This document shows positions 1 through 57,312 of a stretch of DNA of 57,312 bases, in pieces (position 1 is the stretch's first letter; each line of letters opens with the position of its first letter). The notes beneath the pieces were generated by a model. It was given only the letters and a program-made list of their open reading frames with translations, made no database searches and was not told where the DNA came from. The stretch is from Candidatus Siliceabacter maunaloa (GTDB lineage: Bacteria > Actinomycetota > Thermoleophilia > Solirubrobacterales > Solirubrobacteraceae). The position numbers and the translations under genes were made by a program. The DNA lies in contig JANDLV010000025.1 of NCBI GenBank assembly GCA_024330185.1, forward strand, positions 1 through 57,312, read 5' to 3'.

Positions 1-53
1 CAACTCACACAAAGGAATCCCTAGCGCGACCACGACACCCCGTGACCGCCTAC

Positions 54-208
54 ACGACCAGGTGCCGGCCCAGCTCGCGCAGTGTGGGGGTTACCTGTCG
101 ATCCAGTTCACGGGCTACTTCGAGCGGCGCATCCGCGGCGAGCAACTGGCCTACGAGCTCGACGCGGGCCAGACGCGACGGCCCTGATCGCGACGGTCCG
201 GGCCGGCC
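54..208 (+). repeat. Duplicate 3'-end fragment of the TolB-like gene (copy 1)
   Basis: This 155-bp stretch appears identical to 4790-4944, which is the 3' end of the TolB-like propeller gene plus about 20 bp beyond its stop. No upstream part of that gene precedes it here: bases 1-53 do not match and show nothing recognisable. The copy is therefore a gene-end fragment left by a recent duplication, or an assembly artefact. The reading frame inside it ends at the TGA near 185-187. Confidence 0.85.
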
Positions 209-235
209 CCTGGCCGGCCCGGACCCGCTTCGCGG

Positions 236-573
236 GTGCGACGCTTGACCCCTCCGCTCGCGGAAGCTCTTGCTGCGGCGCTCGTCGGCCGGGCGGTGCG
301 CACGTACCTGGGGCGGGAGGGCCGCGCCGTGCGGCTCGAGGATGGGTGGTCGTGGTTGCGGGCGCCCACAGCGACGAGGACGCGCGGGTGCGCCTCGTTG
401 ATGTCCAGGCCGGTTTGGACCAACTCGATGCGCAGGGCGAGGTGCCGGTGACAATCGACGCGCTCGGGCCGTGGGCGACGTACGTCGCGGCGATACTCGT
501 GGAGGTCGGGGGCGCGACCTACGCCGATGCTCCCGCGCGCGTCGTGCTGTCGGCGCACCCGGTCGGGGGCTGA
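236..573 (+). pseudogene. Unknown small protein gene, apparently frameshifted
   Basis: Two overlapping frames join into one plausible protein of about 112 residues. The first runs from 236 (MRRLTPPLAEAL...) to about 355. The second continues as VVVVAGAHSDEDARV and ends at the TGA at 571-573. A one-base indel near 350-360 would restore the frame. I do not recognise the family. The gene sits between the duplicated TolB fragment and the binding-protein gene, in a stretch with other frameshifts, so a sequencing error is as likely as real decay. Confidence 0.4.
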
Positions 574-835
574 CCTGCCTCACGGCGCCCGAGCGGTCCA
601 ACTTCTACGCTCCGGTGGATCCCGTGGCCCGTGCCGCTACGGTACGCTTGCCTCCGGGTGACGAGTTGTGACGCGACCATCCGCGTCCCTGGCATGTGCG
701 CAGAAGGCCCGTTCGCGTAGGAGGAGTTGTGTGGGAGGCGATATCTCTGAGGGGGAACACCGCGCCGCGCCGCGGACGGTCAGGATCGCCGGTGCGGACA
801 ACCTTCGAGCATGGTTGCCTGCGTCCCTGGCATCC
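574..835 (+). other. Leader region of the solute-binding protein gene, no gene seen
   Basis: About 260 bases between the frameshifted gene and the likely start of the binding protein. The downstream frame is open back to 668, but residues before the ATG at 836 do not look like a signal peptide, so I treat the stretch as non-coding. No convincing riboswitch fold or terminator is visible. A weak -10-like TACGGT lies near 630. Confidence 0.35.
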
Positions 836-2533
836 ATGACGCCCGTGGCGCGACTTCTCGCCTGCGTTGTCGTCGCGGCGGCCCTGCTCATCGCGTGGCC
901 GGCGCAAGCCCAGGATCAGGGCAGCACGGCCGAACGGGTGCGGATCGCCTGGCCGCGCGACGACGGCTCGCTGACGCCCTACACCTTCGAGCAGGGCTAC
1001 CCGCTGATGACGCTCGTCTACGACACGCTTCTGTGGCGCGACGAGGACGGGTCGCCCGCGGAGTGGCTCGCTCGCCAGGTCCGCAACCCCGAGGCCGGCA
1101 GGCGCGTGACCGTGACGCTTCGCGACGGAGCACGCTTTCACGACGGCAGGCCGCTGACCGCGGAGGACGTGAAGTTCTCCTACGACTACTTCGCGGAGCG
1201 CTACCAGTCGCGCTTCACGCCGCAGCTCCAGGCGATCGAGAGCGTCGACGTCGTGGACGAGCTCACCGTCGCGTTCAACCTCGAGTACCCGTCGCCAGGC
1301 TTCAACCTGCCGCTGTCCGACGTGCCGATCCTGCCGCGCCACCTGTGGGAGGGCCTCTCGCGCGGCGAGACGCCGCCGGGAAAGCCCGTGGGAAGCGGGC
1401 CCTACCGGCTGGTGGAGCGCAGTCCGGGTGAGCGCTACGTCTTCCGCGCCAACGACGACTACTTCCTCGGTCAGCCGCGCGTGGCCACCTTGGAGCTGCC
1501 GTTCGAGAGCGACTTCACTGGGACCGTTAGCTCGCTGCTCAACCGGGACGTCGACATGATCCCCTTCGCCCTGCCGCAGGGCACGCAGGAGGACGTGATG
1601 GGGCCGGGGTTCAGGATCGAGCGGGGACAGCTCTACACCGGGACCGCCCTGACGTTCAACGTGCGCAAGCCGCCGTTTGACTCCGTGCGAGCGCGGCGCG
1701 CCATCTCCAGCGCGCTCGACCTCCAGCGGATCGCCGACGCCACGGTGGGCCCCAGCGAGCGCGCCTTCCCCGCCGACCGCGGCTACGTCCACCCGCGGTC
1801 GGGTTCGGCCTCGGAGGGTCCGCTTCAGCGCTTCGACCGGGAGCGCGCCCGCTCGGAGCTCTCTGCGCTCGACCTGCCGCGGATCAGGGTGCTGGCGCCC
1901 GACAACGACCCGGTCAGGAACCTTGCCGGCCAGCAGGTCGTCCTGGCGCTGACGCGTGCGGGCGCGGACGCGGAGCTGGTAACCGTGACGCGAAGCGGGC
2001 TGTCCGCGGCGGTGGACCCGGACGACGAGCCGCCGACCTTCCAGGCGGCGATCCTGAGCACTTCGCCGCTGGCCTCCTACAACCCGGACTACCTGTCTGC
2101 CGTGTTCGGCTCAGACGAGCGCCAGGCGCCGCTCAACTACTCGGGCTACAGCAGCGAGGAGTTCGATCGCCTCGCGGCGAGTGCGGTGCGCGAGACAAAC
2201 CCGCGTGAGCGCAGCCAGACGATCCAATCCGAGCTGCGCCTGCTCGCACAGGAGGACGTGCCGGTTGTCCCCCTCTTCTATCCGGAGGGCGCCTTCGTCT
2301 ACAGGGACGATATCTACCAGGGATGGATCTACATCGAGGGAACGGGCATCCTCGACAAGCGCTCCTTCCTGCCGGCGAATATCAGCGCTGAGGAAGGAGT
2401 CGGCCCCAACGCAGGTGTCGACCCGGCCGGCGGCTCCGGCAGCGGGATCGGGACGCTGGGGGTGGTTGCCCTTGGCATCTTGGGCATCGCCGTGATCGTG
2501 GTCCTGATCGGAGCCGTCCGGCGACGCCCGTGA
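836..2533 (+). CDS. ABC transporter substrate-binding protein, family 5 (oligopeptide/nickel type), membrane anchored
   Basis: Extracytoplasmic solute receptor of the DppA/OppA/NikA family (SBP_bac_5). I chose the ATG at 836 because it opens a classic signal peptide (MTPVARLLACVVVAAALL, ending AQA). The mature domain carries family features such as RDGARFHDGRPLTAEDVKFSYDY. The C-terminus ends in a Gly/Ser-rich linker and one transmembrane helix (GTLGVVALGILGIAVIVVL) followed by arginines, so it is probably tethered to the membrane. It has no permease or ATPase neighbours. A homologue with the same tail heads the complete ABC operon at 51.8-57.2 kb, which may supply the channel. The substrate is unknown; nickel is an attractive guess beside a hydrogenase locus, but nothing in the sequence proves it. 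Confidence 0.85.
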   Translation: MTPVARLLACVVVAAALLIAWPAQAQDQGSTAERVRIAWPRDDGSLTPYTFEQGYPLMTLVYDTLLWRDEDGSPAEWLARQVRNPEAGRRVTVTLRDGARFHDGRPLTAEDVKFSYDYFAERYQSRFTPQLQAIESVDVVDELTVAFNLEYPSPGFNLPLSDVPILPRHLWEGLSRGETPPGKPVGSGPYRLVERSPGERYVFRANDDYFLGQPRVATLELPFESDFTGTVSSLLNRDVDMIPFALPQGTQEDVMGPGFRIERGQLYTGTALTFNVRKPPFDSVRARRAISSALDLQRIADATVGPSERAFPADRGYVHPRSGSASEGPLQRFDRERARSELSALDLPRIRVLAPDNDPVRNLAGQQVVLALTRAGADAELVTVTRSGLSAAVDPDDEPPTFQAAILSTSPLASYNPDYLSAVFGSDERQAPLNYSGYSSEEFDRLAASAVRETNPRERSQTIQSELRLLAQEDVPVVPLFYPEGAFVYRDDIYQGWIYIEGTGILDKRSFLPANISAEEGVGPNAGVDPAGGSGSGIGTLGVVALGILGIAVIVVLIGAVRRRP

Positions 2534-2545
2534 GTACCCCTCAGC

Positions 2546-2860
2546 TCAGTGCGTGGCGCAGGACATCGACGGATTGAAGCTGCGGATCGCGCGCAGCACG
2601 TCGATGCAGCGCTCCGGGTTCGCCGTGCTCAGCAGCGGCGTGGCGACGACGGCGGCCTCGCAGGGGCCGGGGTTGCCCTGACCGTCGCGCGGCGACATCG
2701 TGAACGTCGAGGGCCCGAGGATCTGGTAGCTCTCGATGACCTGGCTCTCGAGGGTCATGTGGTGGCTGGTGTAGCCGCGGGTGCCGCCCCACAGCCCGGT
2801 GCCGTGGCTGACGCCCTTGGGGATCTTGCAGTGCGTGAAGACGCCGGCGTCGGGGCCGCC
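2546..2860 (-). pseudogene. 3'-terminal fragment of hydrogenase large-subunit gene (duplicate of hhyL end)
   Basis: This 315-bp segment matches 5258-5572 with only a few differences (a synonymous change near 2556, and a Tyr-to-Cys change near 2830). It encodes the last ~104 residues of the large subunit, including the end FNPSMSCATH and the TGA. Upstream of 2860 the match stops abruptly and unrelated sequence follows, so this cannot make a functional subunit. It independently supports the unusual C-terminal motif of hhyL, because both copies have Ser where a ligand Cys is expected. Confidence 0.9.
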
Positions 2861-3053
2861 CCAGGTCCTCGGCGACCGCTGAACCACCCAACCGCACACG
2901 ACCGCTCGGGCCCCGCGCGACCGGCCCGGCCCAATCGTCAGGCCGAACGCCCACCTCTGCCGGTCCAAGCCGTACCTACGCTATGTGCGCTGTACACCTA
3001 TCGCGCGGAACTCGAAGCCCCTGTAATTTACTCCCGTACGGTTCATTGACGCG

Positions 3054-4923
3054 GTGCTGGGAGAAACTTTGAAGAAGATTGATCGGTCTCGCAGAGGGAT
3101 GTTGGCTGGTGCTCTTGCAGCGCAGGATGGCGGATGCAGTCGTGCTCGGCGCTTCCGGGGCGCTCTGCTGGGCGGGGGCGCCCTCGTCGCGGTTGCTCTG
3201 CTGTTCGGGTTGACCCTCGGAGGGACGCCGGCGCAGGCGACCTTCCCGGGGGAGAACGGGAGGCTCGCTTGCGAGGGCCAACGTGGCCCCGCCCTGCCCG
3301 ATCCGAACCCCACCAACCTCAGCAGGACTGAGGTCTTCACGGTCAACCCTGACGGCACCGGCGAGACGGTGCTGACGAACAACACCGTGCGCGACGGCGA
3401 TCCGTCGTTCTCCCCCGACGGGGCGAACATCGCGTTCGAGAGCTTCCGGGACGGCTTCTCCGAGGCCTACAGGATTGGCTCAGACGGCAGCAACCCCGTG
3501 CGGCTTACCACGAGTGGCGCCAACGAGGACCGCTCGACGAACTGGTCGCCGGACGGCACCAAGATCGTCTTCCACAGCACTCGTGACGCTGCCACCAGCG
3601 GCGGCAACGTGCCTCCGGGCGCCAACCCGTTCGAGATCTACATCATGAACGCGGACGGCAGCGACCAGGTCCGCCTCACCGACAACATCTTCCAGGACAG
3701 CTTCCCCCAGTTCTCGCCCGATGGCAGCAGGATCGCCTTCACGACCAATCGCGACGGCGACTTCGAGATCTACACGATGAACCCTGACGGCACCGATCCC
3801 CGGCGGGTGACGACCTCGCTAGGGGAGGATGCTCATCCGACCTGGTCGCCTGACGGGACGCAGCTGACGTTCCACAGCCGGCGGGCCGGCGGCATCGAGA
3901 TCTTCAGGCAGAACGCGGACGGGAGCGGGGAAGCGACCCAGCTGACCGACGCGACCCGCGAAACCGACGGGACCGCGGAGGGGGGGTTCTCGTTCTTCCC
4001 GGTCTGGTCGCCCGATGGCACGAGGATCGCCTTCAACGGCGCCACCACTGCAGTTCCTGACACCGAGGTCAACCACGTGAATGCGGTGGACGGCAGCGAC
4101 CGGGTCCGCGTGACGAACTCCCCGGGCTTCGACGGGAGGTGTGACTGGGAGGCGGTCAACCCGCCTCCGCCGCCCGAGCCGCCGGTGCCTCCGGCTCCGC
4201 CGGCGCCTCCGGATCAGCCGCCGGTCCAGCAGCCGGCGCCTCCGGATCAGCCGCCGGTGTCTCCGGGTCCGTGTGGCACCCCGGGCGCTGCGGGGTATCT
4301 GAACCCGGCCAAGATGCGGGTGTCGCGTGCGCGGGTGTTGCGTGAGGATCGTCGCCTGGATGTGCTGGCGCCGATCACCTCGCGGGCGCGAGGCGGTGCG
4401 GTGGACGTGCTGTTCCAGGCCGACGGGCGCAACGACACGTTCGATGTCGAGGTGACCGAGGCCGGCACCGAGCTGGACGAGATCCGCTTCTTGGAGCCGA
4501 TCACCGAAGGCCAGGCGGAACTGGGTACGGGCATCGTGAACCTCAACTACCTGGGTGACGAGGACACCCGTCCGGAGTTCGTGCGTCTGCGTGCGGCCTC
4601 TCAGCGCGCCGAGTTGGACGTGGAGGAGATCAGCCTGCTCGGTGGTCTGTTGTCGGCGCAGGGCAGCGTGACCAGTCGCGCGGAGGGCATCGTGCGCTTT
4701 GCGCTTCTCCTACGTCGCTCCCGACGGGTCGCCCCAGGTCCATGAGGCGCGGGCCGAGATCCAGGACGACGGTGACTGGGCGCTGGACGACGACCAGGTG
4801 CCGGCCCAGCTCGCGCAGTGTGGGGGTTACCTGTCGATCCAGTTCACGGGCTACTTCGAGCGGCGCATCCGCGGCGAGCAACTGGCCTACGAGCTCGACG
4901 CGGGCCAGACGCGACGGCCCTGA
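3054..4923 (+). pseudogene. Secreted TolB-like (PD40/WD40-like) beta-propeller protein, one frameshift near 4698
   Basis: A signal sequence (GALLGGGALVAVALLFGL...AQA) precedes a propeller of TolB-type repeats with the recurring motif F/WSPDG-xxIxF and NPDG/NADGS (residues ~90-360). A Pro-rich linker and a C-terminal domain of about 200 residues follow. The annotated frame would end at 4745 with a basic tail, but the next frame continues smoothly: removing one T from the TTT at 4698-4700 gives RAEGIVRLRFSYVAPDG and a natural end at 4923. The gene is therefore frameshifted by decay or by a read error. The start is GTG 3054 or TTG 3069, the latter having GGGAGA upstream. The role is probably cell-surface; the substrate is unknown. 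Confidence 0.7.
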
Positions 4924-4944
4924 TCGCGACGGTCCGGGCCGGCC
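4790..4944 (+). repeat. Direct repeat, copy 2 (3' end of TolB-like gene)
   Basis: The parental copy of the 155-bp repeat found at 54-208, in direct orientation, about 4.7 kb apart. It covers the last ~43 codons of the TolB-like gene and ~20 bp of downstream sequence. Confidence 0.85.
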
Positions 4945-5106
4945 TCATGGCCGGCCCGGCTCCGTCATGATGCTGCCGCTGGCGCTCTTGAACCTCGCTG
5001 TCAGTCTTGGGTATCTGCCGATGCAGGGTGCCTGGACACGGCCGGCCAGTCGGGAGAGCACCTCGAACACCCCGTCATCGCTGGACTGGGCGACGCGCAG
5101 GCCGGG

Positions 5107-5257
5107 CCGCCTTCGACAAGCGCTCCTTCCTGTCGACGCACGCATACGGGACCAGCGACGGCTTCGTGGTCGGCAGCTATACGATCCTGGTGATCGTGTC
5201 TCGAATCATCCTCTCCTACCGCAGTGGAGCGCCAGGAGGGGTTGAGCGAGAGGTCCC
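5107..5257 (+). pseudogene. Possible remnant of a solute-binding protein 3' end
   Basis: The stretch 4945-5257 between the TolB-like gene and hhyL has no intact gene. From about 5107 one plus-strand frame reads FDKRSFLSTHAYG and then a hydrophobic stretch (GFVVGSYTILVIVSRIIL). This resembles the DKRSFL motif plus C-terminal membrane anchor of the binding protein at 836-2533 and the TKRSFL motif of the one at 55364-57151. It is probably a decayed tail of such a gene, which fits the order TolB-tail / SBP / hhyL-tail seen intact at 54-2860. Bases 4945-5106 show nothing I can name. Confidence 0.4.
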
Positions 5258-6946
5258 TCAGTGCGTCGCGCAGGACATCGACGGATTGAAGCTGCGGATC
5301 GCGCGCAGCACGTCGATGCAGCGCTCCGGGTTCGCCGTGCTCAGCAGCGGCGTGGCGACGACGGCGGCCTCGCAGGGGCCGGGGTTGCCCTGACCGTCGC
5401 GCGGCGACATCGTGAACGTCGAGGGCCCGAGGATCTGGTAGCTCTCGATGACCTGGCTCTCGAGGGTCATGTGGTGGCTGGTGTAGCCGCGGGTGCCGCC
5501 CCACAGCCCGGTGCCGTGGCTGACGCCCTTGGGGATCTTGTAGTGCGTGAAGACGCCGGCGTCGGGGCCGCCGCGGCGCATGAGGTCCAGGCCGAGCACC
5601 AGGTTCTCGTAGGCGACCAGCGTCGCCTGGGCGAGCGCGTAGGCGTGGGCGCGGTTGCGCTCCAGCGCGCCCCAGTGCCTGGGCGCGCGCCACTCCAGCT
5701 CGGCCGTGGGCAGCCACGCTTGGGGCACCGCCAGGCGCAGGCCGGAGCCGGTCGGCTCCATGAAGCTGCGGTGGGGCAGCTTCCTGGCCAGTGCCGTCAT
5801 CCACAGGCGGGCGGGGGCGCCGGTCTCCATTGGTTGGCGATCCCAGCGCGGGGCCGTGCACCAGGAGTACTTGCGCGCCGGGTCGGTCTGCCCGGGCTGG
5901 GGGATCGTCTCCTTGTTGGAGGGGTGATAGGCCGAGAGCGGGTTGCCGGCCGGGTCGCTGCGCAACCTGGGGGCCTGGGAGGTCCAGCTCTCGTAGAAGG
6001 AGTGATCGACGAACTCCTCGACGCCCATGTTGACCTGCTGGACGTCTGTGGTCCGCAGCCTGCCGTCGACGATCGCGCCCGGCGTGGACCAGCGCCGCTG
6101 CGCCCAGGCCGTGGCGGTCTCGAAGGTCCCGTCGTAGGCGTAGGGGTCGTCCCACTGGCCCAGGTCGATGAAGCTCGCCGGGCCCGCACCGACCTCTCGA
6201 AACCGGGGCTCGGCCTCGAGGAAGAAGTCGACGACGTCATCCCAGACCGCAACCACCTTCTTGGAGTAGTCGAAGAACTCGGTCACCCGCATCAGCATCA
6301 CGTTCATGTCCTGGGTGTCGATCGTGGAGCTGATCCCGCCCGGGGCGAGGGTCTGGGGGTGGGGGTACTTGCCGCCGATCAGCACGTAGGCCTCGCGCGC
6401 GCGGCGACCTCTGTGGAGCGCCTCCGTGTAGAGCTTGCCGCTGAAGCGGGTCAGGGCGGTCATGATGTCGGCGATCAGCTCGAAGCCGTGCGTCCCGCGG
6501 CCCGGGGCGGCGGTCTGCAGCGCGCGCTCCCACAGCTCCGGGTTGGTCTCGCGCACCACCGGCTCGGAGTAGTCCGGGCCGATACGGGTGAACAGGCTGG
6601 TCGGGTGGTCGTAGAGACACTCGAGGGCGGCCATCAGGTTGCGCGCCACGATGCCCATCGGCGGCGGCTGGATGCCGAACGCCATCTCGCACGCCAGCGC
6701 CGAGGCGGTGGCGTGCCCGCCGCCGCTGACGCCGCAGGCGCGGCTGGAGACGAAGATCGCGTCGCGCGGATCGCGGCCCTCGAGGATGACCTCGTAGCCG
6801 CGGAACAGCGTCGCGAGGGCGGAGGCGTCCAGGACCCGGCCACCCCCGACGTCGACCGACGCCTGGAAGGAGAGCGCGCCCGCCACCCGCGTGACCGGGT
6901 CGAAGTCCATCTCCCGCACGTCGTCGGCGGCCCGCGTGGCGGACAT
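5258..6946 (-). CDS. hhyL: [NiFe]-hydrogenase-like large subunit, group 1h-related, with altered metal ligands
   Basis: 562 residues resembling the actinobacterial high-affinity (group 1h/5) hydrogenase large subunit: GPDYSEPVVRETNPELWERA, IGGKYPHPQT, KYSWCTAPRW, GGTRGYTSHHM and an RSFNPxxxC end. The L1 motif is RACGVSGGGH (Cys71, Ser74) rather than RxCGxCxxxH. The L2 motif is NPSMSCATH (Ser556, Cys559) rather than DPCxxCxxH. Thus one bridging and one terminal Cys ligand are Ser. The N-terminal RxEG glutamate is Ala (TRVAG). The protein stops directly after the L2 His, so there is no C-terminal peptide for a maturation protease to remove. It follows hhyS with no gap, preceded by GAGGAG. It should be cytoplasmic or membrane-peripheral with HhyS. 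Either it is a divergent active clade or it no longer carries a standard NiFe site. Confidence 0.85.
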   Translation of the reverse strand: MSATRAADDVREMDFDPVTRVAGALSFQASVDVGGGRVLDASALATLFRGYEVILEGRDPRDAIFVSSRACGVSGGGHATASALACEMAFGIQPPPMGIVARNLMAALECLYDHPTSLFTRIGPDYSEPVVRETNPELWERALQTAAPGRGTHGFELIADIMTALTRFSGKLYTEALHRGRRAREAYVLIGGKYPHPQTLAPGGISSTIDTQDMNVMLMRVTEFFDYSKKVVAVWDDVVDFFLEAEPRFREVGAGPASFIDLGQWDDPYAYDGTFETATAWAQRRWSTPGAIVDGRLRTTDVQQVNMGVEEFVDHSFYESWTSQAPRLRSDPAGNPLSAYHPSNKETIPQPGQTDPARKYSWCTAPRWDRQPMETGAPARLWMTALARKLPHRSFMEPTGSGLRLAVPQAWLPTAELEWRAPRHWGALERNRAHAYALAQATLVAYENLVLGLDLMRRGGPDAGVFTHYKIPKGVSHGTGLWGGTRGYTSHHMTLESQVIESYQILGPSTFTMSPRDGQGNPGPCEAAVVATPLLSTANPERCIDVLRAIRSFNPSMSCATH

Positions 6947-8269
6947 CTAGATCTCCTCTCGCGACTTGAGCTTCTCGCCCAGGACGGGAACGCTCGCCTC
7001 GAGGTTGACGCCCTTCTGGCGCAGGATGTCGCGGCTGCCGGGCAGCGGCTGCTTCTTGTTGCGCTTGCCGTGATGCACCGTCCCGTTGTACTGCAGCTTC
7101 TTGTAGAAGAAGATGTTCACCTTGTCGAGGGGCTCTTGCCTCGCTTCGCGCGCCAGTCCCCACCCCGTCGGGACCTCTTGGGCGTTGTCCCACAGCGGCT
7201 CGCTGTTGCCGGTCTTCATCGACATCCGCCGCAGCCGCCGGATCCCGCTGCCGTAGACCTTGGACACCCCGCCGGAGATCGCCGACCCGGGCGGCGACTT
7301 GTAGAAGGGGCTGTACTTGTCGGGGAAGCCCGGCATGGTGCAGCCGATGCAGGCTCCGCCGGCGACCATGCACCCGCCCATGTGGTTGATGGCGCCGCGC
7401 TCGACGATGTTGCACTGCACCACCGGGCCCCAGCAGCCGATCTCCACCAGGCACTGGTTGTCGCCCGGCTCCTCGGCGAACACGCCCTCCTCGTAGTAGC
7501 CCGCCTTGGGGCAGTGGCGGTGCACCGTCTGCTCGAACTGCCACGCCGGGCGACCCAGGTCGTCGAAGTCGGGCAGCGGCCCGATCCCCTCGAGGTACTG
7601 GAGCACCATGGACAGGGTCTCGGTGAAGTTGTCGCCCACCGGCGCGCAGCCGGGGACGTTGATGATCGGCACGCCCTTCGACGAGCGGTAGTCGCGCCCC
7701 AGGTAGTCCATCAGGCCCATCGAGCCGGTGATGTTCCCGGCCGCCGCGGGGATCCCACCCCACGTCGCGCACGTCCCGATCGCGATCGTCGCGGCGGCAC
7801 CGGGAGCCAGAGCCCAGATCCAGTCGCTGGTTCGCACCGGCTGCTCGGGCCCACGTGACGAGGGCAGCGAGCGCGGCCAGTCCGCCCCGACGCCCAGCGC
7901 CGCGTACTGGCCGGAGCGCTCGAGGGTCTGATCGTCGGGGATCGAGCCCTCGACCACCATCACGTAAGCGGCTCCGAGCGTTCCCTCCGCCGCCTGGCGG
8001 AAGGGCTCCACGAAATCCCGGCCGACGTCGTCGGCGAGCATCGGGTGGTGGAGCACGACCTTGGGCAGGAAGGGGATGTTCCCCGAGACCAGGGACTCCA
8101 CCGGCGGATGGACCGCGCCCAGTGCGGACACCGAGCAGCCGTCGCAGCTCATGCCCGAAAGCCAGAAGACATGTACGACTCCGTCGGTGAAGGCACCCCG
8201 TGGCCCTCCCGAGGGACCCTGGGCCCACGGAGCCTCCTCCCGGTTGCTACGCGCTGACTTCCAAGCCAT
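6947..8269 (-). CDS. hhyS: [NiFe]-hydrogenase small subunit, group 1h-like
   Basis: 440 residues. Electron-transfer subunit carrying Fe-S clusters. The proximal cluster motif SCDGC (Cys42, Cys45) is followed by GTCATWGG and PGCAP. The medial/distal region has HCPKAGYYEEG, CLVEIGCWGP, CN and GGACIGCTMPGFPD. There is no Tat signal or C-terminal membrane helix, as in group 1h enzymes, so it is probably cytoplasmic or peripheral. The gene leads the hhyS-hhyL pair and is divergent from hypC. The C-terminal ~100 residues (KVNIFFYKKLQYNG, basic) are longer than in classical small subunits but typical of the long actinobacterial form. Its cluster ligands look intact, in contrast to the altered large subunit. 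Confidence 0.9.
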   Translation of the reverse strand: MAWKSARSNREEAPWAQGPSGGPRGAFTDGVVHVFWLSGMSCDGCSVSALGAVHPPVESLVSGNIPFLPKVVLHHPMLADDVGRDFVEPFRQAAEGTLGAAYVMVVEGSIPDDQTLERSGQYAALGVGADWPRSLPSSRGPEQPVRTSDWIWALAPGAAATIAIGTCATWGGIPAAAGNITGSMGLMDYLGRDYRSSKGVPIINVPGCAPVGDNFTETLSMVLQYLEGIGPLPDFDDLGRPAWQFEQTVHRHCPKAGYYEEGVFAEEPGDNQCLVEIGCWGPVVQCNIVERGAINHMGGCMVAGGACIGCTMPGFPDKYSPFYKSPPGSAISGGVSKVYGSGIRRLRRMSMKTGNSEPLWDNAQEVPTGWGLAREARQEPLDKVNIFFYKKLQYNGTVHHGKRNKKQPLPGSRDILRQKGVNLEASVPVLGEKLKSREEI

Positions 8270-8476
8270 CCGATCTCCTCTCCCACCTACCGACGCCGTG
8301 CCGACGCGACTATATGTTGTTGCACCCTAGCGGGCGTAAGAAGCGCCTGGGTAGATGTACCATACATACACCGGACCACAAAGAGAAGAGTGGCGCATGC
8401 GCGACGCAGCCGTAGGCTACGCTCGAAAGCTGGATTCGAACGGGCGGCCACTGGCCGTCAGGAGGAGCATCTAACC
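8270..8476. promoter_or_regulatory. Divergent promoter region between hhyS and hypC
   Basis: The only gap in the hydrogenase locus, about 207 bp, with a patch poorer in GC around 8310-8390. In the hhyS direction a TATAGT hexamer lies near 8311-8316. A GTAC-centred motif (GTACCATAC) sits near 8358. For hypC the Shine-Dalgarno GGAGGAG at 8461-8467 fixes the ATG at 8477. Exact -35 elements are not clear and no regulator is encoded next to it. Confidence 0.5.
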
Positions 8477-8755
8477 ATGTGCCTTGGCATCCCCGGCCAG
8501 ATCGTCGAGATGGTCGACGAGCACCATCACATCGCCAAGGCCGAGGTTTCCGGCGTACGCCGCGCCGTCAACATCGGTCTCCTCGCGGAGGGCCCCGACG
8601 CCGTCGGCGTGGGGGACTGGGTGCTGATCCACGTCGGCTTCGCGATGTCGAAGATCGACGAGGAGGAGGCGCGCTCCACGCGCGAGTTCCTGATCTCCCT
8701 CGGCGCTCCCTACGAGGAGGAGCTCGACGAGCTGGAGAAGAGCAGGATCGAATGA
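8477..8755 (+). CDS. hypC: Hydrogenase maturation chaperone HypC
   Basis: 92 residues beginning MCLGIPGQIVEM, the invariant HypC start in which Cys2 binds the Fe(CN)2CO precursor. The body GVRRAVNIGLL, VGDWVLIHVGFAMSKID is canonical. With HypD it carries the iron centre to the large subunit. The start is set by the MCLG motif and the GGAGGAG ribosome site at 8461. It leads the hyp operon: the SIS-HypC fusion, hypD and hypE follow. Confidence 0.95.
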   Translation: MCLGIPGQIVEMVDEHHHIAKAEVSGVRRAVNIGLLAEGPDAVGVGDWVLIHVGFAMSKIDEEEARSTREFLISLGAPYEEELDELEKSRIE

Positions 8756-8777
8756 GATTAATGAGGTTCTCCGGGCC

Positions 8778-10151
8778 ATGAGCGCTCAGGCCGCCGCGGG
8801 CCGGGAGGGTCTGGCCGTGGGGATCGCGGAGCGCGAGCGTGCGCTCGAGGTCTTCTTCGAGGCGGAGCAGGCGCCGCTGGCCAGCGCCTGCCACGAGTTG
8901 GCGCGGGCCTTCGCGCGCGGTGGCACCCTGGTCGCCTTCGGCACCGGCGCCGCCGCCACCGACGCGGCCCACGTCGCTGTCGAGTTCATGCATCCGGTGA
9001 TCGTGGGCAAGCGGGCGCTGCCGGCCATCGCGCTGACCAACGACGCCACCGGCGCCGCCCGCGGCGGCAGGCTGGCGGGCGCGGGCGACGTGGCGCTGGC
9101 GATCGCGCACGGGCCGCCCGATCCGGCGGTCGGGCGTTTCCTCGACGGCGCAAGCGAACGTGGCGCGCTCACGTTGGCCTTCGGCGCCGCCGGCTCGGTG
9201 CCCGTGGCCGACCACGGCTTCGCGGTGGCCAGCGAGGATCCGCAGCTCGTGCAGGAGGTCCACGAGACCGCCTACCACGTGCTGTGGGAGCTGGTGCACG
9301 TGTTCTTCGAGTCTCCAGGACTGCTGGACGAGGCGTGCATCACCTGCGGCGACGTGGCGGTGGAGGCCACCGTCGTGGCCGTGCGGGGCGCGACGGCGAT
9401 GGTGGAGCGCGAGGGCGCGCGCGAGGAGGTGGCCGTCGACCTGGTCGCAGACGTGCGCGAGGGTGACCTGCTGCTCTGCCACGCCGGCGTCGCGCTCGAG
9501 CGGCTGGCCGCGGGCGAGGGCGACGAGGGCGCCGACGACCCGAGCGGCTTCCTCTACCCGTTCATGTCCTCCGCCGCGCCCGCGGACCTCGACGCGATCC
9601 TCGCGGACGTGCGCACGTCGAGCGTGCGCAAGGGGCGCGACGCGATCGAGCTGCGCCGTGGCATCGACCTCGACGCCGTCCGTGCGTGCGCGGTGGCGGT
9701 GCGCGAGCGCCTGGACCGCGGCGGGCGGCTGATCGCGTTTGGCAACGGGGGCTCGTCGACCGACGCGCAGGACCTCGCCGCGGACGCGCTGGCGCGCGGC
9801 TGGCCGGCGCTGGCACTGACTGACGACGTGGCGACGGTGACGGCGGTGGGAAACGACGTGGGCTTTCAGAACGTCTTCTCGCGCCAGCTCATCTCGCTTG
9901 CGCGGCCCGCCGACGTGGCGGTCGCGATCACCACGAGCGGCTCGTCGGCCAACGTGCTCGCGGGCCTCGAGGAGGCGCGGCGGCGGACTCTGCTGACGGT
10001 CGGGCTGGCCGGCTATGACGGTGGTCGGCTGGCGGCGCTGGACTGGCTGGACCACCTGTTCGTGGTGGGAAGCGACTACATCCCGCGCCTGCAAGAGGCA
10101 CACGCGACCATCTATCACCTGATCCTCGAAGCGATTGGAGAGGCGCCATGA
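8778..10151 (+). CDS. SIS - HypC-like - SIS fusion protein in hyp operon
   Basis: 457 residues in three parts. Residues ~20-180 form a GmhA-like SIS (sugar isomerase) fold with degenerate motifs (AFGTGAAATDAAHVAVEF). Residues ~187-243 form a HypC/HupF-like barrel starting CITCGDVAVEATVVAV and ending GDLLLCHAGVAL, with Cys187 in the place of the HypC Cys2. Residues ~275-455 form a second, better preserved SIS domain (FGNGGSSTDAQDLAADAL, TTSGSSANVLAGL). Phosphoheptose-isomerase-like genes are known neighbours of actinobacterial hyp genes, but the fused role is unproven. The stop overlaps the hypD ATG (ATGA), so the two are translationally coupled. It probably acts in, or regulates, Fe-ligand assembly. 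Confidence 0.8.
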   Translation: MSAQAAAGREGLAVGIAERERALEVFFEAEQAPLASACHELARAFARGGTLVAFGTGAAATDAAHVAVEFMHPVIVGKRALPAIALTNDATGAARGGRLAGAGDVALAIAHGPPDPAVGRFLDGASERGALTLAFGAAGSVPVADHGFAVASEDPQLVQEVHETAYHVLWELVHVFFESPGLLDEACITCGDVAVEATVVAVRGATAMVEREGAREEVAVDLVADVREGDLLLCHAGVALERLAAGEGDEGADDPSGFLYPFMSSAAPADLDAILADVRTSSVRKGRDAIELRRGIDLDAVRACAVAVRERLDRGGRLIAFGNGGSSTDAQDLAADALARGWPALALTDDVATVTAVGNDVGFQNVFSRQLISLARPADVAVAITTSGSSANVLAGLEEARRRTLLTVGLAGYDGGRLAALDWLDHLFVVGSDYIPRLQEAHATIYHLILEAIGEAP

Positions 10152-11287
10152 GCATGCGTTTCGTCGACGAGTACCGCACCGGTGACGTGGCCCAGCGCCT
10201 CGCCACCCAGATCGCCGAGCTGGTCGAGCCCGGCCGCCAGTACAAGATCATGGAGGTCTGCGGCGGGCACACCCACTCGATCTACCAGCACGGCGTGGAG
10301 GATCTGCTGCCTGACGAGATCGAGCTGGTGCACGGGCCCGGCTGCCCGGTGTGCGTGATCCCGATGGGGCGCCAGGACGACGCGATCGCGATCGCGCAGC
10401 GTCCCGAGGTGATCTTCACGACCTTCGGGGACATGATGCGGGTGCCGGCTTCCAACGGGTCGCTGCTGGACGCCAAGTCGCGCGGCGCCGACGTGCGGAT
10501 GGTCTACTCGCCGCTGGACGCGCTCAAGCTCGCCCGCGACAACCCCGACCGCCACGTGGTGTTCTTCGCGATCGGCTTCGAGACGACGACGCCCTCCACC
10601 GCGGTGACGCTGCTGCGCGCCCGCGCGGAGGGGATCACCAACTTCTCGCTGTTCGTCAACCACGTGACGATCATCCCGGCGATCCGCGCGATCCTTGACT
10701 CGCCCGACCTGCGCCTGGACGGGTTCATCGGCCCCGGGCACGTGGCCACCGTCATCGGCACCCGTCCGTTTCGCTTCATCGCGCGCGACTTCCAGCGCCC
10801 GGTGGTGGTGTCGGGCTTCGAGCCCGTCGATGTGCTCCAGGGCGTCTACCAGGTGATGACCCAGCTTCGCGACGAGCGCTGCGAGGTCGAGAACCAGTAC
10901 AGCCGCGTGGTGCGCGACGAGGGCAACCCGGCCGCGCTGAGGGCGATCGGTCAGACGATGGAGCTGCGCACGACGTTCGAGTGGCGCGGGCTGGGATTCA
11001 TCTCCCACAGCGCGCTGAAGCTGCGCCCCGAGTTCGCCGACTGGGACGCCGAGGTGCTCTTCGACGTGCCCGGCGTGCGCGTCGCCGACCCCAAGGCCTG
11101 CCAGTGCGGCGAGGTCCTCAAGGGCGTCATCAAGCCCTGGGAATGCAAGGTCTTCGGCACCGCGTGCACCCCCGAGCACCCGATCGGGACCTGCATGGTC
11201 TCCAGCGAAGGGGCGTGCGCCGCGTACTACAACTACGGCCGCCACGCCGGCAGACGGCGGCGCGAGGAAGCACCCACGCCCGCGTGA
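10148..11287 (+). CDS. hypD: Hydrogenase maturation protein HypD
   Basis: 379 residues. Fe-S scaffold on which the Fe(CN)2CO unit is assembled with HypC and HypE. Conserved motifs are intact: MEVCGGHTHSIYQHG, HGPGCPVCVIP, GFETTTPSTA, GFIGPGHVATVIG, and the C-terminal CxCGEVLKG, KPWECKVFG, GTACTPEHPIGTCMVSSEG. ATGA overlap with the upstream fusion gene and GTGA overlap with hypE indicate one operon. Confidence 0.95.
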   Translation: MSMRFVDEYRTGDVAQRLATQIAELVEPGRQYKIMEVCGGHTHSIYQHGVEDLLPDEIELVHGPGCPVCVIPMGRQDDAIAIAQRPEVIFTTFGDMMRVPASNGSLLDAKSRGADVRMVYSPLDALKLARDNPDRHVVFFAIGFETTTPSTAVTLLRARAEGITNFSLFVNHVTIIPAIRAILDSPDLRLDGFIGPGHVATVIGTRPFRFIARDFQRPVVVSGFEPVDVLQGVYQVMTQLRDERCEVENQYSRVVRDEGNPAALRAIGQTMELRTTFEWRGLGFISHSALKLRPEFADWDAEVLFDVPGVRVADPKACQCGEVLKGVIKPWECKVFGTACTPEHPIGTCMVSSEGACAAYYNYGRHAGRRRREEAPTPA

Positions 11288-12381
11288 GCGACCGCCCGGC
11301 GCGCACCGAGGAGGAGGTGCTCGACGCGATCGAGCGTCGCCGCCGCCGCCCGGTGCGCAAGCTGCTGGAGGATCGCATCACGCTGTCCCACGGGGCCGGT
11401 GGCAAGGCGACCCACACGCTCGTCGAGGCGCTCTTCCTCGCCGAGCTGCGCAACCCGCTGCTGGAGGCGATGGGCGACAGCGCGGTCTTCGAGGCGGGCG
11501 CCGGCGGGCCGCGGTTGGCGTTCTCGACGGACTCCTACGTCGTCTCGCCGCTGTTCTTCCCCGGGGGGGACATCGGGGAGCTGGCCGTCAACGGCACCGT
11601 AAACGACCTCGCGATGTCCGGCGCCCGGCCGCTCTATCTCTCTGCGGGGTTCATCATCGAGGAGGGCTTCGCCATCGCCGACCTGCAGCGGGTGGTCGCC
11701 TCGATGGGCGCGGCCGCGCGCGAGGCGGGCGTCACGATCGTGACCGGCGACACCAAGGTCGTCGAGCGTGGCAAGGCCGACGGCCTGTACATCAACACCG
11801 CCGGGGTGGGGGTGATGGAGCGCGAGCTCGACCTGTCGCCCGCGACGGTGCGCGCGGGTGACCGCGTGCTGGTCTCGGGGACGCTGGGCGACCACGGCAT
11901 CGCGGTCATGGTCGCGCGCGGCAACCTGGGGATCGAGGTAGACCTCGAGAGCGACACCGCCGCGCTCGCCGGGCTGGCCGCCCACCTGCTCGACGCCGTC
12001 GGCGACGGCGTGCGCTGCCTGCGCGACCCCACCCGCGGCGGCCTGGCGACCGTGCTGGCCGAGCTCGCGCTGGAGACCGAGCTGTCCATCATGATCGACG
12101 AGCCCGCGCTCCCCATCGTTCCCGCCGTGCACGGCGCGTGTGAGATCCTGGGGCTCTACCCCCTCTACATCGCCAACGAGGGCAAGCTCGCCGCGATCGT
12201 GGCCCCCGAGGCCACCGACGCCGCCCTGGCCGCGCTGCGCGCCCACCCGCTGGGCCAGGACGCCGCGGTGGTCGCGGAGGTCCGCCCCGACCCGCCTGGC
12301 CTGGTGCTGCTGGAGACCTCCATCGGCGGCAGCCGCGTCGTCGACATGCTCGCCGGGGACCCGCTGCCGCGGATCTGCTGA
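11284..12381 (+). CDS. hypE: Hydrogenase maturation protein HypE
   Basis: 365 residues with a GTG start overlapping the hypD stop. HypE dehydrates its own C-terminal thiocarboxamide to thiocyanate, the cyanide donor for the hydrogenase iron. The sequence has the PurM-like ATP-binding fold (LSHGAGGKATH, VSGTLGDHGIAVM, LRDPTRGGLATVLAELA) and ends in the required PRIC with terminal Cys. HypA, HypB and HypF are not in the window and must lie elsewhere if the pathway is complete. Confidence 0.95.
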   Translation: MSDRPARTEEEVLDAIERRRRRPVRKLLEDRITLSHGAGGKATHTLVEALFLAELRNPLLEAMGDSAVFEAGAGGPRLAFSTDSYVVSPLFFPGGDIGELAVNGTVNDLAMSGARPLYLSAGFIIEEGFAIADLQRVVASMGAAAREAGVTIVTGDTKVVERGKADGLYINTAGVGVMERELDLSPATVRAGDRVLVSGTLGDHGIAVMVARGNLGIEVDLESDTAALAGLAAHLLDAVGDGVRCLRDPTRGGLATVLAELALETELSIMIDEPALPIVPAVHGACEILGLYPLYIANEGKLAAIVAPEATDAALAALRAHPLGQDAAVVAEVRPDPPGLVLLETSIGGSRVVDMLAGDPLPRIC

Positions 12382-12455
12382 GCGGGGCCGCGGTTCGGGT
12401 TTAGGGCGCACGGCTCCGCAGGAACAACACCAGGAACGATACGGGGAGGCCCGAG

Positions 12456-13373
12456 ATGGAACGCGTACGGTTGATGACCTGGTGTCGGACGTGTGTGAGC
12501 GGGGTGCAGTTGCCGGCGTTCGCTGCCGCGGAGGGGGGTCTGTTCGCGGAGCGGGGGCTCGAGGTCGAGTTCGTCGACTGTGCTCGCGCGACGGACTACA
12601 CGCTGGAGGGCTTCGCGGTGCGGCCCAAGGCGGTGGCGTCGGGGTACGCGGACTTCGCGTTCACGGCGGTTCCCTACGTGCTGGCCGCTCAGACCGAGCT
12701 GGACGGGGGGCTCGGGGCCCGCTTCGTGGCGGTGTCCCATCAGCGCAACCCGATCGCCGCGATCGTGCGCGACGACTCCCGGTTCCAGGTTCCCGCCGAT
12801 CTTCAGGGCGCGCGGGCGGCGCGGTGGAGCATGCCGTGGTTCGCGCAGGAGTACCTGGGTGCGATGTCCTTCATGGGTCTCGATCCGCCGGTGTTGGTGG
12901 ATGGCCCCGACCCCGACGCGCAACTGCTGCGCGGTGAGGTCGACGTGATCCCGACGTGGATGGACATGACCCTCTACCGCGCCGAGAAGGGCTACGCGGT
13001 GCATCCGATCGCACTTGACATCGAGACCTACTCGACCGGCCTGCTGGCGGCCGACCGCCTCCCGCTCGACCTCGTGACGCGGATGCGCGACGCGTTCGTC
13101 GCCGGCCACCAGCTCCAGCTCGACCAGCCGGAGCTCGGGCTCGCGGCCTTCCGCCGCCGCTTCCCCAAGGTCTCCGAGCAGCACATCCGTGACAACTGGG
13201 CGCTGTACGAGCCCTACGCCTTCGACGGCGACGCACCGGGAGCGATGCACGCCGACCGCTGGGGGGCCACCATCGAGCACACCGCCGCGACCCACGGCCT
13301 CTCCGCGTTCGCCGCCGAGCAGGTCTACCGCCCGGAGCTGCTCGCGCCCGCGGTCGAGTACGCATCCGCGTAG
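12456..13373 (+). CDS. NMT1/THI5-like substrate-binding protein without signal peptide
   Basis: 305 residues. The NMT1-type periplasmic-binding fold is suggested by VSGVQLPAFAAAEGGLFAERGLEVEF and GYADFAFTAVPYVL. Proteins of this family bind pyrimidine precursors, taurine or alkylsulfonates, or act as enzymes. Here the N-terminus (MERVRLMTWCRTCVSG) has no signal peptide or lipobox, so it is likely cytoplasmic. GGGGAGG precedes the ATG. The gene follows hypE by 74 bp and may belong to the same transcript; a link to hydrogenase biology is only inferred from position. Substrate unknown. Confidence 0.7.
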   Translation: MERVRLMTWCRTCVSGVQLPAFAAAEGGLFAERGLEVEFVDCARATDYTLEGFAVRPKAVASGYADFAFTAVPYVLAAQTELDGGLGARFVAVSHQRNPIAAIVRDDSRFQVPADLQGARAARWSMPWFAQEYLGAMSFMGLDPPVLVDGPDPDAQLLRGEVDVIPTWMDMTLYRAEKGYAVHPIALDIETYSTGLLAADRLPLDLVTRMRDAFVAGHQLQLDQPELGLAAFRRRFPKVSEQHIRDNWALYEPYAFDGDAPGAMHADRWGATIEHTAATHGLSAFAAEQVYRPELLAPAVEYASA

Positions 13374-13377
13374 CCAT

Positions 13378-13800
13378 CTACAGCGTTCCCGCCTGGGCGA
13401 GCCAGCGTGAGTCGAAGCTGAGGACGGTGAGTTCGGCGAGGATGTCGTAGTCGCGGTCGTAGTGCAGAACGCCGGCGCGATTGATGTGCGCGCACGCGGC
13501 GATCAAGAGATCAGACGGCGAGGCGCTGCGGTGATGGCCCCGGCTTGCGAGGTCTCGCTGCGCCGCGAGGGCGGCCTGCTCGACATCGGTGTCGATGGAC
13601 ATGAACGGGAGCTCCAGCAGGTCGACGAGAAGCTCCTGGTGGTGTGCGGCGCCGCGAGCTGACCAGCCGGCCTCCAGCAGGAAGGGGACGCACACCGCGA
13701 GCTCGCCATACTCGACCGTTGTGGCGATCTCGGCGCGGCGGCCGTCGGGTAGTGAGGCGCAGTCTAGGCGCGCCCACGCGGAGTTGTCGAGGAGGAGCAC
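13378..13800 (-). CDS. PIN-domain toxin (VapC-like)
   Basis: 140 residues with a GTG start. Predicted Mg-dependent ribonuclease: the N-terminal acidic motif LLLDNSAW, a central Glu (FLLEAG), and the later acids in SPSDLLIAACA and HYDRDYDIL fit the PIN active site. It lies 2 bp downstream of a small antitoxin-like gene, so the two should be co-transcribed and co-translated. It ends 4 bp from the stop of the convergent NMT1-like gene. Confidence 0.85.
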   Translation of the reverse strand: MLLLDNSAWARLDCASLPDGRRAEIATTVEYGELAVCVPFLLEAGWSARGAAHHQELLVDLLELPFMSIDTDVEQAALAAQRDLASRGHHRSASPSDLLIAACAHINRAGVLHYDRDYDILAELTVLSFDSRWLAQAGTL

Positions 13801-13802
13801 GG

Positions 13803-14069
13803 CTAGGCCTCAAGACCCAGGCGCTTGACGCGATCGGCTGCGTCAGGATCCTGGTTGAGCGAGCGCTCGCGAACACGGGCGGCCAGCCTCCGGCGGGATG
13901 CCTGACCGGATGGGGAGACTCGCCTCAGTCGCTCGAGCCGCGCTCGCGCTCCCTCCTCGACGAGACCGCCTAGCCCGGGACGCCGGCCCTCGAGAGTCGC
14001 TACCTCGTCGATGAGGGCGGCACGCTCCGGGGTGAGCGTGACCATCTGGCGGGGGTGGCGCGTCGGCAC
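13803..14069 (-). CDS. Antitoxin partner of the PIN toxin (VapB-like)
   Basis: About 88 residues from a GTG at 14069, or 80 from the ATG at 14045. The start MVTLTPERAALIDEVATLEG looks like a small DNA-binding/antitoxin N-terminus, and the C-terminal half is Arg-rich, as expected for wrapping a toxin. The promoter at 14077-14106 places transcription start almost on the GTG at 14069, suggesting a leaderless mRNA. Family assignment rests mainly on its place directly before the PIN gene. Confidence 0.65.
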   Translation of the reverse strand: MPTRHPRQMVTLTPERAALIDEVATLEGRRPGLGGLVEEGARARLERLRRVSPSGQASRRRLAARVRERSLNQDPDAADRVKRLGLEA

Positions 14070-14076
14070 GAGAGGC

Positions 14077-14106
14077 AGTGTAGCACCTTGTTGCACTGCC
14101 GTCCAA
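14077..14106 (-). promoter_or_regulatory. Promoter of the VapBC-like pair
   Basis: On the minus strand TTGGAC (14101-14106), an 18-bp spacer and TACACT (14077-14082) form a sigma70-like promoter. Transcription would begin about 14070, adjoining the GTG at 14069. Confidence 0.5.
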
Positions 14107-14261
14107 ACGCGCTGTGTGTCCCACCCTCGGAAGCGATGCCCCGCATCCCGGGAGAAGGCCTCGAGCCAGCGAGATCCTCTACAGGAGAAGGATGCCGCCG
14201 TCGAGCTCCGACGGGCCGGCTTGGAGGCCGAGCGAGACGGAGCGCGTCCGCTTCGCAGCGG

Positions 14262-15388
<1,127 letters not shown>

Positions 15389-15392
<4 letters not shown>

Positions 15393-15988
15393 GAGGCTGG
15401 TCCTGCCGTGGGGCCGTCCACAGTGCTTCGTCTCTGGCGGTAGGCACGCATCTTCGCGCGGCTGCCGCACACGGCCATCTCGCACCACGTGCCCGAACCG
15501 CTGGGTGAGCGGTCGTAGAACGACCACTGGCAGTCGGCGTTCGCGCACGCCTTCAAGCGCTGCCAGGAGCCATCGATCATCGCGAGCAGGACGGTCGAGG
15601 CGATCATGCCGAACCCTCCCCGAGCGCCGCTGGTGCACGGTTCGATGGCGGGCCTCGCGTCGGGGCCCAGGTGCGCACGCAGGCCGGCGTCCCCGACGAT
15701 CCGGTTGAACACCTCGACGGCCTGAGCGTTGGGCCTCCCGGTGGTGTTCGCCAGCATGAGGCCCCGCAGCGACTCGCGGAGATCGACGGCGTCGCGGAGA
15801 TCGTCCACGGTCAACGCATGGTCGCGTTCGAGCAGCCGGCGGGCGCTCAGCCAGCGGCGCAGCAGATCAGGACTCGCAAGTCTCTCCTGACGGTAGAGCA
15901 GCTTCGTCGTGTTGACGTAGTCCTGCACGAGGGCCAAGGGGGGTGGCGCCGGCTTCTTGGCGACCTCGTATCTCGCCTCGTCGGCCAC
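15389..15988 (-). CDS. CGNR zinc-finger transcriptional regulator
   Basis: 199 residues with a GTG start. N-terminal ABATE-like ligand domain (ALVQDYVNT ... LRRWL) and C-terminal CGNR zinc finger: CANADCQWSFYDRS, WCEMAVCGSRAKMRAYRQRR, here CGSR instead of CGNR. It is divergent from the SpeD-like biosynthetic cluster; paired GTTACC/GGTAAY repeats fill the intergenic region, so it is the natural candidate regulator of that cluster and of itself. Its stop overlaps the GTG of the HD-GYP gene, so both may share a transcript. Confidence 0.85.
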
Positions 15989-15997
15989 GGGCGAAAA

Positions 15998-16061
15998 GTT
16001 ACCAGTTTGCGGCTTTAGGCGGTAATCATCTCGTTACCTGGAGAGAGCGGAAGGGGGTAAC
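15998..16061. promoter_or_regulatory. Candidate operator: two GTTACC-N17-GGTAAY inverted repeats
   Basis: GTTACC at 15998-16003 pairs with GGTAAT at 16021-16026, and GTTACC at 16033-16038 pairs with GGTAAC at 16056-16061. Both pairs have exactly 17 bp between the arms and are offset by 35 bp. The array lies in the 124-bp divergent gap between the CGNR regulator and the SpeD-like gene. Confidence 0.65.
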
Positions 16062-16112
16062 GTGAGATCCCGTCCAGAAGGCGCTCCCGACAACCCAGGA
16101 AAGGCAGAGCAG

Positions 16113-16532
16113 ATGGCCGAGGCCCCGGAGACCGTGGCGGCATGTGGCGATGGAGTGATCGGCCGGATGGTGTGCGTCGATTACGGCGGATGCGACGCGC
16201 TCGACGTGCTCTGCGACGAGCAGACCCTCAAGGGGGTGATGGACAGGCTCTGCGAGGAGATCGGCATTCGCGTGATCTCAAACGCGTCGAACAGCTTCGG
16301 CCCGGGCGCCGGCGTCACGTCGGTCAACGTGCTGGCCACCTCGTCGCTGAGCGTGCACACCTGGCCGGAGCTGGGCACCGCATGCGTCGACCTGTTCTCG
16401 TGCAGGACCGACTTCGAGGACGAGTTCGTCGATCGCTTCTTCGCCGACGCGTTCGGCGCGACGAGCAGCGCCCGTACCGGCTTCGACCGGGTGCAGCCCG
16501 CCCGCACTCCCGGCACCGCCCGCGCCCGATGA
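16113..16532 (+). CDS. S-adenosylmethionine decarboxylase-like (SpeD fold) pyruvoyl enzyme
   Basis: 139 residues from the ATG at 16113, preceded by AGGAAAGG; an upstream GTG at 16062 is possible. The fold motif is GAGVTSVNVLATSSLSVHTWPELG. In SpeD this reads AESHISIHTWPE: the Ser that becomes the pyruvoyl group (Ser77), the His of HTWPE (His82) and Cys97 are kept, but E-S-H is T-S-S. SpeD homologues that decarboxylate arginine or ornithine instead of AdoMet are known, so the substrate here is open. It leads a tightly coupled operon that has no spermidine synthase, which argues against routine polyamine synthesis. The stop overlaps the next start (ATGA). Confidence 0.8.
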   Translation: MAEAPETVAACGDGVIGRMVCVDYGGCDALDVLCDEQTLKGVMDRLCEEIGIRVISNASNSFGPGAGVTSVNVLATSSLSVHTWPELGTACVDLFSCRTDFEDEFVDRFFADAFGATSSARTGFDRVQPARTPGTARAR

Positions 16533-17698
16533 CGCCCACCGGCGCGCTCCAGGTGAAGCCGAGCAGGCGGATCGCCCTGGTCAGGGAGACCCTGCCGGAC
16601 GAGGCGCGCGCCCTGCTGCTGCCCGACGAGGTCCGCCAGCTCTGCGAGGCGTCGCTCGAGGTGCTGGTCGAGCGGGGTCTCGGCGAGCGTGCAGGGGTAA
16701 CAGATGAGAGCTACCGTGCCGCCGGAGCGCAACTGGTTTCACGGGACGAGGCGTGGGGGGCCGGCAGGCTCGTTGCGAAGTACAAGGCGCCCACGCCCCG
16801 GGAGTACCGGTTCCTGCGGCCCGACATGACCCTGGCCGCCTTCCTGCACGCCGAAGGTGAGCCGGGACTCGCCGCGGCGCTGTGCGAGGCGGGCACGACC
16901 GCCTACTCCTACGAGCTGTTCGGGAGCAGCGATGGGAGCTTTCCGATCTCGGTGGTGAACTCCGAGATCAGCGGCAAGCTGGCCGTGCTGTACGGCGCCT
17001 ATCACCTGCAGAGCCACCTCGGTGGCAGCGGCGTCCTGCTTGCTGACGTGGCCGCAGTCAAGCCCGCGAGGGTCGTGGTGATCGGACATGGCAACGCCGG
17101 TGGGGCGGCCGCACGGACCGCGCTCGCGTTGGGAGCCGACGTCGTCGTCCTGGGGACCAGCACCGAGCGGCTGCGGCGCTTCCAGGGGACGGTGGGTTCG
17201 TCGGTCCGCTGCCGGCTGTCCTCCCCCGAGGCCGTTGCCGAGGAGGTGCCACAGGCCGACCTGGTCATCGGGGCGATCCTGATATCGACGCACGAGACAC
17301 CGCCTGTGGTACCGGCTTCGCTCGTCGCGCAGATGCGGCCCGGTTCGGTGATCGTCGACGTCACGTGCGGATACGGGCCGGGCTACCTGCCGACGTTCGA
17401 CCGCTGCACGACCCACAGCGAGCCGATGTTCGAGCGACACGGGGTCCTTCATTGCAAGCTGGATGGCATGCCGGCCGCCGTTCCGCGCACGGCGACGGCA
17501 GCATTCAGTCCGCATCTTGCGCCCTACCTGGTGCGCCTTGCCCGCGACGTCTACGAGGGCGTGCCCGATCCCACGTCCCGCGCCGGGCTGGTCGCCCACG
17601 GCGGTCGCCTGGTCCATCCGGAGGTCATCCGGGTTCTTGACGCCGCGTGCCCCAAGGCACCGGACGTGCCCGGTGCCGCCGCTCTGGCCCAGGCATGA
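16529..17698 (+). CDS. Alanine dehydrogenase/PNT-family NAD(P)-dependent dehydrogenase
   Basis: 389 residues. The family N-domain (RIALVRETLPDEARALLLP, KYKAPTPREYRFLRPDM) is followed by a Rossmann domain (VVVIGHGNAGGAAARTALALGADVVVLG) and the AlaDH-like tail THSEPMFERHGVLHCKLDGM and AVPRTATAAFSPHLAPYL. The family includes alanine dehydrogenase, N5-(carboxyethyl)ornithine synthase and saccharopine dehydrogenase, which make or break C-N bonds between amines and keto acids. Between a decarboxylase and a methyltransferase, a reductive-condensation role is plausible but inferred. ATGA overlaps on both sides show tight coupling. Confidence 0.75.
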   Translation: MTPTGALQVKPSRRIALVRETLPDEARALLLPDEVRQLCEASLEVLVERGLGERAGVTDESYRAAGAQLVSRDEAWGAGRLVAKYKAPTPREYRFLRPDMTLAAFLHAEGEPGLAAALCEAGTTAYSYELFGSSDGSFPISVVNSEISGKLAVLYGAYHLQSHLGGSGVLLADVAAVKPARVVVIGHGNAGGAAARTALALGADVVVLGTSTERLRRFQGTVGSSVRCRLSSPEAVAEEVPQADLVIGAILISTHETPPVVPASLVAQMRPGSVIVDVTCGYGPGYLPTFDRCTTHSEPMFERHGVLHCKLDGMPAAVPRTATAAFSPHLAPYLVRLARDVYEGVPDPTSRAGLVAHGGRLVHPEVIRVLDAACPKAPDVPGAAALAQA

Positions 17699-18513
17699 CG
17701 ACTACGGCGACGACGGCGACGCACACCGCCCGCGCGATCGGTTACCGCGAGCGAGCGGAGCTCTATCCGCTTGAGCACTGCGACACGGTTGATCAGCCGT
17801 TCCTTGCCGCGCTTGCGCGTGCTGCCGACGGCCCGGTGCTGGAGGTGCCGTGTGGCTGCGGGCGCAACCTGGCGCTGCTCGCCTCCACGGGCCGGCGGGT
17901 GACCGGCATGGACCTCGAGCCCGAGATGGTCAGGGCCGCTATGCGCGCAGTCGGCGCCACGTCGGGCATCCAGGTCGTCGACGGCGACATGCGGTCGTTC
18001 ACGTTGAGGGAGCGGCCCGCGCTCATCCTCGTCCCGCGCGAGGCGTTCCAGCTCCTCCCGACCTACGCCGATGCCCTGCGCGCCCTGCGTCGCTTCCGAG
18101 ACCAGCTTCGTCCGGGCGGCACGGTGATGCTCGACCTCGCGACGTTCGCGGTCGGTGCCCGGCACGAGCAGCACCTCCACCCGTCCTACTTCGACCCGCG
18201 AGTCCGCGACGCGCGCCTGGTGCGCGATTGGGTGCGCGAGACGGCGGACGGGCAGCTCGAACGCTGGCATCGCCAGCAGGAGGCCCCGGAGGCCGTCACG
18301 ATCGGCTACCGCTACGAGGTCCGGCGCGCGGGTGGCCCGAGCGAGGCGAGCGAGGCGAGCATCCGTCTGCTGCGCTACCCGAAGGAGCGGGTGATCGCGC
18401 TGCTCGCGGAGTCCGGGCTGCGAGCACGCAGCCTGCTGGGTGACTACGAGGGGCGCAGCCACCGCGAGGGCTCGCCGCGGCTGATAGTGCTGGCGACCGG
18501 CGCTGAGGCCTGA
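17695..18513 (+). CDS. Class I SAM-dependent methyltransferase
   Basis: 272 residues. The AdoMet-binding motif I is VLEVPCGCGRNLALLASTGRRVTGMDL, with a later VDGDM and LRPGGTVMLDL. It overlaps the dehydrogenase gene by ATGA and is 2 bp from the amidotransferase gene, so it is part of the same pathway. Target (N, O or C) cannot be told from sequence. Confidence 0.85.
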   Translation: MTTTATTATHTARAIGYRERAELYPLEHCDTVDQPFLAALARAADGPVLEVPCGCGRNLALLASTGRRVTGMDLEPEMVRAAMRAVGATSGIQVVDGDMRSFTLRERPALILVPREAFQLLPTYADALRALRRFRDQLRPGGTVMLDLATFAVGARHEQHLHPSYFDPRVRDARLVRDWVRETADGQLERWHRQQEAPEAVTIGYRYEVRRAGGPSEASEASIRLLRYPKERVIALLAESGLRARSLLGDYEGRSHREGSPRLIVLATGAEA

Positions 18514-18515
18514 CC

Positions 18516-20021
18516 GTGTGCGGAATCGTCGGTCAGTACGGGATGGCGGACCCCGCCCTGGGAGCGCGCATGCTCGACCGGCTCGGACATCGCGGCCCGG
18601 ACGGCAGCGGCATCGCGCGGTTCGCCGACGCGTGGATCGGTCATCGCCGGCTCGCGATCGTCGACCCTGCGGGCGGCTGTCAGCCGATCCTCAACGAGGA
18701 CCGCTCCATGGGTCTGGCCGCGAACGCCGAGGTCTACAACCACGAGGAGTTGCGGCGCAGGTTGGCGAGCCACGCGATGAGCACGCGATCGGACAACGAG
18801 GTCATAGTCCACCTGCTCGAGCAGGAGCACCCAACCGCGATCGGATTGCTCGACGGGATGTACGCCTTCTGCTGCGCGGGCGACGACTTCTTCGTAGCCG
18901 CTCGCGATCCGATCGGGATCAAGCCGCTCTACTGGGCACGGGACGGCGGGCGGGTGGTGTTCGCCTCGGAGATAGGGGCGTTCGACGAAGGGTGGCGCCG
19001 ACACGTGAAGGTCTTCCCGCCGGGCCACTACTGGTCGGCGTCAGAGGGACTGGTCCGCTTCGCGACCCCGGCCCAAGGCGGGTCGGATGGACTGTGCAGC
19101 GAGGAGGAGCATCCGCCACCACGGGTGCTCGAACAGCTCCGAGACCTCCTGGTCGCGGCGGTCCGATCGCACATGATGGGAGACGTCCCGATCGGCATAT
19201 TGCTCTCGGGCGGGCTCGACTCGAGCCTGATCGCGGCGATCGCCGCACGCGCGGCGGCGGAGGATGGGAAGCGCCTCAAGTCGTTCTCGATCGGCCTGCC
19301 CGGCAGCGCGGACCTGGCGGCCGCGAGAGTCGTCGCCGCTCATGTGGGCACCGACCATCACGAGTGCGTGTACACCCCTGCTGAGTTGGTGGAGGCGCTG
19401 CCCCGCGCGATCGCCGCGCTCGAATCCTTCGAACCCGCACTCGTGCGTGGCGCGGTGCCGAACTACCTCCTCGCGGAGAACGTCGAGCGGCACGTGAAGG
19501 TGGTGCTCTGCGGAGAGGGCGCGGATGAGCTCTTCGCCGGCTACGAGTACCTGTGCGGCTTCGACTCGGGCCTCGAACTGCACCACGAGCTCGTCAGCCT
19601 GGTCGAGGGGCTGCACAAGCTCGACCTCCAGCGCACCGACCGCGTGACCATGGCCCACGGCGTCGAAGCGCGGCCTGCGTTCCTCCAGCGCGACGTGGTC
19701 TCCTTTGCCCTGTCGCTGCCCGGCCACTGGAAGCTCTCGGGCGGTGGACGGATCGAGAAGGACCTCTTGCGCAGGGCATTCGACGGCTGGCTGCCCGCCC
19801 CGTTGCTGTGGCGGCGCAAGGCACAGTTCGGTGACGGCAGCGGAGCGAGCATTCCCCTGCGCAAGGCGGCACGCGACCTGGCGCAGGTGGACCTCGAGAC
19901 CGCCCAGCGCCGCGACCCGACGCTTCGCAGCCTCGAGGAGTTGGTGTACCGCCGCATCTTCGAGGAGAACCTGGAAGGCGTATGCCCAGATCGGCTTCTG
20001 GGTCGCTTCGCCACGGCATGA
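18516..20021 (+). CDS. Asparagine synthetase-like glutamine amidotransferase/ATP-pyrophosphatase
   Basis: 501 residues from GTG, giving MCGIVGQYG with Cys2 as the glutaminase nucleophile. The N-terminal Ntn domain has HRGPDGSGIA, RLAIVDPAGGCQP and NAEVYNH. The synthetase domain has ILLSGGLDSSLIAA (PPi loop) and VVLCGEGADELFAGYEYL. It is shorter than housekeeping AsnB and sits in a biosynthetic operon, so it probably amidates or cyclises a carboxylate made by the neighbours, as asparagine-synthetase homologues do in natural-product pathways. Substrate unknown. Confidence 0.85.
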   Translation: MCGIVGQYGMADPALGARMLDRLGHRGPDGSGIARFADAWIGHRRLAIVDPAGGCQPILNEDRSMGLAANAEVYNHEELRRRLASHAMSTRSDNEVIVHLLEQEHPTAIGLLDGMYAFCCAGDDFFVAARDPIGIKPLYWARDGGRVVFASEIGAFDEGWRRHVKVFPPGHYWSASEGLVRFATPAQGGSDGLCSEEEHPPPRVLEQLRDLLVAAVRSHMMGDVPIGILLSGGLDSSLIAAIAARAAAEDGKRLKSFSIGLPGSADLAAARVVAAHVGTDHHECVYTPAELVEALPRAIAALESFEPALVRGAVPNYLLAENVERHVKVVLCGEGADELFAGYEYLCGFDSGLELHHELVSLVEGLHKLDLQRTDRVTMAHGVEARPAFLQRDVVSFALSLPGHWKLSGGGRIEKDLLRRAFDGWLPAPLLWRRKAQFGDGSGASIPLRKAARDLAQVDLETAQRRDPTLRSLEELVYRRIFEENLEGVCPDRLLGRFATA

Positions 20022-20022
20022 G

Positions 20023-21273
20023 ATGACGGCGCTCCCCACCCAGCGCGGACCCGCGTCCGAGGAGGGCCCGGTGCCCGACCGCTCGGCGGCCGGACCGCGG
20101 TTCGCGATCGTGTCGGCGGGCGTGCTGATAATCGCGGTCACCTACGGTCTCGCCCGCTACGGCTACGGACTGTTCGTACCGCAGTTCCGGGAGGCGTTCA
20201 ACCTGAGCGCCGGTGCGATCGGCCTCCTGGCGACCGGGGCCTACGCGACCTACCTGGCGGCGACGGCGCTGATCGCCTGGGCGGCGCCACGTCTCGGTCT
20301 GCGAAGCCCGGTCGTGGTCGCCGGTGCGCTTGCGGCCGTCGGGATGGGCCTGATCGCGATCGCCCGCGACCCGCTCACCCTGATCGCCGGCGTCCTTGTC
20401 GCCGGCGCGAGCTCGGGCCTCGCCTACCCGCCGTTCTCCCAGGCGGTGAAGCGCCTGCTGCCCGAATCACAACAGGCCACCGCGGTCGCGGTCATCAACT
20501 CCGGCACGAGCTACGGGGTGCTCGTCTCGGGCCCACTCGCGCTCGTCGCGGGTGGTCAATGGCGACTCGCGTGGGCGGCGTTCGCCCTGCTGGCAGTGGT
20601 GGCGACCGTATGGAGCGCCGTGGTGTTGCCACGCGAAGGCCCGGTCCGGCGAGAGGAGCAGGTGGTCGGTGGCGTCTCCGCAACGCTTCTCTCGCGCCGC
20701 TCCATCGATCTCTTCGGAGCTGCCTTGACGATCGGCTTCGGCACATCGGTGTACTGGACGTTCGCCGTCGACCTGGTCTCCCGAAGCGGCACCCTGCCGC
20801 CTGCGGCGGGCCGGCTTCTGGTCGTTCTCATCGGCGTCGCGGGGATCGTCGCCGGCTTCACGGGCGTAGCCGTCCGGCGGTTCGGGGCGCGTGCGACGTT
20901 CTACGCGAGCACCGGAGCGCTTGGTGGCGCTCTGCTCCTGCTCGCCCTCGATGCGGGCGCCTGGGCGCCGGTTGGCGTCTCGGGCTTCATGTTCGGAGCC
21001 GCCTACTTCGCCGCGACCGCCTGCCTGGGCATGTGGAGCCTTCGCCTGTTCCCGGATCGCCCGGCGGCGGGGTTCGGCGCGACATACTTCCTGATCTCGG
21101 TCGGTCAGCTCATCGGACCGTTCCCGGCCGGGCTGCTTGCCGAGGCGACGGGGTTGGAATTCGCCTTCTACGTTGGCGCCGCGGTGACCTTTGCGACGCT
21201 ACTGTTCATCCGCCCGCGCGGCGAGGCCGAGGGCCTGTCCTCGCCTTCCCGGCCGCCCGGCACAGCGAGGTGA
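20023..21273 (+). CDS. Major facilitator superfamily transporter, probable exporter
   Basis: 416 residues with about 12 hydrophobic segments (AIVSAGVLIIAVTYGLARYG, GAIGLLATGAYATYLAATAL and so on) and a central charged loop near residue 200. The start at 20023 lies 1 bp after the amidotransferase stop. As last gene of the SpeD-like cluster it probably exports, or less likely imports, the product or precursor. Confidence 0.85.
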   Translation: MTALPTQRGPASEEGPVPDRSAAGPRFAIVSAGVLIIAVTYGLARYGYGLFVPQFREAFNLSAGAIGLLATGAYATYLAATALIAWAAPRLGLRSPVVVAGALAAVGMGLIAIARDPLTLIAGVLVAGASSGLAYPPFSQAVKRLLPESQQATAVAVINSGTSYGVLVSGPLALVAGGQWRLAWAAFALLAVVATVWSAVVLPREGPVRREEQVVGGVSATLLSRRSIDLFGAALTIGFGTSVYWTFAVDLVSRSGTLPPAAGRLLVVLIGVAGIVAGFTGVAVRRFGARATFYASTGALGGALLLLALDAGAWAPVGVSGFMFGAAYFAATACLGMWSLRLFPDRPAAGFGATYFLISVGQLIGPFPAGLLAEATGLEFAFYVGAAVTFATLLFIRPRGEAEGLSSPSRPPGTAR

Positions 21274-21284
21274 GGGGACCCCAT

Positions 21285-21704
21285 TTACGCGTTCGCCGGC
21301 GCCGCGCCGTTCAAGCAGCCGCAGAAGGCGTCGTGACCGCTGCAGCCACAGCCGCTGCCCTCGCCCGTCCGGAAGGCCACAAGGCGCTCGCGAAACGCGC
21401 CGAGCTCGGCCATCTGCGCCTCGATCGCGGCGATCTTGTCGTCCAGCAGGCGCTGGACCTCGGGGACGACCTCTGCGCAGCAGCCCCGCTCGGCGACCGT
21501 GATGAGCTCGCGGATCTCCTCGAGCGCGAGACCCAGCGCCTTGGCCTGGCGGACGAAGCGCAGCCTGCCCTCGTCCGCCGGCCCGTAGGCGCGGTAGCCC
21601 GACGCGGTCCGGGGCGGGCAGACCAGCCCGATGCGATCGTAGTAGCGCAGCGTGCGGCTCGGGAGCCCGACGCGGGTGGCGGTGTCCTTGACGCTATGTG
21701 TCAC
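21285..21704 (-). CDS. MerR-family regulator, metal-sensing type
   Basis: 139 residues from GTG 21704. The HTH (SVKDTATRVGLPSRTLRYYDRIGLV, RTASGYRAY) and long dimer helix are standard. Cysteines at RGCCAEV in the dimer region and a Cys-rich tail (GSGCGCSGHDAFCGCLNG) point to a soft-metal sensor of the MerR/ZntR/CadR/CueR kind. No obvious metal pump is adjacent. A 15-bp palindrome covers its own start codon, suggesting autoregulation. Confidence 0.85.
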   Translation of the reverse strand: MTHSVKDTATRVGLPSRTLRYYDRIGLVCPPRTASGYRAYGPADEGRLRFVRQAKALGLALEEIRELITVAERGCCAEVVPEVQRLLDDKIAAIEAQMAELGAFRERLVAFRTGEGSGCGCSGHDAFCGCLNGAAPANA

Positions 21705-21711
21705 AGACACA
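21697..21711. promoter_or_regulatory. Palindrome at the MerR start codon
   Basis: TGTGTC-ACA-GACACA is a perfect 6-3-6 palindrome spanning the GTG start of the MerR gene (21702-21704), with outer CTATG...CATAG arms extending the symmetry. It is a candidate MerR operator. Confidence 0.5.
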
Positions 21712-21833
21712 CAGCATAGCTTCGTTGCGTCGAGGTCGCGCCGGTTCAGGAGATCTGCGGCAGTCGGTCCCGGGCGACGATGTCGAGACCCTTCGGACTC
21801 CGCGCGCACGGTATCACGGTAGCGCAAACAGCC

Positions 21834-21854
21834 GCAACCGTGTGCTACGGTTGC
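21834..21854. promoter_or_regulatory. Operator-like inverted repeat upstream of the RHH-Doc module
   Basis: GCAACCGT-GTGCT-ACGGTTGC is a perfect 8-bp inverted repeat with a 5-bp centre, 26 bp before the antitoxin ATG. It is placed where an autoregulating antitoxin would bind. Confidence 0.6.
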
Positions 21855-21880
21855 ACGGCTGCCCAACCGAGGAGGAGGAC

Positions 21881-22096
21881 ATGGAAGAGACGAAGGCCAT
21901 GACGCTTCGGCTTCCGGCTCGCCAGGCAAAGGAACTGGAAGCGGTGGCTCAGATCGACCAGATCCCCATCGCCGAGGCCGTGCGTACGGCGATCGAGGCG
22001 CACATCGAGGGTCGCCGAAACGATGATGAGTTTCGCGCCCGCTTGCGGCGTACGCTCGAAGAGCAGCGCGACATCCTCGAGCGCCTCGCCCAGTAA
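21881..22096 (+). CDS. Ribbon-helix-helix antitoxin (Phd-equivalent partner of Doc)
   Basis: 71 residues, preceded by GAGGAGGAG. The start MEETKAMTLRLPARQAKELE and IPIAEAVRTAIEAHIEG match a short RHH DNA-binding domain; the rest (LRRTLEEQRDILERLAQ) is helical and would neutralise the toxin. It is 3 bp from the Doc gene. Confidence 0.8.
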   Translation: MEETKAMTLRLPARQAKELEAVAQIDQIPIAEAVRTAIEAHIEGRRNDDEFRARLRRTLEEQRDILERLAQ

Positions 22097-22099
22097 CCG

Positions 22100-22501
22100 G
22101 TGGGCTGGCGCTATCTGGGGCTTGGGGACTACCTGCTGATCGCAGAGGCGGTGCTTGAGATCCCGGCCGAGCAGCTGGCGCGCCTTGACCGCATTGACCT
22201 CGCCGATTCGGCGCTCAACGCTCCCGCCGCCGGGTTCGGCGAAGTCGAGGCGTACCCCGCCTTCGAGGCCAAGGCCGCCGTACTGTGCTGGCACCTGGTC
22301 AAGAACCACCCGTTGCCCGACGGCAACAAGCGTGTCGCCTTCTTGAGCCTGCTGGAGTTCGTGGCGCGCAATGGCCGGTCGTGGTCACGCTCTTCGAAGG
22401 ACCCGGTCGAAGCGGACGCCGTGATCCGTGGGGTGGCTGACGGGTCGGTCAGCCAGGAGCAGCTGCAGCGATGGATCACCGACCGCGTCAGATCAGACTG
22501 A
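22100..22501 (+). CDS. doc: Doc/Fic-family toxin
   Basis: 133 residues with a GTG start. The Fic motif HPLPDGNKRVAFLSLLEF matches HPFxxGNKRxA of Doc, which phosphorylates EF-Tu. The N-terminal YLGLGDYLLIAEAVLEIP and AAGFG are also Doc-like. Coupled to the RHH antitoxin just upstream. Confidence 0.9.
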   Translation: MGWRYLGLGDYLLIAEAVLEIPAEQLARLDRIDLADSALNAPAAGFGEVEAYPAFEAKAAVLCWHLVKNHPLPDGNKRVAFLSLLEFVARNGRSWSRSSKDPVEADAVIRGVADGSVSQEQLQRWITDRVRSD

Positions 22502-22510
22502 GCGATCCCC

Positions 22511-23572
22511 ATGTCCGGTGAGCGTACCCAGTCCCGAGATCAGGACGTCCGGCCGCTGCGCCTCAGCGTGCTCGATCAGTCCCCGATCGCCGAGGGATCG
22601 ACCGGGGCGCAGGCGCTCGAGCGGACGCTCGGGCTCGCTGCGCTGGCCGACCGGCTGGGCTATCACCGCTTCTGGGTGGCCGAGCATCACGGGACGCCCA
22701 CGCTCGCCGGCGCGGCGCCCGAGGTCGTGATCGGTCCGATCGCGGCGACCACCGACCGGATCCGGGTCGGCAGCGGTGGAGTGATGTTGCACCACTACAG
22801 CCCCCGCAAGGTGGCCGAGGCATTCAGCGTGCTGGGCGGGCTGTTCCCGGGCCGCATCGATCTCGGCCTGGGCCGCGGCGCCGACGCCGACCCGGTGACC
22901 ACTCAAGCGCTGCAGCGCGATCGGCGCATGCCCGATCCCCAGGACTACCCCGATCAGCTCGCTGAGCTCGTCGCCTACCTCGACGATCGCCCGCCGCCCG
23001 ATCACCGCTTCGCAGGCCTGGCGGCGCTGCCCGGGCTCCCCGGCCGGCCCGAGCCGTGGTTGCTGGGCTCGTCGCTGGAGAGCGCGCTCTGGGCCGGGCA
23101 GCTCGGCCTTCCCTACGCCTTCGGCGACTTCATCAACCCGGCGGGGGCGCAGATCGCCGACCTCTACCGCCAGAGCTTCGTGGGCTGCGAGCGCCTGTCC
23201 GCGCCGCAGGTCGCGGTGTCGGTCGCGGCCATCTGCGCGGACACCGACGAGCAGGCCCACCGGCTGGCCGCCAGCGCGCGGATGTGCGCACAGATGTCCC
23301 GCCGCGGGACGCCGATCGCGGTGCCCCCGGTCGAGCTGGCGCTGCGTCACTTGGAGGCCGAGGAGCACACGACGCTCCCGGCGCGGCGGATGGTGCTGGG
23401 CTCGCCCACGACGGTGCGCGCCGGCCTGGAGACGATCGCAGACGAGTACGGCGCGGACGAGGTGATCGTCGTCACGGTCACCCACTCCCACGCCGCCCGC
23501 GAGCGCAGCTACGAGCTGATCGCGCAGGCGTTCGGGCTGCGCTCGGGCGAGCGGATCGCGCAGACGGCCTGA
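22511..23572 (+). CDS. LLM-class (luciferase-like) flavin-dependent oxidoreductase
   Basis: 353 residues. LRLSVLDQSPIAEGSTGAQAL, GYHRFWVAEHHGTPTLAG, IRVGSGGVMLHHYSPRKVAE and FPGRIDLGLGRG are hallmarks of the MsnO8/bacterial luciferase-like monooxygenase family. It uses FMN or F420; the substrate is unknown. It follows the Doc gene by 9 bp but has no evident functional tie to it. Confidence 0.9.
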   Translation: MSGERTQSRDQDVRPLRLSVLDQSPIAEGSTGAQALERTLGLAALADRLGYHRFWVAEHHGTPTLAGAAPEVVIGPIAATTDRIRVGSGGVMLHHYSPRKVAEAFSVLGGLFPGRIDLGLGRGADADPVTTQALQRDRRMPDPQDYPDQLAELVAYLDDRPPPDHRFAGLAALPGLPGRPEPWLLGSSLESALWAGQLGLPYAFGDFINPAGAQIADLYRQSFVGCERLSAPQVAVSVAAICADTDEQAHRLAASARMCAQMSRRGTPIAVPPVELALRHLEAEEHTTLPARRMVLGSPTTVRAGLETIADEYGADEVIVVTVTHSHAARERSYELIAQAFGLRSGERIAQTA

Positions 23573-23610
23573 GCGCGGGCGGCTCGAGCACGCCACGACC
23601 GACCCGGCTT

Positions 23611-24957
23611 TCACGCGGCGCGATCGTGGTCCCAGTCGATACGCGTGAACTCGCGGTGCAGCTTCGCCCCCCGGGCCGGATGGAGCGACTCGATCCAGGC
23701 GATGCGCCCGAGGAGGTGGGCCCGGAAGTCGGACACGCCTGCGCGGTTCTCTCCCGAAGGTCCGCGCCGCGCGGCGTTGTGGATGATCGCCTTCAGCTCG
23801 TCGTACTCGCGGCGCGCGACGTTGAGGCGCTCGTTCACGACGATGCCGCAGACCTGCTGCCGGCCGGCGCGGGGGGTGACGACGGACTTGCGGGTGTTGA
23901 CGGCGAAGCCCTCCTCCCGCGCGATCGTCGCGATGATGTCGCGGATCCGCTCGCCCCGGTCAAGCAGCCGCGAGGAGCCGGAGAAGGTCAGGTCGTCGGC
24001 GTAGCGAGTGTAGGTCGCGCCCAGGGCGGCGGCGAGGCCCGTGAGCCGGCGGTCGAGCGTGAAGGCGGCGAGGTTGGCCAGTGCCGGCGAGGTGGGGGCG
24101 CCCTGGGGCAGGTGCGGTGCGGCAAGCCGACGGCCGAGGCGGTGGTGGGCATGGCTCAGCGTGGGGGTGGTGGGGCGTGGCACGGCTGCCCACTCCTCGA
24201 TCGGTACCGCGTTGGTGGTGAGGGCGGTCAGCGTATGAGCGACGGGCTCCGGATAGCCGGCCGTCCGGAAGATGCCGTAGACGCGAGGCGCCGACACGGA
24301 GGCGAAGAAATCCTCCAAGTCGAGCGCCGTGACCACGGGACGGCGGGTGTGTGCCGCGGCGTTGCTGCGCGCCGAACGCCCGCGCGTGAAGCCGTGAGCC
24401 GCGTCATGCGCCGGTATCCAGTCCAGGACCTCGTGCAGCACCCGGCGCTGGATGCTCTTCAGCCTCGCCTTGGGACGCTCGATGACCCGCGGCGGACCGC
24501 CGTGTCGCGGCAACCACCGATAGCGGTAGTGGCGCAGCTTCTCCTCGGCGACGGTGCGCTCGAGCCCGCGGACGTCGGCCAGCCACGCGAGATGGCGGTC
24601 GCTGACCTCCAGGTGGCTCGCCACCGCGCCAACGGATGCCAGCTCCGGCACGGGCCAGGGACGCCTGACCATGGCGAGCTCGGCCACCAGCCAGCGCCGC
24701 ACCCGGGGCGCTGGCCCGGCGGTGGCCGCGTCCAGCCGCTCCAGCCGCAGGGCGATGTAGCCGGCGAGCTCGCGCGGGCGGTCGGCGGGCCGCCGGTGGT
24801 ATGCCGCGAGAACGTCGCGCACGAGCAGCTCGATCCAGGGCGGACGCGGCTCGAGCACCTGGCCGGCGCGTGCCGCGAGTGCCGCTGCGTGCCAGGCTCC
24901 GGCAAGGAAGGCGTCGGCCAGGCAGGGCGACAGGTACGCGCATGCGCGACGGTCCAC
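23611..24957 (-). CDS. Retron-type reverse transcriptase
   Basis: 448 residues with a GTG start. Retron hallmarks: the NAxxH motif as NAAAH (199-203), catalytic Asp in VTALDLEDFF, LPQGAPTSPALANL, and YADD (319-322). The region Y motif, usually VTG, is VCG (369-371) followed by IVVNERLNV. About 130 residues precede the RT core, as in the long myxobacterial-type retron RTs. It lies 15 bp downstream of a candidate msr-msd RNA. The RT would copy the msd into a branched RNA-DNA (msDNA) used for phage defence. No separate effector is obvious: the neighbours are the oxidoreductase and the DM13 gene, so the N-terminal extension may contain the effector or partner function. Confidence 0.85.
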   Translation of the reverse strand: MDRRACAYLSPCLADAFLAGAWHAAALAARAGQVLEPRPPWIELLVRDVLAAYHRRPADRPRELAGYIALRLERLDAATAGPAPRVRRWLVAELAMVRRPWPVPELASVGAVASHLEVSDRHLAWLADVRGLERTVAEEKLRHYRYRWLPRHGGPPRVIERPKARLKSIQRRVLHEVLDWIPAHDAAHGFTRGRSARSNAAAHTRRPVVTALDLEDFFASVSAPRVYGIFRTAGYPEPVAHTLTALTTNAVPIEEWAAVPRPTTPTLSHAHHRLGRRLAAPHLPQGAPTSPALANLAAFTLDRRLTGLAAALGATYTRYADDLTFSGSSRLLDRGERIRDIIATIAREEGFAVNTRKSVVTPRAGRQQVCGIVVNERLNVARREYDELKAIIHNAARRGPSGENRAGVSDFRAHLLGRIAWIESLHPARGAKLHREFTRIDWDHDRAA

Positions 24958-24972
24958 GGTGCCGACAGCATG

Positions 24973-25143
24973 GCGACGCCGCCCGCCGACCGCTCTGTGC
25001 CGTGCGCGCCCGGGCCTGCCCCCTTGTGGGTGCAGCGAAGGGCTCGCGATGCTCTGCTCTGGTCACACCTGCTTCCCCGGGGTAGCCCCGGAGAGGGAGA
25101 CGCCCCGAAGGCGCGTCCACCCATCTCGGTCACGCGGCGTCGC
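24973..25143 (-). ncRNA. Candidate retron msr-msd RNA
   Basis: On the RT strand a perfect 10-bp inverted repeat, a1 GCGACGCCGC (25134-25143) and a2 GCGGCGTCGC (24973-24982), bounds a 171-nt element ending 15 bp before the RT start. Inside a1 lie two strong hairpins, as expected for msr: one with a TTCG loop (25099-25117) and one with an 8-bp stem CTCCGGGG/CCCCGGGG (25075-25093). The msd part (about 24983-25074) contains a CCCTT...AAGGG stem. The branch guanosine cannot be fixed by eye. Confidence 0.6.
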
Positions 25144-25219
25144 GCCGACGAGCATACCTCTGCCGCCGCGTGTCACCGCAGTGGCGGGTCGCGGTCCTGA
25201 ACCGGGTAGCATCCCGCAC

Positions 25220-26092
25220 GTGACGGCCGACCGAGTGCGGGCTCTGGTGAGGCGGGCGGGTCCTGGGCTGGGGCTCGTGGTGCTGGTGGCAAGCCTCGTC
25301 GTGGCCACCGACCTCTTCGGGACGCGCGGGGCCCTCTTCGGATCCGCGACGCCGGAGCCCAGGGACGCGGCCTTCAGCCGGATCGACAGCGCGCCGGCGA
25401 CCCAGACGGAGCAGACGGTCCTCATATCGCAACCCTGGTGGCAGACCGTCCGGCGCTTCCGTGGCGTCGGGACGCAGGAGACCCCTGCGTTCGGGATCGG
25501 CGACGAGGCCATCCAGTGGCGGGTGACGTGGAACTGCGAGCGCGGCCGGTTCTTGGTCCGGGCCTCGGGCAGGGCTGAACCGCTGATCGACTCGAGCTGC
25601 GCAGGGGAGACGACCACCGAGCTGAGCGGGACGGTCGAGGGGGGCCTGCAGATCGAGGCGGACGGTCCGTGGAGCGCGCAGGTCGAGCAGCAGGTCGACG
25701 TTCCTCTCGTCGAGCCGCCGCTGCCCGTGATGACCGCGCCCGACACGAGCGAGGTCGCGAGCGGTGACTTCTACAGGATGGACCAGGTGGGCCAGGGACG
25801 CATGACGATCTACCGGCTCCCGGACGACCGATACGCGCTGCGCCTGAGCGACTTCTACGTCACCCCCAACGTCGACCTCGAGATCCGCCTGAGCCCGCTG
25901 CGCGAACCTGAGACGACGCGCGACTACCTGAGCGCTCCCGCGAAGCTCGCCGCGCCCCTTCCCACCACGACGGGCTCCATGAACTTCGCCCTGCCGGAGG
26001 ACGTCGACCTGAGCCGGTACCGCTCGGTGGTGATCTGGTGTCCCATCATCGACAGTGCCTACGCCGCGGCGACCCTCGAGCGGGATCAGTGA
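25220..26092 (+). CDS. Membrane-anchored DM13-domain protein
   Basis: 290 residues from GTG. An N-terminal transmembrane segment (GLGLVVLVASLVVATDLF) is followed by an extracytoplasmic region. The C-terminal DM13 domain (residues ~185-290) has GDFYRMDQVGQGRMTIYRLPD, LRLSDFYVTPNVDLEIRL and YRSVVIWCPI. DM13 domains are proposed electron-transfer or redox modules. It leads a three-gene set with an MFS transporter and an NqrB/RnfD-like protein, which supports a redox role at the membrane. Confidence 0.8.
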   Translation: MTADRVRALVRRAGPGLGLVVLVASLVVATDLFGTRGALFGSATPEPRDAAFSRIDSAPATQTEQTVLISQPWWQTVRRFRGVGTQETPAFGIGDEAIQWRVTWNCERGRFLVRASGRAEPLIDSSCAGETTTELSGTVEGGLQIEADGPWSAQVEQQVDVPLVEPPLPVMTAPDTSEVASGDFYRMDQVGQGRMTIYRLPDDRYALRLSDFYVTPNVDLEIRLSPLREPETTRDYLSAPAKLAAPLPTTTGSMNFALPEDVDLSRYRSVVIWCPIIDSAYAAATLERDQ

Positions 26093-26110
26093 CCAGCCGG
26101 CCAGCCGCAC

Positions 26111-27769
26111 TTGCCTTCCGCGGGTAAGACGAGCCGCGAGGCGGCAACGGGTGGGATCTCCCGGCGCGAGCCCCTCGCGTGGCTTGGGATCATCGCCGTC
26201 GCCGCAGGAGTGGTCCTTCACCTGCCGATGTACCTCGGCGCGGCGGACACGGGCTACCGGCTGGTCGACATGGACATGGACGCAGCGATGATCGGGGGGA
26301 TGGCCTTGATCGTCCTCGGTCTCGGCGCCACGGCCTACGGTCTCTTCCCGCGGACGGCCAGGCCCGCCCACGACCCTGTGGGTACGCGCGTGCGCGTGAG
26401 CGCGCTCGACGACGCGCGGATACGCCCGGCGCACGTCGGACTCCTGCTCGTGATGGCCGCGGCCGTGACGATCGACGCGATGAAGCCCGTGACCTTGGCC
26501 TTCGTGATGCCGGGCTTCGCCGCGGAGTACGGCCTCGGGTCTCCGATCAACCCGAGCGGCAGCCCGCCCGTCGCTCTGCTTCCACTCGCGGGGATCGCCG
26601 GCACGGTGATCGGGTCGTTCCTCTGGGGCTGGCTCGGGGACCGGATCGGCCGCCGGGCGTCGATCCTGCTCGCGGGGGTGCTGTTCATCGCCACCGCCGT
26701 CTGCGGCTCGATGCCCTCCTATGCACTCAACCTGGTGATGTGCTTCGTGATGGGTCTCGGGGTCGGCGGGATGCTGCCGATCATCTTCACCCTCATCGCC
26801 GAGACGATCCCCGCCCGCCATCGCGGCTGGTTGATGGTGCTCATCGGCGGGGACGTGGCCGGGGCATACGTCATCACGAGCTGGCTCTCCTCCACGCTGG
26901 TGCCCGACTACACCTGGCGGATCCTGTGGCTGATCGGGCTGCCCACCGGGCTCCTGCTGATCGCGCTCAACCGCTGGATCCCGGAGTCGCCTCGCTTCCT
27001 GCTCGCCCACGGTCGGGAGGCAGAGGCCAGGGCCGTGATGGAGCGCTACGGTGCCGAGGTCGTGGTTGAGGAGGCGCCCCGGGCGCCGGTCGAGGAGCTG
27101 GTCGAGCCACGGTTCGCCCAACTCCTCCGGCGGCCGTTGAGCAGCCTCACCGCGGTCATCGTGCTGCTCGGCCTCGGAGTGGGGCTGGTGTCCTTCGGGT
27201 TCCAGCTCTGGATCCCGTCCAACCTGCAGGAGCTCGGCTTCACCGAGGTGACCGCCAGCGCCATCCTGCGTGATTCCGCCTTGATCGGTCTTCCGCTCAA
27301 CTTCCTCGTGGCCTGGCTCTACGGCTTCTGGAGCAGCAAGAAGACGATCGTGCTGCTCGCTGGCCTCACCGCAGCCGCGCTGCTCGGGTTCGCCCTCCTC
27401 GGGGACCGGGCGATCGAGGATCGCACCCTGCTCTATGTCCTGCTCATCGTCCCGATCTGGGGGATCAGCTCGGTGACCGCCGTCCTGGTGGCCTACAGCT
27501 CCGAGGTCTACCCCACGCGCGTGCGCTCGCGCGGGACGGGGCTCGCGGCGGGTACGAGCAAGGCAGGTGGCGTCCTGGTCATCGGCGTCGTCGCGGCTGC
27601 GCTCACTCCGCCGACGATCGCGGTAACTGCGCTGATCGGGGCGATTCCGATGGCGCTCGCGGCCCTCGCGGCGCTCCTGTTCGGCGTCGAGACACGCAGA
27701 CGGCGACTTGAAGACATCACCGCCGGGGAGTTCGGGCGGGCGGCACCATCGGGAGCATCACTGCCGTGA
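26111..27769 (+). CDS. MFS transporter with two extra N-terminal membrane helices
   Basis: 552 residues from a TTG start (a GTG near 26150 is also possible). Two hydrophobic segments (LAWLGIIAVAAGVVLHLPMYLG; GGMALIVLGLGATAYGLF) precede a standard sugar/aromatic-acid-type MFS body with GWLGDRIGRRASILLAGV, PESPRFLLAHGREAEA and YSSEVYPTRVRSRGTG. The extra pair would give 14 helices. It overlaps the next gene by GTGA. Substrate unknown. Confidence 0.8.
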   Translation: MPSAGKTSREAATGGISRREPLAWLGIIAVAAGVVLHLPMYLGAADTGYRLVDMDMDAAMIGGMALIVLGLGATAYGLFPRTARPAHDPVGTRVRVSALDDARIRPAHVGLLLVMAAAVTIDAMKPVTLAFVMPGFAAEYGLGSPINPSGSPPVALLPLAGIAGTVIGSFLWGWLGDRIGRRASILLAGVLFIATAVCGSMPSYALNLVMCFVMGLGVGGMLPIIFTLIAETIPARHRGWLMVLIGGDVAGAYVITSWLSSTLVPDYTWRILWLIGLPTGLLLIALNRWIPESPRFLLAHGREAEARAVMERYGAEVVVEEAPRAPVEELVEPRFAQLLRRPLSSLTAVIVLLGLGVGLVSFGFQLWIPSNLQELGFTEVTASAILRDSALIGLPLNFLVAWLYGFWSSKKTIVLLAGLTAAALLGFALLGDRAIEDRTLLYVLLIVPIWGISSVTAVLVAYSSEVYPTRVRSRGTGLAAGTSKAGGVLVIGVVAAALTPPTIAVTALIGAIPMALAALAALLFGVETRRRRLEDITAGEFGRAAPSGASLP

Positions 27770-28995
27770 GGGCCGGCCCACTCTGGAACCGAACGCCGCG
27801 CGTGGCCGCTGCGACTGCCGGGCCGGTCACATCACCATCGCCCCCTCGACCGGCGTCGAGCGGCTCGAAGGCGGCGCGGGCCGGTGGGCCGCGGTTGGTG
27901 CTCGGCAGGCGCAGCATCCCCGTGGTCCTGCCCAGCCGGCGCGACCCCCGACTGAAGCTCTCGGTGGTCATCATCGCGCTCCAGGTCCTGGGGCAGACCG
28001 TGCTGGACTTCAAGGTCTCGATCGCCCAGATCCTCATCACCATCGGCGTCTGCGCGCTGATCGACACCTCCCTCACCCTCAAGCGCCAGGGCGTCCTGGC
28101 CTGGCCCGCCAGCGCTCTGCTGACCGGTAACAGCATCGCGTTCATCCTGCGCGCGTCCGGCACCGATCACGGGGACTGGTGGAGCCTCAACGGCATCGAG
28201 TACTTCGTGCTCGCCGCGCTCGTCTCGCTGGTCGTGAAGGAGCTCGTGCGCCCGGGAGGACACCATCGCTTCAACCCCTCCAACATCGGGATCATCTGGG
28301 TGCTGCTCGTGATCGGACCGGTCCACGTCTTCCCCCAGTACCTGTGGTGGGGACCGGCCGGGCCCGCTGTCATCGCGGCTCTCGTGGTGATCGTGCTCGG
28401 GGCGGTGTGGGTGCTGAGGGCCGTACGGATGCTGGGGATGGCGCTGGCCTTCCTCGTCCCGTTCACGGCGCTGATCGGCGTCTTCGCCGCCACGGGACAG
28501 AGCTTCGTCGCGATCTGGCAGGAGGGGCCGATCAGCGGCTTTGACTACTGGGTGAAGATCTGCACGTCCCCCGAGCTCCTGGTCTTCGTCTGCTTCATGA
28601 TGTCCGACCCCGCGACCGCCGCCAGGACGCCGGTCTCGAGAATCATCTACGGTGCCGCCACGGCCGTGGTCGCCGCTGCGCTGGTCTTCTTCCAGCCGAC
28701 CGAGTTCGGGATCAAGGTGGCGATCCTGTCGAGCCTCACGCTGACCTGCGCGCTCGTGCCTGTGATCGAGGCCGTGACCCGGCGGCTCCAACGAGGTCCG
28801 GGCTCCCCGTCCGAGGCTTCGCCTGCCCAGCCGCCGCCCCTGCGCGGACGGCTGGGCGCGGGTGCGCTTCGCCCTGCGAGCATCGCCGTGGTCATAATCG
28901 CCTTGACCGCAGTCGTCGGGACCGCTGCTCTCGCGGATAACAAGGACCTGTACTACATCGAGCGTGGTCTGACCGGTCCCGTCAACGCGCAGTAG
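27766..28995 (+). CDS. NqrB/RnfD-like membrane subunit
   Basis: 409 residues with a GTG start overlapping the transporter stop. A basic, Pro/Ser-rich N-terminus of about 60 residues is followed by ~9 membrane helices. The family core is KELVRPGGHHRFNPSNIGIIWVLL and CTSPELLVFVCFMMSDPATA, as in RnfD/NqrB. Unlike true Nqr or Rnf complexes there are no A, C, E, F or G subunits nearby; it occurs with DM13 and MFS proteins, suggesting a stand-alone redox or flavin-bearing membrane protein. Confidence 0.8.
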   Translation: MRAGPLWNRTPRVAAATAGPVTSPSPPRPASSGSKAARAGGPRLVLGRRSIPVVLPSRRDPRLKLSVVIIALQVLGQTVLDFKVSIAQILITIGVCALIDTSLTLKRQGVLAWPASALLTGNSIAFILRASGTDHGDWWSLNGIEYFVLAALVSLVVKELVRPGGHHRFNPSNIGIIWVLLVIGPVHVFPQYLWWGPAGPAVIAALVVIVLGAVWVLRAVRMLGMALAFLVPFTALIGVFAATGQSFVAIWQEGPISGFDYWVKICTSPELLVFVCFMMSDPATAARTPVSRIIYGAATAVVAAALVFFQPTEFGIKVAILSSLTLTCALVPVIEAVTRRLQRGPGSPSEASPAQPPPLRGRLGAGALRPASIAVVIIALTAVVGTAALADNKDLYYIERGLTGPVNAQ

Positions 28996-29010
28996 GCGCC
29001 ACCGCGGCGG

Positions 29011-29982
29011 TCAGTCGTCGCTCGCCGCCGCGCATCCGCGCAGGCCGCTGCGCCACACCCCCTCGTCGAGATCGCGGCCGATGGCCACGAGCCGGTTGAC
29101 GCGCGGGGCGTCGCCCCAGGGCCGGCCGTGGCCCGTGTCGAGATAGCCCTGTACGCCGTGGATCACGAAGCGACGTTCCTCGTCGGCAACCGCCAGGACG
29201 GCCTTGAGGCGGTGCAGCTGGGCGCTGTCGAAGAACCGCAGGGTCATGAGCCACTGCTCCACCCGGTCGGGGTCCAGCTCGCCGGGCTGCTCGACCGAGA
29301 CGGTGTCCACGACAGCGTGGTCGTGGTGGTCGTGGTCGTCATGGTCGTCGTGGTGGTCGTGGTCGTCGGACACGGTCTCCGCGCGGGAGGCGTCGAAGGC
29401 CCCGCTGGAGAGCACGTGACCGGCCGCCTCCCGTGCGCCCAGATGCAGTTCGGCCAGCGGGTTGAGCGCGCGCAGCCGGCCGCGCGCGGCCTCCAGTGCG
29501 TCAGCGTCCACCAGGTCTGACTTGCTGATCACGATCGTGCTCGCCAGCTCCACCTGGCGCCGCGCCTCACCGAGCTCGGGGTCGTCGAGCAGACGCAGGC
29601 AGGTGCGCGCGTCGGCCACCGTGACCAGCGCGTCGAGGCGCAGCATGTCGGTCAGCCAGGCCACGGTGTCGATCACGGGCCCCGGGTCGGCGAGTCCGGT
29701 CGTCTCGACCACGATGCCGTCGGGCGGGGGTTCGATGCGCGCCATCGAGGTCAGGGAGTCAGACAGCTCCCCGCGCACGCTGCAGCACAGGCAGCCGCTG
29801 GTCAGCTCGACCACCCCGTCGGCCTCCTCACCCATCAGCTCGCCGTCGATCCCCACGTCCCCGAGCTCGTTGACGAGCACGCCGAGCCTGCGCGGGCCCG
29901 GCGTGCGCAGCAGCTCGTTGACGAGCGTCGTCTTGCCCGCGCCGAGGAACCCGGTGATGAGGGTCACGGGGATGGGAGCCAC
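29011..29982 (-). CDS. CobW/ZNG1-family GTPase metallochaperone
   Basis: 323 residues. Walker A GFLGAGKTTLVNELL, the CxCC motif CLCCSVRGEL, and SKSDLVDADAL define a COG0523/CobW GTPase. A His/Asp-rich run near residues 205-225 (DDHDHHDDHDDHDHHDH) is a typical metal-binding insert, and the CobW C-terminal domain follows. It would deliver Zn, Co or Ni to a target enzyme. With hypAB absent from the window, a hydrogenase nickel role is conceivable but only speculative. Confidence 0.9.
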   Translation of the reverse strand: MAPIPVTLITGFLGAGKTTLVNELLRTPGPRRLGVLVNELGDVGIDGELMGEEADGVVELTSGCLCCSVRGELSDSLTSMARIEPPPDGIVVETTGLADPGPVIDTVAWLTDMLRLDALVTVADARTCLRLLDDPELGEARRQVELASTIVISKSDLVDADALEAARGRLRALNPLAELHLGAREAAGHVLSSGAFDASRAETVSDDHDHHDDHDDHDHHDHAVVDTVSVEQPGELDPDRVEQWLMTLRFFDSAQLHRLKAVLAVADEERRFVIHGVQGYLDTGHGRPWGDAPRVNRLVAIGRDLDEGVWRSGLRGCAAASDD

Positions 29983-30042
29983 GCGATCAGTCCTTCCCGA
30001 AGTTGTTGAGAACGCGTCTCACTTTGGTTGGAGGACCATACT

Positions 30043-31099
30043 CTACGAGCTGGCTGTGCTCAGTGCCGTGTCGGCGCCGCGCGCCGCCTCGACGTCGCTG
30101 TCGAACGGCTCGATCCGGCCGTCGGGGTCGATCAGGTAGACGGTCTGCTCGTGGAGGAACGCCACGGTCACCGGCGAGCCGAGCGCCGCGGCCGCCAGCA
30201 GCGTGCCGCCAATGCGGTAGACGTCGCGCACGAGGCCGATCTTGAACAGCGAGCTGGTCTCGTTGACCACGTCGCCGCGTCCGGCCCGCAGCAGGGTGTG
30301 CAGATCCTCGTGCATCCCGTGCGCCGCCACGGCGATCGAGATGTTCTCCACCTCGTCGGAGGTCACCGCGGCGAGCGCCCGCGCGGCCGAGGGAGAGACG
30401 TCTGAGCAGGAAGCGGCTGCCGCCCCGTCCGAGAACGATGGGTATGCCGTAGTCCTTCGCCCGCTTGATGTAGAGGCTCTCGGGGTCGCCCTCGACGACG
30501 AGCACGGGCACGCCGAGCTCGCGGAGCAGGAGGGACAGGCGCAGGCCGACCTGGCCGAGCCCGACCACCACCACGTGGTCCCTGCGGGGAAGCACCCGCC
30601 GGCCGACGATGGCTGTGAGCCGCATGTCGCGCAGCCGGGCGACGACACCCGCGGTGAAGAGGGCGGTGAACCCGAGCGCGGCGAGCATGGCGAGGGCGGA
30701 GAACACCTTCAGCCAGGCGGGGCCGTCGTCGACGAGCGGGTTGGGGCCCACGGTCACGATCGTCTTCGTCGCCGCGTAGAAAGCATCGACGAGCGCTTCG
30801 TCGAGCGTGATGGTCAGGACGGCGGTCTCGAGCAGGAGGATGAGCAGGAACCCCAGCAGGCCTGAGCGAGACGTGGTCGTCGTTGGAGATGACGACGACG
30901 GCGTCGACCTCGCCGTCGAGCGCCCTGCGAATGGCCCGATCGTGCGGGCCGCGGAGGTAGGTGACCTTCGCGCCGGCCGTGTGCAGGGCGCGCTCCGTGA
31001 CCTCGGTCATCTCGTCATGGCCGATGACGAGGTGTTCCTTCCGCGCGCGGACTCCGCTGACGAGCTGGCTTCCACGGGGCCGCAGTATGGCGAAGCGAC
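30043..31099 (-). pseudogene. Decayed two-RCK potassium-channel-like (TrkA_N/ion channel) gene
   Basis: Reading leftwards: an N-terminal NAD-binding piece (HDEMTEVTERALHTAGAKV ... VVVISNDDHVSL, about 30870-31040), then in another frame a pore module (LLGFLLILLLETAVLT ... TKTIVTVGPN), a second TrkA_N domain (HVVVVGLGQVGLRLSLLLREL), and after a further frameshift near 30400 the rest (SPSAARALAAVTSDEVENI ... FDSDVEAARGADTALSTASS). Actinobacterial homologues have RCK-pore-RCK in one chain. Here about 60-70 residues of the first RCK are missing at the junction near 30868 and no good start codon is seen. The gene is probably non-functional. Confidence 0.75.
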
Positions 31100-31148
31100 C
31101 GGGCGCCTCTCATGTCGACCGGCGACATCCGCGGCTGTGAGCGGTCGG

Positions 31149-31523
31149 TCAACCGCCCCGCGTGAGGCGGGCGATCTCCTCCTCGGTCATCCCGAGCTCT
31201 CTGAGTCCCGCGAGCAGGGCGTTCGCGTCAGCGGGCGCAAGCTTGGGCAGCACCGCGGAGACTCGGGCCAGTGCCGAGATCGCCGGCACCTCGCCGGGCC
31301 CGGTATCACCGCTCTCCGCGGCAGGAGGGATCGGCGGCATGTAGGGCAGGATCCGCTCGGCCACCTCGGCCTCGGTCCAGCCCCTGCCGCGCATGGTCTG
31401 AAGGAGCCCCCTGGCCTCCGCCGGGGAGGCCGTCGGGAGCGTCCGGCGGATCCACGCGTGGGTGAAGCTCGGCGGGTACTCGCCGCGCGGTGGCCTGCTG
31501 CTACGTCGACGCCGGAACCTCAC
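31149..31523 (-). CDS. Small protein of unknown function
   Basis: 124 residues from GTG 31523. Helical, with two similar short modules: ASPAEARGLLQTMRGRGWTEAEVAERIL and APADANALLAGLRELGMTEEEIARL, so it may be an internal duplication of a SHOCT-like helix-turn motif. No signal peptide or membrane segment. Divergent from the CDP-alcohol phosphatidyltransferase gene. Confidence 0.5.
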   Translation of the reverse strand: MRFRRRRSSRPPRGEYPPSFTHAWIRRTLPTASPAEARGLLQTMRGRGWTEAEVAERILPYMPPIPPAAESGDTGPGEVPAISALARVSAVLPKLAPADANALLAGLRELGMTEEEIARLTRGG

Positions 31524-32127
31524 GTGCCGCTCTCTCGCTCGCTGACGATCAGCCGGAGAGATTGACAGACTGCCGGGGTGCTCGATGACTCCCTGCGCGC
31601 CCGGGTGGGGCCGGGCCTCGACCGGGCCGCGGGCGCCCTGGCCGCCCGCGGGGTGCCGGCCGGAGCGGTCACCGCGGCGGGCCTGGCGGCGGGGATCGCG
31701 GCGTGCGTGGCGGCCGCCCTGGCCGTCTGGCCGCTGGCCCTCGTGCTCTGGATGGCCAACCGGGCGGCGGACGGCCTGGACGGGCCGCTCGCGCGGCAGT
31801 CGGCGCCCAGCGACCTGGGCGGCTTCCTCGACTTCATCGCCGACTTCGTCGTCTACGGCGGCTTCGTGGTCGGCGCGGCGATCGCGCTGCCCGATGCCCG
31901 CCTGGCCTTCTGCGCCCTGCTGGCCGCCTACCTGCTCAACAACGTCGCGCTGCTCACCTTCGCCTCGTTGGTGGAGAAGCGCCAGGTGGCCTACGGGGAC
32001 GACCGCTCGCTGCGCTTCACCCCCGGGCTGACCGAGAGCACGGAGACCTTCATCGCCTACGCGCTTGTGTGCCTGCTGCCGGGCTCCGCACAGTGGATCG
32101 CGTGGGTCTTCACGGCCATGGTGCTGT

Positions 32128-33251
<1,124 letters not shown>

Positions 33252-33255
<4 letters not shown>

Positions 33256-34025
33256 AGCGGCGAGCTCGCCGCGCGCGCGGTGACGAGCAGGGCGAGGATC
33301 GGTGGGATCACGTAGAGCAGCGAGAGGGCGGCGGCGGTCTGGGGGTCGGGGCCGATGAAGGGGAACAGTACGAGCGGCGCCATGGGCAGTCCCCCGCCCA
33401 CGGCCAGGCTGGAGCCGTACTGGCTCCAGGAGACCAGGAAGCCGAGCACGGTCGCCGCCGCCAGGGTCGGCGCCACGCTGGGCAGCGTTACCCAGGCCAG
33501 CCGCCGGGCGGGGGAGAGGCCCAGCGTGCGGCCCATGTCCTCCAGCTCGGTGACCTTCGTGCCGAAGCCGGCCAGCAGGACGAGGACCACGTAGGGCAGC
33601 ACCGCAGTTAGGTGGGCGAGGACGAGGCCGCCCAGCGAGTCGATGATGCGCAGGCGGATGAACCACTCGGTCAGCCCGGCGCCGGTCGCGTAGGGGGGCA
33701 CCAGCAGCGGCATGGCCAGCGCCACGAAGACCACGCCGGGGCGACGCAGGCGCCGCTCTCCCAGCACGCGGGCCGCCGGCCAGCCCAGGGCGAGGGCGAG
33801 CGCGGTCGCGCCCAGCGCCACCACGATCGAGTTGCCGAACGCCTCGACGGTGGCGCCGCCGCCGAAGGCCGCCTCGAAGCCCCGCAGGCCCCAGTCCTGG
33901 GGAACCAGCGCGGGGGCGCGCCAGGTGTCGGCGAAGGCACGCACCCCGAGGATCGCGAGGGGCAGCGCGAAGGCCAGACCGATCGCCAGGCCGCCTGCGC
34001 GGGCGAGCAGCGGCCGGCGGACCAT
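33252..34025 (-). CDS. ABC transporter permease (second membrane subunit, YnjC C-half-like)
   Basis: 257 residues, ATG at 34025 overlapping the previous stop by one base. About six helices and the EAA-type loop (LGLSPARRLAWVTLPSVAPTLAAA). Pairs with the upstream permease; in E. coli YnjC both halves are fused. Confidence 0.85.
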
Positions 34026-34864
34026 CACGCGCCCTCCGCGTCACGCGCGAAGCGCACCGCCGCCACGGCCAGCGCGACGGCGATCGTGGAGGTGAGCAGC
34101 AGCGTCGCCGCGGCCAGGCCCTCGCCCGCCAGGACGCTGCCCTGGGTGGCGTCGAAGGCGAAGGTGGCCAGCGTCGGCGGGTAGCTGGGGCCGACGGCCA
34201 GGGGGACCTCGAAGGCGCCGAGCACGAAAGCGCCCACGATGATGGAGCCCACGACCAGCGGCCCGCGGATGGTGGGCCACAGCACCCACAGCGCGCGCTG
34301 GCCCGGCGAGGCGCCGAGCACCGCTGCCGCCTCGGTGCGCTCCTGGAGCCCGCGTCCCATCGCGGCCAGCATGAGGAGCACCAGGAACGGGGTCTCGCGG
34401 AAGACGTAGACGAGCACGATCCCGACGCCCGCGTCGTCGCGAACGAGGTTGACGGGCAGGCCGCCCAGCAGCCGGTCGGCAAGCCCGCCCGCGCCCAGCC
34501 ACAGCACGGCGGCCACCGCCACCAGCAGGTGGGGCACCGGCAGGGGCAGCGCGGCCAGCGAGCGGATCGCCAGGCCCCGGCGGCGCAGCGCCACCGCCAC
34601 CGGGACGGCCAGGGCGGCGGAGGCGGCGGTGGCCAGGACGGTGACGCGCAGCGAGAAGACCAGGGCGTCGACGAAGGCCGGGTCGCCCAGCAGCTCCCGC
34701 CAGGTGTCCAGGGTGGCGCCGGACAGGCCGTCGGCGCCCAGCGGGACCAGGCTCGTCTTGAGCATCCCCGCGACCGCCCCGCCGAAGAGCAGTGCCAGCA
34801 CGCTGACGGCGGGGGCGACCAGCGCCCGATCCCGCCAGCGCCGGCTCGCGTGCAGTCCGCTCAC
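34025..34864 (-). CDS. ABC transporter permease (first membrane subunit, YnjC N-half-like)
   Basis: 279 residues from GTG 34864. Six helices, PLPVPHLLVAVAAVLWLGAGG, and the EAA loop LGASPGQRALWVLWPTIRGPL that docks the ATPase. Lies 34 bp after the binding-protein gene in the same operon. Confidence 0.85.
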   Translation of the reverse strand: MSGLHASRRWRDRALVAPAVSVLALLFGGAVAGMLKTSLVPLGADGLSGATLDTWRELLGDPAFVDALVFSLRVTVLATAASAALAVPVAVALRRRGLAIRSLAALPLPVPHLLVAVAAVLWLGAGGLADRLLGGLPVNLVRDDAGVGIVLVYVFRETPFLVLLMLAAMGRGLQERTEAAAVLGASPGQRALWVLWPTIRGPLVVGSIIVGAFVLGAFEVPLAVGPSYPPTLATFAFDATQGSVLAGEGLAAATLLLTSTIAVALAVAAVRFARDAEGA

Positions 34865-34898
34865 GCGGCGCTCCCCGCGCCGCCGGCGCGACCCTCCA

Positions 34899-36089
34899 TC
34901 AGTCGCCGCGCAGGATCTCGCGCTCCCAGCGCTGCTCGAGCGGCTCGACGCTGCTGGCCGGCAGCTCCTGCTCGACCTGCCCGAAGTCGCTGAGCACGTA
35001 CGGGCTCTCATCGAGCTCGTCGAACCGGCCGCGCAGGTCGGGCGGCACACGCTCGACGTCGAGCACGGTGGGGATGCCGAGAATCTCGGGGTCGGCCTTC
35101 TGCGCCTGCAGCTCGGGCGACATCAGCAGGTTGGCCACCACCTGCGCCCCGGCCTGGTTGGCCGCGTCGGACGGGATGGTGACGTAGGAGACGTTGACCA
35201 GCGCGCCCTCGCCCAGGACGAAGGGGCGGGTGCTCTGGGGGAACGTCCCGTTGTCGACCTCGGCCGCGACGAAGTTGGCCTCGTAGGACATCGCGAAGTC
35301 GACCTGCCCGTTGGCGAAGAGGTCGTTCAGCTCGTCGGCGGACTCGGGGAAGGTCTCACCGTCGCGGTACATGAGCGGCTTGAGCTCGCGCAGGTAGGCG
35401 AAGGCGCGGTCCTCGCCCATGGCCGCGACGACCTGGCGCACGAAGGCCGAGCCCGTGAAGTCCGGTGGGGCGGGGTAGGTGAAGCGCCCGGGGTTGCGCC
35501 GCAGGTACTCCAGCAGGGCGGCGTAGGTGCGCGGGGGCTCGGCGAGCTCCTCGCTGTCGTGGGCCAGGGCGAACGCGGCCCGGCTCCAGGGCGCCTCCTG
35601 GCCGTCGACGGGAACCTGGAAGTCGTTGACGATGGTCGGGTCGTCGAAGTCGACGAAGCGGGCGTTGGGCAGGTCGCGCACCCAGCCCTCCAGCCACAGG
35701 CCGGCCTCCTTGCCCGCCGCGAAGTTCTCGCCGTTGAGCCAGATGAGGTCGACCGCGCCGCCGGACTCCCGGCCCGCGCGCCGCTGGGCGATCACCCGCT
35801 GGACGGCGTCGGCGGTGTCGCCGACCGGCACGCGCTCGAGGCGCACGCCCGCCTCGCGGGCGGCGGGGATCACGACGTCGTCGACGTAGGCGTTGATGCG
35901 GTCGTCGCCGCCGTCCATCCACCAGCGCACGGTCTGGCCCTGGGCGGCGCCGGCGATCTCGGCGAAGCTGTCGGGGCGCTCGGTCTCCGCCGAGCCGTCC
36001 TCGTCGCCCCCGCAGGCTGCGAGCAGCAGCGTGGCGGACAGGACGGCCAAGGCAGGGAGGGTCGTGCGAAGCTGGGAACGGGCGCGCAT
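34899..36089 (-). CDS. Lipoprotein substrate-binding protein (YnjB-like)
   Basis: 396 residues. Lipobox LLLAACGG makes it a surface-anchored lipoprotein. VRWWMDGGDDRINAYVDDVV, PVGDTADAVQRVIAQRRAG and GAVDLIWLNGENFAAGKEAGL resemble E. coli YnjB, whose ligand is not established. It heads the operon; a -10-like TACACT lies upstream near 36138-36143, and AAAGGA precedes the ATG. The ~200 bp between here and the next gene (36090-36294) show only this promoter and no convincing gene. Confidence 0.85.
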   Translation of the reverse strand: MRARSQLRTTLPALAVLSATLLLAACGGDEDGSAETERPDSFAEIAGAAQGQTVRWWMDGGDDRINAYVDDVVIPAAREAGVRLERVPVGDTADAVQRVIAQRRAGRESGGAVDLIWLNGENFAAGKEAGLWLEGWVRDLPNARFVDFDDPTIVNDFQVPVDGQEAPWSRAAFALAHDSEELAEPPRTYAALLEYLRRNPGRFTYPAPPDFTGSAFVRQVVAAMGEDRAFAYLRELKPLMYRDGETFPESADELNDLFANGQVDFAMSYEANFVAAEVDNGTFPQSTRPFVLGEGALVNVSYVTIPSDAANQAGAQVVANLLMSPELQAQKADPEILGIPTVLDVERVPPDLRGRFDELDESPYVLSDFGQVEQELPASSVEPLEQRWEREILRGD

Positions 36090-36294
36090 TGGGTCCTTTC
36101 GGTTCCGGTACGGTGACGGTCCGAGACCGATGCCACCCGAGTGTAATGTTGCGTGCCGCCGGTCGCAGGCGAATCACGGCGGGCACCGATCCAGGAGCGC
36201 ACGAGCTCGGGTGAGCGGTAGCGCCAGCCCAGCGCGGCGAGACGGGGTCGGGCCCGTGCCGCCAGCTCGCGACGTGGTGCCAGGCCGCGCCGGT

Positions 36295-37083
36295 TCAGAC
36301 GCGGGTGGCGGCGCCGTTGCCCGCGATCGAGCCGTCGACCAGGCCGCGCGCGATCTGCTCGATCGCGGCGACCGCGGGGCCGTCGGGCGCGAAGTCCAGC
36401 GGTGAGCTGCCCGCCCGCTCGGCGCCGGGCATCGCCTCGTCGAAGGGGATGATCCCGCCGACCTCGAGCTCGTTGCGCTGCGCGAACTCGCGCACCGCCT
36501 CGAGGTCGCTCTCGTCGCGCACCTTGTTGGCGATCAGCGCGACCTGCTCGAGACCGAGGTCTCGACCCAGCGCCGCCATGCGACGACCGGTCTCGAGCGA
36601 CTTGAAGTAGGGCTCGACGACCAGCAGCATGGCGTCGGCGTACTGCGCGGTGCCGCGCGAGAGGTGCTCCGGGGACGCCTCGGTGTCGAGGATGCAGAAG
36701 TCGCCACGCGCTTCCGACGCCACTTCGATCACGCTACGAACCGTAGCGTGCATGCTGCACAGTCAGCCGGTGCCGGCGTGCTGAGGGTGCGCCATCACGA
36801 GCAGCGTCACGCCGTCAGGACCCCTCAGCGAATGCGACTCGCAGACCTCCTCGAGCGTCTTGGAGAGCTCGATCCCGTTCTCCGTGCGCCGCAGCAGGTT
36901 GCTCGGGAGCGTGGGCATGTCGTGCATGCGCTCCGGGGCGATGCCCAGCGTGACGACCAGGTTGGGGTTGGAGTCCCCATCGATGGCGATGACGCGGTGG
37001 CCGGCACGACCCAGCACCCGGGCGATAGTGCCCGAGAACGAGGTCTTGCCGGAACCGCCCTTGCCCGCGACCGCGAGCTTCAT
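36295..37083 (-). CDS. Selenocysteine-containing CooC/MinD-like ATPase (in-frame UGA at 36763-36765)
   Basis: Read through the UGA this is a 262-residue protein. The N-half has MKLAVAGKGGSGKTSFSGT (deviant Walker A) and DGDSNPNLVVTLGI; the C-half has CILDTEASPEHLSRG, VVEPYFKSLETGRRM and LIANKVRDESDLE, the CooC family pattern. The UGA is residue 107 in HAGTG-U-LCSMHATV. A paralogue at 49730 also has UGA here, and the one at 44725 has Cys108 in the same column. In CooC, which loads nickel into CO dehydrogenase, a C-x-C pair binds the metal; here it is U-x-C. A 9-bp hairpin follows the UGA at SECIS distance. It is the last gene, 3 bp after three coiled-coil membrane proteins. Cytoplasmic nucleotide-driven metal or redox switch is inferred. 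Automatic callers will split it in two. Confidence 0.85.
36730..36750 (-). promoter_or_regulatory. SECIS-like hairpin after UGA (ATPase 1)
   Basis: CACGCTACG-GTT-CGTAGCGTG, a perfect 9-bp stem, starts 12 nt after the UGA, so the apical loop lies about 20 nt downstream. This is the geometry of bacterial SECIS elements, with GGUU at the apex (GGUC in E. coli fdhF). Confidence 0.75.
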
Positions 37084-37086
37084 CGG

Positions 37087-37965
37087 TTACTGCGCGCAGT
37101 AATCGGTGGGGCCCGCGAGGTTGATCAGGTCCGAGCAGTCGATCGAGTTCGCGTGGCCGTGGATCGCGCCGGGACCATCGGTGCTGTGCCCCGCGGACCC
37201 GAGCAGGCTTGGTCCGACGAACTCGCGGATGGGCGTGAAGTCGCTCTTGAGCAGGCGCGCACCCTCGATGCCCACGTCCGCGCGCCTGTTGATGGCGGCG
37301 ACCCCGGTGTCGATCGACTGCGTCACCGGGTCGAGCTCCCGGAACGTGCCCAGGATGCTGTCCACCGACGCCTTGATCGAGCCGCCGTCGGTGGCGCCGA
37401 TCGGGCCGACCTTGTCGAAGACCGACGAGACGCGGCGGTTGATCGACCCGACGTCGGCGCCGACCGAGCTGACCCTGCCGTTGATCGACTGCACGTTCCC
37501 ACCGATCGAGTTGACGGTGCCGTTGATCGACACCACGTTTCCGTTGATCGCGCCGACCGTGTCGTTGATCGAACCGGCCGTGTCGTTGATCGCCAGGGCA
37601 TTGCCGTTGATCGCCTCCGCGGTCCCGTTGATGGCCCTGGCGGTCACGAGGATCGACGCCGCCCTGCGGTCGATGCTCCTGGCCTCCCCGATGATGCGGT
37701 CGGCCTGACCGGTGAGGGGGGCGGCCGCGTCGCGGATCTGCGCGGTGAGGTCTGCCGTCTCCTCGGCGAGCTTGACGTTGTCGGTGTTCTCGTCGATCGG
37801 CAGGACCTGGGCGTTGATCAGCGGGAGGGCGTTGTCGATCTCGCGTGCGTTGACCAGTGTGCCGGTGAGCATCAGGACCGCCGCGAGCGCCCAGACGATC
37901 ACCACGACGAGCACGATCCCCGGCAGTGAGGGCGCCAGCCCGAGTGTTGCGCTTCTCTCTCTCAT
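37087..37965 (-). CDS. Single-pass membrane protein with heptad (IN-x5) coiled-coil repeats, 1
   Basis: 292 residues: basic N-terminus, one transmembrane helix (GIVLVVVIVWALAAVLML, ~16-34), then an extracytoplasmic stretch. Residues ~111-182 repeat every seven residues as INGTAEA, INGNALA, INDTAGS, INDTVGA and so on, placing Ile and Val/Ala at coiled-coil core positions with Asn beside the Ile. Two Cys lie in the C-terminal tail (SIDCSDL, TDYCAQ). Homologous in design to the next two upstream genes; the Sec ATPase follows 3 bp later. No known domain recognised; the layout recalls MCE proteins but no MCE domain is seen. Confidence 0.8.
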   Translation of the reverse strand: MRERSATLGLAPSLPGIVLVVVIVWALAAVLMLTGTLVNAREIDNALPLINAQVLPIDENTDNVKLAEETADLTAQIRDAAAPLTGQADRIIGEARSIDRRAASILVTARAINGTAEAINGNALAINDTAGSINDTVGAINGNVVSINGTVNSIGGNVQSINGRVSSVGADVGSINRRVSSVFDKVGPIGATDGGSIKASVDSILGTFRELDPVTQSIDTGVAAINRRADVGIEGARLLKSDFTPIREFVGPSLLGSAGHSTDGPGAIHGHANSIDCSDLINLAGPTDYCAQ

Positions 37966-37974
37966 CGTGATCTC

Positions 37975-38937
37975 CTAGCAGGGGCCGTTTCGCACGAGCC
38001 CTGAGTCCAGGGTCTCCAAGAGCTCCGAGGCCGCTCCCAGGAGGTCCGCGGACCCCTCGCTCAGGATCGGCGCCTCGCAGATGCTCGTGAGGTGCTCGTT
38101 GACCTGCACCAGCCCACCCGTGATCTCGAGTGCGTCGTTCCTGACCGGCAGCAGGCCTGCGGGGTTGTTGCCGGGGCCGGTGAGCTCGTTGTCCTCATCG
38201 TTGGCATCGCCCTCCCGCTCGAAGGGACCGCCGTTGAGGAACCGCACCCGGCGCCAGATGCCGTTGGTGCCGAGGGCCTCCGCCGAGGGTGGGTCTGTCG
38301 CCTGCGACCTCTGGGCGTCCTTCAGCGTGGTGTCGATCCGGCCCGCCAACCTGCGGATGCTGACGAGCTCACTCGAGGTGTCGTCCAGCGAGGGCGAGAT
38401 GTCCTGGAGCGTGCCCGAGGTGTCGTCCAGCGAGGGCGAGATGCCCTGGAGGGTCCCCGAGGTGTCGTCCAGCGAGCCCGAGATGGTCACCAGCGTGCCC
38501 GAGGTGTCCACCAGCAGGCCGGTGATGTCCCCGAGCTGGTTGGAGGTGTCCACCAGCGATGCATCGGTGTTCACCAGCGAGCCGTCGGTGTCCACCAGCG
38601 ATGCGTCGGTGTCCCCCAGCGAGGAGTCGATGGATCCCAGCCTGCCGCGGATCGACCCCAGCTCGCCGAGGATGTCGTCGGCCTGACCCGGGATCGGCTT
38701 CAGCGACGCGTCGATGAGCCTCAGGTTCTTGTTGATGGTCTCGATGGAGTCGGGCAGCGGTGCGGCGTCGCCGCCGATGCCCGTGACCGCGGAGTCGGCC
38801 TCGAACAGGTTGTCGTCAATCGACGAGAGCGAGCTGACGATGCCGATCAGGAAGCCGATGACGACCACCACGACGAGCGCGGCGATGGTGATCCAGATCC
38901 AGAGCCACCTGATGAACGTGGGTGCTGCTTCACGCAT
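37975..38937 (-). CDS. Single-pass membrane protein with heptad coiled-coil repeats, 2
   Basis: 320 residues: transmembrane helix WIWITIAALVVVVVIGFLIG (~13-33), then heptads of the form SLVDTDG, SLVNTDA, TLVTISG, SLDDTSG, TLQDISP (~residues 95-195). The C-terminal domain has RRVRFLNGGPFEREGD and two Cys (TSICEAP, RNGPC at the very end). Middle gene of the coiled-coil triad, 12 bp after the first and 9 bp before the third. Function unknown; extracytoplasmic rod-like oligomer is inferred. Confidence 0.8.
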   Translation of the reverse strand: MREAAPTFIRWLWIWITIAALVVVVVIGFLIGIVSSLSSIDDNLFEADSAVTGIGGDAAPLPDSIETINKNLRLIDASLKPIPGQADDILGELGSIRGRLGSIDSSLGDTDASLVDTDGSLVNTDASLVDTSNQLGDITGLLVDTSGTLVTISGSLDDTSGTLQGISPSLDDTSGTLQDISPSLDDTSSELVSIRRLAGRIDTTLKDAQRSQATDPPSAEALGTNGIWRRVRFLNGGPFEREGDANDEDNELTGPGNNPAGLLPVRNDALEITGGLVQVNEHLTSICEAPILSEGSADLLGAASELLETLDSGLVRNGPC

Positions 38938-38949
38938 GTCTATCGCCTC

Positions 38950-40113
38950 CTATCGGCCCAGTCCGGGAAGTTCGGGGAGCAGGCGCTCCAGCACGTCGCG
39001 CGGAGGCCGCTCGTCGGGGTCCCTGTCGCCACCGAGGAGGCCGGGCACCAGGTCGTCGACGAGCTCGTTGACCTGCCTGGGCGTCAGCTTCCTCAGGTCC
39101 ACGTCCACGGGCAGCCGGTCGGTCACCCGGTCGGTCACCGCGGGCCGGTCGGGCTGCGAGGACTGGCTCCTCGACCCACCGCTTCCGCCGGACGCGGGTG
39201 CTTCGAGCTTGTTGTTCCTCTCGACCGGCGGAGGCTTGTCGAGCATCTCCGCAGGCTCATCATCATCATCATCTGACTGCCTAGTGGCCGAGACACCCTG
39301 GCTTGACTGGGGTGTCCCCCCCTGCGACTGACCCTGACAGTCGCCGTCGTCCCCGGCCTGTCCGAAGAGCTTGCGGTCGATGCATGCGGCGGTCTGGTTG
39401 GCATCCCCGGCCTGGCCGAGGATGTTGCCCGTGTCGCCCTTGACCGTCGCCACGAGGTCGAGGGTCACGTCGAGGTTCGTGTTGATCAACTCCACGTCCC
39501 TGTCGACCTTGCGCGCGGTGTCGATGATCGAGGCCGCCAGGGAGTCGATGCCGACGGCGCTGTCGTTGATCTCGCCGGCGCTGGTGTTGATCCTGCCGGC
39601 GCTCGAGTTGATCTCGCCGGCGCTGGTGTCGATGCTGCCCGCGCTCGAGTTGATCGCGCCGGCCGTGGAGTTGATGGAGCCCGCGCTCGAGTTGATCTCT
39701 CCGGCCGCGCCGTTGATCTCGCCGGCGTTGGCGTTGATGGTGCCGGCCGTCGTGTTGATGCTGCCGGCCGTCGAGTTGATGCTGCCGGCCGTCGAGTTGA
39801 TGCTGCCGGCCTTCGAGTTGATCGAGGCGGCGCGCGTGTCGATGCCCGTCGCCGTGGAGACGATGCGACCGAGCTGGGTGTCCAGCGGCCGGGCCGAGTT
39901 GAGGATCGACTCAGCCAGCTCGTTGGTGCGGTTGAGCTGGACGACCGAATCGGTCGCCTCGTTGATGCCACGCCCGGTGGTGGCGATGTTCTGCGCCTTG
40001 GCGTTGATCGCCTGCGCCTCTTGGACCGTGCGCGCCAACAGCACTGCGGCAACCCCGACTACTGCCACCACAATGACCAGCACGATCACGCTCGTGAACG
40101 TGAAACCTCTCAT
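38950..40113 (-). CDS. Single-pass membrane protein with heptad (IN-x5) coiled-coil repeats, 3; first gene of operon
   Basis: 387 residues from ATG 40113 (AAGGAGGCG upstream). Transmembrane helix SVIVLVIVVAVVGVAAVLL (~8-27), then ~15 heptads such as INSKAGS, INSTAGS, INTTAGT, INANAGE, INSSAGR (~85-190), then a Cys pair region (TAACIDRK, DGDCQG), an acidic/Gln-rich linker and a Pro/Arg-rich end (PRQVNELVDDLVPGLLGG). The DNA repeats every 21 bp with strong codon bias for INS, so the repeat probably grew by local duplication. Leads the four-gene operon ending in the Sec ATPase. Confidence 0.8.
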   Translation of the reverse strand: MRGFTFTSVIVLVIVVAVVGVAAVLLARTVQEAQAINAKAQNIATTGRGINEATDSVVQLNRTNELAESILNSARPLDTQLGRIVSTATGIDTRAASINSKAGSINSTAGSINSTAGSINTTAGTINANAGEINGAAGEINSSAGSINSTAGAINSSAGSIDTSAGEINSSAGRINTSAGEINDSAVGIDSLAASIIDTARKVDRDVELINTNLDVTLDLVATVKGDTGNILGQAGDANQTAACIDRKLFGQAGDDGDCQGQSQGGTPQSSQGVSATRQSDDDDDEPAEMLDKPPPVERNNKLEAPASGGSGGSRSQSSQPDRPAVTDRVTDRLPVDVDLRKLTPRQVNELVDDLVPGLLGGDRDPDERPPRDVLERLLPELPGLGR

Positions 40114-40165
40114 CGACCAGCACGCCTCCTTCGCAGGTTCTCTCCCGGCACTGCAACTGGCCACG

Positions 40166-40195
40166 AGACTAGACGTAAGTGCGCCCGACATACAA
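40166..40195 (-). promoter_or_regulatory. Promoter of the coiled-coil/Sec-ATPase operon
   Basis: Minus strand TTGTAT (40190-40195), 18-bp spacer, TAGTCT (40166-40171), about 50 bp before the ATG of the first gene. Confidence 0.4.
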
Positions 40196-40206
40196 CTCCG
40201 AACCGT

Positions 40207-40233
40207 CGGAGGACCCCGGAGACGGGTCCTCCG
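40207..40233 (-). terminator. Terminator-like hairpin downstream of the 40277-40927 gene
   Basis: CGGAGGACCC and GGGTCCTCCG form a perfect 10-bp stem with a 7-nt loop, placed between the stop at 40277 and the promoter of the next operon. There is no long U-tract, as often in high-GC actinobacteria. Confidence 0.55.
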
Positions 40234-40276
40234 AGCGGTCCTCCGAGCGGTACGGGGAGGGCCTCAGCGGCTGCGA

Positions 40277-40927
40277 TCAGCCGCGACCGGCCCCGCTCGG
40301 GACGAGCCGCTGCGACTCGGCCTCGGGCCGCGTCCGCGCCTCCATCTCGTCGAGCGCCAGCAGCGCGCGCTCGTAGTCGTCGTAGCGGCGGAAGGGCCGC
40401 AGCCACGCCCAGCCGTTGCGCTGCGACAGCTCCGCGGTCCGATCCCGCTCGCCGGTGTCGCGCCGGGGTGCGGGGCTCGTGGTCCGCATGGGGAGGGAGC
40501 GCGGGGAGCGCTTGGCGGGGGAGCGCGCCTCGAGGACGGGCCGCTCGGCACGGGCGCGGGTGCGCGCCTGCGAGGCCTTGTGCGCCGCGATCGCCGCGTT
40601 CAGGGACACCACCGGCGCCGACTCGGGCTCCGCCCCGATGCTCGTCTCGAGCAGCGTGCGCAGCGTGCGCAGCTCAGGCTCGCTCGCCGGTCGGGCCAGC
40701 CGCGCGCCGGCGAACCGGTCCCAGGCCCGGGCGAAGGGCGCGCCGATCCGCTTTGACGGAGGGCTCGCGGTGGCGTAGATCGGGCAGACGCCGCCGCGAG
40801 GGTTGCCGTCCGCTCCGACGATGATGGACTCCGACTGGATCCCCTCGAGCATCGCCCGCCGGGTGGCGAGCGGCAGCCGGTCGACCGCCGCTCTCAACTC
40901 GTCTGTCCTTACCGCGTGTCGTCCCAT
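40277..40927 (-). CDS. Protein of unknown function, basic
   Basis: 216 residues from ATG 40927 (MGRHAVRTDELRAAVDRLPL). The N-half includes LEGIQSESIIVGADGNPRGGVCPIYA, which looks like a small folded domain with one Cys; the middle is Arg/Ala-rich and low in complexity; the end is WAWLRPFRRYDDYERALLALDEM. No membrane helix. Not recognised. GAGGTACTC precedes the start. Confidence 0.6.
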   Translation of the reverse strand: MGRHAVRTDELRAAVDRLPLATRRAMLEGIQSESIIVGADGNPRGGVCPIYATASPPSKRIGAPFARAWDRFAGARLARPASEPELRTLRTLLETSIGAEPESAPVVSLNAAIAAHKASQARTRARAERPVLEARSPAKRSPRSLPMRTTSPAPRRDTGERDRTAELSQRNGWAWLRPFRRYDDYERALLALDEMEARTRPEAESQRLVPSGAGRG

Positions 40928-41124
40928 CGAGTACCTCCGCCTGCGTTGATCCGCATCGACTCCAAGGCGTCCGAGGCTAGGGCGGGTCGTCGCCCCGATC
41001 AAGGGTCTGCCTGCCGGTGCACGGGAAGTTTCAGAAGGGCGACCTACGCGGGCGGGCGCGAGTCTGGATACGCTGGGTGCGTGCGGCACCCAACGGTGTC
41101 GACGGTCGCCATCGGGAGGAGACT

Positions 41125-41667
41125 ATGGAGGGAAGAATGCGAGAGCGGTCCGCATCGACGGGACGCGGCAACGTGGCACGGACGTTCGCGCTTGTGATCG
41201 GGTTGGGCTACGTGGCCGCAGGATTGATCGGCTTCACGGCCACGGGCTTCAGCGGCCCCGTCGTCCTGAATACCGAAGATGCGTTTCTGGGCTTCTTCGA
41301 CCTGAACATCTTCCACAACATCGTGCACGTCGCGATCGGCGGGGGGCTGCTCGTCGCGTCGCGGATGAGGGACCTATCCATCACCCAGGGGGCGCTCGTC
41401 GGCGTCGGGCTCTTCTACCTGCTCGCCGCCCTGCTCGGGTTCCTCAACTACCTGCAGCTCATCTCCATCAACACCAGCCTGTCGGTGGACAACTTCTTCC
41501 ACCTGCTCACCGGTGCCGTGGCGCTCATCTTCGGCCTGATCGGGATCCGCCAGACGGAGGAGGCGGTGCCCGCGAGGGCGAGCGTTGCCTCGGCAGGGCT
41601 TCGGCCGATCGAGGAACGCCGTGCGCAGTGGGACAAGGACGCGGCGTACAGGGAGGAGAAGTACTAG
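41125..41667 (+). CDS. DUF4383-type membrane protein
   Basis: 180 residues, four helices: TFALVIGLGYVAAGLIGF, FHNIVHVAIGGGLLVAS, GALVGVGLFYLLAALLGF and FFHLLTGAVALIFGLIG. The NIFHNIVHVAIGG and DNFFHLLTGAVAL motifs fit DUF4383, of unknown function and common in actinobacteria. GGGAGGAG precedes the ATG; a second ATG at 41137 is possible. Confidence 0.75.
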   Translation: MEGRMRERSASTGRGNVARTFALVIGLGYVAAGLIGFTATGFSGPVVLNTEDAFLGFFDLNIFHNIVHVAIGGGLLVASRMRDLSITQGALVGVGLFYLLAALLGFLNYLQLISINTSLSVDNFFHLLTGAVALIFGLIGIRQTEEAVPARASVASAGLRPIEERRAQWDKDAAYREEKY

Positions 41668-41694
41668 GGCCCCTACCAGCGACGGGCCTCAGCG

Positions 41695-42300
41695 ATGCCG
41701 GCTGAGGCCCGCGTGGGGGTCGGGCCCGCCACCCGGCGCAGGTGGATCGCGGCGGGTGTCGCGGTGGTCATCCTGGTCGGTGGCGCCGCGATGTTGATCG
41801 GGCGCGAGCTGATCACCCCCGATCTGCCCGATCCACCGGCTCGAGCGGCGGACGGCCTCGTCGCGTTCGCCGACCCGCAGGCCGGGATCTCGATCTCGCA
41901 CCCACCCGGCTGGCGGCGCATCGCCTCGGCCGATCCCGCGGTGGCGCTGCTGGCCGAGGGTGACGGCGCCTCGATGCTGGTGCGGACGGCCGACCTCGGG
42001 GTCGAGGTCGGGAACCTCGACACGGCGAAGGAGGTCAGCGACGACCTCGTGCGTGCCGGGCAGCCGACGCTGCTGCGCCCGCCCAAGCAGGTGACCCTCG
42101 GCGGACTGCCGGGGTACCTCTACCTTTACACGTTCCCGGACGCCGCCACCGGGCAGCGGGGGGCCCACGCGCACTACTTCCTCTTCCGCGATCAGACGCT
42201 GATCACGGTCGTCTTCCAGACCGTGCCGGCCGAGGGCTTCGCCACGCTCGCACCGCTCTTCGACCGGATCGCGGAGACGCTGCGCGCGAGCCCGGGCTGA
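41695..42300 (+). CDS. Membrane-anchored extracytoplasmic protein of unknown function
   Basis: 201 residues: N-terminal transmembrane helix (WIAAGVAVVILVGGAAMLIG) and an outer domain with ISISHPPGWRRIASAD, ASMLVRTADLGVEVGN and HYFLFRDQTLITVVFQTVP, a pattern seen in LpqN/PsbP-like beta-sheet domains. Precise family not recognised. It lies 27 bp after the DUF4383 gene. Confidence 0.6.
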   Translation: MPAEARVGVGPATRRRWIAAGVAVVILVGGAAMLIGRELITPDLPDPPARAADGLVAFADPQAGISISHPPGWRRIASADPAVALLAEGDGASMLVRTADLGVEVGNLDTAKEVSDDLVRAGQPTLLRPPKQVTLGGLPGYLYLYTFPDAATGQRGAHAHYFLFRDQTLITVVFQTVPAEGFATLAPLFDRIAETLRASPG

Positions 42301-42332
42301 GCCTGGACTCACGGCTCAGCGGCTGCGACGGT

Positions 42333-42689
42333 TCAGCCGTCGCCCATCAGGCGCTTACGCTCGCGGATGAAGTTCTCCTCGCTCAGCGTGCCGGCGGCGC
42401 GCAGCTCGGTGAGGCGCTCCACCGCGGCCAGGCGGGCGTAGTCGGGATCGGGCGCTCCCAGTGCACCGGACAGCGCGGCCACAGCGGCGCGCCGCTCCTC
42501 GGGCGTGAGCGTCGACACGTCGGCGGGGAGGCGCCGGCGCCCGCCGTGCTCGTCGGTATAGACGAGCCTGCCCCCCGGCGCATCGTCGGCCTTGCGCAGG
42601 CGAGCGAGCGATTTCTCCTTGTCGACCTCCCAGGCGGGCTCGCGATCGGCGTCGCTGGCATCGTCCCGTGGCGGCCTCTCGTCACTCAT
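42333..42689 (-). CDS. Small SHOCT-like domain protein
   Basis: 118 residues. Acidic N-terminus, central TDEHGGRRRLPADVSTLTPEE, and C-terminal RLTELRAAGTLSEENFIRERKRLMGDG, which matches the SHOCT pattern (short C-terminal oligomerisation helix pair). Divergent from the ATPase at 42762. Confidence 0.65.
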   Translation of the reverse strand: MSDERPPRDDASDADREPAWEVDKEKSLARLRKADDAPGGRLVYTDEHGGRRRLPADVSTLTPEERRAAVAALSGALGAPDPDYARLAAVERLTELRAAGTLSEENFIRERKRLMGDG

Positions 42690-42761
42690 GTCGTTCCCTC
42701 CGGTTCGCTCTCGACCTGGGGCTGATCCTACCGGCTGCGCGAACGGATAACGTCCCGCGCC

Positions 42762-43517
42762 GTGAGGGTCGCCGTGGTCGGGAAGGGCGGAGCGGGCAAG
42801 TCCGTGATCTCGGGCACGATGGCGCGCGTCCTGGCCCGCGACGGCAGCCGCGTGCTCGCATTGGACTCGGACCTCCTGCCCGGCCTGTCGCTGAGCCTGG
42901 GGGCGGGCCCGGATCCGCCCGAGCCGCCGCTGCGCGAGGCCGCCGAGAAGGACGAGGACGGGCGCTGGCGGCTGAAGAAGGGCATCGGTCCGGTGCGCGC
43001 GGTCAGACGCTACGCGACCGACGCGCCCGACGGCATCCGCCTGCTGCAGTGCGGCAAGACCCCGCGCGAGGGACTGGAGCCGATCATGGGGGCGGTGAAC
43101 GCGTTCTACCGGGTGGTCCACCGCCTGGAGCGGGCGCGGACCTTCGACGACTGGGCCCTGGTCGGCGATCTCCCCGCGGGCCCCCGTCAGGTCGCCTTCG
43201 GCTGGGCGCCCTACGCGCAGACCTTCGTCGCGGTGGTCCAGCCGACGGCGCAGTCGGCGCTGGCGGCCCGGCGGGTCGTGCGCGTCGCGCGCATGCGCGA
43301 GGGGGCGCGGGCGGTGCTCGTGGCCAATCGCGTCACCGGCCCTGCCGACGTCCGTCACGTGGAGAAGCTCGTGGGCGAGTCCGTGCTGGCCGCCGTGCCG
43401 GCCGACGAGGGCGTGGCCCGCGCCGAGCGGCTGGGAATCGCGCCGATCGACCACGCTCCCGCCTCCCCGGCGGTCGCGGAGATCGAGCGACTTGTGGCAG
43501 CGCTCGCCGGGGGCTAG
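42762..43517 (+). CDS. CooC/MinD-like P-loop ATPase without C-x-C (paralogue)
   Basis: 251 residues from GTG. Deviant Walker A VAVVGKGGAGKSVISG and DSDLLPGLSLSLG start. The middle differs from the others: instead of C-x-C there is LLQCGKTPREGLEPIMG with a single Cys. The CooC acidic motif is GDLPAGPRQVAFG rather than DxEAxxEH. C-terminal VLVANRVTGPADV and the PADEGVARAERLG tail are alike. It is followed 10 bp later by a second ATPase, so the two may form a pair. Confidence 0.8.
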   Translation: MRVAVVGKGGAGKSVISGTMARVLARDGSRVLALDSDLLPGLSLSLGAGPDPPEPPLREAAEKDEDGRWRLKKGIGPVRAVRRYATDAPDGIRLLQCGKTPREGLEPIMGAVNAFYRVVHRLERARTFDDWALVGDLPAGPRQVAFGWAPYAQTFVAVVQPTAQSALAARRVVRVARMREGARAVLVANRVTGPADVRHVEKLVGESVLAAVPADEGVARAERLGIAPIDHAPASPAVAEIERLVAALAGG

Positions 43518-43527
43518 CCTTCGGGTC

Positions 43528-44265
43528 ATGAAGATCGCGGTGGCAGGCAAGGGCGGGGCGGGCAAGACCACGGTGTCGGGCACGGTGGCGCGCGCGCTTG
43601 CGCGCGCAGGACACTCGGTGCTCGCTCTCGACGCGGACGCCAACCCGATGCTCGGCGTCTCGCTGGGGGTCGGTCCCGAGCAGACCGAGCTGCTGCTCGG
43701 CGTGCGCCAGGGCGTCGAGGCCGGTGAGGTTGAGCACGAGCCCACCGTCGAGGGGATGGTCGAGCGCTTCGGCGCCGACGCTCCCGACGGCGTGCGGCTC
43801 GTGGTCGCCAATCGGATCGAGACCGAGAACCCGGGCTGCCAGTGCTGCGGGGTATCCCCCGACCAGCTCCTGCGCGAGCTGGAGGACGGCGGCCGCACGG
43901 TGATCTGCGACCTCGAGGCCGGCTTGGGCACGGTCCTCCGCCTGGCCCCCGGCAACGCCGACGTCGTCCTCGTGGTCGCCAACCCGACCGCGAAGGCGCT
44001 CGAGGTGGCGCGCCGCGCGGTCGCCATAGCCGCCGACAAGACCGAGGTGATCGTGCTCGCCAACCGGGTCCGCGACGACGCGGACCTCGAGGCCATCGCC
44101 GCCGCGATCCCCGATCGCGAGCTGATCGTCATCCCCGAGGACGCGACCATCGCCCGCGCCGACCGCGACGGGCTCGCGCCGATCGATCTCGACCCGTACT
44201 CACCGGGGGTCCAAGCCCTCGTGGCGCTCGCGGACCGCCTAGCGGGCGCGCCGGTCCCGGCCTGA
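43528..44265 (+). CDS. CooC-like ATPase with CQCC metal-binding motif
   Basis: 245 residues. MKIAVAGKGGAGKTTVSGT, DADANPMLGVSLG, then ENPGCQCCGVSPDQLLREL with Cys104, Cys106 and Cys107, the C-x-C motif of CooC nickel chaperones. It continues ICDLEAGLGTVLRLAPGN, ANPTAKALEVARR and VLANRVRDDADLE. It shows the all-Cys state of the motif that is U-x-C in the two Sec paralogues. No CO dehydrogenase gene is in the window, so the client is unknown. Confidence 0.85.
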   Translation: MKIAVAGKGGAGKTTVSGTVARALARAGHSVLALDADANPMLGVSLGVGPEQTELLLGVRQGVEAGEVEHEPTVEGMVERFGADAPDGVRLVVANRIETENPGCQCCGVSPDQLLRELEDGGRTVICDLEAGLGTVLRLAPGNADVVLVVANPTAKALEVARRAVAIAADKTEVIVLANRVRDDADLEAIAAAIPDRELIVIPEDATIARADRDGLAPIDLDPYSPGVQALVALADRLAGAPVPA

Positions 44266-44295
44266 TCCGCCGGGGCGGCTTCTCGTGTCCCCGGC

Positions 44296-44736
44296 GTGAT
44301 CGGCGACCTCCTCCCGCAGCGTCTGGTCATGCGCGCGGTCGAGAGCCTGCGCGAGGTCGCCGACGCCACGCGCCGACTGCCCGAGATCGAACGGGCCGTG
44401 GATGCTCGCCTCGAGACCCTCATGGAGCGCCTCGACCACATGACGCGCGCGGTCGAGGCGCTCGTCCCGTTGCTGGAGCGTCAGGGCGAGACGACATCAG
44501 CGCTGCTGGCGCCGCTCGAGACCAACGCGGCCAACACCGAGAGGATGCAGCGCGAGCTCACCGTCACGAGGGAGGCCATCGAGACCGTACCCCCAGAGCT
44601 CGCGGCCATCCGCAAGGGGATGGAGTCGGTCGAGCGCAGCATGGGGGAGATCCGCGAGGTCGTCGAGCCGCTGGCCTCGGCGACCGACCGCATCGGGCGC
44701 CTCAGCGACCGCCTGCCAGGCTCCTCAGCCGACTAG
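44296..44736 (+). CDS. Coiled-coil protein of unknown function
   Basis: 146 residues from GTG; almost entirely amphipathic helix with heptads (ERAVDARLETLMERLDHM, RMQRELTVTREAIE, ERSMGEIREVVEPL). No membrane segment. It follows the CQCC ATPase by 30 bp and overlaps convergently, by 12 bp, the next ATPase gene. It may be the soluble counterpart of the membrane coiled-coil proteins in this region. Confidence 0.65.
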   Translation: MIGDLLPQRLVMRAVESLREVADATRRLPEIERAVDARLETLMERLDHMTRAVEALVPLLERQGETTSALLAPLETNAANTERMQRELTVTREAIETVPPELAAIRKGMESVERSMGEIREVVEPLASATDRIGRLSDRLPGSSAD

Positions 44737-45507
44737 CCGGGCGCTGTTCCCGTCAGCGATCAGGCGCGCGGCCAGATCGTCGATCGCACGGATCGCGGGG
44801 GCGTCGGGGTCGTGGTCCAGCGGCGCGCGCAGCGCGCGCTCGGCCGCGTGGAAGCAATCGTCATGGGGGACGGCGCCGGCGAGCGCGATACCGTGACGCT
44901 CCGCGTAGGCGGCGACGATCGCGAGGTCGCTCTCGTCACGCACCTTGTTGGCGATCAGCGCGACGTGAGGCAGCCCCAGGTCGCGCGCCAGGACGGCGAC
45001 GCGCCTGCCGGTCTCCAGCGACGTCCCGTAGGGCTCGACGACCGCGTACATCGCGTCGGCGTGCTCGGCGGTCGCCACGAGCAGGTGCTCGGTCGAAGCC
45101 TCCAGATCCACGATGCAGACATCCTCGTCACCGCTCGGCGCAGCGCCGATCACGCCGCGCACGGCCATGTGCATGGCGCCCAGGCACCCGGTCGCGGCCT
45201 CTCTCGGCTCGGCCGCCACGAGCAGCGACACCCCGTCGGGCGCGGACACCGCGGCGCTGTCGCAGATCTCCGCCAGCGACATGGCGAGCTCATAGACGCC
45301 TTCCTCGTTGCGGCGCACGATCTCGGCCGGGAAGGTCGGCAGGCTGGAGATCCGGGCCGCCGGGATACCGAGGGTGAGCGACAGGTTGGGGTTGAGGTCG
45401 TTGTCGACCGCGAGCACGCGCCGGCCACGGCGACCCATCATGCGGGCCAGCGTCCCGGTGATCGAGGTCTTCCCGACGCCTCCCTTGCCGGCGATGGCCA
45501 ACTTCAT
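44725..45507 (-). CDS. CooC-like ATPase, Cys homologue of the Sec ATPases
   Basis: 260 residues. MKLAIAGKGGVGKTSITGT, DNDLNPNLSLTLGIP, VCIVDLEASTEHLLVAT, VVEPYGTSLETGRRV and LIANKVRDESDLA are nearly collinear with the Sec proteins. At the Sec column it has Cys108 in EAATGCLGAMHMAVRGVIG, so it is C-L-G and lacks the second Cys. This alignment is the best internal evidence that UGA encodes selenocysteine in the paralogues. Probably co-transcribed with the two-helix protein upstream (45533-45838). Confidence 0.85.
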   Translation of the reverse strand: MKLAIAGKGGVGKTSITGTLARMMGRRGRRVLAVDNDLNPNLSLTLGIPAARISSLPTFPAEIVRRNEEGVYELAMSLAEICDSAAVSAPDGVSLLVAAEPREAATGCLGAMHMAVRGVIGAAPSGDEDVCIVDLEASTEHLLVATAEHADAMYAVVEPYGTSLETGRRVAVLARDLGLPHVALIANKVRDESDLAIVAAYAERHGIALAGAVPHDDCFHAAERALRAPLDHDPDAPAIRAIDDLAARLIADGNSARLVG

Positions 45508-45532
45508 GGTCGCGTGATGGTCGTGTCCGAGG

Positions 45533-45838
45533 TCACGGGATCGACGGGATCATCACGAGCAGCAGTCCGAGCACGAGGCCGGCGGCGGAGAGGAGCGCCA
45601 GAGCGAGGACCCAGCGCGGTGGCTCCTGCGCCTCCGCCGGCTGAGAACGCACGTCCTGCTCCACTGATCCGAACACGTCGCGATTGGAGGGATCATTCCC
45701 TGCGCCGGAGCGGGTCACCGCCGTGCGTGCGCGCCTACCCGCAGAGCGCGACGGTGAGGAGATCAGGGCGACCGACACCAGTGTGATGACACCGACGACG
45801 ACGGACGCGACCATGAGCGTGATCCCGACGGTCAGCAT
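45533..45838 (-). CDS. Small two-helix membrane protein
   Basis: 101 residues: helix 1 (GITLMVASVVVGVITLVSVAL), a polar loop of ~45 residues, helix 2 (VLALALLSAAGLVLGLLLVM). Both termini are short. It precedes the Cys-type ATPase by 25 bp in the same direction and may anchor or partner it. Not recognised. Confidence 0.6.
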   Translation of the reverse strand: MLTVGITLMVASVVVGVITLVSVALISSPSRSAGRRARTAVTRSGAGNDPSNRDVFGSVEQDVRSQPAEAQEPPRWVLALALLSAAGLVLGLLLVMIPSIP

Positions 45839-45847
45839 GCGTCAACT

Positions 45848-46198
45848 CTACCGGCCGTTCGGCCCGGCGGCGCCGTCCTTCTTGAGCCTGTTCTCGATCG
45901 CGTCGCCCGCTTCGGCGAGGGCGACCAGCGCGCTGGCGTCCAGCTCGGCCGCGGGGGCGGCGGCCGGTGGCGCGGGCGCTGAGAGCTGCAGGTGGCGGTG
46001 GGGCTGGTCGATCCACACGAGGTACCAACCCGGACCGGCCTGGGTCTGATCGCCGGTGGGTCCGCCCCGCCCACCGCGCTGGGCGCCGGCGTGGTAGACG
46101 AGCGCGCCGATCATCCCGGCGACGACGCCGCCGTAGGTCGAACCGATGCGCACCCAGGTCGGGCTCTGCTTGTCGGGCTTGTCGGGCTCGGCGGTCAT
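45848..46198 (-). CDS. Small membrane-associated protein of unknown function
   Basis: 116 residues from ATG 46198. A short hydrophobic segment (GGVVAGMIGALVYHAGA) follows a polar N-terminus, then WYLVWIDQPHRHLQLSAPAPP and a C-terminal helix (ALVALAEAGDAIENRLKK). It ends 9 bp before the two-helix protein gene starts and could share its operon with the PadR regulator upstream. Confidence 0.55.
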   Translation of the reverse strand: MTAEPDKPDKQSPTWVRIGSTYGGVVAGMIGALVYHAGAQRGGRGGPTGDQTQAGPGWYLVWIDQPHRHLQLSAPAPPAAAPAAELDASALVALAEAGDAIENRLKKDGAAGPNGR

Positions 46199-46253
46199 GA
46201 GGGGCAGGATCGCAGCACTGCGCGCCTCTCGCTGCCGGGCGCGCTCGGGCGCC

Positions 46254-46637
46254 TCAGCCTCGGGCCGGCTCGGGCGCAGGCACTCCGGCCCGCCGCAGCG
46301 CGACGAACTCCTCGTAGCGACCGAGGAAGGTGTCGAGTGTCCCGCGCGCCTCGGCCAGGCCCTTGGCCCGGTCGTGCAGTTCCTCCATTCCCACGCGGGT
46401 GATCTCGTAGATGCGGCGGGCGGGCCCGAAGCTGGAGGGCTCCCACGCCGAGCGCACGAGCCCCTCACCCTCGAGCTTGCGCAGCGAGCGGTACAGGCCG
46501 CCGGGATCTGAGCCCTCGAAGCCGAACGGCCGCAGGCGCTCGAGCAGCTCGTAGCCGTGGGCCTGTTGCTCGCGTAGAAGCAGCAGCAGGCAGGGCCGCA
46601 GGAAGTTCTTCGGCAGGGTCGGCAGGATCGGATCCAT
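46254..46637 (-). CDS. PadR-family transcriptional regulator
   Basis: 127 residues. FLRPCLLLLLREQQAHGYELLERL, DPGGLYRSLRKLEGEGLVRSAWE and GPARRIYEITRVGMEELHDRA are the PadR winged helix; a C-terminal helix (LDTFLGRYEEFVAL) dimerises. It sits 12 bp downstream of the Cys-rich winged-helix gene, so both may be one transcript controlling the flanking ATPase and membrane genes. Confidence 0.85.
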   Translation of the reverse strand: MDPILPTLPKNFLRPCLLLLLREQQAHGYELLERLRPFGFEGSDPGGLYRSLRKLEGEGLVRSAWEPSSFGPARRIYEITRVGMEELHDRAKGLAEARGTLDTFLGRYEEFVALRRAGVPAPEPARG

Positions 46638-46649
46638 GGCGACGCGTAC

Positions 46650-47009
46650 TCAGTGGTGGGCGTGAGCCCGGCCTTCGATGCAGTCGGCGGCCGCGTCGGG
46701 CGACGAGTTGCACCAGCAGTCCTCGTCGCACTCGCCGTGCCCGGGCTTCGTGAGGTCGGCGAACTCATCGGCGAAGCCGCGCTTGCCGGTCTCCTCCCCG
46801 ACGGCCGTCAGACCGTATCCCCCGTCGGCGGGGGCGAGATAGCCGTCGGCCACGAATCGATCGACATAGGCCGCGAGCGTGTCGATGGGCACGACGAGGA
46901 AGGTCGACAGCTCCAGCACAGTCGGCGACGTCGCAAGGCCCTCGGCACGCATCCAGTACATCGCCTGGAGCAGTTCATCCCTGACCCTCAACGCCTCAAG
47001 CTCGCCCAC
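46650..47009 (-). CDS. Winged-helix protein with HGECDEDCWC metal-binding motif, paralogue 1
   Basis: 119 residues. N-terminal helices (LEALRVRDELLQAMYWMRAEGL), a winged-helix-like core (LSTFLVVPIDTLAAYVDRFVADGYL), and TKPGHGECDEDCWCN with Cys94, Cys98, Cys100 and His91, ending HAHH. The paralogue at 50478 has the same motif at the same positions and overlaps a Sec ATPase gene. The motif could bind a metal or Fe-S cluster. Divergent from the five-gene small membrane protein operon. Confidence 0.75.
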   Translation of the reverse strand: MGELEALRVRDELLQAMYWMRAEGLATSPTVLELSTFLVVPIDTLAAYVDRFVADGYLAPADGGYGLTAVGEETGKRGFADEFADLTKPGHGECDEDCWCNSSPDAAADCIEGRAHAHH

Positions 47010-47185
47010 CGCTGACCACCTCCCTCTTCACGACCCCGTTGGCCGATCACACTAGTAGACGACGCATCGTACTCGCCGCGCGGGCGGAGCGGGTCTTGGC
47101 GTCTGCCTGCGCCAGCTATGTGCACGTTACCCCTAGCGATCGCCAAGCCATGCTAGGTTTTCCGGCGGAGAGAGAGGAGAGAGCG

Positions 47186-47470
47186 ATGATGCTTCTGGCG
47201 CAACAGGGTGAGGTGGGTACCTCCGCGGAATACGTGGGGTGGTACGTGGGGCTCGGAATCGGCTTTGCGGTCGTCGCCGTCGTGGTCGTGCTCGTCGCGA
47301 CGATCCTCACGCTTGCGTCCCGTATCGGGGCTCAGGCGCGAACGGGGATCGAGGCGATGGACGAGGCGCGCGCCGCCACCGTCGCGGTCTGGGAGATCCA
47401 GCAGATCAACTCGTCGACGACGGCCATCTGGAGGGCGGCGGAGTCCGCTCGGAAACTGTTGGGAGGCTGA
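47186..47470 (+). CDS. Small single-pass membrane protein, operon gene 1 of 5
   Basis: 94 residues. Short outer N-terminus with EVGTSAEYVGWYVG, helix GLGIGFAVVAVVVVLVATILTLASRIG, then a helical tail (IEAMDEARAATVAVWEIQQINSS). GAGGAGAG precedes the ATG pair. It resembles a minimal version of the heptad-repeat proteins. Function unknown. Confidence 0.65.
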   Translation: MMLLAQQGEVGTSAEYVGWYVGLGIGFAVVAVVVVLVATILTLASRIGAQARTGIEAMDEARAATVAVWEIQQINSSTTAIWRAAESARKLLGG

Positions 47471-47471
47471 G

Positions 47472-47756
47472 ATGTTCCTGCTCGCTATCAACGCGGACGA
47501 CAAGGTGCTCTGGCAGATCGCGCTGGGGATGGGGCTGGTGGTGGTCATCGTGGTCATCGCCCTGCTCACGCTTCTCGTGCGCCTCGTGCGGGACATAGAC
47601 GTGGGCGTGGCCTCGCTGTGGACCGTCACCAAGCGGCTCGCGCAGAACACGACCGGCCTGTACCAGCTCGCGGGCACGGCTTCGGTCCTGCGGGCGCTGC
47701 GCGAAGAGCTGATCCGCCACGACAAGCTGCTCTCCGAGCCGGGTGACGAACGATGA
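47472..47756 (+). CDS. Small single-pass membrane protein, operon gene 2 of 5
   Basis: 94 residues: helix WQIALGMGLVVVIVVIALLTLLVRLV, then VASLWTVTKRLAQNTTGLYQLA and a charged end. Starts 1 bp after gene 1 and overlaps gene 3 by ATGA. Confidence 0.65.
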   Translation: MFLLAINADDKVLWQIALGMGLVVVIVVIALLTLLVRLVRDIDVGVASLWTVTKRLAQNTTGLYQLAGTASVLRALREELIRHDKLLSEPGDER

Positions 47757-48028
47757 GCGAAGGTCTGCTGACGGTCCTGACCGTCGTCGAGATCGTGGCG
47801 CTCGTCGTGGTGCTCGCGATCTACCTCATGGTCGTGGCCAGCCAGCTGCGCTCCATCTCCTCCACCCTCGCGGAGGTCGCCTTCGGCGCCCGCGCCGTCG
47901 AGCGGCAGTGTCGCGCAGTCCGCTCCAACGTGGGCAATGTCAACATGGTCCTGGAGCAGATCGCGGACACGCTTCCGGGCGTCGTCGACAAGGCCGAGCG
48001 CAAGAGCCGCGGGGCGGTGAGGTCATGA
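47753..48028 (+). CDS. Small single-pass membrane protein, operon gene 3 of 5
   Basis: 91 residues: N-terminal helix LLTVLTVVEIVALVVVLAIYLMVV, then a helical tail (QLRSISSTLAEVAFGARAVE; RSNVGNVNMVLEQIADTL) with one Cys. ATGA overlaps on both sides. Confidence 0.65.
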   Translation: MSEGLLTVLTVVEIVALVVVLAIYLMVVASQLRSISSTLAEVAFGARAVERQCRAVRSNVGNVNMVLEQIADTLPGVVDKAERKSRGAVRS

Positions 48029-48273
48029 TCCTGCTGTGGATCGGCAACGTGATCCTCCTGTTCGTGATCATCCCGGTGGTGGTCATCATCCTGAGGCGCG
48101 TTCTCGCGCCGGCGACCGAGATCAAGGCCTACGCCGACGACATCACCGAGTACGGTGCCCAGTTGGCCCCGCATCTCGAGGCGCTTTCCGAGCTGGCCAC
48201 CACGCGGGAGCTGGTAAGGCAGGCAAACACCGACCTCGAGCGCTACGTCAGGGCGCTCGACCGGATCAGCTAG
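48025..48273 (+). CDS. Small single-pass membrane protein, operon gene 4 of 5
   Basis: 82 residues: helix LLWIGNVILLFVIIPVVVIIL, then a helical tail (EIKAYADDITEYGAQLAPHL; RQANTDLERYVRALDRIS). Starts in the stop of gene 3. Confidence 0.65.
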   Translation: MILLWIGNVILLFVIIPVVVIILRRVLAPATEIKAYADDITEYGAQLAPHLEALSELATTRELVRQANTDLERYVRALDRIS

Positions 48274-48281
48274 GAGACACC

Positions 48282-48755
48282 ATGGACCCCGCCTTCGTCG
48301 TCTTCCTGCTCGGAGTCCTGATCGCGATCATCGCGATCGCCGGCCACCTGATCGCGATCATCCTGATCCTCAAGCACGTGGTGAACCGGCTCAACACGAT
48401 CCTCGGGGCCGTCCAGGCGGTCACCAAGACGTCGCAGCCCGTCGAGGCCCTCGTCGGCGACATCAACGCGGACCTCGACGCCGGGCGCAAGCTGATGGAG
48501 GACTGCGTCGCACGGCTCGAGGCGAGCGCGGCACCGCCGACCGGCGCGGCGCCCGAGCCCGCCCGCCACGCACAGGACAGGCACGCGGCGTCGAACGGGC
48601 CGGGCGGTGGAACCGCCACAGTCGCTCCGCCCGCTCGCGCCGAGACCGAGAGGGCCGCCGACACCGAGGGGCAACCTCCGGAGGAGGAGTGGCCTCCGCG
48701 CGAGCGGCCCAGCCCGAATCCGCCGCCGAGCCCCTTGTGGAACCGGAACCGGTAG
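48282..48755 (+). CDS. Single-pass membrane protein with disordered tail, operon gene 5 of 5
   Basis: 157 residues: helix VVFLLGVLIAIIAIAGHLIAIILIL, coiled-coil (NRLNTILGAVQAVTKTSQPV; DINADLDAGRKLMEDCVARL), then ~80 residues rich in Pro, Ala, Glu and Arg. Eight bp after gene 4; a strong hairpin follows its stop. Confidence 0.65.
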   Translation: MDPAFVVFLLGVLIAIIAIAGHLIAIILILKHVVNRLNTILGAVQAVTKTSQPVEALVGDINADLDAGRKLMEDCVARLEASAAPPTGAAPEPARHAQDRHAASNGPGGGTATVAPPARAETERAADTEGQPPEEEWPPRERPSPNPPPSPLWNRNR

Positions 48756-48780
48756 TCCGGGGCTAACGACGGGCCCCGGT

Positions 48781-48807
48781 CGCGCGCCGCGCATCGCGCG
48801 GCGCGCG
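48781..48807. terminator. Bidirectional terminator hairpin
   Basis: CGCGCGCCGCGC-ATC-GCGCGGCGCGCG is a perfect 12-bp stem with a 3-nt loop, between the convergent ends of the small-membrane-protein operon (48755) and rpe (48840). Confidence 0.75.
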
Positions 48808-48839
48808 TGACGACGACCCCGCCCGGCCCCGGGCGCGGC

Positions 48840-49541
48840 TCAAGTTTCCATCGTTGCGGCAAGGCGCCGGAACGCCTCGCCGGGATCGGCCGCCCCGAAG
48901 ACGGACGAGCCCGCCACGAGCAGCGTGGCGCCGGCGCCCACGCACTGGGAGGCCGTGCTCTCGTCGACCCCGCCGTCGACCTCGAGCGCCGTCCCGGCGG
49001 GAAGGCGCCCTCGCAGGCGCGCCAGCTTGTCCACCGACGCGGGTATGAACGACTGGCCGCCCCAGCCCGGGTTCACGCTCATGCACAGGACGAGGTCGAG
49101 CGCGTCGCCCACCTCGCTGACGACGTCGACCGGGGTGGACGGGTTGATGGCCAGGCCGGCGCGACAGCCGGCTTCGCGGATGCGCTCGAGGGCGTGGTGG
49201 ACGTGAGGCGTCGCCTCCTGGTGGATGGTCACGATGTCGGCCCCCGCCTCGACGAAGGCGTCGACGTGCCGTTCGGGACCTTCCACCATGAGATGCACGT
49301 CGACGATGCCGCCCGCGTCGTGGACCTGCTCGCTGATCGCGTCCGCGATCAGCGCGCCGATCGTGATCGGCGGGACGAAGTGGCCGTCCATCACGTCGAC
49401 GTGCAGCACCCGTGCGCCGGCCGCGAGCACGTCGCCCACCTGCTCGCCCAAGCGGGCGAAGTCGGCGGCGAGGATCGATGGGGCGACCTGACGGCTGCTC
49501 AGCAGCTCCGCCACCGTGGAGGACGAGGCTCCCCGGCTCAT
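48840..49541 (-). CDS. rpe: Ribulose-phosphate 3-epimerase
   Basis: 233 residues from ATG 49541. VAPSILAADFARLGEQV, VDVMDGHFVPPITIG, VDVHLMVEGPERHVDAF, LCMSVNPGWGGQSFI and LEVDGGVDESTA are canonical. Interconverts ribulose-5-P and xylulose-5-P in the pentose phosphate or Calvin cycle. A housekeeping gene amid the unusual ATPase region. Confidence 0.95.
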   Translation of the reverse strand: MSRGASSSTVAELLSSRQVAPSILAADFARLGEQVGDVLAAGARVLHVDVMDGHFVPPITIGALIADAISEQVHDAGGIVDVHLMVEGPERHVDAFVEAGADIVTIHQEATPHVHHALERIREAGCRAGLAINPSTPVDVVSEVGDALDLVLCMSVNPGWGGQSFIPASVDKLARLRGRLPAGTALEVDGGVDESTASQCVGAGATLLVAGSSVFGAADPGEAFRRLAATMET

Positions 49542-49729
49542 AACGCGTGGTCGAGGGGGCTGGGCGGGAGCGAGGGCATCATTGCGGGCAACGTAGCCCC
49601 GCCAGCATAGACAAGCCACGGAACGATCGCGATGTCGCATAGAGGGTTCGCGCAGTCGACGAACCTTCGGCCGCCACGCAGCCCCTCCGGGGATAGGTGT
49701 CCGGCCCACCAACCGCTACAGTGAAGCGC

Positions 49730-50491
49730 ATGAAGCTCGCCGTGGCCGGCAAGGGAGGCTCGGGCAAGACCTCCATCTCGGGAACGATGGCCCGTCTGCT
49801 CGCGCGCCAGGGACACCGCGTCCTGGCCATCGACGGTGACTCCAACCCCAACCTCGCACTGACGCTGGGCATCGCGCCCGAGCGGATGGGCGAGATGCCC
49901 ACCCTCTCGCGCGACATGCTGACCCGCACCGAGTCGGGCGGCGCGACGCTGACCCAGACCCTCGACGAGGTCCGCGCCACCCACTCGACGACCGGCCCGG
50001 ATGGGGTGAGCCTGCTCATCATGGCCCACCCCCACCACGCGGGCACCGGGTGACTGTGCTCCCTCCACGCTACGGTCCGTAGCGTCATCGAAGCAGCACC
50101 GGAGCAGGACGTGTGCATCCTCGACACGGAAGCCTCTCCCGAGCACCTCTCGCGCGGGACCGCGCGCTACGCGGACGGGATGCTGGTGGTGGTCGAGCCC
50201 TACTACAAGTCGCTGGAGACCGGGCGGCGCATGGCCGTGCTGGGCCTCGACCTGAGCCTGGAGCGCGTCGGCCTGGTGGCCAACAAGGTCCGCGACGAGC
50301 GTGAGCTGGAGGCGGTGACGCAGTTCGCCGCCCAGCACGAGCTCGATGTCGCCGGCGTGATCCCCTTCGACGAGCGCATGCCCGGGGCCGAGCGGGCCGG
50401 GGCGGCGCCGCTGGACTTCGCCCCCGACTCCGACGCCGTGGCCGCCATCGGCGCTCTGGCGCAGAACTGGGTCATCGATGGACGAGCTTGA
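49730..50491 (+). CDS. Selenocysteine-containing CooC/MinD-like ATPase (in-frame UGA at 50051-50053)
   Basis: 253 residues when UGA is decoded. MKLAVAGKGGSGKTSISGTM, DGDSNPNLALTLGIAPERM, then HAGTG-U-LCSLHATVRSV with Sec at residue 108 and Cys at 110, followed by VCILDTEASPEHLSRG, VVEPYYKSLETGRRM, LVANKVRDERELE and PFDERMPGAERAG. Both halves are conserved with the minus-strand copy at 36295, which rules out a simple nonsense mutation in one gene. A hairpin with a GGUC apex follows the UGA. The gene overlaps the start of the HGECDEDCWC winged-helix gene by 14 bp. The U-x-C site suggests binding of nickel or another soft metal, or thiol/selenol redox switching, coupled to ATP. Confidence 0.87.
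50067..50085 (+). promoter_or_regulatory. SECIS-like hairpin after UGA (ATPase 2)
   Basis: ACGCTACG-GTC-CGTAGCGT, a perfect 8-bp stem beginning 13 nt after the UGA; the apical GGUC starts about 20 nt after the UGA. GGUC is also the apex of the E. coli fdhF SECIS bound by SelB. Confidence 0.78.
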
Positions 50492-50849
50492 GATCCTGCG
50501 TGTCCGCGACGAGGTGCTCCAGGCCATGTACTGGATGCGCGCGGAGGGCCTGGCGGAGGCCCCGACGGCGGCCGAGCTGGCACGCTTCCTCGTCGTGCCC
50601 GCCGGCACCCTGGGCGCCTACCTCGATCGCTTCGTGACCGACGGGCTGCTCGAGCCGACCGACCAGGGCTTCCGGCTCAGCGCCCAAGGCGTCGAGACGG
50701 GCAAGCGCACCTTTGCCGAGGAGTTCGCCGACGTGACCAAGCCCGGCCACGGCGAGTGCGACGAGGACTGCTGGTGCAACGCCTCGCCCGAGGAGGCCAT
50801 GCGCTGCTGCGGGGAGCAACGAACGGAGCAGGTTCCCTCCCACCACTGA
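50478..50849 (+). CDS. Winged-helix protein with HGECDEDCWC motif, paralogue 2
   Basis: 123 residues, overlapping the Sec ATPase by 14 bp. LEILRVRDEVLQAMYWMRAEGL, LARFLVVPAGTLGAYLDRFVTDGLL, TKPGHGECDEDCWCNAS (Cys94, Cys98, Cys100), a further CC pair and a terminal HH. The identical motif and spacing in the 46650 paralogue mark a metal or cluster site. Physical coupling with the Sec ATPase suggests that they work together, for example as metal donor/acceptor or sensor. Confidence 0.78.
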   Translation: MDELEILRVRDEVLQAMYWMRAEGLAEAPTAAELARFLVVPAGTLGAYLDRFVTDGLLEPTDQGFRLSAQGVETGKRTFAEEFADVTKPGHGECDEDCWCNASPEEAMRCCGEQRTEQVPSHH

Positions 50850-50895
50850 GGCGCCGCCCCGTGCGGCACCGTCTTCGGTGCGGCCGGCAGTCTGA

Positions 50896-51399
50896 TTGCG
50901 AGCACACGCGCCGAAGGATCCCAGCGCCTGGCTGGTCGAGCACCGTGAGCTGCTGGCCGTGCAGCCGGCCGGCCGAGCGCTGGATGTGGCCTGCGGGCGG
51001 GGGCGCAACGCGCTCGAGCTCGCGCGCATGGGCTTCAGGGTCGACGCGGTGGATTGCGACCGCGACGCGCTGGCCGAGGTGGCCGGGCGGGCGGCGGCCG
51101 AGGGGCTGGCGGTGCAGGCCATCGAGCGCGATCTGGAGCGTGAGCCCAACCTGCCCCAGCCGCCCTACCGGGTGATCGTCAACATCAACTTCCTCCAGCG
51201 GACCCTGGTCGGTCCGCTCGTCGCCGCGCTCGCGCCGGGCGGCCTGTTGCTCTTCGAGACCTTCACCCGCGCGTGCACGCGACCCATGCGTCCCGGGTAT
51301 CTCCTCGAACCCAACGAGCTGCTGCGCGCGTTCGCCGACCTGACCGTCCTGCGCTACCGCGAGGGCCCGGTCGCCGGCCTTGTGGCCCGGAGGGATTGA
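50896..51399 (+). CDS. SAM-dependent methyltransferase, small (TehB-like)
   Basis: 167 residues from a TTG start. ALDVACGRGRNALELARMGFRVDAVDCD is AdoMet motif I; INFLQRTLVGPLVAALAPGGLLLFETFT follows. Close to TehB/thiol or chalcogen methyltransferase-like proteins. Lies 46 bp after the Cys-rich winged-helix gene. TehB-type enzymes can methylate tellurite or selenite, which would fit a selenium context, but that is inference. Confidence 0.75.
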   Translation: MRAHAPKDPSAWLVEHRELLAVQPAGRALDVACGRGRNALELARMGFRVDAVDCDRDALAEVAGRAAAEGLAVQAIERDLEREPNLPQPPYRVIVNINFLQRTLVGPLVAALAPGGLLLFETFTRACTRPMRPGYLLEPNELLRAFADLTVLRYREGPVAGLVARRD

Positions 51400-51456
51400 T
51401 GCTGCGGTGAAGCCCCTGTCCAAGCCCGACGCGGCCGCCGACTGGGATCGCGGGCC

Positions 51457-51822
51457 TCACCCCACGAACGTGAACTCCGCCTCGCCCTGCGCCACCTCGC
51501 GCAGGATGTCGCCCAGCGCGCGGGGCTTCCCGCCTATGGCCGCCATCTGCTCGTCGGACACCCCACGGGTGTCCACGCAGCCCGGTCAGAGCGAGACGCG
51601 GAAAGGGGCCCCGGCGCCCTCCTGGACCTTCTTGCGCAGGTCCTCCCCGGTGCGCGAGGCCTGCACCCCCTCGGGCTGGGCGACCCGCACGGCGTCGCCG
51701 GCCAGGCGCACCTCCGCCTCCAGTCCCGCTCGCGCGGCCACGTTGGCGAAGTGGTAGGCCCTCCAGGCGGGGTCCGGATCCTTCCTGGTGTCCGCAGACG
51801 TAAAGAAGATCAGGCGCTTCAT
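51457..51822 (-). CDS. DsrE-family selenoprotein (in-frame UGA at 51586-51588, U-x-x-C)
   Basis: 121 residues if UGA is read as Sec. MKRLIFFTSADTRKDPDPAW, YHFANVAARAGLEAEVRLAG and DAVRVAQPEG are DsrE-like. At residue 79 the chain runs FRVSL-U-PGCVDTRGVSDEQM, a U-x-x-C redox pair, then ALGDILREVAQGEAEFTFVG and a final TGA at 51457-51459. Without readthrough the protein would lose the whole conserved C-third. DsrE-like selenoproteins have been described in other bacteria. An 8-bp hairpin follows the UGA. The ATG overlaps the stop of the ABC ATPase (ATGA), so it is the last gene of the transporter operon. Probable sulfur/selenium-transfer or redox role. Confidence 0.82.
51556..51574 (-). promoter_or_regulatory. 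SECIS-like hairpin after UGA (DsrE)
   Basis: GGACACCC-GTG-GGGTGTCC, a perfect 8-bp stem starting 11 nt after the UGA, with the apex about 19-20 nt from it: the same geometry as the two ATPase genes, though with an unrelated stem sequence. Confidence 0.7.
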
Positions 51823-52700
51823 GTCGGTTCCTCCTCGAGGAGCTCGCCCTCGCTCGCGGCGATGAGCATCTTGGTGTACGGGTGCTGGGGCTCGGCGATG
51901 ACCTGCCCGGTCGGGCCGCTCTCGACCACACGGCCGTCGCGCATGACCGCCACACGATCGGAGACCTGGTGGGCGACGGTGAGGTCGTGCGTGATGAAGA
52001 CGAAGGCGGTCATGAGGCGCTCGCGCATACCCAGCATGAGATCGATGATCTCCCCCCGCAGCGACGCGTCGAGCATCGACGTCGGCTCGTCGGCGACGAT
52101 CAGGCGTGGCTCGGCGACGAAGGCGCGGGCCAGGGACACGCGCTGGCGCTGGCCGCCGGACAGCTCGTGGGGGTGGCGCTGGAGGAACTGCGAGGCGGGG
52201 CTCAGGGCCACGTCCTCCAGCGCTTGCGCCACGCGCGTCACGCGCTCGGCGCGGTCCACGCCCGCGATGGCGAGCGGTTCCCCGGCGGCGTCGGCGACCC
52301 GCATGCCGGGATGCAGGGACTCGTAGGGGTTCTGGAGGATCAGGTGCATCCGTCTGCGTAGCCTGCGCTGCGCGCGCCCGCGCAGACCTGCGAGATCGGT
52401 GCCCTCGAACACGATCTGCCCCTCGTCGGGCTGTTCCAGCCCCAGGATCATCCGCCCGACCGTGCTCTTGCCGGCCCCGCTCTCGCCGACCAGCGCGACC
52501 GTCTCCCCCACGGCGAGGCTCAACGAGAAGTCCGCGACCGCGACGACCTCCTCGTCGCGGCGGCGCGCGGCGGCGCTGCGCACAAACGTCTTCCCCACCC
52601 GGCGAACGTCGAGGATTGGGTCCTGGGCGATCAGCGCGGACGCTCCACTTCGCGCAGGGCCGGTGACGCCGCCAGCAGCGCCTCGGTGTGAGGGTGGCAC
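51819..52700 (-). CDS. ABC transporter ATPase (OppF/DppF/NikE-like)
   Basis: 293 residues from GTG 52700, overlapping the upstream gene by 70 bp; a CTG at 52634 is the alternative. Walker A GESGAGKSTVGRMILG, signature LSGGQRQRVSLARAF, Walker B LIVADEPTSMLDASLR, H-loop ITHDLTVAHQV and the oligopeptide-type tail QHPYTKMLIAA. Second ATPase of the operon, paired with the ATPase half of the fusion protein upstream. Confidence 0.88.
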   Translation of the reverse strand: MPPSHRGAAGGVTGPARSGASALIAQDPILDVRRVGKTFVRSAAARRRDEEVVAVADFSLSLAVGETVALVGESGAGKSTVGRMILGLEQPDEGQIVFEGTDLAGLRGRAQRRLRRRMHLILQNPYESLHPGMRVADAAGEPLAIAGVDRAERVTRVAQALEDVALSPASQFLQRHPHELSGGQRQRVSLARAFVAEPRLIVADEPTSMLDASLRGEIIDLMLGMRERLMTAFVFITHDLTVAHQVSDRVAVMRDGRVVESGPTGQVIAEPQHPYTKMLIAASEGELLEEEPT

Positions 52701-54385
52701 GGGGAGGTCATCACCGTCTCGGCAGCTCCGGCCTCGACCACCCGACCGCCCTGCATGACGAGCAGCTCGTCGGCCACCCGGCCCACCAGCCGCAGGTCGT
52801 GCGAGATGAGCACGAGGGTCAGGCCCAGGCGGTCGCGCAGCTCGAGCAGCAGCTGGAGGATTCGCGCCTGCGTCACGACATCCAGACCCGTGACGGGCTC
52901 GTCAGCCACCACCAGGCTCGGCTCGTTCGCGATGGCCATCGCGATGACGACGCGCTGGCGCATCCCGCCGCTCAGCTCGTGCGGGTAGGCGCCGTGACGC
53001 TGCGGGGCGATGCCGACGCTCTCGAGCACCTCGCGCGCGCGCTTCCCTGCGGCGCGGGGATCCTCGCGCGTGAGGGCCGCGGACTCGACCACCTGGCGGC
53101 GGATGGTGTAGGCGGGGTTCAGCGAGCTCATCGCGCCCTGGGGCACCAGGGCGATCTCCCGGCCGCGGATCCCCCGCGCCTCGGGGCCGCGCAGGCTGCG
53201 CAGGTCGCGCCCGTTGAGGAGGATCTCGCCGCCCTGCACCTCGCCCGGCGGGCGCACCATCCCGAGCAGCGCGAACGCCAGCGAGCTCTTGCCGCTCCCC
53301 GACTCGCCCACGAGGCCCACGATGCTGCGCTGCGGTGCCGTGAAGCCGATGCCGTCGACCGCGCGGACCTCGTGGTCGCCGCTGCGATAGGCGACGGAGA
53401 GGTTGCGCACCTCGAGCACGGTGCCTGGCGCCTGCGGCGCGGGCTCGTCGCCGGCCGGTCGCGAGGCGGTGCGCCGTACCCGCCGGCCGGCGCCGGGCTG
53501 GCGGCGCCCCGACAGCCGCGGGTCCGCCCGCTCCTCGATCGCGTAGCCCAGGAACGCGAAGCCGACCAGCACGAGGGTCAGCGCGAGCCCGGGCGGCAGG
53601 ATCCACCACAGCCAGGCGTCGGTGAGGAAGGCGCTGCGCGAGTTGGCGAAGAACAGCATGCTCCCCCAGCTGACGCGGTTGGGGTCGCCGAGACCCAGGA
53701 AGGCCAGCGCCGACTCCAGGAAGACTGCGACGTTGGCTGTCCGCACGAACTGCGACACCCCCAGCGGCGCGATGCGGGGCAGCACGTGCCGGCCCAGGAC
53801 GCGCAGGTTCGAGGCGCCCATGGCCCTGGCGGCGATGACGTGCTGGAACTCGCCCACCTTGAGGACGTCCGAGTAGAGGACGCGGGCGGGCTTGGCCCAC
53901 AGCACGGCGCTGATCACCGCCGCGGTGATCAGCAGATCGCGCCCCAGGAAGGCCGCCAGCACGATGACCAGCACGAAGAAGGGGAAGACCAACGCGAGGT
54001 CCACCACGCGCATGAGCAGCACCTCGGTGCGTCCGCGCAGGGAGCCGGCGAGCAGGGCGACGCCCAGCCCGATCGCCGTGGCCAGGATCGCCGAGAGCAC
54101 CCCGATGGTCAGCGAGATGCGGGCGCCGTAGACGAGCTGCGCGAAGAGGTCCTGGCCGACGTCGTCGGTGCCCAGCGGGAACTCGAAGCTGGGCGCCCGG
54201 TACGGCGCGCCGCTGGGCGCGGTCGGGTCGTGGCCGGCGAGCAGCGGCGCGAAGACCGCGACCAGCGTGATCCCGAGCAGCATCCCGGCTCCGATGAGGC
54301 CCAGCCGCCGGCCCGTGCGCGAGCCCGCAGAAGGGTCGCCGGCGAACGCGCGCTTGACCCGGCGCAGCGTCGCCGCGGCGGTCAT
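52631..54385 (-). CDS. Fused ABC permease-ATPase (DppC-DppD-like)
   Basis: 584 residues from ATG 54385, which overlaps the first permease's stop (ATGA). Residues ~1-290 are a DppC/OppC permease: LLGITLVAVFAPLLAGHDP, FPLGTDDVGQDLFAQLVYGARISL, RAMGASNLRVLGRHVLP. After an Arg/Pro-rich linker (~290-325), residues ~325-580 are a DppD/OppD ATPase: GESGSGKSSLAFALLG, LSGGMRQRVVIAMAI, LVVADEPVTGLDVVTQ, ISHDLRL. Fusion of the second permease with the first ATPase is known in some actinobacterial peptide transporters; the frame is continuous here. Confidence 0.88.
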   Translation of the reverse strand: MTAAATLRRVKRAFAGDPSAGSRTGRRLGLIGAGMLLGITLVAVFAPLLAGHDPTAPSGAPYRAPSFEFPLGTDDVGQDLFAQLVYGARISLTIGVLSAILATAIGLGVALLAGSLRGRTEVLLMRVVDLALVFPFFVLVIVLAAFLGRDLLITAAVISAVLWAKPARVLYSDVLKVGEFQHVIAARAMGASNLRVLGRHVLPRIAPLGVSQFVRTANVAVFLESALAFLGLGDPNRVSWGSMLFFANSRSAFLTDAWLWWILPPGLALTLVLVGFAFLGYAIEERADPRLSGRRQPGAGRRVRRTASRPAGDEPAPQAPGTVLEVRNLSVAYRSGDHEVRAVDGIGFTAPQRSIVGLVGESGSGKSSLAFALLGMVRPPGEVQGGEILLNGRDLRSLRGPEARGIRGREIALVPQGAMSSLNPAYTIRRQVVESAALTREDPRAAGKRAREVLESVGIAPQRHGAYPHELSGGMRQRVVIAMAIANEPSLVVADEPVTGLDVVTQARILQLLLELRDRLGLTLVLISHDLRLVGRVADELLVMQGGRVVEAGAAETVMTSPCHPHTEALLAASPALREVERPR

Positions 54386-55359
54386 TGCGCCACCGGGCGC
54401 CGCAGCCGGGGGTCGAGCAGCGGATAGAGGAGGTCCGCGACGAAGTTGCACAGCAGCACCGCCACGGCCAGCAGTAGGAACGCACCCTGCAGCACCGGGT
54501 AGTCGCGCGCGAGGACGCTCTCGTAGATGAGCCGCCCGAGCCCCGGATAGGAGAACACCGTCTCGACCACCGCCGCTCCTCCGATCAGCGTGCCCAGCCC
54601 CACCAGGGTGATGGTGACCACCGGCAGCAGGGCGTTGCGCTGGGCGTGGCGGCGGACCTGCCGTGGGCTCAGGCCCTTGGCCTCGGCCATGATGACGTAG
54701 TCCTCCTGCAACTCACCCACCAGCGACGCGCGGGCGATCAGGTAGACGGTGCCCACGAACCCCAGCGTCAGGGTTACCAAGGGCAGGATCAGGCGCTGGC
54801 CGGCCTCGAGCACCAGTGCCAGGCCGCTAGCCTCGGTTGCCGGCAGGGCGCCGAAGATCGGCAGCCATCCGAGGCTGACCGAGAAGACGAGGATCGCCAG
54901 CAGCCCCACGAAGAAGGGCGGCATCGCGTCGATGACCATGACGCCGGTGAGGCTCGTCGTGTCGCTCTTGCTGCCACGCCGCCAGGCGGCGAAGAAGCCG
55001 AGCAGGACGCCGAGCAGCGTGGACAGGGCGAGGGCGCCGCCCACGAGCAACAGCGTCCAGCCGATGCGCTCGGTGAGGACCTCGGTGACCGGCTGTCCGT
55101 AGCGGATGGAGACGCCCAGGTCTCCTTCGGCCAGGCGCGAGAGATAGCTCCCGAACTGCGCCACCGGCGAGCCGCCGAGGCCGTACTGCGCCAGCACCGA
55201 CTCGCGCTGGGCCGCGGTCACCTCTCCCGCCGCCTCGGGCGGGAGAAGGTAGTCCACGGCGTCGCCCGGCGCGAGCCGGGGCAGCGCGAAGTTCAGCACG
55301 ATGGCGACGAAGAGGACCCCCGCGTATTGGAGTGCGATGCGGGCCCCGCGGCGGCGCAC
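54382..55359 (-). CDS. ABC transporter permease (DppB/OppB/NikB-like)
   Basis: 325 residues from GTG. Six helices, FALPRLAPGDAVDYLLPPEA, the typical RIGWTLLLVGGALALSTLLG, and the EAA loop MAEAKGLSPRQVRRHAQRNALLP. Starts 4 bp after the binding-protein stop. Confidence 0.9.
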   Translation of the reverse strand: MRRRGARIALQYAGVLFVAIVLNFALPRLAPGDAVDYLLPPEAAGEVTAAQRESVLAQYGLGGSPVAQFGSYLSRLAEGDLGVSIRYGQPVTEVLTERIGWTLLLVGGALALSTLLGVLLGFFAAWRRGSKSDTTSLTGVMVIDAMPPFFVGLLAILVFSVSLGWLPIFGALPATEASGLALVLEAGQRLILPLVTLTLGFVGTVYLIARASLVGELQEDYVIMAEAKGLSPRQVRRHAQRNALLPVVTITLVGLGTLIGGAAVVETVFSYPGLGRLIYESVLARDYPVLQGAFLLLAVAVLLCNFVADLLYPLLDPRLRRPVAQ

Positions 55360-55363
55360 CGAC

Positions 55364-57151
55364 CTACTCGAAGCCCTCCGTGTCGGTGCGCCGGCGGCGC
55401 ATCAACAGGACGCCGGCCGCCAACGCGACCACCGCGGCGCCCACCACCACCAGCACGATCCACGGCGCGCCGCCGCCGCCCTCGTCGGTGGCATCACCCG
55501 TCGTGCCGGCCGCCGCGGTCTGGGCGTAGGGCTCCAGGAACGAGCGCTTGGTGAGCAGCGGGTGACCGGTGTCCTGCACCCACCCGTCGTACGCGGCGGG
55601 GCGGTAGGCGGTGACGTTCTCGCGGTACCAGAAGGTCAGCAGCGGCACCTCTTCGGCCATGACGCGCTGGGCCTCGTGCAGGATCGGCTTGCGCTCCTGC
55701 GTTCCCAGCCTCGTCGCGCGCTCCGTCAGCTCGTCGAAGCGAGGGTTGGACCAGCCCGTGAAGACCGCTCCGATACCCCGCGGGCCCGGGGAGTGGAAGA
55801 AGAAGTACAGGCCGTCGGGGTCGGTGTGGGCGTGCCAGTCGAACGTGCCCATCTGCGCGTCGTACTGCGGTGGGGGGCCGTCCGGCCCGGCGGGGCGCGT
55901 GCGCTGGCGAATGGTCGCCGGGTCGAGCGCCTCCGGCTGCAGTCGCACCCCGAGCTCCTGCACCTGGCGAGCCGCCAGCTGCAGGCCCCGCAGGCTCTCG
56001 GGGTCGAACGACGAGACGAGCACCTCGAAGTCCAGCGGCTCGCCGTCCGGGCCCACGCGCATGCCGTCCTCGCCACGGCGATAGCCCGCCTCGTCGAGCA
56101 TCCGTGCGGCGCGCTGCGGGTCGAACTCGTGGTCTCCGTCGGGCAGCGCCCATGGCGAGTCGGGGTGGACCCAGTTGTCGTTGCCCGGCTCTCCGTCGCC
56201 CTGCAGCACCTGCTCGACGAGCTCGTCGTAGTCGATGGCCAGGCTCATCGCCTTGCGCAGCCGCGGATCGTCCAACGGTGGCGTGCGCGCGTTGAAGCGA
56301 AGCTCCGTGGACGCGAAGTCGACGCTGCGCGTCACGTCGATGTCGTCCGCGGACTCGAAGCGGTCGACCACCTGGGGCGGGACGTCGCGGGCGACGTAGT
56401 CGACCTGGTCGGTCTGCAGCGCCTGGAAGGCCGCGTTGGTGTCCGTGACGATCGGCATCTCGATGACGTCGACCAGCGGCTTGCCCTTGAAGTAGCGCTC
56501 GTTGGCCTCGAGGCGGTAGCGCTGGTCGGGCTCGTTCTCGGTGAGCTTGTAGGGGCCCGAGCCGACCGGGAGCTCGTCCGTGGCTGTCATCGGGTCGTCG
56601 ATGTCCTCCCAGACGTGCTTGGGCAGGATCGGGAGGTCGGCGGCCGGGAGGATCTCGAAGGTCGGGGCCGGCTCCTCGAAGTCGAGGCGGACCGTCCGCT
56701 CGTCGATGACCTCCCCGCCCTCGTAGGGCGGCTCGTCGCTCACGTGGTGCGTCCAGCGACCGGGCGGCGCGGTCTCGTTGAAGTAGTCGAAGGTGAACTT
56801 GACGTCTTGCGCGGTGAGCGGCCTGCCGTCGTGCCACTCGAGGCCCGGCCGCAGCCTGATCGTCCACGACCGCATGTCCTCGGAGGGTTCCGCGCTCTCT
56901 GCAAGCCACGGCTCGGGATCCTCGGACGTCTGCGACCAGTAGAGCGAGTCGTAGATGAGCATCAGAAGGTCGTCGGCTCGTCCGGTGGCGAACGTGATCG
57001 TGAACGGGGTGAGGTTGTTCTCGTAGCCGTTCAGCGCGACGCGGACGGTCGTGCCCTCCTGCGGCTCCGAACCCTCCTGAGCGAACGCGACGGTCGCGAG
57101 CGCCCCTGCGATTACGACTGCGACCACGGACGCGACCACTCGACGAGCCAT
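55364..57151 (-). CDS. ABC substrate-binding protein, family 5, with C-terminal membrane anchor
   Basis: 595 residues from ATG 57151 (AAGGGAAG upstream). Signal peptide MARRVVASVVAVVIAGALAT...AFA; family 5 features WTIRLRPGLEWHDGRPLTA and QDVKFTFDYFNETAP. The C-terminus has TKRSFLEPYAQ, a Gly-rich linker, one membrane helix (WIVLVVVGAAVVALAAGVLLM) and basic residues, the same anchored design as the orphan receptor at 836-2533. First gene of the operon: receptor, permease, permease-ATPase, ATPase, DsrE selenoprotein. Ligand (peptide, nickel or other) not determinable. Confidence 0.9.
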   Translation of the reverse strand: MARRVVASVVAVVIAGALATVAFAQEGSEPQEGTTVRVALNGYENNLTPFTITFATGRADDLLMLIYDSLYWSQTSEDPEPWLAESAEPSEDMRSWTIRLRPGLEWHDGRPLTAQDVKFTFDYFNETAPPGRWTHHVSDEPPYEGGEVIDERTVRLDFEEPAPTFEILPAADLPILPKHVWEDIDDPMTATDELPVGSGPYKLTENEPDQRYRLEANERYFKGKPLVDVIEMPIVTDTNAAFQALQTDQVDYVARDVPPQVVDRFESADDIDVTRSVDFASTELRFNARTPPLDDPRLRKAMSLAIDYDELVEQVLQGDGEPGNDNWVHPDSPWALPDGDHEFDPQRAARMLDEAGYRRGEDGMRVGPDGEPLDFEVLVSSFDPESLRGLQLAARQVQELGVRLQPEALDPATIRQRTRPAGPDGPPPQYDAQMGTFDWHAHTDPDGLYFFFHSPGPRGIGAVFTGWSNPRFDELTERATRLGTQERKPILHEAQRVMAEEVPLLTFWYRENVTAYRPAAYDGWVQDTGHPLLTKRSFLEPYAQTAAAGTTGDATDEGGGGAPWIVLVVVGAAVVALAAGVLLMRRRRTDTEGFE

Positions 57152-57275
57152 GCACTTCCCTTCGGTTGGGTTCCGGCGACGGCGGCACACTAGCCAAAAA
57201 ACCCGTCACCGTTTCACCCGCCTGTAACGTCACGGTCTGCCGTGGCGCTCGGGCCCGCTATTACGGCGCGTGGCA

Positions 57276-57281
57276 ATTATA
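57276..57281 (-). promoter_or_regulatory. -10 element (TATAAT) of the ABC/DsrE operon
   Basis: A perfect TATAAT on the minus strand, ~125 bp before the receptor ATG. No clear -35 is seen within the few bases left in the window. A run of six T follows in the leader near 57196-57201. Confidence 0.5.
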
Positions 57282-57312
57282 GCGGTCACTGTGCGTAGCG
57301 GACGTGGGGGGC

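What the first reader, a model, noticed from the sequence alone, without database searches (positions are those of the whole stretch)
36295..37083. Selenocysteine in a CooC-like ATPase: U-x-C replaces the C-x-C metal-binding motif
An in-frame UGA at 36763-36765 interrupts an otherwise perfect CooC/MinD-type ATPase. The sequence continues in the same frame with strong family conservation. The residue falls exactly where CooC-type nickel chaperones have the first Cys of C-x-C. A paralogue has Cys in this column, another has CQC in the same region, and a 9-bp hairpin with SECIS geometry follows. I know of no described selenoprotein in the CooC family, so this may be a new one. Annotation pipelines would report two broken genes.
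Basis: partly seen in the sequence, partly recalled or inferred. Interest (0 to 1): 0.93.

Follow-up and report, generated by a model that had tools for sequence, protein, structure and literature searches.

The report
Selenocysteine in hydrogenase-linked CooC-like ATPases
A soil bacterium makes two nickel-chaperone-like ATPases in which a stop codon is read as the rare amino acid selenocysteine at the metal-binding site; relatives across several phyla do the same beside hydrogen-oxidising enzymes, which suggests selenium is used to help load nickel into hydrogenases.

Summary
The gene lies on the minus strand (37083 to 36295). Its in-frame UGA (36765-36763, codon 107) sits on the first Cys of the C-x-C motif of CooC1. 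The genome has tRNA-Sec, SelA, SelB and SelD. In 28 distinct UGA forms from Actinomycetota, Thermomicrobiota/Chloroflexota and Dormibacterota, a hairpin with a GU-containing loop follows the UGA. Four of its base pairs change on both sides between lineages, and it is broken in Cys homologues. In 23 HATVRS-type genes the hairpin fixes three uncommon codons (GCT 23/23 against 7% elsewhere in the same genes). A 2026 inventory of 119 prokaryotic selenoprotein families lists no CooC/MinD ATPase.

Function is inferred. 24 of 49 homologous loci carry [NiFe]-hydrogenase subunit genes; none carries hypA or hypB. Eight genomes whose only detected hydrogenases accompany these ATPases lack HypA and HypB. 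Where HypA/HypB exist, a second hydrogenase lies close by. Best reading: selenium-containing nickel-insertion ATPases of [NiFe]-hydrogenase maturation, in place of HypA/HypB. Selenocysteine insertion and nickel binding remain to be shown experimentally.

The parts
36295..37083 (-). Sec-containing CooC-type ATPase, copy 1 (262 aa, U107-L-C109); start ATG 37083, terminal TGA 36297-36295
   Evidence: best PDB match CooC1 3kje E 1.4e-26; AlphaFold model pLDDT 89, top fold match 3kje
36763..36765 (-). in-frame UGA read as selenocysteine (codon 107), aligned with the first Cys of the CooC1 C-x-C motif (Cys112)
36730..36750 (-). bacterial SECIS-like hairpin, 9 bp, loop GUU, 12 nt after UGA
49730..50491 (+).
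50051..50053 (+). in-frame UGA of copy 2
50067..50085 (+). SECIS-like hairpin of copy 2 (8 bp, loop GUC)
50478..50849 (+). overlapping downstream gene: small HTH-like protein with Cys/His-rich tail (HGECDEDCWC...HH), adjacent to the ATPase in many related loci
44725..45507 (-). Cys paralogue of the same family (C-L-G in the motif, no UGA)
46650..47009 (-). second copy of the HTH/Cys-His companion, near the Cys paralogue
46254..46637 (-). PadR-family regulator; homologues in 39 of the 70 stretches compared (stretches overlap)
43528..44265 (+). second type of CooC-like ATPase (NPGCQCCGV); Cys here, Sec in two other genomes
42762..43517 (+). third type of CooC-like ATPase without the Cys motif
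5258..6946 (-). [NiFe]-hydrogenase large subunit (C-terminus SMSCATH, Cys, not Sec)
6947..8269 (-). [NiFe]-hydrogenase small subunit
8390..8755 (+). HypC-like protein (MCLGIPGQI...)
   Evidence: recognised from the sequence, not scanned
10148..11287 (+). HypD

Best explanation
The two genes encode selenoproteins: CooC-type (MinD/SIMIBI) ATPases whose dimer-interface metal site is U-x-C instead of C-x-C. Supported by sequence evidence: the UGA is conserved, exchanges only with Cys, is followed by a conserved SECIS-type hairpin, and lies in a genome with a full Sec-decoding set. Inferred step 1 (about 0.65): the ATPase dimer binds Ni(II) through two Sec and two Cys, as CooC1 does with four Cys, and releases it on an ATP-driven conformational change. 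Inferred step 2 (about 0.65): the client is the neighbouring [NiFe]-hydrogenase large subunit, and the ATPase, with its HTH/Cys-His companion, does the nickel-insertion job normally done by HypA/HypB. Inferred step 3 (about 0.4): Sec helps because the selenolate is a softer and more easily re-reduced ligand than thiolate, which suits aerobic soil bacteria scavenging trace nickel.
For: (1) UGA/Cys column: U in 17 of the first 29 motif-bearing homologues, Cys in the other 12; U/C change at least 7 times on the tree, at least 4 forced by supported branches. (2) Machinery: tRNA-Sec, SelB, SelA, SelD. SelA is found in 10 of 12 UGA-form genomes against 151 of 299 in the class sample. (3) SECIS: 93% of stem cells paired in UGA forms against 58% in Cys forms. 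Four pairs change on both sides; cells with double changes 22, shuffled mean 5.7, 0 of 500 shuffles as high, slid controls far lower. Stem GCUAC/GUAGC in Thermoleophilia, ACCAC/GUGGU in Thermomicrobiales, GCCGC/GCGGC in Dormibacterota. Codons GCT, CGT and AGC each 23/23 against 7%, 9% and 15% elsewhere in the same genes. UGA-bearing formate dehydrogenase genes of related genomes carry a hairpin with loop GGUCU at similar spacing. (4) UGA is not reassigned: both genes end on UGA. (5) Metal site: GTGULC aligns with GSQCYC of CooC1, whose Cys112/Cys114 bind Zn at the dimer interface, Ni competing for the site (PMC6006190). (6) Hydrogenase link: subunit genes in 24 of 49 loci, in bacteria and in the haloarchaeon Natronomonas; HypA/HypB in 0 of 49. 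Eight hydrogenase-bearing genomes lack both HypA and HypB. In the seven that have HypA/HypB, another hydrogenase lies on the same contig within a few kb; in G000 this is C78, while the window hydrogenase is on C39. In Thermomicrobiales the UGA gene directly precedes the small-subunit gene.
Against: No protein evidence of Sec. Two UGA-form genomes (G179, G237) show neither SelA nor tRNA-Sec, though both are fragmented assemblies; two more (G191, G231) have SelA but no tRNA-Sec hit. Sec machinery was not searched in the Thermomicrobiales and Dormibacterota genomes. In this window the ATPase copies lie about 28 and 41 kb from the hydrogenase. In R. rubrum CooC is not needed for hydrogenase (PMC6006190). 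Nickel binding by this family is untested, and R. rubrum CooC itself did not bind nickel tightly. Gene absence in incomplete genomes is weak evidence. By folding energy alone the copy-1 hairpin is unremarkable (z -1.0; mean synonymous z -0.67 over UGA forms): the support comes from conservation and base-pair changes.
Confidence: 0.85

Rival explanations
1. The UGA is a true stop: a pseudogene, or a gene split into two separately translated halves.
For: Table 11 gives two ORFs, and an ATG lies 9 nt downstream of the UGA in copy 1.
Against: The same column is UGA in 28 distinct sequences from at least three phyla and Cys in the rest. Both halves diverge equally and mostly at third positions. Copy 2 and other homologues have Leu instead of that Met. 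No other internal stop occurs.
Confidence: 0.02
2. UGA is recoded by another route (Trp reassignment, non-specific readthrough) and the residue is not Sec.
For: No direct residue identification.
Against: UGA serves as the terminator of the same genes. The column alternates only with Cys. A hairpin with the loop and spacing of known Sec genes is conserved. Sec machinery is present.
Confidence: 0.02
3. A real selenoprotein, but U-x-C is a redox (selenenylsulfide) or selenium/metalloid-handling site, or a redox switch of a regulator, with no nickel delivery.
For: Most known selenoproteins are thought to be redox proteins (PMC13188914). The ATPase commonly neighbours an HTH/Cys-rich protein and a PadR regulator. 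Two homologues have U-L-G, with only one chalcogen per monomer.
Against: The motif coincides with the metal ligands of CooC1. Hydrogenase linkage recurs in several phyla, with HypA/HypB missing.
Confidence: 0.22
4. A nickel ATPase for a different nickel enzyme (CO dehydrogenase, urease), with the hydrogenase linkage incidental.
For: Known CooC serves CODH (PMC6006190).
Against: Recurrent clusters around the gene contain hydrogenase genes, and no CODH cluster was recognised, though cooS was not searched genome-wide. The hydrogenase linkage recurs in unrelated phyla.
Confidence: 0.1

Closest known systems
CooC1 of Carboxydothermus hydrogenoformans (PDB 3kje, 3kji)
   Same: Fold, deviant Walker A (GKGGxGKT), position of C-x-C, best match by sequence and by structure
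   Different: Here the first Cys is Sec; the genomic partner is a [NiFe]-hydrogenase, not CODH; about 26% identity
HypA/HypB nickel insertion for [NiFe]-hydrogenase
   Same: Proposed role; both use an NTPase
   Different: HypB is a G3E-type GTPase of another family; the two systems appear complementary in distribution
Cobalamin synthesis CobW-related selenoprotein (NF041053, listed in PMC13188914)
   Same: A predicted selenoprotein in a P-loop NTPase metal-chaperone family
   Different: G3E GTPase with U-x-x-C; not a MinD/CooC ATPase
Other bacterial selenoproteins such as formate dehydrogenase
   Same: UGA plus downstream hairpin with a GU loop, SelA/B/C/D
   Different: Protein family, and the Sec in a proposed metal-carrier site rather than an enzyme active site

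Membership tests
bacterial selenoprotein | in-frame UGA conserved and exchanged with Cys in homologues | tested here: met
bacterial selenoprotein | SECIS hairpin just downstream of UGA with G/GU in the apical loop, conserved beyond protein coding | tested here: met
   bSECISearch itself was not available
bacterial selenoprotein | Sec machinery (tRNA-Sec, SelA, SelB, SelD) in the genome | tested here: met
   for the window genome; two fragmented relatives gave no SelA or tRNA-Sec hit
bacterial selenoprotein | selenium shown in the protein | not testable with these tools
   needs 75Se labelling or MS
CooC (CODH nickel ATPase) | deviant Walker A and MinD-type fold | tested here: met
   GKGGSGKT
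CooC (CODH nickel ATPase) | two metal-binding Cys (C-x-C) at the dimer interface | tested here: inconclusive
   position met, but the first Cys is replaced by UGA/Sec in the window copies; it is Cys in other homologues
CooC (CODH nickel ATPase) | genomic link to CO dehydrogenase (cooS) | tested here: inconclusive
   hydrogenase genes seen instead; cooS was not searched genome-wide
CooC (CODH nickel ATPase) | binds nickel | not testable with these tools
   biochemistry needed
NCBIfam MinD/ParA/BchL/NifH-type families | score above the curated cut-off | tested here: not met
   all hits far below cut-off

The most novel reading that the evidence does not exclude
A selenium-dependent, HypA/HypB-independent nickel-insertion pathway for [NiFe]-hydrogenases of aerobic soil bacteria, built on two kinds of CooC-like selenoprotein ATPase (U-x-C, and a second type that can be U-x-U-C), with a dedicated Cys/His-rich HTH companion, spread over Actinomycetota, Thermomicrobiota/Chloroflexota and Dormibacterota, with Cys versions in haloarchaea.
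Probability: 0.5. Interest if true: 0.92.

Novelty: new variant of a known kind. Interest (0 to 1): 0.83.

Why it matters
It adds a well-supported selenoprotein family in which Sec sits in a proposed metal-carrier site of a P-loop ATPase. It links selenium to [NiFe]-hydrogenase maturation, and it offers a testable answer to how hydrogenases without HypA/HypB obtain nickel. Desert-soil work reports group 1l hydrogenases associated with Actinobacteriota (PMC7677003); whether the hydrogenases here belong to that group was not tested. Standard annotation would report these genes as two broken pieces.

Tried and rejected
Folding energy alone as SECIS evidence: rejected, since GC-rich coding RNA folds well anyway and UGA and Cys forms have similar mean energies; conservation, base-pair changes and codon constraint were used instead. 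The window hydrogenase as a [NiFeSe] enzyme: rejected, its C-terminal motif is Cys. A defence-system link: only a marginal PADLOC hit. G077 as evidence for Sec loss: set aside, because it lacks SelA/tRNA-Sec hits but carries a formate dehydrogenase with an in-frame TGA, which suggests an assembly gap. One row of an early alignment (A2) had a wrong reading frame; it was replaced by A3 before use. A first translation was made on the wrong strand and not used.

Full report
OBSERVATION. The window's minus strand from 37083 to 36295 reads as one 262-residue protein if UGA at 36765-36763 is read through. Table 11 instead gives ORFs of 106 and 152 aa. Searching the window's own genome with the joined protein gave six places (the query itself and five relatives), among them a second gene in the same window, 49730-50491 (+), 73% identical, with UGA in the same column. 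The paralogue at 44725-45507 has Cys in the column (GCLG), and 43528-44265 has CQCC.

SEC MACHINERY. The genome holds a tRNA-Sec (65.5 bits, over the Rfam cut-off; ARAGORN anticodon TCA), SelA and SelB next to each other on one contig, and SelD, all over cut-off. The formate dehydrogenase alpha family (TIGR01553) was not found in it, so that common selenoprotein does not explain its Sec system.

HOMOLOGUES. In 299 genomes of the class, 17 have a close homologue (E <= 1e-40); 12 of these carry a UGA form. SelA is present in 10 of those 12, against 151 of 299 overall. The two without it (G179, G237) are fragmented assemblies. A scan of GTDB genomes gave 49 loci. UGA forms occur in Solirubrobacteraceae, Thermoleophilaceae and Gaiellaceae, in Thermomicrobiales/Chloroflexota (U-N-C), and in Dormibacterota (one U and one C copy); haloarchaea have C-M-C. 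One 'Chloroflexi' MAG (L084) groups with Thermoleophilia and is probably misbinned. The column is U or C throughout. On a tree of 56 proteins the U/C label changes at least 7 times, at least 4 forced by supported branches.

SECIS. In both window genes a hairpin with a three-base GUN loop begins 12-13 nt after the UGA. Over 28 distinct UGA sequences, 93% of stem cells pair, against 58% in 25 Cys sequences. Four of eight pairs change on both sides, and 22 cells carry such changes (shuffled mean 5.7, 0 of 500 as high; sliding the partner by 1-3 columns drops pairing to 17-45%). The stems are GCUAC/GUAGC, ACCAC/GUGGU and GCCGC/GCGGC in the three main lineages. In 23 genes with HATVRS the codons are GCT, CGT and AGC without exception, though these make up 7%, 9% and 15% of their synonymous sets elsewhere in the same genes. 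UGA-bearing formate dehydrogenase genes of related genomes show hairpins with the loop GGUCU at similar spacing. A Cys form from a genome without SelA or tRNA-Sec hits (L029, G242) retains only the 3' half of the stem sequence. Folding energy alone is not distinctive.

PROTEIN. The best solved relative is CooC1 of C. hydrogenoformans (E 1.4e-26), with GTGULC over GSQCYC. An AlphaFold model (pLDDT 89) also finds CooC1 first. In CooC1, Cys112 and Cys114 of both monomers bind Zn, and Ni competes for the site (PMC6006190). No NCBIfam model reaches its cut-off.

CONTEXT AND FUNCTION. Clustering of neighbouring genes shows [NiFe]-hydrogenase large and small subunits, hydrogenase proteases, a NifU-Rieske protein, HypC/HypD, a PadR regulator and a small HTH-like protein with a Cys/His-rich tail next to the ATPase gene. 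By direct search, 24 of 49 loci contain a hydrogenase subunit gene, and none contains HypA or HypB. In Thermomicrobiales the UGA gene precedes the small-subunit gene. Among 17 genomes, eight with hydrogenase but no HypA or HypB over the cut-off are G121, G224, G296, G003, G079, G162, G179 and G223. The seven with HypA and HypB have a second hydrogenase close by on the same contig. I infer that these ATPases insert nickel in place of HypA/HypB. This rests on gene distribution and the CooC1 analogy, not on experiment. In the window the ATPase copies are 28 kb or more from the hydrogenase.

A SECOND SEC TYPE. The NPGCxCCG paralogue type is Cys in the window but has U-T-U-C in one genome (L094/L060) and C-P-U-C in another (L107), each followed by a 7-bp hairpin with loop AGUU. 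With two genomes only, this is a lead.

LITERATURE. The 2026 review PMC13188914 lists 119 prokaryotic selenoprotein families or subfamilies; none is a CooC, MinD or ParA ATPase. The nearest precedent is a CobW-related GTPase. Searches for selenocysteine with CooC, and for hydrogenase with CooC-like proteins, found no earlier report in the open-access library; subscription papers and preprints were not searchable.

VERDICT. Selenoprotein: very likely (about 0.96). Nickel ATPase for hydrogenase without HypA/HypB: likely (about 0.6-0.65).

Noticed in passing
L094:1032 (+), same as L060; L107:10369 (+): A second CooC-like ATPase type has in-frame UGA at its Cys motif: NPG-U-T-U-C-G (two UGA) and PP-C-P-U-C-G, each followed by a hairpin with loop AGUU; possible second selenoprotein family.
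   Followed up: partly
window 50478-50849 (+), 46650-47009 (-): Small HTH-like protein with a conserved tail HGECDxDCWC...HH next to the ATPases in many loci; Pfam gives no hit over cut-off. Possible metal donor or sensor.
   Followed up: partly
window 2546-2968 (-): Fragment matching only the C-terminal part of a hydrogenase large subunit (profile 418-508), a likely remnant of a second copy.
   Followed up: no
window 37087-40191 (-): Three genes for membrane-anchored proteins with long repeated SIN/SID coiled-coil-like segments directly upstream of the copy-1 ATPase gene.
   Followed up: no
L107, L108 (one genome, two contigs): UGA-form ATPase whose reading frame shifts about 30 residues after the UGA; sequencing error or decayed copy.
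   Followed up: no
genome G077: Formate dehydrogenase gene with an in-frame TGA, but no SelA or tRNA-Sec hit in a 97% complete assembly; probable assembly gap.
   Followed up: no
L084: A MAG labelled Chloroflexi carries a Thermoleophilia-type copy; probable misbinning.
   Followed up: no
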